Below, piece by piece: positions 1 to 64,000 of a stretch of 64,000 nt of DNA. The DNA lies in contig JAALGY010000030.1 of NCBI GenBank assembly GCA_032358165.1, forward strand, positions 248,001 to 312,000, read 5' to 3'. Position 1 is the first letter of the stretch. Each line of letters begins with the position of its first letter. The notes beneath the pieces were generated by a model. That model had not been told where the DNA came from and did not search any database. It saw nothing but the letters and a program-made list of their open reading frames with translations. The stretch comes from Diplosphaera chodatii. Taxonomy: Eukaryota > Chlorophyta > Trebouxiophyceae > Prasiolales > Stichococcaceae. The position numbers and the translations under genes were made by a program.

Positions 1-3000
1 CCAGCAGTGGTGCTCAGCGCTGAAGCAGCTGCAGCTGCAGGCGCCACAAGCCGCATCTGGCTGCCAGCGCCCACATGTGATCGGGTGTCGCATGCAAGCG
101 TACCTTCACTGCGGCGGCAGATGCACGGCGGAGGCGCCTTTGCCCCAGGTGCCAGCCCCCACACCAGCTCTGCAGCAGCAGGCAGACAGCACAAGGCGGA
201 GCAGATACCCCAGGTCGATGGCGCCGGCGATGAGCCGGTGCGCTGCACTGCATGGCACCCCAGTCGATGGTGCCTGGACAAGGCATCATCAACACTCCAC
301 TGAATACACATGCATGAGTGTTCGCCTGCCAACAACAGGTGGTCTGTGCTGTCTCGCCAGGAACCCCGCCCCTCACAGGGCAGGGTCTGGGACCCGAAGA
401 CCAAGTCCCTCGTGCACCGCCGGCCGCGGGCGCCGCAGTACGGCGTCATCCCCATGGCATCCGCCTCGCCAACCGCCAGTGCACGCTCCCGCAGCGCAGT
501 GCAGCCAGTCGCAGGCGGGATCCCGCCGCAACTGACGCCGCAGTCCCGGCCCCCGCCCAAGCCGCCCGACGCCGGCAGTCCAGCACGCAGCCGCGATGCG
601 ACGACCAATGCGCGGCGAGCGCTTGACTTTGGCGCTGCCAGCAGCCAGGCGGACTATTGTGACGTCGCTGATGTGCCTCGCAGCCAGCGAAACATGTCGA
701 GCCCGCGCAAGAGGCCGCGCAACGGCGTGTTGCCACAGCACGTCCCAACAACGGCGGCAGCTGCGCTTCCGGATGCCGTGCAGCAGCGGCACGCAGAGCG
801 CCTGGTCTCCGGCGCACCCGGCGCCGTGCCAGCTGAGGCCCAGCAACTGCCAGCTGCAGTTTCGCAGCAGAACCTCAGCCAGGCTGGGCTGCCAGCTGAG
901 GCGGATGACGCAGCGGACGAGCAGAGCGACGACATCGAGCTGGTGCTCAGCGAAGCGTCCACCCAACTCGCCTCGCCGCCTGTAGCATGTGCAGCTGCAC
1001 AGGGCCGCGGCGCCAGCACGCCTCTGATGGGGCAGCTTGGTAGCGGCCAACATGCGATGCCACAACCCTTGCAATACCAGCCAGCTTCTCCTGGCCAGGT
1101 GCCAACCGCACTACAACAGGAGCAGCTCGAAGCAGCAGGTGCTCAAGCTATGGGCATGCCTGCATCCCCACAGCAGCTGCCGCCTCCAGAGCTCAGGCTT
1201 CAGCTGTCGCCGACCGACAGCTTGCAGCGGCTCGCATCTCGCGTCGGTGGCAGAGGCGCAGGCGACGTGCTGCAAATGGCAGATGCTGTGCCGCAGCCAC
1301 CAGCAGATGCAGCTGTTGGCTCATTAGCAGCGGACGGCGCTGCAGACATGCCGCTCCTGGAGTCGGGAGCCGCAGCCATGCCGCAGGCGCAGGCAGATCC
1401 GGACAGCAGCGGCGGCGCACCTCTGAACCTGTACATGGAGCTGTCCTCGTCGGATGCATCTGCTGCCAGCAGCCCTGTGGAGTCATTCCCGGCAACGGCA
1501 GAGGCCACGCCGCCGCAGGCTGCAGAGGACCTGGGCGATGCACAGAAGCACGGCAGCGCCCTCATGCCGCGTGCTCTGTCACTCCAGCTGTCAGAGTCCT
1601 CCAGTGGCGGGGTCGTGAGTGCAGCAGAGGGGCACCGTGATTCTGTGGCAGACAGCGGCCCTGTAGTTACTACACAGCCAGCGTCCCCAGCTGCGGATGC
1701 AAGCATAGCGTCAAAAGGCCCCCCAGTACTGCCGCCGCCTGCCAACGAGCCGCAGCACCCCTTGCATCTGCCTGCAGCGCGACAGTCGCAACGAGCTCAG
1801 CAGCCTCACGCCAGCCAGCGATCTGCAGAGTCTGGCATTTGTGAAGTTGCTGCGGGGCAGCAGCCAGCAAGCCCGCCCAAGCAGCTTGTGGCACAGCTGC
1901 AGGCAAACACTGCCCAGCAGCCGGAGCCTCATGCAACATTACAGCCAGGAGCGCCGCAGCTGGCCGAGCCAACAGCGGGGCCCAACATGACTGAACAGCC
2001 CACACGGCAGTTTGCGGACGGGGCAGCACAGGCGCCAAGCCAAGATGGTGGGACCCCCTCACCGGCTTCATCGTCAGGCGCTGGCGTGGTTGCTCGTGTC
2101 CTCGATGAGGCTGTGGAGGCGGCGGCGGCCCTGACTATGAAGGCAGCTCCAGCAGCGGCCACAGCGCAGTCGCCACTCTTGCAGCCGGACGGTGGGGCTG
2201 CGCCGATGCCTCCCGCCCCCAGCGGTGCATCCGCAACTCCAGCCTCCTCCTGCGTCACCCCGCCACCACCGCAGGCAGCGCAGCACGGCTCCGGCGACAC
2301 CTCGGGCCGTGGCTCCCAGCCCGGCAGCCACCGCCGCAGCAAGGACAGCACGCCCATACTGCAGCTGGCCCAGCGCGCTCCCGCCGACAGCCCGCAGCAT
2401 GGCATGCAGCTCTCCAGCCGCCTGGCTGCTGCAGCTCGGCCGTCAGCCAGCGCATCAGTAGATGGCAGAGCCAGCCCATCAAGCAGTCTTGTGAGTGACT
2501 CACCTTATAATCGAAAATTTGCTGCTGACCAGGAGCGTGCCTTCTTGCATGTATAGCTGCAGAGGATGCATCAGAGTGATGGTTTGTCACCTGAAAACTG
2601 TGCAGGGTCAGACATTACGGCTCTCCCCACTTGGCAGTCAGGCTCGCTGGGGGCACAGCTCGCAGCCGAGGCCAAATGGGCTGGCAGAGGAACGGGCTGC
2701 TGGGCTGCGCATCTTCGCACCACAGCATCCGGCGCCAACACAGGCACGCTCACGCTCAGCTGCCATCTGACAAGGTCATTATACAGCTGGCGCTTGAACA
2801 TTGCCGAATGCATGGACTCAGGTACCTCTTCCGCTCCTGCACACAGGCGCAGCTGGCACAGGGCGCGCGGTCGCAGGGCGGCCTGCGTTTGACGCAGCGC
2901 GGGCCGTTCTACGGCAACCCTGCCCATGCACCTCTCGCCCCAGTGAGCTTCTGATGGAGCCTGAAGTGGGTGATCGCCAGTCTGCATTTGCGGCTGATGA

Positions 3001-6000
3001 TCTAGTTGTGATCTGTGGACACCCATTCACCGGGCCATGCGCAGGTCCGCTCTGCTGGGCTGGAGTTTCGGGTGCCGACCTCGGCGGTGGGTGAGCTGCC
3101 GCACTTCACCAGCGGCGGGCCGGCACTGCAAGTGCCAGCCAAAGCACGTGCTGCCAAGCCGCCGCAGCGGCGGTGGTTCGAGTTCGCACCCAGGCAAGCT
3201 TAGCGAACAGCACCTGCCAAAATCAACACAAGTTGTGCGTCCTTGTAAGTGGCCCCCTGGCATGAAACAGCAAGACAGCAGCGACAACAGCAGACATGAG
3301 GGACAGGAGTTATGCGCAGGCCGCCGCCACGTGCTGCGACAGACGCCTGGCTGGCGGCCCGCCGCTCGGCTGCGGCCGCCGAGCAGGCGGCAGAGCGGCC
3401 GCAGCAGCGGCGCGGCCTGGTGATGGACCCCAACACCGGGGCCTACAGACCGGCCGGCGTGACCAGCACCCCAGTGAGCTGCCGAGCAGCACACAATAGC
3501 CTACAATGTTGACATGGCACACTGTGCTCGCAGCTTTTGCAAGTGCAACCTGGCATACATCGATGGTGTGTGCAAGTTCGAACCAAATCAGTGTGGGTTA
3601 TGCAGGGGACGCAGCAGCATGTGGGTGGCAGCGGCAACTTCCGCTCGTCGCCGGGCGACGCCTGCGTCACACCCCACCCCAGCGCAGCAGTGAGCGCCTC
3701 AGCCATGTCTGCAGTTCGCTGCATGACCATGGTTGTAGGGGCTGCACCAAACATCGTAGCCTGCTTCTTCCATAGTGGAAGCCTGCAGAGCACAGCCTGA
3801 CAGCATGCTGTGTATGGTGCTCAGATGGCTGCAGCCGCACACAGCGAGGAGGATGAGGAGGAAGAGTTCCGGCCGCCCTCACCCAAGTACGACGAGCGGT
3901 CGTTCTTCTTCAGCGCGGCGCACCCCTGGGCCGTGCGCACGCCCTCCAGGACGCAGCAGGCGCGCCGGCAGTGGCCGCAGCCGCCGTCGCAGACCCCCTC
4001 CTCAGGCCTGCGCACGCCTGGCAAGCCGCTGCAGCAGCCCGCGGCGCGGATTGCACCGCAGTCCGATTCAGCCACCAGCACGCGGGGCGACGGCGTTGTC
4101 TCAGGACTGCGCCAGAAGAGTGGCAGCGCTGAATCCGCAGCCAACAGGCAGCGGGGCGGTGGCGCATATCATGCCGCTGCCCAACAGCACCCTGTGGTGA
4201 GTGCAGTGTCACGGTCGCTGACCAATGGAGCAGTGGGCAGGGTCCTGGGGCGGCGTATGCAGCTTCACATGCCATCGTGGGTGCCATCGTGGCCTACGCA
4301 CTCGTGCAAGTGTCATATGTACGCATGCCAATGGTCCAGGTGCCGCCGTCCGGCCCCAGCCAGAAGCGGCCAGCACCAGCAGCAGCTGCGGTTGCGCCGC
4401 CGCCTGTGCTGGGTGCGGCTGCGCTGCCCCGACCTCCTGTCGGTGCGGGTCCCAGTCCCCTGAAGCGCCGGCGCCTCGACAGCCAGCTCAGCCCAGCAGG
4501 TGAGGGGAAGGCAGACTGGCTGTGCTGTTGGACACTGCTCCGCTTCCAGCGTTACACCTCTGATTGCACGATGGCCCAGTCGGGTAGCAAATGACTTGGT
4601 TGCAATTGCGACCTCGCATGATTGTTCATGTCCGCGGCAGGCGGCGGCGGCAGCGACAGCGGGGCGGTGCCCACGCCGCTGAGCCAGGCGGGCTTCAAGC
4701 GCCTGGTGCCCGGCAAGGGGCAGTGCCTCACGCTGCTGTCCGTGGAGGTCACCGCCGACTGCAGGTGCTGTCAGTGTGGAATACCGCTCACTTCTCGGAC
4801 GTTTTCTTACAAAGCATACAGCAAGGTTTTCCAGGTCAAGTGGTCATCGGGAATCTATTATTTTCTCGTGTCTGCTGCAAGACGCCAGTGTTGGCTGCAA
4901 AACAGCACCCTGTAGGGGGTCCTTGACTCACTCCTGCACGAAGGTAAGGTCTCCGGCTCGGGTGCGCAGGGGGCGGCTGCTGCCCGACCCGCGGTACGAC
5001 GCGGTGCGCGTCATCGCGCTGGCCACGCTGGACGACGCGGAGGACGTGCCCGACGCCGACTTCGTGACGCGCTGCCTGCTGCACTGCGCCGACGCGGGGG
5101 CGCCGCCCGCCGACGCCCTCCACGGCATCCAGGTGTGTGCAAAGCAAGTAAGTCATGCTGTGCTGGCACTGGGCACCAAGCAGCAGTACAACCCACTTCC
5201 AGCCATGTGCTGTAGGATGTCAATATATTTCATGAAATGTCGCAGCAGCTACGCTGCACTGGCTGTTCACCGGCTGTGGTTGCATTGTTGCAGGTGAATG
5301 CAGTGGCCACGGAGGCGGAGCTGATGGACGCCTTCGTGGACGCTGTGCGAGCGCTGGACCCTGACATCCTGGTTGGCTACGATGTTCGCAAGGTGATCCC
5401 TGCTGAAAGTGTTTGGCGCATGCCGACATGCAGCATGTCGGTGTCGCCTGCTGCCTGTTGCCGACCGCAAGGTTTGAACTATGGCAACATTGGGGCACAG
5501 GGTTCCTTTGGCTACCTGATCGAGCGGGCGGCGACAATGGATGTGAACCTGCCGCGCGCCCTGTCACGCACCCCCGAGGTCTGTTGTGCTGTGCCACTTG
5601 CGAATCTGCAGTGTTGCAAGCCTCACCCATTGCAGCAGGGACAACAGGCCCTGAAAACCTAGCAGGGAAGCACAAAGCCATAAGCGCTCAAGTGCAGGAG
5701 TGCGCTGCCAGTGTGCAACTCAGTCCCGAAGTCAGCTGTCGTGGTACAGGAGCCCGGCGCCAAGGAGGGGCGCACAAATGAGTACGACGAGCTGCACGCC
5801 GCGGGCATCGACATCCCCGGCCGCCTGACGCTCAACCTGTGGCGCCTGCTGCGCACCGAGCTCAAGCTGGGCATCTACACCCAGGTGAGCACCTGCATTA
5901 TTGTGCAGTATGGTGATGCGTGCAGAGCAGAGCGGCCACTAAACATAACTTCTGCCTCTCGTGCACTGCTGGGCTCACTGTCGTCAACCACCAAAGTCGT

Positions 6001-9000
6001 CGGTATGTCACCTGTGCTTTAGGCCCACCATGGGCCCTTTCCTTGAGCATTTTCAGCCTCTGGCGTCCAGGAGTCCACGGCGGCGGCGGTGCTGCAGCGG
6101 CGGCTGCCGCGGGTGCCGCCGCACCAGGCCTCCCTCTGGTTCGCCGCCGGCCCCGCAGGTGCACGCAGCAGTGCTCCTTTGCGCAACTTACAGCATGAGA
6201 TCTATCCCACTCTTGTAGCCCAACTTTGCGGGGCTGTACAAGTGGCTGTACCTCCAGTGGGGCTCTTGTGATCTCCGGTCCCCATCTTCCGCAGGCGGCC
6301 GCTGGCGGGCGGTGGGCGACGCGGTCCGCCGGGCGCGCACCAGCCTGGCGCTGATGGAGCAGCTGGACCTAGTGGGGCGGACGGGCGAGACGGGGCGCGC
6401 CTTCGGCATCGACTTCCTGGCGGTGCTGTACCGCGGGAGCCAGTACCGGGTGGAGTCGCTCATGGCGCGCCTCGCGCACTCGCAGAACTACCTGCTGCCC
6501 TCGCCTTCAAAGGAGCAGGTGCGCGTCATCTGCGCTGCAGTACGTACCACCAAGAAGGTGGCGTGCTTTGGTGTCAGGAGAGAGGCCTTGCATGCTTGTT
6601 GCCTGAGCAGGCTGCTTGGTGCAGTATGCTGCGTGTCCTTGATCATGGCTTGCAGCTGCTCAGTGCCTTGCCCCAGCCGAGTCACGGGTCCAGATCAGGG
6701 GCCACCAGGTGATTCATTGCTGGGCGGCACCTCCGCAGGTGGGCACGCAGCCCGCGATGGAGGCGATGCCGCTGGTGATGGAGCCCGAGTCCCGCTTCTA
6801 CGCGGACGGCCCCGTGGTGGTCCTGGACTTCCAGTCGCTGTACCCCAGCCAGATCATCGCCTACAACCTGTGCTTCAGGTGGGGGACTGCCGCAGCTCTG
6901 CTGTTCACTCTCCTCGTGCGTGTGCATAAAACAGTGCCATGCTTCCTGCCACTGCCCCTGCAGAGCTGATGCTGTTAAGCCAGGACTCCTGGGTGGCAGC
7001 ACGCTAAAGCCTGGGGTCTGTTCTGCCACGGCAAAGTTAAGGTGCATACCAGTGGGCGGTGCACACCCTGGAGGGGTTTATTGATCAGACTGCCTCTGTG
7101 CGCGGTGCAGCACCTGCGTGGGGCGGCCGTCGCACGCCGCAGCGGCCGCGGACCCGGACAACGCGCCCCGCCTGGGCGCGCTGTCCCTGGCGCTGCCCGA
7201 CGGCACGCTCGTCGACGGCCTGGCGCCCGACAGGTGAGGGGCTGCAGTACATAGGTGTAGGGCTCCAGTGTCTGAGGGCCCCATAACGCTGCACATCTGC
7301 CATTGCAAGCACAAACTGCATGCAAATCGTATATGCTGGTCGAGGAGTCATCATGCGATATCACAAGTGTCACCCACTGGCAGGCGTCGAACGACTGCTC
7401 AGCGGTTGTGTCCTCATGTTCACAGCGTCAATGCTGTCGTCACGGCCTGCAGGCTGGTGGTGGCGCCGAACGGCGTGGCCTTCGCGCCGGCCAGCGTGCG
7501 GCCGGGGGTGCTGCCCCGCATGCTGGACGAGATCCTGTCCACCCGCATCATGGTCAAGGCGCGAACCATGAGCAACATGGTGCTGTACATATACAAAGCA
7601 ACATCCTGCAAGCCGGCCAACGAGACCAACGTCAAGTGCCAACCATGCCAGTCGTCACAGGGGCAGTATTTCAGCACACTAGCCTCAAGATATCGAGCAT
7701 CTTGTATCTGCATACTTCTCAGCACCAGTAATGAGTTGGATCTGGTGTGCGCAGGCGGCCATGAAACGGGCAGCGCCGGGCGCCAAGGTGCTGCAGCGGG
7801 TGCTCAACGCGCGGCAGTTCTGCCTCAAGCTCATCGCCAACGTGACGTACGGCTACGCCGCCGCCGGCTTCTCGGGGCGCATGCCCATGGCGGAGCTGGC
7901 GGACGCCATCGTGCAGGTGGCTGATGCCCTGTTGGGAGTGTCAAGATGTTGGGGTGGCCAGTGGTGAAGGCGTCAGAGCAGCGCAGCCTGGACATCAACA
8001 CCTTAAGCGTCAGAGCCCACGTGCTAGATTCTGTGTTTGTGCACAGCAAGGCTGAGGGCAACATGGGGGCAATGAGCCTGCACATGCCTGTGCTGCAGTC
8101 GGGGCGGGAGACGCTGGAGAACGCCATCCGGCTGGTCAACGAGAAGCCGGAGTGGGCGGCGCACGTGGTGTACGGCGACACCGACTCCCTGTTTGTGCAC
8201 CTGCCGGGACGGTGCGCAGCGGAGGCTGAGAACTTGCCGCATGACTCCTGCGAGCATACCTTTTACTGGCTAAGCACGTGTAGACGTTCAGCATACGACA
8301 TGTATTGGTTGAGCGGCAGCACCGACCGTGGTGTTGCAGGCTGTGCGCACCTGGAGCTGTATGTACACATCGGCCGGGCTGCTGTTGCCGCAGGTCGAGG
8401 GCTGAGGCGTGGCGCATCGGTGCGGAGATTGCGGCGCAGGTGACGGCAGACAACCCGCCGCCCGTCACCCTGAAGCTGGAGAAGGTGCGCCGCATTCTCC
8501 AAGGCAGCCGCCCGAGCTGCGGATGCCACCGAGTGTCGCAACGGGCATGACTGCCGTGTCATGCAGCATGGTCTGCTGAGGTGGAACCACGCTGGCTGCA
8601 GGTGTACGACCCCTGCACGCTGCTGACCAAGAAGCGCTACGCCGGGTACATGTACGAGTCACCGAACCAGACCAGCCCTGCCTGGGATGCAAAGGTCAGC
8701 ACTACTGGTGACGCGACATACAGTCCGTCCTCGTCATATGGAAGTCGCTGTTATGTCGACCATCGCTGTCAGTCCAACACGGGAGAACATGGGTGCTACC
8801 GGCATCGTGTGCTGCACACGCCCTGGCGTGAGGGAGTGCTGGCGCTGCAGGGCATCGAGACGGTGCGGCGGGACGGCTGCCCGGCGGTGGTCAAGATCCA
8901 GGAGCGGGCGATGCGGGTGCTGTTCGAGACCAGCGACCTGTCCGCGGTCCGTGCCTACCTGCAGCGCCAGTGGACCAAGATCCTGGCCGGCCGCGTCAGC

Positions 9001-10855
9001 CTGCAGGACTTTGTGTTCGCCAAGGAGGTGATGCATTGTAGTTTGAGATGGCAGCCTGTGCCAGTTGCATGCCGGAAACAGCTGCTCAGACCAGCTGCAG
9101 TGGTCATATGTGTCTGGACATGCATCCAAGCAGGGATATGCGTTGGGCATTCGAGGCCAGCACCCTGCAACACCCTGCGAGCAAGGCGGTGCCAGCCATG
9201 GGTGCTCCGCCCTCAGACTGCACCCTGACTCTCGGCATCTGATTGAGAACTGCTGCTGTGGCATGAGCAGGTGCGGCTGGGCACGTACATCAACGCGCCC
9301 CCGGCGGCGTGCGTGGCGGCCAGGGCGGCCCAGGAGGACCCCCGCGCGGAGCCGGCGTTTGGCGAGCGCGTGCCCTACGTCGTCGTCTGCGGCGCTCCGA
9401 GTGAGCAGCCTGGCACCGCACACTGCCGTTCGGCTTGGCACGCGGTCTGGGCACGCAGGTCCACGCACCCACTGCGCCCCCGGCTCAGCAGCACCAGTCT
9501 GCAGGCTGCCCAATGGTCCAGCGGGTTCCAGGGCGCTGCTGCTGCCGCCGCCGGTGACCAGTCTGGTCAGCTGCCAGGACCGGTCTTTCCAACTTCAAGA
9601 ACGAATGCTCAAAGTGCAATCCCCACAAGCTGGCACCCGCGCCGCACCAGGCTCGCGGCTGATGGATGTGGTGGTGGCGCCGCGCGCGCTGGTGGAGGCG
9701 GGCGGCCGGTACCGCCTCAACGCCCAGTACTACATCACCAAGCAGATCAACCCCGCCATCGCGCGCGTCCTGCAGCTGGTCGGCGCCGACGTGCCCGCCT
9801 GGTGCGCCCGCGCCGCCCCCCGCTGGTCCCTGCTGCTTAACACTCTGGACCGACTGCCAGTTGCTTGGGGAGGGCTCTTATGACCAGGAGAGAGATGAGT
9901 GCACAACAGATGCTCCTGACTGCCCACTACTGGCTGCTCCACGCCATGCTCGTCAAGAACATCGCCGTAACCAGGGCTGCGCCGCGCTGCAGGTTTGCGA
10001 CGATGCCGCGGCCGCAGCGGCGCCCACCTCAGAAGCGGCCGCTGCCGCCGCCCTCCCGCCGCACCGCCGGCACCATCGACCGCTACTACCTGTCCAGCCA
10101 CTGCGCGGTGCGCGCCCCACCCTGTGGCACACGCAGCTTGCTAAAAAACGTGCTAGAAACCCTGCTAAAAACGTGTTTTGAAAATCTTTGGGCACACGCA
10201 ACTTGCTCCGCACAAAGTGCTGATCTCTACTGCGGGCTGTATCACCTGGTCTGACAAGTTGCTGGCAGCGGGCAGCCTGACGCTTACGACATGCGATGCA
10301 GGTCAGACGGCTTGCAGCTGAACCCACGGTTGCTCTTCATCGGGTGGTGGTCACGTGTGCAGGTGTGCGACGCGCTGACGCGGGCGGAGCAGCCGCTGTG
10401 CCCCAGGTGCCTCGCGCGGCCGCAGCTGGCGGTCGCGGTGCTGCAGAGCCGCGTCGCCGGCCTCGACACCGCCCACGCCCGCCTGGTGCAGGTGCCGCTG
10501 AGCTTGGAGCGCGCAGCCCTGTTGTGCCCAAGGACCGCAATGTCAGCACGAGGCAGCAGGCTCGCACTGTGTCAGCAAGTTCGCCGTCTGCAGCTGAGGA
10601 ACTGCAGCCGGGCCCTGAAGTCATGCCTCTGCCTGCCATGAACGTGTGGCAGCAGGCAGCTGACCTGTGGCACTGCTGCCACAGATATGCGGGCACTGCG
10701 GCGGCGGCGGCGGGCGGTCGGCGATCACGGGCCCCGGCGGCATCGTGTGCGACAGCCTGGACTGCTCGGCCTACTTTGAGCGGCGGAAGACGGTGTGGGA
10801 GGCGGCCACGGCGCGTGCGCAGCTGCAGGCAGCCCTGGCGGTGCTGCCAGACTGA
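1..10855 (+). CDS. REV3: DNA polymerase zeta catalytic subunit REV3 (5' partial)
   Basis: Family-B translesion DNA polymerase, the catalytic subunit of Pol zeta, which extends from mismatches and lesions in the nucleus. Exons with consistent GT/AG (or GC/AG) sites and phase: up to 2490, 2775-2942, 3045-3193, 3320-3473, 3615-3689, 3825-4196, 4340-4499, 4641-4764, 4970-5132, 5294-5392, 5501-5578, 5750-5884, 6071-6158, 6295-6518, 6739-6878, 7111-7233, 7453-7558, 7755-7916, 8099-8211, 8394-8484, 8602-8694, 8851-9027, 9271-9400, 9651-9825, 9993-10107, 10363-10491, 10685-10855. Visible signatures: plant-REV3-like LTLLSVEV and LLPDPRYDAV; motif A DFQSLYPS (6826-6849); motif B KLIANVTYGY (7827-7856); motif C YGDTDS (8171-8188); TKKRYAGY and GIETVRRD thumb-side motifs; C-terminal CysA (HCAVC, CPRC) and CysB (CGHC, CDSLDC), the latter the expected 4Fe-4S site. 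The Q/A/P-rich stretch at about 355-2490 fits the poorly conserved middle of REV3. The conserved REV3 N-terminal domain is absent, so the gene starts upstream; exon boundaries before 2490 are unresolved. Confidence 0.93.
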
Positions 10856-11444
10856 CGCTCACACCTGACTCAGTTGCCAAGGCTGCTGGCGCAGAACCTG
10901 GCGGCTGTTATAGCACCTCCGGTGCTCCGGTGCTGGGCGGTGCTGTGCTGTGAAATTAACAGTCGCGCAGGGCATTTGGCACTGTACGTAGCTACCACTG
11001 TACTTTTCACCTTTGATGGCAGGGGTGAATGCCGACATGAGATCCTGGGGACACCTTGCATATTGAACTCGGAGGTGCCGGGTCTGATAAGGCTGTTGCA
11101 GGAAGATAGATGGGGGGGTGTGGCTGTCATAAACTGCCTAACGGCCATGCATAGCAGCATAGAAGCATAGGAGAATTGTAGTTGATGGAGTCATCGCTTA
11201 AGCTGGGGAGAACTGGTGTCTGGTTGGTCGGGTTTGTGATTTTCGTGCTTTTCGTGCAGTCTCATTTGCTTCAATACAGCAGGTTACCGTTGAGGACAGT
11301 CTTGAAACGTTCAACACAATATGCCAGAGTACACAAGCTGCAGTATACAGGCACTACAATGAAATGCTGACGGTGTACGATAATAGCAATGCTATACACA
11401 GCTGCCCAGATGTCCCCTGCTGTACATGATCACCCGACCAATGT
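10856..11444. other. Convergent intergenic region, REV3 / Hsp20 3' ends
   Basis: 589 nt between the REV3 stop and the Hsp20 stop. It is more AT-rich than the flanking coding sequence, which is expected for 3' untranslated regions of two converging genes. I see no further exon, RNA gene or repeat here. Confidence 0.6.
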
Positions 11445-12735
11445 CTATGCCTGCTCTCCGGCGTCCGTCTGCACATCGAACCAGTCGTCGATGGGCACGT
11501 CAGTGGTCTCCGGCTCCGCTGGCTTGGTGCGCTTGATCATGACCGTCAGCACGCCGTCGCGGAAGCGCGCGGTGATGCCGCTCAGGTCCGCGTCCTCCGG
11601 GAGCTGCAAAGCAGGGCAACACAGCGTGAGATGTCATTTTGATTATTTCCATCTACACGCCACAGCAGCAGCAACACAAAAGAGCGGAGCAGTGCGATGC
11701 AGCTGAAATGGCCTCAATCACGCTCACAAGGCTCCCGCATGCTGGCGGGCGCAGGGGCATACCTGGAATGTGCGGCGGAAGTTGCCAAAGCGGCGCTCTG
11801 TCCGTCGCCGGCGCTGCTGCTGGTCCTCGGACAGCTGCGGCGCGGCGCGGGTGCCGCTGATGGTCAGCATGCGGTCGTCCTTGTTGGCTTGCACCTGCAT
11901 CGGCAGCAGAGGAAAGCAAGTCAGCACAGCCTGCGTCCGGCTGTCAGCAATTGAGCAACGGACAGGAAGCCGCACACGTGGGTGTGACACAGAAGGGCAG
12001 ACGCGGGCGCAGGCTTGCATGAGACACGTGCGCAGCAGCAGTGGACCAGACAGCACGGCAGTGGCTGGTGACGTTGCTCGTGCCGCCAGAAGGTTCTGAC
12101 CTTGGTGTCCGCCTTTGACACGCCGGGCAGGTCGGCGGTGAAGGTGTAGGTGTCGGCGTCCTGGATGATGTCAACGGGCAGGAACATCGACATGCCGCCC
12201 GCGGTGCTGCCGGTGTCGACGTTGCCCATCCACTTTTCAAAGTCCTGCCGGGGGGCAGTTACACCATGTCGGGTTGCCGTGCAGATGCATCGACCTAACC
12301 CTGGCATCACGGGACAGCATGCACGACAGCAGTGCAGCCGATGAACACGCACGCAGCAGCAGGCTACAGGTGAGAGGCGAATACAGAAATGACGCAGTGA
12401 CGGGTCTACGGCAGTTTGAGGGGAGCCACACTGAATTGCACCTTCATCATGTTCTGGAGGTCTGCGGGGGAGACGCCCATGCCGAAGCCACCGAAGCCGG
12501 GTCCGCCCATGTTGAACTGCGGCCCGCAGAAGCCCTGCGGCCGGCACGACTGTGTGCGGGCTCGCCGGAAGCGCGGCGACTGCTGGAAGCGGTTGCCACC
12601 GAAGCTCCCGCCGCTGGCATTCCGGATGATGAGGCGCTGCGGCTGTGCAGAGCGCGAGCTGCTGGCCGTGTGTCGACCGGCTGCGAACTGTGATGCTGCC
12701 GCGCGAGCGGCGGGTGCCATGACCTGTGCCATCAT
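11445..12735 (-). CDS. Small heat-shock protein (Hsp20/alpha-crystallin), organelle-targeted
   Basis: ATP-independent chaperone that holds unfolding proteins. Four exons on the minus strand, all in phase: 12735-12442, 12244-12101, 11894-11763, 11603-11445, giving 242 residues. The first about 45 residues are rich in Ala/Ser/Arg with almost no acidic residues, which looks like a chloroplast or mitochondrial transit peptide. Next comes a Gly/Phe/Asn-rich linker. The alpha-crystallin domain starts near MFLPVDIIQDADTYTF and continues with the ADLPGVSKADTKV strand, DDRMLTISGTR, and the late strand DGVLTVMIKR. The usual I-x-I/V tail motif is not obvious; the tail is acidic (PIDDWFDVQTDAGEQA). It is divergently arranged with the F-box gene, with 509 nt between start codons; I found no convincing heat-shock element there. 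Plastid Hsp22-type is the likeliest identity. Confidence 0.92.
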
Positions 12736-13244
12736 GATGCCTGCTGGGCTGAGTGCTCGACCTGAGAGCTGGTGATCAACGAGTGGAGGTGTTCAAACAG
12801 GTGGTAGTACTGCTGTCAGAGAGAGGCGGAGTGAGAGCGAGAACAGCAAAGTGGCTGGGTGCGCCGTGTCGCTGGCCTTTTGAGGCGTTGCAGTGCAGTG
12901 CTGTCTTGCGACAGCATGGCGCATCTTACGGGATGAACCGACAGGCATGCATCAGGGTTTTGGAGGACTGCCTGCTGTGCCACATCCTCAGCGTCCCCCA
13001 GGGGGAATGCATAAGACAATATCTCGTGCCCTCGCACTGCGACGTCGGAGGACACACCGACCAACTGAGTCAGACGACCGTCTTGCTTCACATTGACGCC
13101 TCCTCTCGCTGCAGAACCGCAGTGCTACACGGTTACGATGACTGCGTGAGGGCCCGCCGGCCGGGACGCGCGGCTGGCGGGCGATTGGGAGCGATTGGGG
13201 GCGACTGGACTGGGGAGAGTGTGCAGGGCACAGTTTTTGCTGGG
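12736..13244. promoter_or_regulatory. Shared upstream region of Hsp20 (-) and F-box/LRR gene (+)
   Basis: 509 nt between the two divergent start codons, so both promoters and 5' untranslated regions must lie here or overlap the neighbouring gene. I looked for alternating GAA/TTC heat-shock elements and a TATA box and saw none that is convincing. Open reading frames here appear to be chance frames in GC-rich DNA. Confidence 0.4.
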
Positions 13245-15862
13245 ATGGCAGCGGGGCCGTTCTACTGCGCGGACGGGCACGAAGACGTGCTGCGGGCTGT
13301 GTTTGAGCGCGTGGGCGACGCGGAGTACAGGTGCGCCCCGTCCGCTGGTCGGCACCTGTTGCGTTTGCCGATCTGCCACTCGTGCCCGCCTCGAGCGCGC
13401 AGGCTTTGCACCAATGAAGCCACGCCCCCAGCAATGGCCCAGCAACAGGCAAAACGTCACGATCAGGGGCTGACAGTGCCCTGCTTGCATGCACTGGTCC
13501 AACAATTGCGCCGGATAAGCGTCTCAAGATACTTTAGGGCTGGCCATGGAAGCTACCCTGCTGTTGCTGGTGCCAGCTGCAGCGCTAGAGGCCTTCCAGC
13601 AACGATACGTGCGCAGCAGCTGTGTGAGCAGCCGGTTTGGAGCGTTGGAAGCTGTGTGCGGGCCGTTCCCAAATCTTGCACAGTGCACCTCGAGTGGTGC
13701 AGACCAGGGGTGCAAGCCAGAGTTGCGCAGCGGGACGGCGTTCCCCCGTACTTGTAACACCTGGCTGACGTCGTCTCGCCTGTCGTCACGACCCCGCGTG
13801 CAGGCTATCTGTAATAGTCCAGGTTGCCAGGCGTAGCATGCAGCTCTGGGCTGCTATGAGGCAGCTTCTGCTGTTTTGTTTAAACAGAAGGATCTGCTCC
13901 CATGATGCACTCGAGCTGCGCACCTGTGCATCGCAGGCGTCGCGTGCTGCCGCTGGTGTGCAAGCCGTGGGCGGCCGCATGCCAGGGACCGGGGCCGCTG
14001 TGGCGGTCGATCACCATTGATGCGGATGCGCACGCTGCGGCCAATGCAGGGCGCCGCCTCCGCTGGGCCCAGGTATCGAGTTAGATCGACCGATCTCCAG
14101 TGTGTGCTGTGCTGCAGCGTCCTGTGCAGCCAAAAACCCTGTGCAGCAGTGAGCAATCCATGGTAACGGGGGTTGAGACCTCAATCCTCTGTTGCACCTT
14201 CAGGCACGCAAGTGGGTGGCGCAGCGGGCGGCCGGCCTGCAGGAGCTGGCGCTTCGGCCGCGGCACGCGCCGTCCGCGGGCGCCATCGCACCGCTGTGGC
14301 CCCGCCTCGCGGGCAGCCTGAGGGCGCTGGACCTCAGCCTTGAGCGCGAGCTGCCAGACTGCAAGCCGCAGGTGGGTCGCCGATATTGTTTACTTTCTCG
14401 CTGCAAAAAAAGGTCTGCTGCGGTTCACTTGTCAGCTCCGGTGCACAAGGCTGTCTCAGGCAGACCACTGCGTGCTGACTTGGTCCGCTTGGTGATGCGC
14501 AGGATGATTTGGCGGGGCTGAGCAGCCTGACGGCGCTGGAGTCGCTGCGGCTGACGGGGCCCTCAACGCCGCCGTGCCGCGTGTCGGCGGGGCTGGCTGC
14601 GGGCTTGGCGCCCCTTGTGCAGCTGCAGGTCCGCATGCACTTGACACCTGCTGATGCTGTCTTTGCTCCTGAGTGCTGTGTGATCTGCCCCCTTGCTCGA
14701 CACAGTGCTCATGCACCACGCTGCCACGCGCAGGAGCTGAGCCTGAAGCTGCAGGCGTGTCCCTTTACCATGCTGCGGCCTGACCTGCCTGGGGTGCTGC
14801 TGGGTGCGCTTGTCAACCTGCGCGTGTTGGACCTGGACCTCGCCAGCTTCGCGCCCCCTGTGCCGCCCCCAGCAGAGGGTGCGCGCCCACCAGCCTGTTT
14901 TGGCTTACTGCAGCTTCAACGCTGTGCTTTGCATGCTGCAACATACCCAGGGGCATGATGCCCCTGCAGTGCATGCCATAATGCTCGGCAGGCATGCTGG
15001 ATCAGAGTGCGATGTTGTCTTGTGGGCAATGGCAGCTGCCTCACTGGAACAAGCTTCACATGACAGGTGAGGAGGGGGATGCGGTGCCAGCGTCTCCTGC
15101 GACGCACGCTGCTGGTGGCAACATGCTGCCCGCCTGCATCACGCGCCTCACCAAGCTGCAGGAGCTGCGGCTGGCTGGCGACTGGCGCCGCCCCAAGGTG
15201 CTTGACCACCATGCTGCATGCACTACATCTGCTGCACTTGTCATCACTTCAGGTGTGCATGGTCCTGTGCTGTGCCAGGCCTGCGGCTCAACTGTCAGCG
15301 CCCTATCAACAGGTGGTGCTGCCAGAGGGCTTTGGTGCGCTGCCTGCGCTGCGGAAGGTGCAGCTGGCCACCCTGTACCTCGGTCGCGAGGGCGCGTCCC
15401 CCTCGGGGTACACGCCGCCTCCGCAGCCGGCGCCCAAGCCCCTTGCGCATCTGTCGCTGCTGGACTGCACCGGCGACTTCCCCTTTGGCTCTGGCATGGA
15501 CGGCTTGCGCACCCTGTGAGTTCCCATCCCCCGTTTTGTCTGCCTGAATCTTGCTCGCCGTCACAGGTCAGTTTGTGACAGCAGGGCAGGCTGGGAGGCC
15601 ACTTATCACGGTCTGCTTGCATGTGTTGGTGCCCAGGGGATTACATCACCCGTTCTCACCTCATCGTGCACACTGCAGGCGGCTGGAGGCGTGTGACGAG
15701 ATGCACATGGCGGCGTCAGCGCAGCAGTCGCTGCGCGATGCGCGCCGCCTGGATGCGAGTGTTGTCATAAGCGATGCCACCCTGGAGCACCTGCCGGCCT
15801 TCCTGGATGGGTTGCCCAGCAGCGTGCACCTGTCGGCGAAGCCACGCCCCACCCAGGAGTGA
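13245..15862 (+). CDS. F-box / leucine-rich-repeat protein
   Basis: Probable substrate-recognition subunit of an SCF ubiquitin ligase. Eight exons join in phase: 13245-13330, 13937-14072, 14204-14371, 14503-14628, 14734-14878, 15091-15197, 15313-15515, 15679-15862, for 384 residues. The F-box is split by the first intron: exon 1 gives HEDVLRAVFERVGDAEYR and exon 2 continues RRVLPLVCKPW, followed by the usual PLWRSITIDA strand. The rest carries irregular leucine-rich repeats such as LRALDLSLERELPDCK, LTALESLRLTG, LVNLRVLDLDLASF, LTKLQELRLAGDW, LPALRKVQLATL and GLRTLRLEACDEM. The start ATG at 13245 is the first in-frame Met just before the F-box. The target protein cannot be inferred. The acceptor at 15091 was chosen because it alone keeps the repeat frame. 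Confidence 0.85.
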
Positions 15863-16584
15863 GCGGCCTGCCGCCCTGCCCACAGCGGCCGCGATTGCGC
15901 ACAGCGCTCAACGTGTGATGATCAAACTGAGAGGTGATGAGACCCCTACAATTTTGGCGTGGAGAGAGCGGCCCTCCGGCATCAAAAGTTTATGTCAGGA
16001 GCGGAGTACGATGATGAGACACCTGTCTACCTGTGGCGAGAGAGACTTGGGAACTGTGTGCACTACAGCGCAGTGCTTTGTGAGCAGCAGTCTGACGTCA
16101 GCAGAGCGTGAGATGCGGTCTCTGCATGTCTCCGGTGGCATGTGTGTATCAGCTGTGTCTCGAGGTTCCCTGCAGATGTGTGAGCTGCCGACGATCTTGC
16201 TGTGCTGGTTGTGCATTGCTCGCAACCGCAGTCCGCCGTGGCTTGCGAAGCAGCCCCTGACAGCAACCATTTTGGTGTCCTGTACTTGACGATGATGTAA
16301 AACTAGCAGCGGCGTATGTCCACCTTCCCGATGTCTTGCTGACAACAGCGTAGCAATCAACAGGTCTCGATGAGAGCATGCACCCCTCTCGATTTGGATA
16401 CTGCAGTCTGCAGCCACTAAGCCTCCCAATCTAACGCTCTACTCTGTCAGACCTAACCTTCCCTGCATCTTCCCTGTCCGCGGCACCGCCAGCAGGATTT
16501 GTCATTGCGCACGTGACCGCGCGCCCTTTCCTGAATGGCCGCGCAGGCCGCATTTTGCACATCACTTCACGTTGTGAGGTCACC
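15863..16584. other. Intergenic region, F-box 3' end to ClpD start
   Basis: About 720 nt containing the F-box gene 3' region and the ClpD promoter/5' region. A TGTAA at 16296-16300 matches the polyadenylation signal used by many green algae (established for Chlamydomonas), but it is about 435 nt past the stop and unproven. A second possible ATG for ClpD lies at 16535 in another frame. Nothing else is recognisable. Confidence 0.4.
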
Positions 16585-19500
16585 ATGTTGCCTCCAAGAT
16601 GTAACGCAAGGCCGAGGGACGCTCCTTGCAGCCCCGCAGTCAATCTCAGCCAGGCTGGTTTCGCGCGAGCGAGGGTTGCAGCGCAACACTCGACACCGGC
16701 TCGTCTGCATGCACCATCGCGCGTCCTTGAGCGACAATATCGTCTGCAATATGGCTTCACGACGGGCACCAGGCTGCGAGCGGCTGGCCACGCCACATCC
16801 CGCCGGACTGTTGACAACACGACCGTGCAGGCGGTGTTTGAAAAGGTTGGTTCCCATCCTCACTGCCACGACTGCAAAGCGTTGCAAGTTCATCCCGATA
16901 ACACTGCGTACCCTGACAACAAGAGCTGGAGCCTGCCTCTCACGGCAGGCCTTGTCAGCACATGTCCGATCGCTGATGGGACGCTGCCAGTTGCCATGCG
17001 CTGTGGCACTGTTTCAACCCGCTAAGTAACATGATGGATCTGAACGTTGTTACCATCATACGAGACATCATACAGCATCACATGTGCTGCTGGCCCATAG
17101 CTGACCCCGCGGTCTGCTGCGTGTGCGCAGTTCACAGAGCGCGCCATCAAGACGGTGATGCTGGCGCAGCTGGAAGCCAAGGCCTTCGAGGCGCAGGAGG
17201 TGCGTGAAACGTTTGCTCATGAGTCGAAGTACTGCAAGAGCCCTTCGCTTGCCGCCAGCATGATCCCGCAAAGCATGCGCTATGGCCAGGTTGGTTAATA
17301 CATATGCGTCCGGACCCCACAGGTTGGTACGGAGCACGTGCTGCTGGGGCTTGTGATGGAGGCCACCGCAGCGGCGATGCGGCGAGCCAAGGCAGCGGCG
17401 CAGTCAGCACCGCCGCAGGCATCGGCAGCCAGCCCCGACACCAGCTACCTGGGGCTCGGCATCACACAGGAAGCCGCGCACGCTGCCAATGCCTGGGTAC
17501 AACGAGTGCCGAGTCGTAGAACTGGCATCCACCTGCTCGCGTTGAAAGCAGTCAGGCTGTGCGTCAAGCGTCCCACGGCTGCATCATACAGTTGTCCACG
17601 TCTGATAGGTAGTCATACATTGCCGCTGGTCTTTGCGCCAGGTGTGCGGGCGGCGGCGGCGTGCCAGCCGGGGCAAAGGCCCCCGCACCCCGGAGCTCGT
17701 GTTCAGCACCACAGCCAAGCGCGCCTTCGAGGCAGCTGTCCAGGTTTGTGCGCCTTGAAACCTCGACAGCACAGGAGGCGCAGACATGAACAATGCCACA
17801 CCACGCAAAGCGGTGGTCATGCCCGGGACGCTGCTGCAGCTAGCTGCTTGCTGCGCCGAGGTCCGCGGCTGAGAGGGGCTGAGTCGCTGCGCTGCAGGAG
17901 GCGGCCCGGCTGCGGATGGAGTTCGTGGGACCCGAGCACCTGGCGATCGCGATCCTGTCGATCGGCGAGTGCGGCGCCCTGCGCGTCTTGGCACGGTGGG
18001 GCTGCACTGATTGACCATTGCCTTTGAGCAAGGGACATCGGTCATGACTGGGTCAGTCACCTGGCAAGACTGTCAACGTAAACGTTGCCGATGTTCGGCA
18101 GGCTGGGCATCGACCCAGAGGTGATAAAGGCGGTGGCGCTGCGGCAGCTGCGGCGCGACCAGGAGGCCTCCGGCGAGCGGAGGCCACCCCGCAGCACCGG
18201 CAGCGCAGGCAGCGGCGGCGGCGGCGCGGCGGCGAGGCGGGAGCCAGCAGCGGCGGCAGCAGGCGGCGCTGCTTCAGGCCAGCGCAGAAGCAGCGGCAGC
18301 GGCGGCAAGGGCGGCAAGGGCAGCGGCCGCATGCTCGCGCAGTTCTGCCGGGACCTGTGCGCAGAGGCGCGCTCCGGCCGATTGGACCCCGTGAGCAGCC
18401 CCACACCTGTCTCAGCGCCAGCTGCCTCTGGCACACGCATGCCGCATGATCTATTGCATGCCCGTGACGCTTCCTGCATACCCGTTTCATGCACACACAC
18501 CCAAAAGGTGTGTCTGTTCATGCCGAGCACCCTGCCCCGGGGCGCAGGTGGTGGGGCGGGATGCGGAGGTGCAGCGGGTGGTGCAGGTGCTGGGGCGCAG
18601 GGCCAAGAGCAGCGCGGTGCTGCTGGGGGAGCCGGGCGTGGGCAAGACCGCCGTGGCGGAGGGCGTCGCCGCCGCCATCGCCTCGGGCGCGCTGCCCGAC
18701 GGCTCGCCGCTGCCCCGCTACCTGGTGCGCCCGCCCTTCAAAACGTACCTCTTCACACTTTTGCGGTCAAGCGGCAACCGAGACAGTGTTCCCAGTCCAA
18801 CTGACCACCCAACCATGGTCCACACTGCTGCGCTTCTGTCAGATGTGTCCGACCATTTTGCAGCTTGCAGGTCTGCCTGTCACCTGTCAGACTGGTTGCA
18901 CCCTGCCTGCCTGCCTGCCCGCCTCAGCACCCTCGGATGACAAGCTGCTGACCGCCTTGAGCGCTGACCTTCCGATCGCTGATTGGAAGGCGGGGCGGCG
19001 GGTGATGATGCTGGATGTGGCGCTGCTGGTGGCGGGCGCCCGGGAACGCGGCGAGCTGGAGTCTCGGGTGACCGGCCTGCTGGCGGACGCGGCTGCCGCG
19101 GGCGACGTCATCCTGATGTGAGCACGCTGCTGAGCTGGCTCCATCTGAGTGTGCACCCTGGTATAGCTGCGCCTCAGCTTCCACCAAGCTGTTGTTGCTG
19201 GCGTGGCTGACATGCAGCATGCCTAAAACACGCAAAAGCAGTGCAAGCACGGTGTCGAATAGCTGATGCTCCCATGATGCAGCCGTCCAGCCATGCACTG
19301 CAGGATCGACGAGGTTCACACACTAGTGGGAGGTGGCCAGTCGACTCGCGGCGCCGGCGCGGGGATGGACATCGCCAATATGCTGAAGCCGCCGCTGGCG
19401 CGGGGGGCGCTGCAGTGCATCGCCGCCACCACACTGGGTACACTCGTGACCTTGTGACCTCCTGCTGATCATCTGTGACAACGCTAAAGCCAGCCCATGA

Positions 19501-22500
19501 GTGCAGATTGAATTGTCAACATCGTGCGTAAATTGTGCATGCGTGCCAAAGCGAGACAACTCATGTGCCTGACAACAGACGACTACCGGAAGTACTTCGA
19601 GGCGGACGCCGCGCTGTCGCGCCGCTTCCAGCCGGTCATGGTGGACGCACCCTCGCCTGAGCTCGCCCGCCGCATGCTGGAGGTATATATTGTGCTGTTC
19701 TGTGGCAGCATTCATCTGTTGTCGTATGTATGCATGCAGCAGCAGGGACTTCGAAACTGTGTGCTCTCGGCTGGTCGTCCGGCAGAAGGTCACATTCCAA
19801 ATCGCTGCAGGGGCTGCGGGAGGCGTATGAGCGGCACCACAGGTGCGTGTACGAGCCGGCGGCGCTGGACGCAGCGGTGCAGCTGTCGGCGCGCTACATC
19901 GCCGACCGCCAGCTGCCCGACAAGGTGGGGGCCGCCATGTGCATGTGCCGCCGCCGCTGGCCCCTGGGGCACGAAGCGGCGTGGAGCTGCTCTGCACCCC
20001 GGCGCCCCCACTCGGGCTGTGCTGCTGGACCTGCACCACAGACATGTCGTGCTGGCTTGGCCGGACAAGATGGACGCCTGGAAGCTGCCACGCAGGCGAT
20101 CGATGTGCTGGATGAGGCGGGGTCGCGGGCACGCATCGCGGCATACCTGGGGCGCGCCGCCGCCGACAGCAGCGGGCGGCCCGGCGGCGCGGGGCCCTGG
20201 GCGGAGCTGCAGGACGTGCTGGCCGCCAAGGCGGAGGCGGCGCAGGTGCCGCTCCCCACGCTGCTGCAGCCAGAGGCCCTGTAGGCCCTGCTGCCTGCAT
20301 GCCCGAGTGGCGACGGCGGCACTCGCTGTGAACGCGAAATTGTTTACCTGCGATGCGGGGCGTTGCATACACCGGTCCGCGCTTGCACCCACACCTCCCT
20401 CGTGTACCAAGTGGGCCTGCGCGCGGCTTACTGCAGGAGGGGCGCTTCGAGGAGGCGGCGCTGCTGCGGGCGCGGCAGGTGGAGCTGGTGGAGGCGCTCA
20501 CCGCCGCGGTGGACGCTGGGCCCCGCCTGCCCCGGGTGCGGCGCACACCCCGCCACGCCCCGCTCCACACCTGACACAGCAGCTTGCTCCCAACAGCGCG
20601 CATGCGCAGCTGCCTCGGCACCTGGCGATCGACGACGCCTGCAGGAGCACGCCCGTGTCGCCGGCGGCAGGGGCGCCCTGCCATGCGCGGTCTGCCCAAA
20701 ACCCGTTTGTATCGTATCGGGCGGTGAGAGCGCCCTGACCCGCGCAGGTCAGCGCGGCGGACGTGGCGGCGGTGGTGGCCGCGTGGACGCACATTCCGGT
20801 GGATGCGCTGGCGGCCGCTGACGCCGTGCGCCTGCAGCGACTGCCGGAGGCGCTGGCGGTGGGTGTACTACCAGAGGGTTGCATGATGTGCTCTGCAGGG
20901 GAAGCAGTGCCAAGGCGGCAACAACTGCCACCGAACATGAGCAGTGGTGCACATGCTCTGGCTGAGGCTAAAAAGTCGCCAGGTATCAGAGCTGGTCGAT
21001 GGGGTGCAAACTGAGTTTCCGTTTTATGAATCGAGCAGCTTGAGCCTGGGGGCCGGGCGTGCTCATCAGCGCCTGGACCACTGACCCTGGGCATGAACGC
21101 TGCTGCCACAGGGCCGGGTCGCAGGGCAGGCGGAAGCAGTGTCAGCAGCGGCGCGGGCGCTGCAGCGCGCCGGAGCCGGGCTGCGGGATGGCCGCCGCCC
21201 CGTGGCGGCGCTGCTGTTCTGCGGACCGACCGGCGTCGGCAAAACCCACCTTGCAAAGGTGCTCTTGCGTGCAGGCCTACTTGAGGTGCCCCTCATCCGC
21301 ATCACGCTGCCAACGTGCCGCATGACTTGTGTTGCTGTGCTGCATGTGCTCGAGGCTGCAGTGCAACGACAAGCATTCCCCAGCGGGGCCCTTCAGCCTC
21401 AGGCAGCATGATGCGGCCTACAAACGCACATGCACCTGCTGCCCTGACAGATGGTGGCGGAGCAGTTCTGCGGCACGGCCGACGCCATCACCCGCGTCGA
21501 CTGCAGCGAGCTCATGGAGCGCCACGCCATCAGCAAGCTCATCGGCTCGCCGCCAGGCGCGCTCAGCTGCAGGATCTGGGCTCACTGCCGCGGTCCCAGT
21601 CACCCTGCATGCACGCCTTTGCAGCGCCCGCAGCACGCTGCCCCGTGCATCACCAGTGGCTACAGCAGCCACAAGTCAGATGACGTCCATTTCCCACGGG
21701 CAGGGTTCATGGGCTACGGGGAGGCGGCCGGCCTGACGGAGGCGGTGCGGCGGCGGCCTGCGGGCGTGGTGCTGTTCGACGAGGTGGAAAAGGTGCGGAT
21801 ACCCAGCCCCCGAGGGCTGCCACGGCCCACAAGAGCAGCCTGGTCACGACACCCAAGCAGTCTCTTTCAGCAGCGCTGAAAATGCCCGAGGACTGACAGC
21901 AGGGCTCAGCAGCGGGTGCCTGGATGCCCGCAGGCGCACCCGGACGTGCTGAACGTGCTGCTGCAGATCCTGGAGGACGGCCGCCTGACCGACAGCAAGG
22001 TGCTGCTGCAGCTGACCCAGCCTCGTGCACGCAAGCGATGGAACTCCTGACACTGCAAGCGCAGGGGTGTGCTGCAGCAAGCGCCCGCCCAAGATCATTC
22101 CACATTAATACAGTCTCAACTGGACTGCGCTGTGCAGGGTCGCGTCGTGTCCTTCCGGCACTCGCTGGTGGTCATGACCAGCAACATCGGCTCGGCGGCC
22201 ATCGCCGGCAGCGCGGGCACCATCGGCTTCCAGCTGGACGCTGACGAGGCAGATGCAGCGGAGACGGCGTACGGCCGGATCAGGGAGCGCGTCACGTCGG
22301 AGCTCAAGGTGCCGCATCATGGTTGTCTGACTTGCCGGCGAGCGGCAACTCTCGATGCCTCACAAGCACACGAGCTTTGCGCCAGTCTGAAACGCCCCTG
22401 GGTGTCTTAGGTGAACAGCTCCCTGAACGCCGAGACCTCACTTGTGCGCTTGTGGCATTAGTACTGTGGCAGCCTGCAGGCCTTCTTCAGGCCGGAGCTG

Positions 22501-23414
22501 CTCAACCGGCTGGACGAGGTGGTGTGCTTCCGCCCCCTGGACGCCGCCGCGGTGTGTGCGGTGACGCGGCTGCTGGCCGCCGAGACCGCCGCCCGGCTGC
22601 TGGAGCGGCAGATCCGGCTGGACGTCGCACCGGATCTGATCAGCCACATCGCCTCCACCGGCTTCGACCAGGTGCTGATGACACCCGCAGGTGCACTTCT
22701 ACATCGAGGAGGTCTGAGCTGCTGCTGATGAGGTCGTGCACGCTTGGCAGCATGTCACGCAATCATGCCTTGTTTTTTGGCACATGCTCGTGTGCTGCCT
22801 CCAGGGCCCTGAACCTTGGACACTGGTGTGATACACAGGACTATGGGGCGCGGCCGCTGCGGCGGGCGGTGGCGGGGAGCCTGGAGGACGCGCTGGCGGA
22901 TGCGCTGCTGCGGGGCACGCTGCAGCCGGGCGACAGCCTGCTGGCCAAGCTGTCGGCGGCGGCGGCTGCTGCCGCCGCCGCGGGGCGCGCCCCCTTGACG
23001 GGCCCCGCAGCCGTGCGCACCCTGACAACTGCCCCTGCGTCAGCTCAGCTCAGCTTGTTGCTTGACGGCTGTTGTGTGTCCAAGTCAGGCGGTTGCACTG
23101 GTGTGCACTTCACCTGCAATGCAGCATCCGCAGAGCGATGCTGCATCGCGTGGCCTGCTCCACCAGTGCAACTCATAGCTGGTTTGGGGCCTGCTCCCCG
23201 TGCCGAAACTCTTCACCACCTCGGGCGCCTTGTCGAGCGGGGCACCAGGCGTCCACCTGCTGTGGCGCAGGTGGCGCTGCGCATCCGGCGTGGCGGCTAC
23301 ACCGACGAAAGCAACCGCACGGCAGGCCGCGTGCTGTCCAACGTGTCGGCGGCTGGCGGCCTGCTGGGCACTGCAGCGCGGCAGCGGAAAAGCAGCACCA
23401 TACCCGCGGTGTGA
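16585..23414 (+). CDS. CLPD: Clp ATPase, ClpD/ERD1 type (plastid Hsp100)
   Basis: AAA+ unfoldase that feeds substrates to the stromal ClpP protease. Exons: 16585-16845, 17131-17199, 17323-17496, 17642-17743, 17898-17995, 18102-18390, 18548-18724, 18990-19117, 19304-19437, 19579-19682, 19811-19924, 20096-20245, 20437-20535, 20748-20858, 21112-21258, 21451-21556, 21704-21792, 21934-21999, 22138-22308, 22480-22671, 22839 onward. It has an Arg/Ala-rich putative transit peptide, then two Clp_N repeats ([35 protein letters not shown]). D1 has Walker A GEPGVGKT (18626-18649), Walker [12 protein letters not shown] and arginine finger SRRFQP; a short UVR-like segment ([17 protein letters not shown]) follows. 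D2 has Walker A GPTGVGKT (21223-21246), VVLFDEVEK and [15 protein letters not shown] is the ClpP-docking loop, excluding ClpB. The D1 pore segment [13 protein letters not shown] is the ClpD form. The open frame runs to 23414, well past the usual ClpC/D end, so the last exon or stop is uncertain. Confidence 0.88.
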
Positions 23415-24192
23415 ACCAAGGTCGCAGGCAGCAGGCGGCTGTGCACGGGGCAGCATGCAGCCGACAGCTGCTGACTTCTACATAGAGTAGTGACTTCATG
23501 GCAGGAGCAGGTGCAGAAGACTTTCAGCTTGTACAAACAAGGATGCAGGGCTTAGCGGTACTGATCTGCACCAGTTTGAGCTTCATGTGTACATGAGGGT
23601 AGGACCCGGCCTGGCATCAGCATGCCAGCGGACCCACGTGCTTTGTGTCAATCGTTGTACACCAGGTTTCGGCATGCGCTAAGGAGGTGGTTTCGGAGGT
23701 CAGAAGGACTGTTGATGCTTTCAGTGGTGGTTAGTGTGAGGGCTTACAGGTGATCAGTTCTTGGCGTTCCTCTGTTGCGGGAGATAAGTTGTGCTGGCAT
23801 GGGCAGGATGAACAGCTAGGTGGCTGGGTAGGTTGTGGTGTATGTGTAGTTTGTCGGTGCGGAATTGTGATGGTACGATACTGCCAGCCACTTGTATGTT
23901 ACAAAGTACTTGTTTGTGCCAGGCATGTTCGACGGACGTCGTGTCATTGCCAAGGCCTGATGATACCTATCTGTGCAGGACAGATCCTTTACCTACAGCC
24001 TGCGCAAGCAGCCACTCTACGGAGTTTGGCGCGATACCACACTGACAAAGCTTTGCCGATTTGTGGTCCTTCCAGTCCAAGCTACCCGGTGCCAGAACTA
24101 TGTCTAGAACAATGCTAAGCAAACATGAAGTCAGTGCTCCAGATACCACTCTTCTGGTCCACCCGTGCAGCATCGGCGTCGCCGGTTGTGCT
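23415..24192. other. Convergent intergenic region, ClpD / bestrophin 3' ends
   Basis: About 780 nt of lower-GC, GT-rich sequence between two converging genes. Short open frames are not supported by any recognisable protein. I see no RNA gene or repeat. Confidence 0.5.
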
Positions 24193-27166
24193 TCACTGCT
24201 GCTTCCTGGCGGGTGCGTCTGCGAGTGCCCGGTGCACGGCGTCCATGTCGATTGGGACCTCGTCGACTGGCGCCCTCCCCACCTGGCCGTCCACCATCTG
24301 CTGCTGCTGTGGGCCGACCTGCGGGCACACATGCTGTCCAATGTGTGTGCAGCATTCCACGTGCAAGGTTGGGCATGGCCTGAGCAGCACATCGCCTCCA
24401 AGCACATGTGTGCGTGTGATGTGCAAGCGCGCGCCTGCGCGGCGACTGCGGCGCTGCGGGACGGCCAGAAGGACTGCACGTTGATGCTGTCGCGGGGCTG
24501 GTAGGTGGTGCCGTTGAGCTGGGTGGCGGCCTCCGGCCCCTGCTTCGCCGCGTCCAGCAGCGTCTTGCTCTCGTCGCGCATCTGGGACGCCGCCGCACAC
24601 AGCAGTCAGCAGGCGGCCGTCGGAGTGCTGCGTGATGGCTGCTTGGCACCGTGTTGTGTCACCGCCAACCGCGTCTCGACTTGGTACGTTCGCACGCTCA
24701 TCAGCAGCAGACACCGTGCTCAGCACAGCATGAGGCGTCCCGCTCCCACCTGCAGCTCCTCTTTCACGTTCTGCTCTATGATTTTGCTGAAGTTGTCCAG
24801 CGGCAGCACCGCAAAGGGCTGCTCTATCTGGATGCCTGCGCAGCCATGGCGCCATATTTCGACTTGCAGGACTAAAACGCCAAGTGCAGTGCCAGCCTGC
24901 CCACTGACGAAGGCATGCATGCTGTGACAACCCATAAAACTGTTGCAGCAGCATGAGGCAAGAGAGATCACCGATGTTCTCGATGCCAATCAGCAGGAAT
25001 GCCACGATGGCAGACACGAAGGGCGTCAGCCACTGGCAGGTGTGCCACAGGGCGAACGGCAGCAGGCTGATGTAGGTGATGATGAAGCGCGAGGTGTGCC
25101 TCTGCAGCAATCGACCATCACATTACCGCCAAGGCTTCCTTGGACCCATTCAAAACGGCACACTGCAGAGTGCACATGAGCAGGAAAGTGCACAGATGTG
25201 TGACGTGGTCGGTTGCCACACCGTGTAGGCGCGGGGAATGGGCTGCCTGCAGCACACGAAAACACATGTTCAACGAAGGCAAGCGGCATGGCAGCGAGGA
25301 GCCTCACACTCATGGCAACCAGCTGGCAGCACGCCAGGTCTGCCACATGATCAGACTCACCGCAGCAGCCGCTCAGCTGCCGCCACATGGTCTGCATACT
25401 CCGAGATGCGCGCATTGATCGGGATGAAGGTCATATCCGAGCTGGCCAGTGCGTATGCCGCGTCTGATGCCGCCTGCCGCGCAGCAGCAGCGGAGCCAGT
25501 CAGTGTCTCGACGCTTCAGCAGCATGCATGCATGCATGACACTGCACACCGCTGAGGGTGAGCACACCCCCAGGTGCAGCAGGAGTGCAGGCGTGCCCGC
25601 ACCGACTTGCGCACCTGGGATACGGCTGTTGGCCGGTGGCGAGCACGCTCCAGGAACTCCAGCTCCTGCTTTGTCAGCACCCGCTGCAGTGCGCAGCCAG
25701 GACAAACATATATGCAGGGCACACGCCACCGATGTGCCTTGCAGAGCAGCTGCAACATGCTGGCCATCCAGCACTAGTCTGCTTCAGCATTGCCTGCAGC
25801 TGTTCGGGTGTCATGCATGACACGTAAGCGTGGCCGCATGACGCCTTGCACCTGCAGCTGCGGCGGCAGGCCCTTGAATTCGGTGACGTGGTGGTGCAGG
25901 ATGTGGGGCATCGCCACCGTCCACCTGGCAAGCATGGCCACCAGGTGCTCGCAGCCGGGCTTTGACACTGTCATCGCCTGCGGTGGCCACATTGTCTGAG
26001 GGATTCAGGGTTCCTGGAGTTCGTTGCTCGCGAAGAGCTTCCGCAGGATGGTTCATGGCATTCTGGGCCAGCAATGTGTCTTGAAGTGCTGTTCTGTGAA
26101 TGTGCAGGGATGTTGCAATGACTTGTAGACAGCATGTGAGGTGTGCACCGCACCTGGCGGACGATGTCACGCGTCAGGCCCAGCATGCTACCTAGAATCT
26201 TTCGAGCCTCCCACCATCTGCAGGGCGATGCACCACCCAGCTTCATTCTCAGTGCTGAGAGCTCACTACCGTGATGTTGCTACTCCAAATGCCTTTGCAG
26301 CGTCAGCTGGGGCGCTTTCGCCCATTCGTGACATCACCTGTCATATGTGTTGTTGGTCCTAAAAACCAGGAGCAGTGCAAGCGCAAAGGACGTAAGTACA
26401 AAAGGCTCCTGCAGGATCCCATGTTAACTACTGAGAGTATGGGAATTCAATTTCAATCCACCTAAACAGCAATGAGATGCACGCCAAATCCACAGGATTA
26501 TGCAGCCATGGGCCAGTCAGCTGGGCGTCCACACCGTGTAGTCATGTGTGGAGATCTTTGGTGCACCCCTCGGCTCAGCCTTTTCTACATACACGCCCAG
26601 AAGGCAGGCAATTCCAGCTGCCTGCATGTCAGAAATTGTGGTGTCCATACAAAGTCTGCGAGGCCAGGTGCAAGGGCACAAGGGATCATGCATGTGAGGT
26701 GTGCAACATCCGGAACGTCATGTAGCAATCCAGTGGCGCACCATGAGTACTGGTGGCCAGTACCACGCCGCAACCATCACACTGCATGCGCACAATGCAA
26801 ACACTCAATCTTCTGAATAGGAAAGCAGCAGCAGCAGCAGATCCGCTTCCTGGCATGCAGCGCTCACCAAGTGAATGGATGTGGGACATGGCGTGCCCAA
26901 GACTTGTGCGCCTGCCATTTTTCCCTGCAACAAGTGTTCAGTCTAGTGAACGGTGGCCGTTGTATCTCGCCGCCAGCACGTGCACATGAGGGCATCTGCC
27001 AGCTCAGCTGAGGCCTTCACATGCATGCTCACCAGTCATACGAGTCGTCGCAGAACAGGTCAAAGGCGTCGATGCACGGGCAGCAGGCCGTGTGGGGAAA
27101 CCAGTAGGCCCGGCCGAGCTCCTTCTTTGATGTCCGCCGCTTCAGGCAGCATGCCCAGCTCGACAT
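24193..27166 (-). CDS. Bestrophin-like anion channel
   Basis: Membrane chloride/bicarbonate channel of the bestrophin (UPF0187) family. Fourteen exons on the minus strand all join in phase: 27166-27033, 26924-26868, 26781-26742, 26621-26535, 26408-26338, 26217-26154, 25977-25852, 25683-25615, 25473-25361, 25246-25222, 25101-24972, 24835-24750, 24581-24435, 24318-24193, for 424 residues. Signatures: hydrophobic VMVAAWYWPPVLM; LTSFALALLLVFRTN followed by YDRWWEARK (about residues 109-136), the family hallmark; LERARHRPTAVSQ; ISEYADHVAAAERLLR; RQPIPRAYT; RHTSRFIITYISLLPFALW and VSAIVAFLLIGIENIG (membrane helices); IQIEQPFAVLPLDN. The tail is hydrophilic and Gln-rich. The N-terminus (MSSWACCLKRR) is Cys/Arg-rich and not an obvious transit peptide, so plastid versus other membrane location is open. 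One exon is only 25 nt, and the last intron (24319-24434) has a GC donor. Confidence 0.93.
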
Positions 27167-27992
27167 GACTATGCGTCCTGCAAGCTGCTAGTGCGATGTG
27201 CCGTCAGCTTGCCTGTCCTCCTTGTCCTGAATTCGTCATGTAAAGGTAGGCCAGAAACATCGTGTGCCACTCAGACTATCTGAATGCCGGGTGGGATGGT
27301 GCAGTGCTACAAGCAAATTGTCTGCAGACGAGCCACAGCTAGGTGTCAATGCTGCCCTCAACGCCTAGGCACACTCGAAGCTCTTGCTAGCTTGCACTGC
27401 AAGTCATGTGCCGCGTCGCTCAGGTTTCATCTGTAAGATGACAGGATAGGTGGTTTCATATGAGGGCCAAAGCCTGCGGTGTCACCGGCAAATCTGGCCG
27501 GGCGGCTCCGATATCAAGTAGACTTGCTGATGTTGTCGTTGCAACAGGAGCGTGACGATACGCACGAAAGTAGCATGATAATGCTATCGACTGAACGCAC
27601 GTGACCTGCAGCCCCAGCCAGCCAGATGTCAGTCACTGCCAGATCACCTTCGCTGCCGGACATCTGCGGTTCTGCGCCGTTGGCATCATGGGCATGTGTG
27701 GTTGCCGCGATGTTTCACCATTGCAAGTATTGGATTTGCCAAAATTGCAATGCTGCCATATGCCGCCGCTGCGGTATTCCCAACTCTGACCACATGGTCC
27801 TGCTTCTGTTTGTTCTGCTCGCCTGTCATGTCAACGATGACCAACCCCCATCACAACAAACCCAACCCGGCTAGCACCCCGTCAAAACCCAATCCTTTCC
27901 GAAGACGTCCTGCCAGTGGCAGGCGCCATCTTCCCGGAGAGCCCAGCTGGCTTGCCAATGTGGCGCAGCAGTAGCGCTGCCATCGATGATGC
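27167..27992. other. Intergenic region, bestrophin 5' side / CP26 3' side
   Basis: About 825 nt upstream of the bestrophin start and downstream of the CP26 stop, both genes being on the minus strand. The open frame at about 27601-27974 on the plus strand shows no family features and is probably chance. Bestrophin promoter elements presumably lie at the low-coordinate end but none is recognisable. Confidence 0.45.
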
Positions 27993-29270
27993 TCAGAGCG
28001 TCGGGAGGCGGTCCTCTGCTCCCAGGACGGTCAGCAGGTTGTAGCCGAAGGGGTCAGATACGTGCTTGGCCCAGTTAGCATAGGGTCCCTCGCCGGTGAC
28101 GTAGCCCTGGAAAGCGAAGCCCAGGACGGAGATCATGGCCAGGCGGCCATTCTTGATCTCCTTGACCTTCAGCTCCTGCAGCGTCTCGGGGTCGTCAGCC
28201 AGGCCCAGGGGGTCGAATGGACCGCCGGGGTAGAGGGTGTCCAGGCCGTTGAACACGTCGGCGTCGAACTTGCCGCCGCCCTTGCCCGGGGAGTAGCCCG
28301 GGGGACCGCTCTGGGTGCGCCTGTAGTTCTCCACAGCGCCGATCAGGACGACCTCCACCAGCGTGATGGCAACCAGCGGCAGCGGGTTGTTCACGATGCC
28401 GAAGGGCACAGCGAAGTAGTTCAGGGTGCCGCCGTTCAGCATCTCCGCGCCGGTCTCGAACCAGGTGCCGCCCTTGATGTCTGCGCCATTGGCCTGCAGG
28501 CCCTCGGGGATGACGATGCCGGCAGCTGCGAGCATGGCCCACCGGGCGTGGATCAGCTCATATGCGCGGTACTGCTCCACCTGTGCTGGGTCCTTGCCCA
28601 GGCCCAGCGGGTCATAGCCGTAGTCGCCAGCCAGGGAGCCGTTCAGGTAGGAGGGGATGTCCTGGGGGTCCAGCAGGCCGCGGGGCAGGTACAGCGCGCG
28701 GCTGGGGCCGTACCACTGGTCCAGGCCCGAGCCGGGGCTGATGGCGCGGGACGCCTGGCGGATGGGGCGCGGGGTCGTCGCCTGCCTCGGCTTCGAGAAC
28801 TGCTTCTTCGGCGCCTGCTTGACCTGCTTGGGCGCCACGCGCTTCACCTGCTGGGCTGCCTTCTGCAGTGGCTTAGGTGGTGCCTTGGGGGCTGCCTTCT
28901 TCACCTGGGTTGCTGCCCGCTGGAAGGGGTTCTTGGGAGCCGCCTTCTGCACCTGCTTGACGGGGTTCTTGGGAGCCGCCTTCTGGACCTGGGTTGCTGC
29001 CCGCTGGAAGGGGTTGCCGCCGCTCTTGACCTGCTTGGCCTGCTTGGGCTCCGCCTTCTTGGCAACCTGAGTCGCCTTCTTCACCGCCTGCGTGGCCCTG
29101 CCCTTGATGGGGCCGGCCGCCTTCTGAGTAGCCTTCTGAGCGGTCTTCTCGGCCTTCTTGAAGAAGGCCTGTGTGATCGGGGCGGCGCGCTGCGGCTGCG
29201 CGGGCTGCAGCGGGGCGCTGGCCTTCAGACTCTGGCCCATGAAGCTCTTCTGCAGCATGGCGGACACCAT
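27993..29270 (-). CDS. LHCB5: CP26/LHCB5-like chlorophyll a/b-binding protein with long basic N-terminal extension
   Basis: Minor light-harvesting antenna protein of photosystem II in the thylakoid membrane. Single exon, 425 residues; the start is the first Met of the open frame. Residues about 184-425 match CP26: [30 protein letters not shown], helix [15 protein letters not shown] (238-251, with the chlorophyll-ligating E and H-x-R), LNYFAVPFG, a central helix [34 protein letters not shown], and helix A-type [15 protein letters not shown] (371-385, E-x-x-N-x-R), ending [17 protein letters not shown]. Residues about 36-175 are unusual: Lys/Ala/Pro/Gln-rich with tandem units [16 protein letters not shown] and [16 protein letters not shown], resembling a histone H1 tail. 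Minor antennae have short leaders, so this adds about 130 residues. It is divergent from the SET gene. The absence of introns in an intron-dense region fits a highly expressed gene. Confidence 0.95.
28746..29165 (-). repeat. Lys/Ala/Pro-rich repeats in CP26 N-terminus
   Basis: Encodes residues 36-175 of the CP26-like protein. The motif F-Q-R-A-A-T-Q-V-(Q/K)-K-A-A-P-K occurs twice and shorter variants ([39 protein letters not shown]) fill the rest. There are no acidic clusters. The DNA uses the same GC-rich codons as the rest of the gene, so there is no sign of a recent insertion. Confidence 0.85.
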
Positions 29271-30064
29271 CCTTGCAGCAGCCTACGATAGCCTACGGTA
29301 GAGCAGTGCAATACGGCTGCAGGGCTCAGAGCGCGGACACAGACCGCGATCGCTTGTGCAGCAGTGACAATCTCCAGCCTCATCCGCGACTAACTGGCAA
29401 GCCACGACCTTGCAATCCCTCAGGATTTAGAGAGCAGTTAGTGGCAGCTAGTCACAATAGCAATGGCCCCCGCAGGGTTCAGCTGCTGTCTTTGAACTGA
29501 GTGACATATCGACGATAGTTTCGTCACATTCGCAGCGCTGTCTGCCGGAACTGCTGGTAGTGCTACGTGCCAGGAGCCGAGGGTGGTGAAGTGCCTGGTG
29601 TGACGTTTGAACTCATTGTGCGAGTAGTAATCCCAGCACACACTCCGACATAGGGGTCAACTTGCCGGATTTGCTGAAGCTATCTGTCGGACAGCGGTCT
29701 TGCTGTGGAGCATGTCAGGTGAACGCTGTGATCGTAGCCTCGTGGACACCCTCCAGCCGCTGGGTTGCGCCCGTTGCCGCAGCTACACATTCACATTGCA
29801 CTGCTTGCAAAGTCTGTGCGACAAGAGTCTTTCCTGGGTCGGACAGCGGCCGATGGTTTGCGCCTGTACACGCAGGGCCATCTCGCAGTAACGCTTGACA
29901 GCCTTTTGGCTGAAGCAGCGGCCAGCTGTGCATGACACCTGCGGGAAGGTGGCACACGTTGCAAGGTGTGATCGTGAATTGCCACGTTAGCCTCATTGAT
30001 GAGCACAGCAAACATTTATGTCTTCATTGTGTGCAGCACTACCTGTGTGCACTGCTAGGGGGTA
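29271..30064. promoter_or_regulatory. Shared upstream region of CP26 (-) and SET methyltransferase (+)
   Basis: 794 nt between divergent start codons. It is less GC-rich than the genes and must carry the promoter of the antenna gene. I could not identify a convincing TATA box or light-response element. Small open frames here have no recognisable features. Confidence 0.45.
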
Positions 30065-33000
30065 ATGACGGCGCCCATGCAAGATGTGCCGTCCCAAGCA
30101 GCGTTCGTGCTTCAAGCGAAGTCAAAGCATGAACACGTTCAGCCGCGGACGATCATTGAAGCCTCGTCACAACAGCCCCACATTGTGACCGTGGCGCATG
30201 GCAGCAGCGCACAGCTTCCGCAGGCAGGCAATGGAGCAGCATACCTACCGCCGCCATCACACCTGCGAGCCAGCAGCCCTGCTCACACGGACGCAGCAGT
30301 GTATGCAGGCCAGCAGACCCGCTTGAACGGGGCCCCACCAACAGCACACTCGCATGCAGCGTCGAGCGGCTCCTTCGCCAGCAGCCATGCGTCAGCATTG
30401 GCCCATGCAGCGTCAGGCAGCCCCTTCAGTGCGAGCCCTGCGCCGGTGCCTCCCCAAGCACTGCAGCCTGGCCCCCTGCAGCAGCACCTGCACGCCGTCA
30501 AGCAGCAGCAGCAGCAGCCACAGACCAGCAGCCTGAGTTTCGGCGTCAGGCCCCTTGATCATCAGGCGCTGGAGCTGCCTGCGCAACAGCACCTACAGTC
30601 CTGGTCGAGCATGCTGCAGCAGCACCAGCACCTCCAGTCTCCGCAGCACCACCAGCAGCAGGTCTCGGGCCAGCAACTGCAGCAGCGCTGGTCAGCAGCA
30701 CCCAGCCCGGGGCTGGTAGATGCACAGCCCTCTGACGCCGCAGCAGTGCAGCATCTGCAGCACTCAAAGCGCGCATCGCTGCTGTCGAGCAATTCAGCTG
30801 ACGCATCACATCCCCCCTTGGACCCTGTGAATGGTGCAGCCATGCCGCCCGTCAGCTTGCCGCCATGGGCAAATGGTGCACTGGCACCGCATGCGCTGCA
30901 CCCACCGCAGCGGCGAGGCCGCCCGCCGCCTGACGGCAAAGGGGACGACGACTGGCGGCCGCAGAAGCGCAGCCGTGCCCCGGGCAGGTGGCGTGGCCGC
31001 GGCCGGCGTCCGGCCAGCCGCAGCAGCAGCCGAGGCGCCCACCTGCCGGCGTCAGGCGCCGCTGACGCAGCCTTGACGCAGCCGCAGCCCCAATCGCAGC
31101 TGGCACAGGCCCCTGTCCCCTCGCTGCGCGACCGCTCTGGGCTGGCGGTGCCACGGCGCATCACAGATGACCATCACCATGAGGCACCCAGTGGCAGCGC
31201 CGGCAGCGAGCCTGCTGCGGCTGCGACGCTGGCCGCGAGCAACGGCACAGGCCAGGGCAGCAACGCCTGCCGCTCCGCTGCCATTGCCAGCGCGTTTGCC
31301 ATGGCAGCCACCCCAGTGCCGAGCCATCTCGGCAGTGACGAGGGCCAGCGGCCGCGGCCAGCGCGGCTCGGCAGCGCCAGCAGCGGCCCTGCTGCATCTG
31401 CAGGCCGCAGCAGCAGCGGGCAGGCGGCGTCAGACGCCCCCAGCCGGCCGCCGACGCCCTGGGAGCGCGCGCTCAGCAGGCAGCTCAGCCAGCAGGCGCT
31501 CGCGCAGCAGGCCGACGACGGCACCCAAGCTGCGCAGGGCGCCCCGGCAGCTCCGGGCAGCCGAGCCGCCGACCAGGAGGTGCAGGAGGCACAGCGGCAT
31601 GGCATGGTTGCGCAGCCGCAGCCGGCGCCCGATGGACCGCCACCTGCGCTTCCGCCGTCCGCAGCGGCCTCGCTGCGGACCGCCGATGCAGTCATGGCCA
31701 GCAACGTGGAGTCGCCGCCGGCGCCGCCCTGGGCCACGGAGGTGCTCACGCCCCCTGGGCGCCCCGCAGCGAAGCGGCCGCCGGCAGCAGCAGCGGGTCC
31801 AGCACAGCCCGAGGCTGCAGCGCAGGACACCGACCCTGCTGGGCAGGCAGCCGAGCAGTATGGCGCTGACGGCAACGGGGTCGACTCCAAGTTCGTCGTT
31901 GCTGAGGCGGTGCGGGCGCAAGTCATCTGGGGCCGCGTCAAGGGCTATCCCTTCTGGCCGGTACGTCTGGAGGCCATCGTTTGCCAAGTCACACTCAAAC
32001 CCACACCGTCAGCAGCTTTGCAAGGGCCGTCTAGAGCCGTCTACTGCAGCCATCGCCCACCTCACACCTGCTATTCACGACATGCTCTCTGCTTTGACTT
32101 GCAGGCGCAGGTCCTCAGCCAGAAGGAAGCCGCCAAGCGGCTGGCCAATGCACGGCACTCGCGGGAGGCCACGCTGCCCGTGATGTTCTTTGGCACCCTG
32201 GAGATCGGTTGGCTGCAGGTGAACCCAATCTGTGAGATTGCTCATGCACTGCAAGTGTGGCACTGCTACATGCCCAACTGCCCCGGGCGTGGCAACACGA
32301 AGCCTAAGCATGATCAAGATTGCAACTGCTGCATGTGCCGCTGCAGCCGAAGGACACCCTGCCGTGGGGCAAGGGCTGCGCAGCAGGACACCACAAGCGG
32401 CTTAAGCCCGCCATCCTGGTCACCGGCATCCAGCAGGTATGTGACTTGCGCCTGCTGAAGAGCTGCTGCAGCGTCACACGACACCTGCCTCGCCTGCACA
32501 ACGCAGCGTGCTCAATAACAACTGCATGCTAAGGAGCGCTGTCCGCTTCCGCAGGTCCTAACATTCCTGCACCCCACCAACAAGCGGCGTGCGCCGGCCA
32601 ACTGGTGGGCCAAGCCGCCGGCCGTGCCCGGCGCCGAACCGCGGCCGAAGCAGGAGGCGCAGCCTGCAGCGCGGCAGAACGGCTTGGCAGTCGGGTCGTC
32701 CTCGACGGCCATGCAGCATGCGCAGGTATGTGTCTCATGCCATCCATGTTGCCGGCGTACTAGAGTTCAGGGTTGCAGCGTCACGCTGTCTTACTGCACC
32801 CAGAGAGATTGGGCAGCTGCTGTGCATGTCCGCCAGCAAGACTCCCTTGGCATGCAGCACCAACAGATGACCTTGAGCACCGACCACCGACCATTTTCAA
32901 TGTGCAGAGGCTGGTGGACAGCCTGGCAGCTGGGAGCGGCAGCGGCGCCGCAGCACCAGACGGCCTGCCGTCCAAGAGGCCAAAGACTGCGCCGGCCGCC

Positions 33001-36000
33001 AGCGCTACGGGGCAAGTTGCAGCCTCAGGCCCGCAGCTGGACCTGTCGCGACTTGACGCCCTGTCGGCGCCGCAGCTCCGGCGGTGGGTCGACAATGTCC
33101 AAGATTCCTGAAATCAGCAATGCTCTCCATGCCCCCGCAGGACCTCAGTCTTCACTGGCACGCCACACCCTGACTAACGTGCCGTGGAAGTGTGAGGGTG
33201 TGTGCTGGCCCTTTGGCCAGCTGAACGCCCGTCAGCGTGCCGACCAGGCGCCCGTCCAACCCGCAGGCTGTGTGCGGCGCTGAAGCCGGCGTTTGGGGAG
33301 CACGCGCCGCCGATGGAGCGCATGGCGGGCGCGGACCTGCGGGCGATGCTGCAGCTGCCCGGGCTGGCGGCGCACCCCGCGGTGGCGCGCGCCCTCGCCG
33401 CCGCCCTGGACCCCGGCCCCGCCTGGCCCCAGGTGCCGCCCACGCCGCGGGCGTGCAGCCCTGGCTGCGCTGGCATGGCGATGATATGCTTACCAGGATG
33501 TGGCTGAGTTGGGCGGGGCCCCGTGGCCAACGGCATAGTATGCCCAACCTCGGGTGCCGGGGCTGTCGTTCTGGGACGAAGGCCAGTTGACACGACACGC
33601 CTGTCGCATGAGCCGGGCACACGGTGTCTGCTGACTCATGCTGCTGAATTTCACCTGTGCAGGCGCCGCCTCGGGTGCCGGAGGGCGAGCCGTTCGACTT
33701 CGAGCTGCCGCAGGAGGTGACCGCACCCTGGAATCCTACCACCAGCCATTTGTGCTTGCTTGGCACCGTCACACCAGATGTCGTGCTGGCTGTACCTTTG
33801 TGTCAGCAGGCTGTTGGGCCACTGGTGCGCCCTGGGTCATGAACAAATGGTCATGCCAGCGCTGACGTGCCAGGTTGTTGTGGCGCAGGTGCTGCGCGAC
33901 AGGCCGCCGGTGTACGAGCACGTCAAGCGCAACGTCTGGACCGCGGGTGCGCAGCGGCCCAAGCGCCTGCACCGGGACAGCATCTCGGTGTGCTGCTGCG
34001 AGGCGCTGCCGCCGCAGCAGCACAACGAGGGCGAACCGCCTGCAGAGGTGAGTGGCAGCTGGCGCTGACCCAAGCAGAATGGTCCCACCTGACCTGTTCT
34101 GCATTTCAGGATTAGCCGTTTCGCTTGTCTGAAACAGTGTATAGTCTGGAAGATGCACCAGGCGCATTCGGGCTGTGTTACCGTGGAGGCCACCGTCCTG
34201 TCCCTGAGCTTGCTGCGCAACATCGCTGCAGGCCATGGGCTGCGGGGAGGACTGCCTCAACCGGCACTCCTTCATCCACTGCGACGCCAAGCTGTGCCCC
34301 GCGGGCGCAGCCTGCAGCAACCGGCCCTTCCACCAGCTGCGGCCGCCGCCCATGGAGGTGCGTGCCGCGCAGCAGCAGGCACCTGCAGCGTGGGGACTGC
34401 AACTGCGTGGGCGCGGCCGCCGCCTGTGTCGGCTGTTGTTCTCAGAGCGACACCTTGAGAGCTCTGACAGCTGAGGTACCGCTTCGATCCTTCCTGCGTC
34501 CTGCTGGAGAAGATATTGACCTCTCGCTGCAGATGTTCCTGACCAAGGACCGCGGCTGGGGCGTGCGCGCCACGGCGACGATACCCCGGGGCAGCTTCAT
34601 CGTGGAGTATGCAGGTGGTCACAGGTTGCTCAGCCTGATATGACCTGTGGCTACCCCTGGATGCTGCATGCCATTTGGTCGCAGGCTGGGGTATTTGGCC
34701 ACCATAGCTGTCTCCATACTAAGCCATAGGGTGAAACACACTCTAGCACCCATCAAGGGGGGGTAGGCGTGAGAGGGTGGCCTCGCCTACAGCCGAGGAT
34801 GTGCCCCGACAACCAGTGCTGCTCGGTGATACCAGGGTTCTGTGCTGTCCCGGCAGGCGAGGTGATCACCGATGTGGAGTGCAAGCGGCGGATGCGGGAA
34901 GCAAAGGAAGCCGGCGAGCCCCACTTCTACATGATGGAGCTGGGGCCCGGCCTCATCATCGACGCGCGGCAAAAGGGCAACGTTGCGCGCCTCATCAACT
35001 CCTCCTGCGTGCCGAACGCCGAGAGCCAGAAGTGGCACGACGCCGGCACAGGTGTGCTGCTACAAAACTGCGGCAGTGTTCAGGACGTAACAAAGCTGGC
35101 ACTTGCTGTCACAGCTCCTTGCGAGCAGACTGACAACAGTCCACAACCCTGCGCTGCTTCTACACGCAGAAATGTTTACGCGCATCGTGTGAACACTGTG
35201 CTGCAGGGGAGGTGCGCATCGGCATTTTCGCCAAGGACGACGTGCTGCCGGGCGTGGAGATCACGTACGACTACATGTTTCAGCACCACGGGCTGGCCGC
35301 CGCCGCGGCCGCCTACAGGTGGGCGGGTTAGCCTGCTTGCTCAACAGTACTCGATTTTCACGATCTCCACCTGCTGATGACGGTAGTGTCATAGGGCATG
35401 CATGCCATGAGCCGGGTGCATGTATCGTGCGGCAATCTCGGTACTTTTATGTGGAGCAGGTGCCGGTGCGGGGCGGCGGGGTGCCGCGGCACCATGGACA
35501 GCCAGCCCGAGCGCTTCAGGGACTTTGGGCAGCGTGTCGAGGTGCAACACTGTCGCACTGAATCGAAACTTGCATGGCTCTGCTGGGCTTAGCACAGTTT
35601 GACTCCTGCAAAGTTAGGGGAGGGTTCACAGTACGGTACAATCTCCCCCAGTTGTGTGCTCTTAACCTGGTATGGCTTCCTCCACCATATATTCGTCGGT
35701 TCTGGCCGAGAGACTTGCAAGATGTCTGTGAACAGCACGGCTCCAGCCGCACGCTGACAGAGTCCTGCCATGTCGCAGGTGTTCTGGGAGGGCGATGGCG
35801 CCTGGTACCGCGGCAGCGTGGTCGGCTACTCGGCGCTCACGCAGCGCCACACCATCCTGTACGATGACAACGACATCGAGCGCGTCGTGCTCGACGCCGT
35901 GCCCCACAGGTCCGCCCAGCAGCCAGTGCAGCCGCCACCTCGCTTGAGGGGCGCAGCAAACCCTACATCACACATGAAGATTGCCCTGGATGTGTTGCCC

Positions 36001-37664
36001 TGCGGGTGTCAAGTGGCGCGCGCATGCTCAGGCGCGGGGCAGTCTACTGCATGTCAGCATGACACAACAACGTTTGAGCAGCTGAGCAACGAATCGGCTG
36101 GTTCGGCGCGCCCAGGTGGCTGATGAGCGAGGACGCGGAGCACCGCCCGACGCCCTCGCAGCCGACGCCGCCGCGGGACATCAAGCACGGCCCCCGCCCC
36201 GCGGGCCCGGAGGACGGCCCCAGTGCGCGCCGTGCTGCTGCTTTGTCAATCTCACCCTCGCTGGGCGACTTGGATGGCAACTATGGTCATGTGGCTCCCG
36301 TCAAAAACCCCAGGTCGTGACTGCCCTGTCCTCCACATGCAGTGGGCGACGAGGCGGCGGCAGCGGAGGCGGAGGCGGCAGCGGCGGCGGCGCGCAACCG
36401 CGGCCGCCCGCCCAGCCGCAAGCGCAAGCCGGCGGCCCCGGCGGCGCCCGCCGCCAACCCCTACACGCAGCAGCCCCCGCGCTCGGGGCCCCGCGCCCCC
36501 AACCGCAACATGTGGCCCGCCGCCGCCGCCGCAGCCGGCGGTGCAGAGCTGCCGGCGGGGACCCTGGGCCCTGGGCCCAGGGCCCAGCGGCCGCACTCGG
36601 CGCCTGCCTCAGTGGCGGCACCCGCACCGCCTGACGCTGCAGCGAAGGCCTCGGCAGCGGCTGCCGCCAGCGGGATGCGAGCAGATGCGAGGGCGGTGCC
36701 GGGCCCCGCGCCTGTGCAGCTGGGTGCGGCCCCCACAGCTGCAGCGCCCGACGCTGCGCTGCAGAGCGTACTGGATGCGGGCACGGCCGCCGCTGACTGC
36801 TCCCCAGCTGCAGATGCGGCACGGCCAGTTGTTGGCGCAGCCCCAGAGGCGGCGCCCGCGCCGCCTGATCGTGCGGCCAGCCCTGCAGGGCATGCAGCAA
36901 GGCAGCAGGACGTGTCTTCAGCCAGCCAGCCTGCAGCGCCTGACACGGCCCCGAGCGCCACCCCCACAGAAGCGGCGCAGGCGGCAGGCAGCACAGCGTT
37001 GCCCGCAGATGCAGCGGCACCGCCGGCTGCCGCAGGTGTGCCAGCACCACCAGCCCTGGAGCACACACCAGCAGCGGCGGAGGCGGCGGCGGGTGGCACA
37101 GCGCCCAACACGAAGGATGATGCCCCAGCCACGGCTGGCGCAGCCCCGGCTGCTGAGCCACCCATGCAGTCCGCTGCAAGGCTGCTGCCGTCAGCAGAGC
37201 CAGCCGCCACAGGCACAGACGCAGCCGGCGGGGGCGAAGACCAGCCTGGTCCGCCAGCTGCCGTCGCAGAAGGCCCGCCCACTGTGCAGCGCCTGCCGGC
37301 AATGCCGCCGTACATGCTGCAGCCAGCAGCACCCGCAGGCCCGGTGCGCTCTGGGGGATCGCAGCATGCAGCCGATGACCACCCAGTGCCCACTGAGGCG
37401 GCGGCAGCGCAGCAGCCAGGCAGCCTGCAGGAAATGCCGCGGCCTGCTGATCGGCTTGTCGAGCCGCAGCAGGGTGCGGTGGTCTGCGGTGAGCTGAGCG
37501 CCGACGTTGCTGCCCAGACTGACAAGCTCCGACTGGATGTGCCCGCCAGGGGGCAGGAGGCGGTCACAGCCCATGACGACTCGGCGACAGCTGACGGCAC
37601 TGTCATTGGTGATGCCGGCCTCCTGGCGACACTGGTGGGATACGCCTCGGACGACTCTACTTGA
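30065..37664 (+). CDS. PWWP/SET-domain histone lysine methyltransferase (SET2/NSD-ASH1-like)
   Basis: Probable H3K36-type methyltransferase. Sixteen exons: 30065-31960, 32105-32218, 32347-32436, 32555-32725, 32908-33083, 33267-33432, 33663-33716, 33889-34047, 34232-34357, 34533-34614, 34857-35051, 35207-35318, 35460-35541, 35779-35909, 36116-36285, 36343-37664; the total is a multiple of three (about 1681 residues). Exon 1 is Gln/Ala/Pro-rich with a basic GRPPPDGKGDDDWRPQKR segment. A PWWP domain starts at VIWGRVKGYPFWPAQVLSQK and continues VMFFGTLEIGWLQPKDTLPW. AWS Cys clusters: CCCEAL, CGEDCLNR, CPAGAACSNRPF. SET: DRGWGVRAT, FIVEYAGEVIT, RLINSSCVPNAES, GVEITYDYMF. Post-SET: CRCGAAGCRG. A Tudor-like module follows (VFWEGDGAWYRGSVVGY, HTILYDDNDIERVVLD), then a long Ala/Pro-rich tail with the basic stretch RNRGRPPSRKRK. 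SET2, NSD and ATX-like groupings cannot be separated by eye, though the AWS domain favours SET2/NSD/ASH1. The donor at 36285 is the least certain boundary. Confidence 0.9.
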
Positions 37665-38125
37665 AGACGCTGTATTGGGCAGTGCCACCTGGACTTGTAG
37701 TGCTTTCGGGTGTGGACACATCTGACCCCAAGTGTGCTCACACTGTTGTTGGGATGTTGTAGCAGCCTGCCAGTGCTTACATTAGTTTGTAGCCACCAAG
37801 AATGTGAATCATGGGCAAACTGTAGTGCATTGAATCAGAGCATACCTGGTTGCATATGCGAGAAACTATGCTATATACAGGTCACAGTGGTTCAAAACCT
37901 AGCTGACCACCAACTGTTGCCAGCATACCGTATAAACTTGGAAGGTAGCAAAGACTGGGGGAAGCGAGTGCTGCTGCATGCAGCGCAGCAGCATACGTCA
38001 TCTTTCACTGCCGGGTGGCTGCCAAAACTTCCATGCGCTGCTCCTAGTTGTACCGAAGTTTGCGGTCGTCGCTACCACTGCAGGTGCTCTCCTGTCTACG
38101 TAGCAGTGGAGTGCATGACTGGCTG
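37665..38125. other. Convergent intergenic region
   Basis: 461 nt between the SET gene stop and the stop of the Cys-rich secreted protein gene. It is AT-richer than the surroundings and consistent with two 3' untranslated regions. Nothing else is supported. Confidence 0.5.
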
Positions 38126-39779
38126 TCATATGCATAAGCACTCATAGTCATAGCTGAACACGCTGATGTCCTCGTTGCTGGTCGCGTCCGCCGACATGAA
38201 GTGGCACGCAATGCCTGACCCCTGCTGCCATGAGCTCTTCTGCGTGCAGCAGTGGGTATGCATATCAGTGCACGGAGCAAGCAAGAACTGAAAGTGGATA
38301 TGCATTGATTCAGCCCATGCGGATTGGAGTCATGAGGTGAGCAGGCTGTCAAGTCGGCTGCGTGGCGAGTGTTTCCACGAGAGCTGCCGCACCTGATAGC
38401 CTGTCCAGCCCATGCGGATGGTGTGCAGGCTCTTGGTGGGGCGCGGCCGGCACACGTAGCGGCCCTGCCCCGGGTGGTCCTCCACTGCCGCGCGCCCCTT
38501 AGCAGCGCAGAACGCCTTGCAAGTGGTGTCCCGCTGCCGCCTGCCGCCGGCGCCCGTGTTGTGCAGCCATGCCGGCCTGCAGCAGTGAGAACGTCGTAGT
38601 CAGCATAGCGTTGATACGCCTGGCACCTGCGACTCCGCCAACACCAGACAGCAGCAAGCCTCAGGGCTGATCCTCTGTGAGGTCACGACAAGCAGACACG
38701 GCTCGACGTGCAGTCGCAGCAGCTCAGACGGGTCCCGTTCACAGCGGCAAGCAGCAACGGCAGCGGCAGCGGCCGGGGGTGGGGCCGCACTTGCTGCAGC
38801 CGGTGTAGCCGGCGCGGCTGGTGTCAGCGACGCAGGCGCACTGCATCCTGTACGCGTGGAGCACCGCCTCGGTGCCCGAGCTGCGCGGCCCGCCGTGCGC
38901 GTACGTGTAGCACGTCGTCGACTTGGCCTTGTTGGTCGCCACGCACCCGGCCCGCATGGCGTTGCTGAATGACGGGTCCTGCGGCCGGGAGGCGGGCGCA
39001 CCCTTTCAGTGAGGGAGGCTGCACGCCCCTGTGTGGGGTCCTTTGCTGCTGCATGCCTGGATGAAGGGGCGCCTGCTGACGACCCTCCTACTTCTGAGCA
39101 TTGAACCAGCTCTTCAGAAAGGCAGCTGAGTCATCGATCACTGCCTTGACTGGGGTGGACAGGGGCTCTGGCCGACTGCGCACCGGGGCCCTGCAGAGGA
39201 AGTAGGGACGGGTGCCGGAGCCCGTGTTGATCGCCATGTACGGCCTGTTGCTGCCGCCGCCGTAGCTGCGGCAGGCGCTGTTGCAGTTGGGGCCGCCGGT
39301 CCGGGTGGGCGTCCACAGCACTCGGTGCATCACTGCAGGGCGCAGACAGGCGTCATGTGCGCAGCTGAAGGGAAGGGTCTCGTAGGCGGTCAACGCGTGC
39401 TGGATCAACCACCAATGCTGGACACGGTGCCGCGCCAGAACTGTGTGGCGCAGGCAGCAGCTGTCCCAGTGTGCATGACGGCTCAGGGTAGCGTGGTGAG
39501 CCAAGTGGCAGGGCGTGCAGGATGACCAGACTCACTGTTGTTGATGCACAACTTGGACTTGGCGGTGCGCTGAGCCGCACTGCTTCTGCCGCTGCCGCCG
39601 CTGCTGCTGCCTGATTCTGTGCTCCCCGAACTGCCGCTCCCACTGTCTGCGGCCGACAACTGCATGCGGCTGGCTGTGCACAGCAGCACTGACAGCAGAA
39701 GCGCCGCTGCCAGGGACCTGGCCCTGGCCGCTGTCTGCCCTGACTGCATGCCCGGCTTAGGTACCGTGTGCTTCGCCAT
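38126..39779 (-). CDS. Secreted Cys-rich protein with duplicated domain
   Basis: I do not recognise the family. Five exons in phase: 39779-39536, 39332-39184, 38978-38791, 38576-38393, 38239-38126, giving 292 residues. The N-terminus has a basic region and a hydrophobic core SLAAALLLSVLLCTAS, a signal peptide or signal anchor, followed by a Ser/Gly-rich linker. Two related halves follow. Half 1: CNSACRSYGG, YFLCRAP, AGCVATNKAKSTTCYTY, YRMQCACV. Half 2: CKAFCAAKGR, RYVCRPRP, GWTGYQ, GIACHFMSADATSNED, YDYECLCI. Each has C-x3-C, then a Y/F-x-C-R, then a lone Cys, and ends in a C-x-C, so disulfide bonding outside the cytosol is likely. There is no catalytic signature. A cell-wall or extracellular binding role is only a guess. 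Confidence 0.72.
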
Positions 39780-41171
39780 TTTGGTGCAGCCCTCCACTGC
39801 TGCTCGCTGCTGTGCTGAGCACCCCGTCAACTTGGCGCTGTGGCAGCTGCCGCCGCAGCGGCGGCGCTGGTCCCGCCAACAGCCCGCCGTCGATGAAAAC
39901 AATGGCGCACAGGTCGACTCAGGCGCTGCACACGCTGTTCACTCCGCCGCCAATGACGCACCGCGGCCAGCAGAGTGGGGAGGCCGCTCCTGAGGGTCGA
40001 CTCTGGGTGCCTGCAGGTACCGAGGACGGTCACGAACCGTCCTCCGACGATCAGCATGGGCTGCCCGAGGTAACGATACCGATGGTGCTGATAACGCTGT
40101 GGAAGAGGCGCACGCCACTGCACCGGCACCTCTGACAACAGTGCCGGTGACTCACCACAACTTGACGCACGCGTAACAGAGCACATCAGGACTGCAACGG
40201 ATCACGGCTGCGCAGGCTCATGAGACGCAACAACTGACATCACCAGCCGTGCTTGTCAGTGCCCACGGAGCTGCGTCTTGCTGAACAGCCCCGCATGTTG
40301 TCGAGTCGCTCGGAGAAGCCTTCACGAGGCAGCCCCAAGTACCTGCCCGAGTGCCAGCCACCGTCCGCACCTGGCCAAACTGCTGAGTCTCGCGCAGAAT
40401 GAGGATCGAGCGTGGTGCCCCCGCCCCGGCGGCCAAGCTGCAGCCGTGCACCTGGTGCAGGAGCCGCGGTGCTGCGTCTCCCAGGTCGCGCCGAGACTGC
40501 CACTGAAACAGTTGCCAAAACGGCTGCAACGTGTAGGTCGGCCTTCCCAGCGTGCTCACTCACTTTGATGTCGATGCTGTACGTGGGGTGGGGTCCAGCT
40601 GCGCGTCTCCCTACCTGCTCTCCGCACAGCTGGATGCACAGCTGGCGCCCTGAAGTTCTGGAACGAAGACTGACTGATGACACCAACTGACGACCATGCT
40701 GCTAGTAATGAAGACAATTGCCAGCTACATCCTGTTGCTCAAAGCGGCTTCCCCACCGCGGTCCGTGTCGTGCATGCTCTGCTCGCAACCCTGCATTAGT
40801 ACCTTGCACACTCAGCTACGTCACGGTACCCTTCCTTTCAGCATCTGGTAGTCTGCAAAGCTGAGCCTGTGCAGGCCCCCTCACCTACCGACGTCGTGAC
40901 TCACCTGACCCAGTGATTTCGAAAGGGGACTGAGCTTCGGGCCGCGTGTGCCACCGTGCAGGCAAGAGGCACGTTCAGCATTGTCACGGATCCTGGAGTC
41001 ACGAGTCAGAAAGCTGAGGCTCTGCAGTGATGGTGAGCCCCGTCAAGGGGGAAAGTGAAGGGCACCGCTGGCACGATGCGCATGCGCAACACTAGCCCTG
41101 GCCCTGGGGTGACGCTTGGGCAGCCAGCTGCGCTCTGAGTTAACTCATCGTACCAGCAGCGGGGCGGCGGC
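39780..41171. other. Intergenic region upstream of Cys-rich gene (-) and RAD21 (+)
   Basis: About 1.39 kb between divergent starts. It should contain both promoters. Open frames on both strands (for example around 40218-40690) are short, mutually overlapping and without recognisable features. I see no RNA gene. Confidence 0.45.
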
Positions 41172-44100
41172 ATGTTCTACTCAGCGCAGATCCTGGCCCG
41201 CAAGGGCCCGCTGGGCATCATCTGGATCGCCGCACACCATGACAAAAAGTATCTCAAGAAGCAGCAGGTGTCGGGCACCGATATCCTCGAGTCATGCGGT
41301 ATGCTCTCGTGCCTCTGACGCGATCCAACGTGTGCAAACTGTTCGTGGCCGCGAGCCTGGCTGGCACACGCCGATCATCCCCCTCGCCTTGCCGCCCCAA
41401 AGTGCCGCTGCTGAGGGTGCGTCCCGGCGCGGCGCAGACCGCATCATCTCGCCGGAGGCGCCGCTGGCGCTGCGGCTGTCGGGGCAGCTGATGCTGGGCG
41501 TGGTGCGCATCTACTACAAGCAGGTCGAGTACCTGGAGCACGATGCGCAGGGCGCCCTCGTCAAGCTGCGCCAGGTATGTCGCCAAATCCTGACTCTGGA
41601 CTGCAGCACGGACGTCTGAAGCGACCCCGACCAGCCAGGCGTTTGGGCTCAGCAGCCACACGTTGGCTGGGAGCTCATCTGTATGCACTCACCTGGAGTT
41701 GAGCTTGCACGTGTACCTGCCGCTTCAATTTGCGATTTGCTCATGACGGCGCGCCTCGCGGCCGCAGAGCCAGTGGGACAAGCCCGCGGACGTGAACCTG
41801 CCGCCGGAGAGCCTGACCGCTGCGCCGGACCAGATCAACCTGCCGGACAACATCTACCCCGATGTGCTCCTCGGCTCTGGCCTCACCCTGGACTCGGGGT
41901 GCGCTTTCAACCCCTTGATTTGTGGAATCAGGTTATCTGCCAGACAACACGTGAACGACCAAACGAACGATCACAAAAGCACATTTGTTGAGCTGTGCCG
42001 CAGTTGGTAGCTTGTCGAGAGACTGGATCATACGACCCTGGCTGCAAGACGGGCCGAGTTTTCGTGTTGTACAGCAGTGACCACCTTGCCGCTGTTGGAG
42101 TGCTTACGAACTGGGTGTTGCAGGTTTCTGGAGTCGCCGATGCGCACGCCGCGGGGCGGCACACCCCTCCGCGAGCGCCGCTCCTCCAACTTCCTGGTGG
42201 ACGACAACAGCCAGCTGGGCAGCGACCCCTTCCTCGGCAGCGGCCAGCACTTCGACGGTGCGAAACCACAGCTGCACAGCCACCATGTTGTGACCATGTG
42301 CACAGTGGGCTCACGCCACTTGCAAGTCCGTGAAGCCCCCAACCTGCTCCTGTATACCAGACCCCGACACAGCAATGCTTGGGAGGTGGCACTGACGAAA
42401 GCCACCAGAAAATCGCCTGTAGTGATGCTGCTTGCTCCTGAACGATAGAGCCGATGATATTCGACGCGGTCGAAGACCCAGACCTGGACCATGCTTTCCA
42501 CTATGACGAGCCGGAGCGGGCACGAGCGGCGCCTGCTGCGGACGCCGAAGCCGGCGCATTGACGGACCTGGGGGCCCTTGGCGCCACCCCAGATCAACTG
42601 CCATCATATGACGATGGTGCGGCCCTGCCTGCACTGCCATATCGGCGGCCCCTACACTACTTCCACGTTGGCAGCACACATGCCGCAGCCTTGATCCTGC
42701 TGACCTACTGAAACGGCCGTTCTGCAGGTGACCTGCCGATGCCGGATGCGCCGGACCAGGACCTACTGCCCACGCCCGCCTCGGGGCCGCTGCCGGCGTC
42801 GCCCGCCGGCCCCGATGCCTCGCCGGCAGCGCCGCCCCGGCTGCCCAGCATCGAGCCCTTTGCCGATGCCGAGCCCGCCTCCACCGGCAGGTCCGCAAAG
42901 CCCTGGGGACCATGGCAGGGTTACCTCATGTGGCTCCGCTGAGTAATATCAGCAGCAGGCTGCTGTCATACCACCATGGCCCTGCGGACAGCGTGCAGCA
43001 ATTGCAGCCAGCATGGCGTCAGCCCTGCCCTGGGTCACGCCACTGCCCTGGTGCATGCAGGACGCAGGCGGACGCTGCCAAGCAGTTGACGGGCAGGCGG
43101 CAGCGGCAGGCGCACGCGGTGCGGGCGCCCCAGCAGGTGCGGGGCACACGCAAACGCCTGCACCATACACACAGGCGCACCTGAGAGTCGTCTAGTGCTG
43201 AGGCTCATTGACTCTGTGCTCGCGCAACACAACCTCGGATGTGCTTGCCTGCAGGACAACCCCACGAAGCTGTCGTCGAAGGACATCTCGGGCCTGATGA
43301 AGGACCGGGCGCCCATCCTGCGGGACAGGGGGCCGCCGCCCAAGCGCCACCGCACCCGCGGACCCCTGCCGCCAAACCATGTGGTGCGGCGGGCCTCCAC
43401 TCAAGTGACAATCGGCTGGCTGCTGTTAACAGCAGGTCACACGCTTTGCTGGTGGTACAGTTCGCATGTCGGCTGCAGGGAACACAGTGCAGCGGCCTTT
43501 CACTTGCTGTCCAGCCAGCCTTCACGCACATTCAGACGGGTATATATATATATATTCCGTCTGCTTGCGTGCTGAAGGGCATGACCGCTGCCCCGCAGGC
43601 GGTGCAGAGCGCCGCGGCGGCAGACAGCCGGCTGTTCTGGCCGGCGGTGGCGGAGGCGATGGCGCCGGAGCTGTACGCCCCCTTCCGCGCTGCGATGGGC
43701 AGCTCGCCGACGGGCATGCCGCCGCCGCCGCCGCGGCTGGGCCACCGGCCCGCAGCGCACGATGCACAGGCCATGCAGGCAAGCCGGCTGTCTGAGCGTG
43801 GGCGAGCCTCAGTGATCCGAGCAGCAAAGGCACCCGGCCTGGAAAGCCGCCGTTCTGTGGCAAGCACCTCCTGGCATGTGGGAGTCGACGATCAAGCAGC
43901 GCTGGCATTGAAGCCCATGCTGCCGTGCATTGCCGCATGGTTTCAGGCACTGCATCCTCATCGTCGTGCTGTTCGCTGAGGTTGTTCTGGGTGAGGCACA
44001 TGCGGTACACTGAGGACGGCCACCACCTCCTGTTCTGAGCCTGGACTACTTGAATCCCTTGCGCAGCAGTGCTGCAGCTCTGCGGTGCCGCCCCGTAGCG

Positions 44101-45430
44101 GCCACGAGCGCATCACCCGATGACCGAGTGCGCCTGCTCCTGCCGCTGCAGGCGGAGGACGGCGTGGACATGACGCCGCAGGCGAATGGGCACACGGATG
44201 GTGGGGCGCGGCCCGACGAGGACGTCCCGCTGCCGGACGCGATGGACTATCAGCCGGACGACGACATTGCGCCGCCCACCACAGGTGCTTTGCACTTTAA
44301 ATGCAGATTGCATCGCGAAGTACTGTCTGCACATGGATGTTTCAGGGGATGCACGTTGACCAGCTTGATATCTCGTGCAGACATCAACATTGTATGTGGG
44401 TGTCTTGTGACGAAGCTACCGTATGCCGCTGCAAGATGTCGATATGTACTTCGCATTTGTTGGCTCGAGATGCGATCTTCTCAGCGCTGAGCCGCCTCTC
44501 TTTCTTGCAGGGCCGGGCGCGGGGTCAGCGCAGGCGTCGCCCTCGGGCAGCAGGCGGCAGCTGTCGCTGCAGCTCGCCGCCTCCGGCTCAGGTGCCCACT
44601 GCCGCCAGCTCTTGTGCCTTGCGCAGCATCCGTGCGCAGCACCATGCTCTCGAGGTGCTGTGTCTGGTGACTCCATAGCATCTGCGCCTGCTCAAGGGTG
44701 CCGCCTCCAGCGGGTGTGTGTCGGTGTCGCGCAGTGCTGGGCGAGTCGCAGGACACGGACAGCAGCAACGCGGGGCGCGTGCGGCAGGAGGTGGACGACT
44801 GGCTGACCGCCAAGTTCGCCAAGAACGTCCGGGTGGGTCCCGCCACGCCTGATCACAACATGCAGTGCATCTTGTGCAATGGGACACCCCCACTACTGCC
44901 TGCTGCAATTTCCTGGAGTATCAGTCAGCCAGCCATGTTGGTTGCGTCTGGCACCCGCGATGAGGGTGTGCTCTGGGCCTCTGTGAGGTTGACGACTGAT
45001 GGCATGGCCAGGTGCGGGAGGCGGTGCTGGCGCCGCGGCAGGGGCTGCTGAAGGGCAGGGACCGGCTGTACGCTGCGCGCGCCTTCTTCGAGGCTCTGCA
45101 GCTGCAGAAGGACAGAAAGGTGCTACCCGCTCCTGGCTTGGTTGTCCATGGCAGATCGCCTGTTGCATCTGTCAGCCGTGCGCATGGCACATCCTGCAGT
45201 TGGCATGACCACCAGTGTTCATGCAGCAGGCTTGTGCAAGCGTGCATCCCTCTGTAACATTAGCAAGGACTAAGCATGGTCACGTCGTGCTGCAGGTGGT
45301 GCTAAGGCAGGAGCAGCCGCTGGGGCCCATCGCCGTGGAGCCGGGCGCCAACTGGGAGCGGCGCCACAGCATGTCGCTGCCCCCCTCGCAGTCCACCGCC
45401 GGCCGCGACTCCGAGTCCCAACTGGTCTGA
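41172..45430 (+). CDS. RAD21: Cohesin alpha-kleisin subunit RAD21/SCC1
   Basis: Kleisin that closes the SMC1-SMC3 cohesin ring. Fourteen exons in phase: 41172-41298, 41438-41574, 41768-41898, 42124-42257, 42449-42616, 42728-42890, 43061-43136, 43255-43404, 43599-43778, 44152-44284, 44511-44591, 44735-44832, 45012-45119, 45296-45430, for 606 residues. The N-terminal SMC3-binding domain is clear: MFYSAQILARKGPLGIIWIA, then RIISPEAPLALRLSG and GVVRIYYKQVEYLEHDA. The middle is acidic and Pro-rich with the family-typical TKLSSKDISGLMKDRAPIL segment. The C-terminal winged helix (about 494-606) has VDDWLTAKFAKN, ARAFFEALQLQKDRK and QEQPLGPIAVEP. The start is fixed by MFYS, the usual kleisin N-terminus. 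The intron at 43779-44151 has a GC donor. Mitotic RAD21 is more likely than meiotic REC8 given the N-terminal match, but this is not proven. Confidence 0.94.
43541..43554. repeat. (TA)7 microsatellite in a RAD21 intron
   Basis: A run of seven TA units inside intron 43405-43598, conspicuous in this GC-rich window. Probably neutral. Confidence 0.9.
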
Positions 45431-45956
45431 GATGGCAATGTCCGAGACAGCAAGCAAGTCCGGCTGCTGCAGTGTGGGGATCCCAACCACCAGTGCCTCC
45501 CGTCGTCAGAGCCACCATGTTGGCGGAGTGGTTGGGCGGCCGGCAGCCGATGAAGGCACGTCGTTGTAGGGCTGCGCAGTTGTGCATAAACAACCGTGAT
45601 TCAGGACTGTCGGAAAGTTGTTGCACTCAGCATGGACTCCCGTCAGACTCAGCTTGCTGGGCGAAACGTTGTGTTGTTATGGTTTCTGACAAGAGTGTTG
45701 GCGACTGAACCATGTTGATGCTATCCTATTGTACGGTATACAGCAAGCTTATCCAGAGCAACTTCAGCAACATTGACTTCGACCGAATTGCGCGACAGCA
45801 ATGGGCAACACGATTGACCCGTGAACTATGTACATGGCCGGGGATTCAGTGCAATACGCCTGACGCCCCTTTCCCATCAACTGTCAGCACTGCTGTGTCG
45901 CCGCACAGAATGCATCAAGGTTGCCACCAGAGCTGCGTGGCCCCGCCGGTGCCTGC
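45431..45956. other. Convergent intergenic region, RAD21 / array copy A
   Basis: 526 nt between the RAD21 stop and the stop of the last array copy. It holds 3' untranslated sequence at most; nothing else is recognisable. Confidence 0.5.
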
Positions 45957-47225
45957 TCAAGAGAGGTGCAGCTTGGCGACGCCTCGCAGGGTCAACAGCG
46001 CTGGCACATGGCGCCGCACCTGCGCACAACGTACCAGTGAGTGGCGATATACACAGCTGAGGCGGCTGCCCAGGCACGGGGCTCACTCATATGGCGAGCA
46101 TGCTTCCCTATGGTCCTGTGCAACATCGGCCCTAAGACATGCACTGACAGGCGGCGCACCTTGCGCCACAGCACTCTGCCGGGCTCATCAAACGCATCGT
46201 GCAGGACATTGGCTGCCTGCACACAACCAGGACTGGGCGTAAGCACTCGCCAGCATGTGTACCCACGGCAGCTTGCCTCCTTGCATGACATGCACACCCA
46301 GGCAGATGTTGTGGTGCCAGCTGCGTGCTGCAAGTGTGCGGGTGTCACCTGGAACATGCCGACCAGCATCGGCTCCCCTGGGAGACGCTGGCCGTAGAGG
46401 TGCATCTGCTCCATGATGCAGAACTGCAAGTGCACATATGATATTGTCAAGTCACAGCAGTGGAATCTTCAGATGTCATCAGGGTCCAGATGGTCCCTCA
46501 GAGGAGGCCGGCGCACGTCAGAGCAACCACCGTGCTCACCTCTCGGTAGAGGAACAGGTTGTTTGCTGTGACGATGCACACCTGCAGGGTGACCACCACC
46601 CGTGAGGATGGCCCTTCCACCAACAGTCACGATAGCTAGCCACAAAGCAGCATCTGGTTGCTGATCAGCATCAGCAGAAAGTAATTCACGGCGAGGAGAC
46701 TCACCAGCACGATGTGCAGGCAGCGCACATCCAGGAAGGGCACCAGCAGGTTGGGCAGCAGCAGGTAGGAGCCGGCGACCAGCGCCTTGGCGCGCCGGTT
46801 GAGCCGCAGCCCCACCGCACGAGCCAGGTTTGCCCACCGGGCATAATACGTCGCCCCTGCAACAGCCAACACAGACGCTCGTGCGGAGCTCAGCAGAATC
46901 TGTCAGGGCATCATCAAAGTGTAAAGGAGCGCCAGACCTCAGCGGTTCCTCCCGATCAATTCACAGGACAGGCAAGCTGTCGCAGCATCTCACCATAGAG
47001 CGTCATTGTGAGCAACGGGAACAGCAGCTCCCCAGCGGGCATCGTTGCCAAGACCCCCAGGGGTCCAAGGCCCCTGCTGGCCCCAGGCGGCCGCAGCCAC
47101 ATTGGAGGCCCATGGCGCAGGCCCACGTGCGGCGGCCGCACGCAGCACTGCCAGAACCAGGCCACAGGCTGCCGCACAACAAGGTCCGCGGCCCCCTGCG
47201 CCGCTGCGACTAGGACGCTACCCAT
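45957..47225 (-). CDS. Array copy A: small multi-pass membrane protein, unknown family
   Basis: Six exons in phase: 47225-46994, 46856-46705, 46581-46540, 46423-46349, 46216-46160, 46019-45957, for 206 residues. Hydrophobic segments include AGELLFPLLTMTLYG at the end of exon 1, AGSYLLLPNLLVPFLDVRC in exon 2, and IVTANNLFLYRE in the 42-nt exon. The 75-nt exon gives the shared EQMHLYGQRLPGEPMLVG. The last exon ends TLRGVAKLHLS. I do not recognise the family; two or three membrane helices and a short amphipathic tail are visible. It is the most diverged member in exon 1 and also the only one for which every exon could be placed without doubt. Confidence 0.72.
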
Positions 47226-48022
47226 GCTGCTGCTGCGGACTGCTGGGCGCCGTAGCGGCGCCCATTGCGAAGCTTCACGCTAGGTGACTGACCATGGCAG
47301 GCCAGTCAAACAAATTGCCGCAGCGGCCAGCTTCTGCACGGCGCAAACTTCCTCACAATCCTCTTGATGTTATGTGCCTGTTGGATACTGCTGATGCCTT
47401 TTCCTGAGGCTGAGTTGGTGTCGATTGGGCAGCTGGTTTGCGGCACTTGACGGACAACCCGACAACCTGAAGATGATGTGCCCTGAGGATTGTCGAGCCT
47501 CCTCTGATCTCCCTGCAAAAGCTGCAGTCGGCGGTGACAGACTGTAGTGACGCTTCTCACGCCATAAGCTCACTGTGACACGCGCTATGCAGGTTCTCCA
47601 ACCCGTGAAGCCTTGGCTGCACTTGACCACGTGCAGGCACAACGACCCATGCTCAAATGCTCCAGGGCCACCCTGGATGTTACACAGAATGCTCATCATT
47701 GCCACGAGATGCTACGAAGGTATAGACAGCCAAACTGGTTGACCGTAAACCCTTGGAAAGTTGAAACCTCATTTGCCCGTTCGCATCGTCCACCTTGCCT
47801 ATATATGCTGTATGTCCGCTCATGATGTAATTGCGCCACTCCGCCATGCACATCAGCTCAGCAGCTGTGCTGACTTTGCACACAGGCCTGAAATCACTAC
47901 TTAACCTGCGACCTGCTGTGACCTACTCACATACACGCGCACTGACTAGCGTGGGCATGAAGTTGTGTCGTCTGGTGCTCCGCTGGCGCCAGGCCAGCAT
48001 CCCAGCCGCTCATACCGTACAG
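47226..48022. other. Spacer between array copies A and B
   Basis: About 800 nt. It should hold the copy A promoter and copy B 3' region. No further exon matching the family was found. Confidence 0.45.
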
Positions 48023-49203
48023 TCACAGGATGTGCAGATGGGCCAGACTTCGAGCCGTCACCATCACGCGCTGACGCACCTGCGCTGAATCATCCTTGGT
48101 CGGTATGCCACCGTTCGACAACACTGGAGTCGGACGCTGTCAAGCAGGCGGTCGACCGTAATATGCCAGCCGGATGCGGTGCGCACCATTGGCAGTAGCA
48201 GATTGGCGAGCATGGCGAAGCGGAACAGCAGGCGTGCCAGGCGTGCCGACGCCTACGCAAGCGACTCCACAGGAAGCTACGCTGTGCATTTCACACATGT
48301 TTACACTGCAACTGCATACCATGTGCAGCACATGTTGTGCGGCAATCTGCATCTCATAGCTGACTGACCTCGCGGAAGGCGACAAAAGAGGGTTCCCCAG
48401 CCAGCTGGCGTCCATGGTCTCGCTGCTGGCGTGCAATGACTTCCTGCTTGACGATGCAGCATCGATTGACTGCAGGAGCTTTTGGCAAGCATGCTTGCAG
48501 CACCGTGGCAGCTGCGTAGCATATGTACCAACAAATGCTGATTTTCACCTGCCGGGATAGCACCGCATTGACAATCAGCCAGATAACCCTCTGTGCACGC
48601 AAAGCAGTCTTAGTGTGCAACTATCACGCCCAGCCTGCAGTTGCCAGTCTGTACTCACTGTATCCTGCTCAACGGTCACACTAAGCTTGGCATTGATGAA
48701 CAAACCATCAGAGTAATGTACAGCTGCAATGTACCAGTGCCACGAAGAGGCACCCGGTGTTGACAAACAGTGCCGAGAAGGCTGGCACCGACACAGATGC
48801 CACCCCCAGCAGGGACCACATCCAGCCATCAGTCGCCACGCCCAGCAGAGGCATCTGCTGGCACACATCGAGGTAGAAAGCTAGCCCTGCAGTGCAGAGA
48901 GACGTGTGCGTGTTGAGTGGAAGGGTGCAGGGCGTTTGCGCAGCTAGCAGAGCGTTTCTGGTCAAGGTTTCACTATATCAGCAGTCAAGCAAGAATGTAA
49001 GTTTGTAAGACATGCGCACCAAGGCTGGCACACAACAGCGAATTGAACACTTGGCCGCCAGAGCGCAGCAAAGCCAGCGCAGACGATACGCTGGTGGTCG
49101 GCCGGAGACACGAGCGGCACAATTGGTATGCAGACTGAAAGCTGAGCAGCTGCCTGACAGGCAGTTTTGCCGCCAACAGCACTGCATCCAGCAGATCGCC
49201 CAT
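48023..49203 (-). CDS. Array copy B: small membrane protein, unknown family
   Basis: Exons: 49203-49020 (184 nt), 48886-48735 (152), 48590-48549 (42), 48443-48369 (75), a penultimate exon near 48170-48120 that I could not delimit, and 48079-48023. Exon 1 contains AKLPVRQLLSFQSAYQLCRS, closely similar to copy C. The 152-nt exon has VATDGWMWSLLGVASVSVPA and FVNTGCLFVAL. The 42-nt exon is RVIWLIVNAVLSRQ. The 75-nt exon has EVIARQQRDHGRQLAGEP, matching copies C and E. The terminal exon is VRQRVMVTARSLAHLHIL. Function unknown. The exon lengths equal those of copy A exactly, which supports a functional gene. Confidence 0.68.
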
Positions 49204-49917
49204 GCTGCTGGTCGCACGGCTGCTTCACGTCTGCCAGACTTCAGGCCAAAGCGTGTGCCTCTTTTAACGGATACACCATGTCACGCTGACCCGTGTTACA
49301 TGACAAGCAGGAGCCTTAAGGACGCTCAGCATCCTGATGCCGCCATGTCAATATGCAGCGGGGATGCCTGGCACTGTTTACTGGGCTCTGCACAAACCTG
49401 CTGTATGTGACGAAGCCACAGCGTTTGCTGCAAGTGTGCACGCACGGCATTGCTGGGACTGCGAGCACGTGCAGGCAGCAGGAAACCCTAGACAGGCAGC
49501 GATGCAGCAGGAAGCACTACAGCGTTTGGTTCAGATGCCAACCATCGATCTGTGGTGTTCGTTGCTTTCACAAGAGAGACCTCGGCTGCAACGCTGCAGG
49601 CCTATCTACATGTGAAGCTGTACATGCATACATACCGTATTACCATTGGTATGTGCACTTGTCTATACTCCTTTCCTTTCACCCCTACTGATCTGCCTGT
49701 ACACTCTGCTGCGGTGACGCCAAATCCTGCCACACGAACATGCATGCACAAAGCTAAACCTGAACATCGCGGTGAATCCGAAAGCTGCTGCCCTGTGCAT
49801 ACATCACCACCAGGAAGCCCTAGTGCTCAGTGCGCTGAGCACCCCGAAAGGGGGTGCAGGGCTTTCTTGTAGCACGTCATGATTTTGTGACACACCATGT
49901 CGCACGTCAACCCACAA
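49204..49917. other. Spacer between array copies B and C
   Basis: About 710 nt with no family exon, RNA gene or repeat that I can recognise. Confidence 0.45.
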
Positions 49918-51252
49918 TCACACGGCCGGTCCACGCAGCTTGACGAGGGTTGGCGGCGTCGGTAGATTCGGCCCAAACCGCTGCCACTGCAGTGGCTTTG
50001 AGACCGCCGTCATAGATCGCAGCAGGAAGAAAGGTCCATTAACTTCTTTAGATGTCAAGCAGGCATAATATAGTTGGCAATGTGGCCGTCATGTGCTGCT
50101 CACCGTTGGCCGAAACACTCGTGCAAAGTTGGCAGCTTCAAACATCATGCGCATGAATGACTGTGCAAGAAAAATTCCGCACTGGTTTCAACGACATCAG
50201 CCTATCCTAAACATCTCAGTGGATGTAGTAGGGCGCTGTGTGCATTGCACGCTGCATAACTCTCAACAGGGCCGCCACACCTCGAGGATGCCGCCATCGT
50301 CCTCCGGGGCCCTGGGAAATTGCTGCCCACCCTGGGTCCCATTCGGCACTTGATCCCTACGGTCCTGCTGCTGGCGCGCAGTGTGCTCCTGACGGGAGGA
50401 TCACAACCGCAAACGGGTGAGGGGCCTGCCAGCAGAGTCAGTCCGCCTGCATAGTATCACACCTGCAGAGAGTAGCACACAGCGAGAGCTACCAATGAGT
50501 GCTGAGTCACCTCTCCCATTGTGGCCAGGTCCTCGATGGTATATAGCCAGCTCTGCGCAGTCAGCACACGTTCAGTGAGCAGTGCCTGCCTGTCGCTTTT
50601 GGTGTGTGTGCATACACGCAGCGCACACAGCTTTACAGGTGCTCGACAGCAGCAATGTGAATGTGATCTGCATGGCGTGCGCTGCAGGCTGCAGAAGTGC
50701 ACGCATCACAAGTGTGCCAGATGTGCTTGCTGACCATCATTTTGTGTCCGCAAGCAGGCGTAACAGATGTTGTCAGGTCACATGTCGCTGTGGCGCACCT
50801 GCCCCACTAACAGGCACCAGAAGTCGATGTACAATGCTGATATGGCAGGCACCACCGTGCAGGCCACACCCAGCAGGATCCACTTCCAGTCATCGGTTGC
50901 CGCGCCCAGCAAAGCTCTTCGGCGGCGGAAACCGCGGAACCATGACAGCCCTGCCGTGTCACCACTCCAGAGATTTTCATCAAATGGCAGCATGCACGGC
51001 CAACGTGCACCGGAGCTCGCTGTGGACCTTGAGTGTTTCAGCAAGCCACCAACGTCTGTAAGCTTGCTCACCAAGCAAGGCGCCCAGCAGCATATACAGG
51101 AATTCACGAGCAATCAGCAAACCCAGCGGAGGTGGCACGCTGGCCTGCGACCGTACACATGAGCGACACAGGTGGGCTGGTGCTTGCCAGCTGAGCAGCT
51201 GACTCACGGGCAGCCGAAACACCATCAGCACTAACACGTGTGACAGGGGCAT
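49918..51252 (-). CDS. Array copy C: small membrane protein, unknown family
   Basis: Exons: 51252-51072 (181 nt), 50950-50799 (152), 50552-50511 (42), 50388-50281 (108), possibly one more, and 49986-49918 (69). Exon 1 has FRLPVSQLLSWQAPAHLCRS, paralogous to copy B. The 152-nt exon carries the clearest membrane helix, WKWILLGVACTVVPAISALY, followed by IDFWCLLVGQ. The 42-nt exon is SWLYTIEDLATMGE. The 108-nt exon starts EHTARQQQDRRDQVPNG and is longer than the 75 nt of the others. The last exon is Pro-rich (LPTPPTLVKLRGPAV). Function unknown. Confidence 0.68.
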
Positions 51253-52140
51253 ATTGCCTACGCTCCTGACTGCACACGGCAGATCTACTGTCAGATCAGG
51301 GCAAGACCACCCGCTCTTGCAACTTGCTAGATGATTCCACGCACGCTCATCAGCTTCGAGCTCTGACGTATATACAAGTCCGAGGTGGCCTTATGTATGA
51401 TGTGCAGGAACCTGATGGATACCACCACGTGCATATACAGCGGGGACTGGCAGCCTTCACATGGCAGCTGCACTTATGATGAACGAAGCCACATGATGTT
51501 CTCCTGGAATAAGTCGCAATGCAGGAACTGGGACGACTCTGGTGAGCAATGTCATCCCGGCTCTAGTAAACCCTACCCAAGCAGACATGCTGCATGGCCA
51601 CCCCGAAGCAAGCTGCAAAACATGCTTCCAGTCCCACAACGAATCAACCTTCACACGTAGGTAATACACGCACGACTCTGTTGCATCCGTTACAGCCTGA
51701 CCCACACACTGCGCCGCCCTGCCAAAAATGCTACACTGCACCCGGCCATCGATACATATCGCCTTACATACACTTTGATCTGGTCACTGTTCTCTGAGCA
51801 CGTCATGCGTCCACAAATGACTTAAGTTCAACACCTGGCTGCATCGCGTGCGAGCTGCTGGAATCAAGGTGTACGCAGCTACACTACTCTAGCAAAGAGT
51901 TGACGAACCACAAACATGCCAGATGACTGCTGTGCGCATGGTGCTCTCGCTGCTAGCGATAGATACACCAGGTGCGTGCCACCTGCATGCTCATACCTTG
52001 CGCAGCTTTGCCAGGGTAGGCGGCGTCAGCAGACTTGGTACATGCTGCTGCACCTGCAGTGAGTCACACCGCACGTTATTACTGCAAATGCCACCAAGCA
52101 GTGTGCGTGCCAAGCAGGCAGCAGCGGAAGCGGCCGCCTA
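51253..52140. other. Spacer between array copies C and D
   Basis: About 890 nt. Copy D lacks recognisable downstream exons, and remnants of them could lie here, but I could not align any with confidence. Confidence 0.4.
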
Positions 52141-52992
52141 TCATGTGAAGTCACACACCAGTGGCTGCAGCAGGCGCCCAAACTCGCCGAGGACGATCTG
52201 GAGCTGCAGCAGCGCAGTTAGCAGATGCGGCAGAGCCTCCGGGAGGTGCACCAGCGCATTTGGACGACGCCGGGCGAAATTCCAGTACCTCACCCAGCTG
52301 ATGATGAGCATTGTCCACACCTGCTCAAGAAATACACGCTTGTCAATCCGTGGAAAAATTGATTTGTTCAGAAAATGAACACTGGACCCCAGACACCACT
52401 TGGAGCTGTGAAGAGCTCACCAGGAGGCTACACCTCTGGTTCATGCTGACATGTGATGTAACACATTGGCAGTCCAAGGGTATATGGTGCCTGAAGCGGC
52501 TCAACTTTGCAGCATACCAGCGGCGGCATGATGCATTCGCTGTTGATGAAGATTGCCAATGTGATGGGCACCACCACACACGCCACGAACAGCAATGCGC
52601 TGACCCAAAGGTCGTTTGGCATGCCCAGCAAATCCCATCTGGGGTCGGGATGGTGGCGACACGATTCCCACATAGTCAGCCCTGTTGCACACTGAACAGA
52701 CAGCAGGTGAAGAGATCACACATGGCTGTGCGGCCAGAATGCACGCATGTACAACGGCTCTGATGGCTGTCTGCGTGACAATGACCATCACATTCTCACC
52801 AAGGATGCCGATGTAGGGCAGTGTCCTATCGCCAGACTGCAGCTTGGTGAGCACAGCTGACATGCCGCCATCATCTTGTCTCCGGCACATGGCAGTCATG
52901 AAGCTCATGGCCTCCACGACCTCTTGGAACCGCAGGGTGAACAACAGCCGCCCCAACACCAATACCAGCACAACCATGACCAGCACGACCAT
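52141..52992 (-). CDS. Array copy D: diverged small membrane protein
   Basis: Exon 1 is 52992-52800 (193 nt, ending GILG in the shared phase) with a strongly hydrophobic start MVVLVMVVLVLVLGRLLF. Exon 2 is 52681-52518 (164 nt, four residues longer than the other copies) with LLGMPNDLWVSALLFVACVV and IFINSECIMPPL. The next exon begins after an AG near 52320 with VWTMLIISWVRYWNFARRR and stays open to a stop at 52141, giving a Leu-rich tail (LPHLLTALLQLQIVLGEFG). The later exons found in A, B, C and E are not seen. It may be a truncated but expressed copy. The ATG at 52992 was chosen as the first true ATG in frame. Confidence 0.55.
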
Positions 52993-54001
52993 GCTCCTGG
53001 TCACTGTGGCCACATCACGTCAGCATCGCCGTCAGATGGCACGCAGCTGCGCGTCTTTTACTGGCCAACAGGACAAGTGCCCATGCGTGCTCATGCGGTT
53101 CTACGGCAGGTATCGATCATCACCTGGGTACAGATGCAGCCGGGCTGGTGTGAGATCAGGGCAGCTTGCAGGGCTACAGCAGGTAGTACCTGCTGTCACA
53201 AGCAGTGTGGCAAGCAGTGTACAGCCGCTCTACGTGCTTGCTGTCAAGCACACTACTACGTACCCTCGTCGCCACAGATCAGGACATGACGTGTGCGAGT
53301 TACTGTATTTTTAGAGATGGACTGCTGCAAGCAAGGCACGTACGCCAGAATCATACCACTCACCCAAGCAACGGGTTCTGGATCCGCCGTGTGAATATGC
53401 AGCGGGAGTTGGCAGGTCTTCATCTGTGTGATGCGAGTGTGTGTTCACCAGGACACCTAGTGTGAAAGTGTCGGGCAATTGACCCCTCAAACTGTACATG
53501 TGAGCACGTGCGGTTGTGGGAAACCCTACACAGCAAGTGTGCTGCAGGATGTGGGAAGATGTGCGTTCAGCATGCATGTCGGCGACGCCGCATGCCCAGC
53601 AGTAACACAGCTGGCTGTCAGTGGGCACTGGTGACACCCACTGCATCAGAATGTCAAGTGGTACGCTGACAGGCTGCCCGGCCATGGTGGCTTTGACGTC
53701 GTCCTACCTGCTGACACTACATGCATAAATACCGCAGCACGAGACGGTTGCATGGTAAATGCCCTGCAAAGCTGCACGTACATTTCGACCCTGTCTGCAT
53801 GCACTGGCCCTACATCCATATATGCTGTGAATGACACAAGCACTTTGCTACCTCATCATACACAGAAAGATTGCATACGCAGATACAGCATGCAGCCAAA
53901 AAAAATCCCCTAAAACACGAATGCGCAGACTGACATGGGCACCACACAAATCAGGGCGCAAGGTGGATTATTAGCACCCGCAGGTGAGCCTGATAGGCCA
54001 C
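52993..54001. other. Spacer between array copies D and E
   Basis: About 1 kb, relatively AT-rich. No family exon, RNA gene or known repeat recognised. Confidence 0.45.
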
Positions 54002-55105
54002 TCAAAAGACGTGCAGCTTGGCCGCCACAGCCGATGGCCTGAGCAGCCATGGTGGCAGGTCCTGTCGAACCTGCAGCGCGTCAAGATGCAATTGCTGCCA
54101 CTGCATTGCCTCACCCGAACGACCAGCTGTTCACAAGAAGAAGCAGCTGGACGGTGCTCAGCAGTAGTGACTCAAGCGCTTGCCCAGTTGCGAACCCAAG
54201 GACAGTGTGCACAGCAGCACCTGTTGAAGTTTAGCCCACAGGAAGGCGCATACTTCCCCTGGTCGCTGCAAAATGGGTTCTGCTGGCAGGCGCCGCCCAT
54301 AGAGCTGCATCTGCTTTGCAATTGTCTCCTGCTCAGTGCACCCATGGCAAACTGTAGGTGGAGCAACTGATGAGCAGGAATAGCATGCCAGGGTTGCTGC
54401 GGATGACACACATGATGATGCTGGGCTACCTGCCGGTATACTGCCACCCTCATGAATGCAATTATTCCATTCTGTGCAGTCAACACAAGCTCAGGATGCT
54501 CATCGGCAATGATGTGCTTCGCGTGCAATATATATGCAAGAGGCACCAAAAGGTTCGTCGTAGAAGTACTGAGTCAGCTGAAAACTGACGACTGTCTCAT
54601 CAGGAGGCAGTCACTGAGCCAGGAAGAAGGATCGTGGCAGCAGCATACCAGGATTGGCACTGAGCGGCACATGTCGTTGAAGTACAGCACGACTGTGAGA
54701 GGCACCACCGTGCATGCCACACCCAAGACGACTTTCGTCCGTCGGTCATGGCACGCCCAGAAAGTGGATCCGATCGTGCCACTCGTGGAACATGGCTACG
54801 CCTGCGACAGCAACAGCCAAATTCACTGTCAGATGGCCGGTCACACATGGTACAGGATGTTGCCACGGTACGTCAACGAAGAGAAGGACGAAGAGTGGTC
54901 ACAGCAGGTCACCAGTAGAAAACACCCAGCAGAGGACATAGTGTTTCAGCAATGAAGGCTGCGGAGCTGACGTCTCAGCATTGAGCTGCGGACTGACGGC
55001 ACACACACTGACCGCCGTCATTGTCATGTTTATGTTGGCAACAATCGCAAAGGGTGCCGAGATCAGCTGTGCGAGCGACAGCACCAGGCCCAGTATGCAG
55101 CCCAT
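54002..55105 (-). pseudogene. Array copy E: frameshifted membrane-protein paralogue
   Basis: Exons: 55105-54913 (193 nt), 54801-54649 (153), 54471-54430 (42), 54328-54254 (75), a poorly defined one near 54140-54090, and 54070-54002 (69). Exon 1 is hydrophobic (LGLVLSLAQLISAPFAIVAN). Exon 2 starts in frame as GVAMFHEWHDRIHFLGVP and then hits a stop, while the paralogous LGVACTVVPLTVVLYFND continues in another frame; its length, 153 nt, is one more than the 152 nt of copies A-C. The 42-nt exon is NGIIAFMRVAVYRQ. The 75-nt exon has ETIAKQMQLYGRRLPAEP. The last exon ends AVAAKLHVF. Everything else is intact, so this is either a young pseudogene or a one-base sequence error. Confidence 0.65.
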
Positions 55106-55822
55106 GCTCCTGTTGAGTGCAACCGCAGCACGTCAGCGTTGCTGGGAAGTTGCACTGCTCATCGGTGCCACCTGCCCTCACATCAGCGTGCTGATGCATC
55201 ATAACGTCAATCGAGATAGTGTATCGACTCGGCGGTCGACTTGGCGAACGCAAGCCAGTCGCACGCACCCTGGCAAGGAGTTGGCAGGCTGATTGCTTCA
55301 CAAGGCACCAGCGGCTGAGCTGACGAGCAAACTTACAACCATGCACCGCATCACACATAAAATCATGGGACACGCTGCTCTGATAACATGTGCTAGTGCA
55401 TCTGGCAAAGGTGTGTATGCAATGCATGAGCCTGAGAACGGCGAACTAGGATGCATCGAGACCAGGTCTTTGCAGCCTGATGGCCCGCACTTGCTGCACT
55501 CATGCAAAGCGATTCTGCGATTTCAAGGCATACTTTGCGTTGGCCTGCTGCCGACGTGGTGCAGGTACTGACCAGGCGCTTGCTGTGGCGTGCAAACCCA
55601 AAGCATGCATGGTGTCAAGGATCTACAGGCAGTAATTTGAAACAATCTGGTGAAGCAGGCCCCGCGCCCAACGCTCTCTCAAGCAATGTAGTTGAGGTCC
55701 AGGAATCGTTCTTCAAACCCCGCAGATTGGTATGCGATGGCCGCCTAGTATGATTGTACAGCAGTAAGCAACAGCGTCAGCGCAAGTGCAGAACTACCCT
55801 TGACAGCACAACAGTGGCAGCA
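55106..55822. promoter_or_regulatory. Divergent upstream region, array copy E (-) and POLD2 (+)
   Basis: About 720 nt between divergent starts, expected to carry the POLD2 promoter. No element was identified. A minus-strand open frame at 55745-56008 overlaps POLD2 exon 1 and is probably chance. Confidence 0.4.
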
Positions 55823-58816
55823 ATGGTCGGCATCCCGATGGATGTGGACAAGGCTGGGGATGGACAGGCGGCCGCCCTGATGACTGCACCACCTGCGAAC
55901 ATGGCAGCGCCGCAGCAGATCCAGCGCGCTACCGTGCAATTTGAAAACACGGTGCACTGGCAGCGGCATATGAGATGTGCAGGACCGTGGCATGATCATG
56001 AGTACCAAGGCTCCTCGTGCACATCAGCGACCAGAAGAGTATGCCTGCAGATGCTAGACATGGTAACGACTCGCGCGCTTCTCGTGGTCACAGGGGCAGC
56101 GCTTCAGGCTGAAGGAGAAGTCGTATGGCCAGTTCGCGCAGAGCTACTTCGTGCGGCTCACAGCAATGCGGCCAGCGCTGCTGGCGGTGGCCGCCAGGGA
56201 GTTTCCCAACACGCCAGGCAAGTGACCCGTGTCCATGCTCCGAGCGCTTCGACGGCACCCACCGCCATGCAGCCGCTTTTTGCGCAGCGACCAGCAAGCA
56301 GCCTGGCACACCATCAGAGCCCTGTGCGTGCATGCGCTGCTCTACGTTGGCCCTGCGCAGTGAGCCCGCGGAGCGCCATTGCATCAACTGAGCAGCATAC
56401 CCCACCCTGCAGTGGAGGGCGTGCTCAACCTGCCGGAGGGGCAGGAGTGCTGTGTGGTGGGCACCGTGTACAAGGAGATGAAGCTGAAGCCCAACATCCT
56501 GGACGAGTACGTCAAGGTAGCCCTGGTGTTGTAGACGGCTGCAGATGTCTCGGCTTTTCACAGCATGGAATGCAGTCGGCATCCTTTGGGGCGCAGGAGT
56601 GGCATGTTTTGCACCAGGGCAGGGCTGCCAGGTCAGAAGAGCTGTCTGACAGTGCGCCCGCAAACGGACTTGGGGGAACGCTGCGCAGGAGCGGGGGGTG
56701 GCGGGGGCGGTGGGCAGCGGCAAGCTGACGGCGGGCGACGACGTGCTCATCCTGGAGGACGAGAAGGCGCGCATGGTGCTGCGGGGGACGGAGGACATGG
56801 CCGGCGCCATCGTCACGGGTGCGTGCAGCGGCGTCCAGACAGTGTTTTCAGCACACCACACTGAGGAGCTGGCGCACCCGACCATGCACCTGCACAGAAG
56901 CTGGACCTGGACACCTCAGTACGGGCGTGCGCCGCAACAGTGTGAGCGCCTTGGGTGTGACCCCATATGTTGGCGATGCAGGCGTCGCCATCCTGGTCAA
57001 GGGGTCAGCTGCGCCGGGCGGTAACTTCATCGTGTCGGACTGGCGGCCGGCGGGGCTGCCTCCACAGCCGGCGCGGCCCATGCCAGGCAAGCAGCGCACG
57101 CGTACATCCTGCCAGTATGATGTGCAGGCCATCCACTTGCAATTCACTGTTATCTGCCAGTACCTGCACCAGCTGGCGACCATGTCCGTAGGCAGCGCAG
57201 GCGGCAACGGCAGCAGAAAGTATGTCGCACTGGTCAGCGGCCTGGGCGTGGGTGGCGTGTCCGGCGAGCCGCTGGCAGTGTCACTGCTGGTGGACTGGCT
57301 TACAGGCCTGCTGGGAGGACCTGAGGACCAGGCACAAGCCGCACAGGTATCATCTTGTCTGAGCTTTGGTGCACACTTCATCATCAGGCTAGCCAAGCCT
57401 GCTCTTTTATGCTGTGAGGAAGGATATGCCCTGATCCAGGGCTGCCATCCATGCTGTGAGCAAGGGCTGGCCCACAAAGCCGGTCTGGACAAAGCACGAT
57501 GCAACACACCACAGGTGGCGCGGGTGGTGGTCGCGGGAGGGCTGATGCACCGGGCGGCGGGGGACGCGCTGGCGGCGCCCACCACCCACGCCTCCTTCCG
57601 CGCCGCCAACACCGTGCTGCAGCCCGTGCGGTGCGCGGTCCAGACTGCAGCTCCAAACTGGTGGCGCTCGGTGCTCCACAGCAGCGGCCTCATATCCCGG
57701 ACCGCGCTGAGCTGGCGATGAGCTGTGGGGCAGCGCTGAGCCTGTGCAACAGTGCTGCGGTCGTCGCCCCGGGCGCATCAGGAGATGCAGCGAGTCGTGC
57801 GCATGACCAAGTCCGCTGTGTGCAGGGAGATGGACATGACGCTGACGCAGCTGGCCGCCGGGCTGCCGGTTGACGTGATGCCGGGGGAGGGCGACCCAGC
57901 CTCGGCGGCGCTCCCGCAGCAGCCGCTGCACAGGTGCACACAGCGCCTGCTGTGCTGTGTAGGCGTGTTGAGCTGCAACCGAGCGACTGGTAGCTGAGTC
58001 AATATCAGCTGGCGTCAGGATCGATAGTTTTGGATCACCGACTCCATGCCCCTGTGCCCATCAGGTGCCTGTTCCCGGGCGCGTCGACCTTCAAGACGTT
58101 CAGCCCCGTGACCAACCCGCACGAGTTCAGCGTGGACGGCGTCACCTTCCTCGGGACCAGCGGCCAGAACGTGGACGACGTGTGGAAGTGCGTCATAAAG
58201 CGCGCCTGCCTGTGTGCGCACATCCAGTGGCAGCCCACCATGCGCATGATCACCCATGTCCAGAGCTGGATCGTCAAGACAGCACATGCAACGTGGTGAT
58301 CACGTTCTCAATCTGCCCTCCAGCTGCAACTTACATAGTGTGGCTGATTGATGATTACCCACGCCCCTTGCCACAGGTACTCCAACATCGAGGAGCGGCT
58401 GGACATCATGGAGGCGCTGCTGAGGTGGCGCCACCTGGCACCCACCGCGCCGGACACCCTGGCCGCCATCCCGCTGTCGGAGGCGGACCCCTTCATCCTG
58501 GCCGCCAGCCCAGCCGTGTTCTTCGTCGGCTGCCAGCCCTCGTACGGCACCCGCCTGGTAGAAGGTGACATGCTTGTCTGGCATGGAGTGCTTACATGCT
58601 GCCAAACTGCGCACTTTCTATGATTATCGTCACTCCCTTGCATGATGCCGGCGTTCTGAGTGGCTGACTCATACATGTGCCTGCTCCACAGGGCCAGATG
58701 GGCAGAAGGTGCGGTTGATTGCGGTGCCGGAGTTCCGCAAGACAGGGGTCGCGCTGCTGGTGGATCTGGAGACCCTGGAGCCGCAGCCGCTGCACTTTGA
58801 TGCCTGCTTGTCATGA
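55823..58816 (+). CDS. POLD2: DNA polymerase delta subunit 2 (POLD2 / p50)
   Basis: Regulatory B-subunit of Pol delta, which is also an accessory subunit of Pol zeta in yeast and human. Eleven exons in phase: 55823-55951, 56094-56217, 56413-56516, 56689-56818, 56982-57086, 57201-57346, 57515-57625, 57782-57933, 58065-58187, 58377-58564, 58692-58816, for 478 residues, close to the family length. Matches: [47 protein letters not shown] (OB-fold side), [100 protein letters not shown] and [19 protein letters not shown]. These are the calcineurin-like but inactive phosphatase fold hallmarks of B-subunits. Introns 56218-56412 and 57087-57200 use GC donors. The start could instead be the Met at 55838. 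The donor at 57625 is weak and fixed only by phase. Confidence 0.94.
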
Positions 58817-59198
58817 GCATGTTGCCACCGCCAAGCACAGCATTGCAACAGTTGTTTGCTGGGACTGTGTACGTTGTTCGTTGGGTAGTCACCATAGACT
58901 AACGTCCTAGAAGAGCAGTTGAGGCAGTTGCAGATGGTGTGCATCTGCTGGGATGTTCGGCCGAAAAACTCTTGACACTGCGTGCGAAAACAGCAAAGTA
59001 ACTAACTTCGGCGAAGACTGTTGCTACTTTCCTACGATACACCGACCTGACATGCCTGCACACTGAGCTGTCATCAGACAATTTGTCGGGCAGCTTTGTC
59101 TCTGTTCAGCAGCTGCTGGTGCAGCCGCTTAAATAGGGCATACTGATTGGCATAGGCCCTTCCAACACCATTGTGCACTCTCATGGCTGTGCGCTCCC
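58817..59198. other. Convergent intergenic region, POLD2 / glycosyltransferase
   Basis: 382 nt, AT-richer than neighbours, consistent with two 3' untranslated regions. Nothing else recognised. Confidence 0.5.
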
Positions 59199-61675
59199 TC
59201 AGATAAGCGCTGCCATGGATGATGATGGGCAGCTCGCGCGCCGCTCTGACGCATTTGCACTCGAGCCTGCGGCGCTATTAGCTCCAGTCAGGGCACATGC
59301 GAAAGCACCGATGAAGTGACCACGGCTGCAAGATGAGCTTTCTGCTGCTTGACTCTCTGGCTGCCAGCCATGAATGCACACAGAACGGTGCGTAGAGCAT
59401 GCAGTGCGCTGAGTGTCACACTGGCAATACCAGTGCGTGCTATGCACGCGCCTGTAGTTCATGGTGCATGGCAGCACATGCAGCTTCGAGGGGTGTTTCC
59501 TGAAGTAGATGTTCAACACGTCCTGATCACCTGCACCAACGTGGTGCATGGTGTCGGTCCATAACAGCTACATGCACCATACATGCACCTGACCTGCAGC
59601 ACATCAGGCCGGCCGATCAACTTCACAGCTGTTAACATAACACCCGGCTTACCAAGAAGCAGTTGGTGTCCCCATTGCTGCATGATTGCATTTCGGTGGG
59701 CCGCAAAGTTGGAAGCCCTGATACCATCAAGCCGTGCCAGCAGCACACCAGAACTGAGGCCTGCAAACGCAGCGTCAAAGCACAGGTGACAAAGCTCCAC
59801 ATGTCAGCCACTGACCACAGTCACTGCTGACACAAACACCACGAGACAGGTGTCAGCAAATGGCAACACTCACCGCCGCCGGCCCTGTAGCCATCTAGTG
59901 CTGCACCTGGGCCTGCAGCAAATCAACACACAACGGATGTGGTGACCATCCCAAGTCATATCTTGCTCCACGATGCACATATGCAGCTATGCAATATGTT
60001 GAGCTGCGGAAAGCTGCTGGATTTGAACACCTGCAGTGTACCTGCAGTGCGCCAACATGGCAATGAGGTGACACCGCACAGCAAACTGCAGGGCAATCAT
60101 CATGCATTTGTCATGGATGTGCGGCAGCATGTGTGAGCTCGTGACATGCCACCACTGACTGCGTGAACTCGACCGCACCAATGGCACTTCTGCTCTTGTT
60201 CCGGCTCTTTTGCATCTGTCACATGCGACAGCCCCCATGCAGTGCCCGGGGCCATCTTGCTGAACTCTTCTGCCATCAGCGCAGGGTCCGCCATCCACAG
60301 AGTGTCAACATCCGCAAAGATGACGTCTGAATGTGCCTGCAAACCAGGTGGCAGTGCCCACCGTCTGATCACAGTGCGCACTGATGGACAGTGCATGGTC
60401 TGAGGGACAGGTATTTTGACGCCAAACGACGGTCTACACGAAGCCCACAAACCTGGAGGCCCTCGAGCTCGCCCAGGAACAGGCGTTCTGTCGCGCACCT
60501 CTTGAAGAGCTGCGGCACCAGCAGGCTCACCCGCCGAATGTACATATCTAACCTGCAACCATGGCAACATGATCAAAACACGGAATCACGCACCACGGAT
60601 CTGTACACAGCATCGCACTGCAGCTCACAAACGAGACTGCAGTCAGCTTGGTGAGCAATGCTGCTACTACGCCACACCATAGTGCTGCAGCAAATGCGTC
60701 ATGATGGGTGAAGGCATGTGTGTGCCACTGACGAAGAGGCAGGCGTCATGTTTGAAGAGGTCGCAGAATTTGCTGGCAGCCATCGTGGCGACCATGCATG
60801 GAGACACAGAGCCAGGGACTCACCGCGACTCGAACGGCCGCAGGTGGTGCGCCTGCACCGCGCCGTCAGTCAGGACGACCGCCTGGTAGGTGACGCCGCG
60901 GCGCTGGGCCATGTGGTACATTGACGTCAGCGCCACCAGCAGCTGCCGGGCCGCCGCGTCAACGCAGGCGGCGTACACAACCGTCACCCGTGACACCATC
61001 GCAGGCGCCACAACACCAGGTGCAATCGCTGTTTCTGCAACCACCTGTACCACATAGCAGAAGGGGGGTAAACTGCCGGCATAGCACACACACGCATGGA
61101 GTAAGCAGGCCACAAGCGTATGGGTGCTCATTACATATTTGAGGCACTTGTGTACCAAGCAGACTCCTGGACAGCACTCGCAATTGTGAACCGGCGGCAG
61201 GTGCCGGCAAACACATGGCAATGCAGGGTGTGGAGATGGCCTGACTATATGGCATGCATGCGGGCATGCGTGGGCGATGCAGCTTTCTACCAAACAGATC
61301 GATCAGCGAGCACTGGTTTTTAGACGACAGAAAGCAATTCTGGACGTTTTAAAAACAAGCGATATTTGCCGATATATCGCGCACCTGCTGCGCATTTGGG
61401 GTGCGGTGTGGTGCGGATCCGCCGCCAAAGACGGTCACGGTTGCAGGTGGTGACGGCGGTGAGCCGAAGCTGGCAGGCTGATGCATAGCCGCTGACCTGC
61501 CATATATGACCATGTCCTCTGTGATCTGCTCGGCACCCAGCAGCATCCTGGCTGCATGGTTTCTTGACGCCACCGGCCGAAGGCGGTGCAGGCCGACGAC
61601 CAGGCAGCCCACAAGGATGCAGTTCAATAGCATGCTGGCGCAGCACGCTACTCGTGACAGCAGTTGACGATGCAT
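59199..61675 (-). CDS. Glycosyltransferase family 8, GXYLT (glucoside xylosyltransferase)-like
   Basis: Type II Golgi/ER membrane glycosyltransferase. Exon 1 (61675-61385) encodes a short basic N-terminus and a signal anchor (CCASMLLNCILVGCLVVGL). Exon 2 (61044-60824) has RVTVVYAACVDAAARQLLVA and VTYQAVVLTDGAVQ, the GT8 nucleotide-sugar strands. Further exons: from 60772 (KFCDLFKHDACLF); about 60570-60450 (QLFKRCATERLFLGELEGLQ); from 60336 (SDVIFADVDTLWMADPALM, with the metal-binding D-x-D); about 59785-59620 (LSSGVLLARLDGIRAS); and about 59545-59199 (GDQDVLNIYFRKHPSKLH then VLPCTMNYR, a GXYLT hallmark). Several internal joins, notably around 60730-60570, could not be put in phase, so the model is incomplete. 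The C-terminal part after the MNYR motif shows little similarity to animal GXYLT. The acceptor sugar cannot be inferred. Confidence 0.78.
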
Positions 61676-62347
61676 GTTCAAATGTATTTCAATTGGGCCA
61701 AGTGCACAAGCGCAGGCACACTGTTTCCCACTTTACAGCTTCGTCGACTGCCGTTGAGTACATCAGCGCGCCAACGATCGTACGTTGGACCGCGAACAAC
61801 ACGTTCGTGCAACGATCTGGACGATTTCCAGTCCGGCTGGCAGTCAAGCGGCTGTAACGCCAGCATCTTGGATTAGTCATCAGCTGACTGGGAGCTGACG
61901 AGGAGGTCAGCTGGCGGCCAGCGCATCTGATGCATTGCAAATAGGCAAGCAAGAAGATGCAGCTCGTGCCAGCTGCGTATCCGTGGGACATGGTACTTTC
62001 CCCGTTTGCCATAAAGTCCCACAGGACGAGACACTAACGTTGCATGCATAAAGCTACACCCGCACCGGCAAACCTTCTCATATGTCCGCTTCATGGTAAG
62101 CCGCAGCTCTTCGTGCAACAATTTGGCACATGCATAACCATGCTTTGCCGGCCTAAAGCATGTCGCGATGCTTAAACTTTGTGGCATTGCTGCAATGACA
62201 TCACCGCACAGCTGTATTGTCGTCAGGGTCAGACGGATATGCCTGGCCAAACGCAAGAGCGCTGGCCGACTGCTGAGCAGACGCATATATGCGAGCACGT
62301 CCTGTAAGCAACAATTGTTCTTCATGGACAGTGTTAACACAGCCGTG
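61676..62347. other. Intergenic region upstream of the GT8 gene
   Basis: About 670 nt between the GT8 start and the stop of the next minus-strand gene. A long minus-strand open frame (61873-62916) crosses it but is a shadow of the Gln-rich exon in another frame. No feature is supported. Confidence 0.45.
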
Positions 62348-63998
62348 TCATCGTTGGCTGCGAGGGTCTCTGCGCGCCGCGCCGCCCCCCTGCATCGAGG
62401 GGTACTCGCCACCGCCGCCCGGCATCGCCTGCCGCACAAGCGGCGCAAAGGGGTTGGCGTCGAACACTGCCGCCGGCGGCTGCTGGGGCTGCTGCAGCAC
62501 TGGCTGGGCATACTGCGGCTGGGCTGCCCCGTACTGCTGCTGCTGCTGCTGCGGGGGGTACTGCGGCGGGGCTGCACCATACTGCTGCGGGTGCGGCAGC
62601 CCGCGGCTGCCAGCGTACTGGGTTGGCGGCGGGCGGTACCCACCCTGGGGCCGCACCCCCGGCTGGCCGTACGGCGCTGCGCCCCCGTAGCCGCTGTGGG
62701 GCCGGGGCGGCTGCTCGTACTGGTGCTGCTGCTGGGGCGCCCCGTACTGCGGCGGCGGCGCCTGGCCATACTGCGCTTGTGGCCTCTGCTGGTAGGCACC
62801 TGCACGAAAGCGAATTTGCTGACTTGCTGCATCCTTGCCAGATCCCCCGGACCCCAGGGCATTGATGCCCGTCTGCAATGCATTATATGCTTGCAAGCTG
62901 TACGCTGCTGCAGCACAATTCTGCTCTATTTAACATAGGTGCACACGGTGCTGATGTTGTGCTGGTGCAAGACTGCCTGGCCACAACATCACTGAACCCC
63001 ATGTCCGGCAGGCAGTTCCCATAAAGCCAACTACGGCCTCGGCTACAGCCTCATTACAGCGGGGTGCTCTCACCGCTGTGCTGATTCAGCGGCGGCGGCC
63101 GCAGCGCCCCGAGCGCCACGCCGGCCCCCGGCCGCGGGCGCCCGCCGCTGTACGCCCCCGGCGCCGCGTCCAGGAACCGCGGCTGCTGCGCCGCGATGGG
63201 GGCAAAGCCGCCGCCGCCGCCGCCGCGGCCGCCGTAGCCAGCGCTGCCGTATGGCCCCGCCCCCGGCCGGGCGCCGCCATACGCCCCTGCTGGCGGCGGT
63301 CGCACTGGCGGCGGCACGCCGCTGTACTGCTGGCTGTGGGCCCCTGGGTAGCCGCCGTTGGCATATGGCGGCAGCGGCCCCGGGCGTATCCCCGGCGGCG
63401 GCCCGCCCCCCCTGGGGCCGTACAGCTGCGCGGGCGGCGGCACCGCCGCGCCGCCCATGGAGTGCTGCAGGAACGCAACAGCGCCAGGCATCAGCAGAAA
63501 GGATATGGACAATTGGCCTTAGGGTCTGACAGGTGTCCTCAGCTGCCATTCCATGTCCTTTAGAAGCAGGCGTGCGTAAGGTGGGCAGCATGTACAGAGA
63601 TGCTGCTGTGCCTGTGGAAGAGCCACCAAGACAAGAGGCCATCTGCCCCGACACCTCACATCAGCACAGCATCACGGCGACATGACAGAATCAAATACCT
63701 GCAGCATGCGGAAGCCCTCGGGGCCGAGGTGCGAGGGCGGGCCGCGGGGCGCGCGGGCCGCCCCAAAGCCCGTCAGGCCCCTGTCCTCCCGCTCCGCATG
63801 GAAGCCCTGCAGCACACACGCACCATGGTGTCTCGAATCACTGCAGGCTCGGCCATGTGAAGGGTATTGCAGGACACGATTAGCATTGGTTTACTGATTA
63901 TGAATGCTAGAGGGTGTCGCTGATTCACGGTCGCAATACATTCCAGCATTGAAGCGCACCCGGCGGCCGCGGTTGTCCTCGTGCCACAGGGGCTTGGG
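62348..63998 (-). CDS. C-terminal part of Gly/Pro/Gln/Tyr-rich protein, possible 5'-3' exoribonuclease (XRN) tail; 5' partial
   Basis: Four exons in phase run from the window edge: 63998-63960, 63806-63699, 63464-63074, 62799-62348, encoding the last 329 residues. The first two exons give PKPLWHEDNRGRR then GFHAEREDRGLTGFG; a LWHED segment followed by basic residues just before a low-complexity tail is what I recall of plant nuclear XRN exoribonucleases, but no catalytic domain lies in the window, so this is a weak inference. The remainder is low complexity: GGYPGAHSQQYSG and [18 protein letters not shown], then QAQYGQAPPPQYGAPQQQ-type repeats with QYG/PQY units, ending NPFAPLVRQAMPGGGGEYP. 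Such Tyr/Gln/Gly tails are typical of RNA-binding, condensate-forming proteins. The rest of the gene lies beyond the high-coordinate end of the window. Confidence 0.6.
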
Positions 63999-64000
63999 CG

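Follow-up and report, generated by a model that had tools for sequence, protein, structure and literature searches.

A tandem array in a green alga, ranging from a strongly constrained gene for a small, probable membrane protein to copies that appear broken or lost

Five small genes lying head to tail in the genome of Diplosphaera chodatii raise the question of what has driven their proteins so far apart: diversifying pressure, as the original prediction suggested, or a gradual loosening of constraint on old duplicates. The window analysed here is a stretch of 64,000 nucleotides (C24:248001-312000) from an assembly of 85.6 Mb in 55 contigs. A diverged second copy of the region is found on another contig, C14, where each array gene has a counterpart. 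Spliced models and alignment with C14 bore out the presence of five minus-strand paralogues at 45957-55105. They were named g1 to g5 by ascending coordinate and correspond to genes A to E of the original prediction, because only in this order do the exon lengths given there match.

Open spliced models were obtained for nine of the ten sequences (g1 to g5 in the window and their five C14 counterparts), the exception being window g5. The first four genes are open in both genome copies. Gene g1 (45957-47225, 206 amino acids) comprises exons 46994-47225, 46705-46856, 46540-46581, 46349-46423, 46160-46216 and 45957-46019, measuring 232, 152, 42, 75, 57 and 63 nt in both copies. For g2 (48023-49203, 191 amino acids), the exons are 49020-49203, 48735-48886, 48549-48590, 48369-48443, 48187-48252 and 48023-48079 (184 nt in the window or 205 nt on C14, then 152, 42, 75, 66 and 57 nt). 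Those of g3 (49918-51252, 202 amino acids) lie at 51072-51252, 50799-50950, 50511-50552, 50281-50388, 50104-50160 and 49918-49986 (181, 152, 42, 108 or on C14 78, 57, and 69 or on C14 63 nt). Introns 3 and 4 are absent from g4 (51991-52992, 193 amino acids), leaving exons 52800-52992, 52518-52681, 52159-52320 and 51991-52053 (193 nt or on C14 181 nt, 164 nt, 162 nt or on C14 120 nt, and 63 nt). Finally, g5 (54002-55105) is frame-broken in the window, with exon-like stretches at 54913-55105, 54649-54801, 54430-54471, 54135-54328 (end provisional) and 54002-54070; its C14 counterpart is open and encodes 201 amino acids in exons of 196, 155, 42, 144 and 69 nt. Intron phases in the nine open models are 1,0,0,0,0 or a matching shorter series.

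Exon lengths had been predicted to be kept to the base, and for most of the exons concerned they are: in both genome copies exon 2 measures 152 nt in g1 to g3, exon 3 measures 42 nt in g1 to g3 and g5, and exon 4 measures 75 nt in g1 and g2. The 75-nt exon assigned to g5 did not hold, as its GT donor in the window reads CT on C14, where the exon was modelled as 144 nt. Between the window and C14, exons were better conserved than introns in every gene (90.2 versus 62.6% identity for g1, 84.0 versus 69.1% for g2, 85.3 versus 72.0% for g3, 81.1 versus 69.4% for g4 and 82.5 versus 69.9% for g5), and the predicted splicing of g2 to g5 rests on this conservation. For g1, five homologues from outside this genome (P0001 to P0004 and P0014) are contiguous proteins of 209-232 amino acids, and their alignment with g1 runs through each of the five junction positions. 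P0002 carries an MMETSP transcript name, indicating that its sequence exists as mRNA in that organism; the remaining four could, by their source, be either transcripts or genes free of introns.

The second copy of the region extends beyond the array. Positions 1-9000 and 32978-64000 of the window are colinear with C14:303231-312235 and C14:336004-369479, at about 68-96% DNA identity depending on the block. Given this colinearity and a synonymous divergence (dS) of 0.34-0.46 between the array gene pairs, the region appears to be present twice in the genome, in diverged form. The assembly contains a single match to the RuBisCO large chain, an open rbcL of 475 amino acids on contig C55 whose best PDB matches include 1gk8, the Rubisco of Chlamydomonas, so that a green alga is likely. 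Taken with the colinearity with C14, the lone rbcL match suggests that the genome is a hybrid or has been duplicated. Two diverged genome copies are likewise described for Auxenochlorella UTEX 250-A, an allodiploid green alga (PMC12636532); the haploid length given there is 22 Mb, against 85.6 Mb for the present assembly, and the likeness concerns genome context only.

The family had been called unrecognised, and Pfam searches agreed: no match was obtained up to E 1 for g1, g3, g4, C14 g5 and P0014, nor up to E 5 for g2 and P0001 to P0004. Among nine single-exon open reading frames (ORFs), one gave a chance match below the cut-off (E 0.21). A sequence search of the PDB returned no significant match for the family. 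Within the genome, protein searches with g1, g2, g3, g4 and C14 g5, in which the best candidates were scored up to E 1, led only to the two arrays, apart from single weak matches on C13 (E 0.96), C33 (E 0.02) and C32 (E 0.11). The C33 match was considered as a further family copy; on reading its ORFs the stretch proved to be of low complexity, and the match was judged to be due to chance.

In a large protein collection, g1 matched P0001 at E 5.7e-98 and P0002 at E 4.4e-49. The five outside homologues, for which the collection gives no function, resemble g1 in length and share with it a core made up of T-x-T, Y-x-R-W, PN-x-L-x-P, LH, NN, LYRE-x-C-I and RLPGEP. These results outline a family of small, conserved proteins for which Pfam has no entry. 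The other array genes are only 23-30% identical to g1. A profile of g1 and its outside homologues nevertheless matched a profile of g2 to g5 at E = 1.2e-15 over 144 columns, and 14 of 15 pairwise Smith-Waterman scores exceeded all 300 shuffles, the g1-g3 score being reached by one shuffle in 300. By these sequence comparisons, paralogy of the array genes is beyond chance. The predicted QxxLYGxRLPxEP-type loop was recognisable in g1, g2, g5 and g6 (a sixth copy described below), degraded in g3 and not recognisable in g4. We then considered the 46 positions invariant over both copies of g1 and the five outside homologues, which g1 retains by construction since both its copies belong to the defining set; its membership is supported independently by the matches to P0001 and P0002 given above. 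The eight paralogue sequences examined from g2 to g6 keep 10-19 of these. Judged by sequence, g2 to g6 are thus homologous to the g1 family by profile, yet are not g1 equivalents by the 46-position test. Because so few of these positions are kept, they may no longer do the same job as g1.

The age of the duplications was assessed with a tree of 15 sequences (LG+G4, 1000 ultrafast bootstraps), from which window g5 was left out and in which the decayed C14 g6 was included. Genes g2 to g6 grouped together at bootstrap 100. The window and C14 copies of g2, g3 and g4 each paired at 100, and those of g1 at 99; the duplications therefore predate the split of the two genome copies, in line with the old tandem duplication originally proposed. 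Attachment of g2 to g6 relative to g1 and P0001 received a support of only 51%. Protein distances between the two genome copies, as summed branch lengths, were 0.06, 0.21, 0.27 and 0.47 for g1 to g4.

Selection was measured on the window and C14 copies of each gene by the Nei-Gojobori method with 500 bootstrap resamples, giving one gene-wide value per pair; g5 and g6 were left out because one of their copies is broken or absent. The dN/dS ratio was 0.10 (0.05-0.18) for g1, 0.22 (0.13-0.35) for g2, 0.32 (0.19-0.50) for g3 and 0.44 (0.27-0.67) for g4. Since dS lies between 0.34 and 0.46 in all four pairs, they are of similar age and under unequal constraint. Differences between the genome copies were in significant excess at third codon positions in all four genes, weakly so in g4 (p = 5.6e-9, 1.3e-7, 0.0096 and 0.032 for g1 to g4). 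Thus, g1 is under strong purifying selection, and constraint loosens as a gradient along the array. Two flanking ORFs gave a dS of 0.35, in agreement with the array; their dN/dS values of 0.53 and 0.67 were set aside, as these ORFs run into intron sequence.

These values bear on the diversifying pressure inferred in the original prediction. Positive selection diversifying a surface or transport family specific to this lineage would account for the low identity of the paralogues to g1, and for the finding that relatives of g2 to g5 outside this genome were absent among the matches listed in the protein collection search. However, all four measured pairs have gene-wide dN/dS values of 0.10-0.44 with every bootstrap interval below 1, and the state of g5 and g6, one copy broken and one lost, points to relaxed constraint. 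Selection at a few single sites is possible beside such gene-wide values, but positive selection as the force behind the whole array appears very unlikely, and none of the observations speaks for a surface or transport role.

Two members of the array differ in integrity between the genome copies. With C14 as reference, exon 2 of window g5 has lost 2 nt, which creates a TGA, and its exon 4 has 2 nt too many close to the end; read through the conserved splice sites, the frame is interrupted. Splicing between any of 14 donor-acceptor pairs would mechanically give an open frame from the ATG to the end of exon 2; none of them uses the conserved acceptor, and the disruption in exon 4 would remain. 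Rescue by other splice sites was thus rejected, and window g5 is treated as broken, an assembly error being possible. The sixth copy, g6, is found on C14 only (C14:357138-358483), between g4 and g5. It shows the 152-, 42- and 75-nt exons, but exon 1 is out of frame and the AG expected at the beginning of exon 5 is missing. The window lacks the body of g6 but retains a piece of its upstream region at 53373-53551 on the minus strand, matching C14:358631-358811 at 75% identity. Therefore, g6 was probably ancestral to both genome copies and deleted in the window. With six copies on C14, one of them decayed, and five in the window, one of them broken, the locus has the make-up of a birth-and-death array.

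Such losses could mean that g2 to g5 are all essentially pseudogenes on their way out, the more so as dN/dS rises along the array and the RLPGEP block can no longer be recognised in g4. However, the models of g2, g3 and g4 are open in the window as well as on C14, and wherever an exon differs in length between the copies, it does so by a multiple of three: 21 nt for g2, 30 nt and 6 nt for g3, and 12 nt and 42 nt for g4. The dN/dS intervals below 1 and the better conservation of exons over introns also argue against this explanation, to which we give little credence.

Altogether, we consider it likely that the array reflects slow turnover, with a conserved g1 encoding a small multi-helix, probably integral membrane protein, accompanied by old tandem duplicates. 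Genes g2, g3 and g4 duplicated before the separation of C24 and C14 and have since evolved faster in protein sequence under weaker purifying selection. The array forms a natural series from a strongly constrained parent to a broken and a lost copy, a decay that can be read because two diverged versions of the array exist side by side in one genome. The gene of first interest is then the conserved g1 and not the fast copies. The ETCHbox homeobox genes of mammals (PMC8208926) offer a parallel, being strongly diverged duplicates of a conserved gene whose history includes tandem duplication as well as loss; they encode animal transcription factors, a protein family unrelated to the array.

Across the nine open g1 to g5 sequences, seven positions are invariant: M1, C28, R30, G78, G93, P112 and C123. 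The two cysteines were found in all of 11 sequences (both copies of g1, g2, g3 and g4, C14 g5, C14 g6 and P0001) and in none of P0002, P0003, P0004 and P0014, with an alignment that is firm at C123, less so at C28, and uncertain around C28 for the outgroup. Their distribution fits a duplication of the array after the g1/P0001 lineage had split from the other homologues.

Hydropathy profiles displayed only two peaks above 1.3 in g1 and a single one in P0001 and in P0002, which tells against a firm membrane assignment; over the sequences other than g1 the count ranged from one to four, and membrane insertion is likely. A first AlphaFold model, of P0001 with 5 sequences, reached a mean pLDDT of 58.8 and a low pTM of 0.37. 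A second, of P0014 with four window exon translations among 9 sequences, reached a mean pLDDT of 69.3 and a pTM of 0.44, also low. In the P0014 model, blocks over residues 81-160 have a pLDDT of 80-88, with helices at 77-103, 110-127 and 133-164; a long N-terminal helix and a low-confidence linker precede them. The model suggests three core helices in the family protein. The core may be pictured as three hydrophobic helices preceded by a helical segment at the N terminus that is variable, with C28 and C123 conjecturally tying that segment to the start of the third helix. A protein of this kind would act as an accessory or assembly subunit in the membrane rather than as a soluble enzyme. That the g1 product has such a role is a tentative proposal, possible but doubtful, and far less certain than the evolutionary account.

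Fold searches with the models gave no match that stands out, the best Foldseek match to the PDB having an E of 1.8. Small multi-helix membrane enzymes are known, such as MAPEG proteins (for example leukotriene C4 synthase), which bind glutathione and have a catalytic arginine. The array family might be a remote member of a known family of this type, but a structural Z as low as the one obtained is common for unrelated helical bundles. Given this, the Foldseek result and the Pfam searches described above, we regard such membership as extremely unlikely.

The upstream regions revealed a further shared feature. The 5' end of the box CCGCTGCATATTCACACGGCGG, or of a variant of it, lies 158-191 bp before the start codons of g2 and g3, in the window and on C14 alike. 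In the window, the g2 box (49340-49361, minus strand) has 2 mismatches to CCGCTGCATATTCACACGGCGG and starts 158 bp before the ATG; the weaker g3 box (51422-51443, minus strand) has 5 mismatches and starts 191 bp before it. On C14, the g6 box starts 180 bp before the ATG. A box identical to it at 22 of 22 positions lies in the window at 53384-53405 on the minus strand, apparently left over from the deleted sixth copy. Its 5' end is 413 bp before the ATG of g4, which it may now serve. Genome-wide, 8 sites have up to 3 mismatches, 5 of them in the two arrays and 3 elsewhere, while the reversed control gave 0; the window g3 box, with its 5 mismatches, is not among these. The box could serve as a common promoter element, or it could be left over from the duplication. 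The g6 boxes of the two genome copies are identical, whereas identity over the 187 aligned columns surrounding them is 75%, which mildly favours a function.

Genes g2, g3 and g6, which have this box in common, may be co-regulated variants of the proposed membrane subunit. More broadly, g2 to g5 could be neofunctionalised partners of g1 in mixed membrane complexes, partly co-regulated through the box. The common frame, the two invariant cysteines and a box nearly private to the arrays are consistent with this, but no box was found upstream of g1, g5 or C14 g4, where the closest sites over 700 bp carry 8-10 mismatches, and we find the proposal unlikely. Its most specific form seems distinctly unlikely: here g2 to g6 would be lineage-specific, partly co-regulated membrane subunits in which most of the core of the parent has been given up, while the exon frame, a promoter box private to them and a pair of newly gained cysteines have been retained, and they would form mixed cysteine-linked complexes with the g1 product. 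The best leads are the two cysteines common to every copy and the upstream box nearly private to the arrays.

Other features of the window were noted on either side of the array. On the plus strand, SET-domain exons lie at 34116-35377, one over the Pfam cut-off and the other just under it, and an ORF with a Rad21/Rec8 N-terminal domain, likely a cohesin subunit, lies at 41113-41619. On the minus strand, ORFs occupy 60100-61302; two single ones had no Pfam match up to E 0.01, and the text of these ORFs (DVDTLW) bears a resemblance to a nucleotide-sugar glycosyltransferase. Further along, at 62348-62929, a minus-strand ORF rich in Q, P, Y and G looks by eye like a low-complexity RNA-binding tail.
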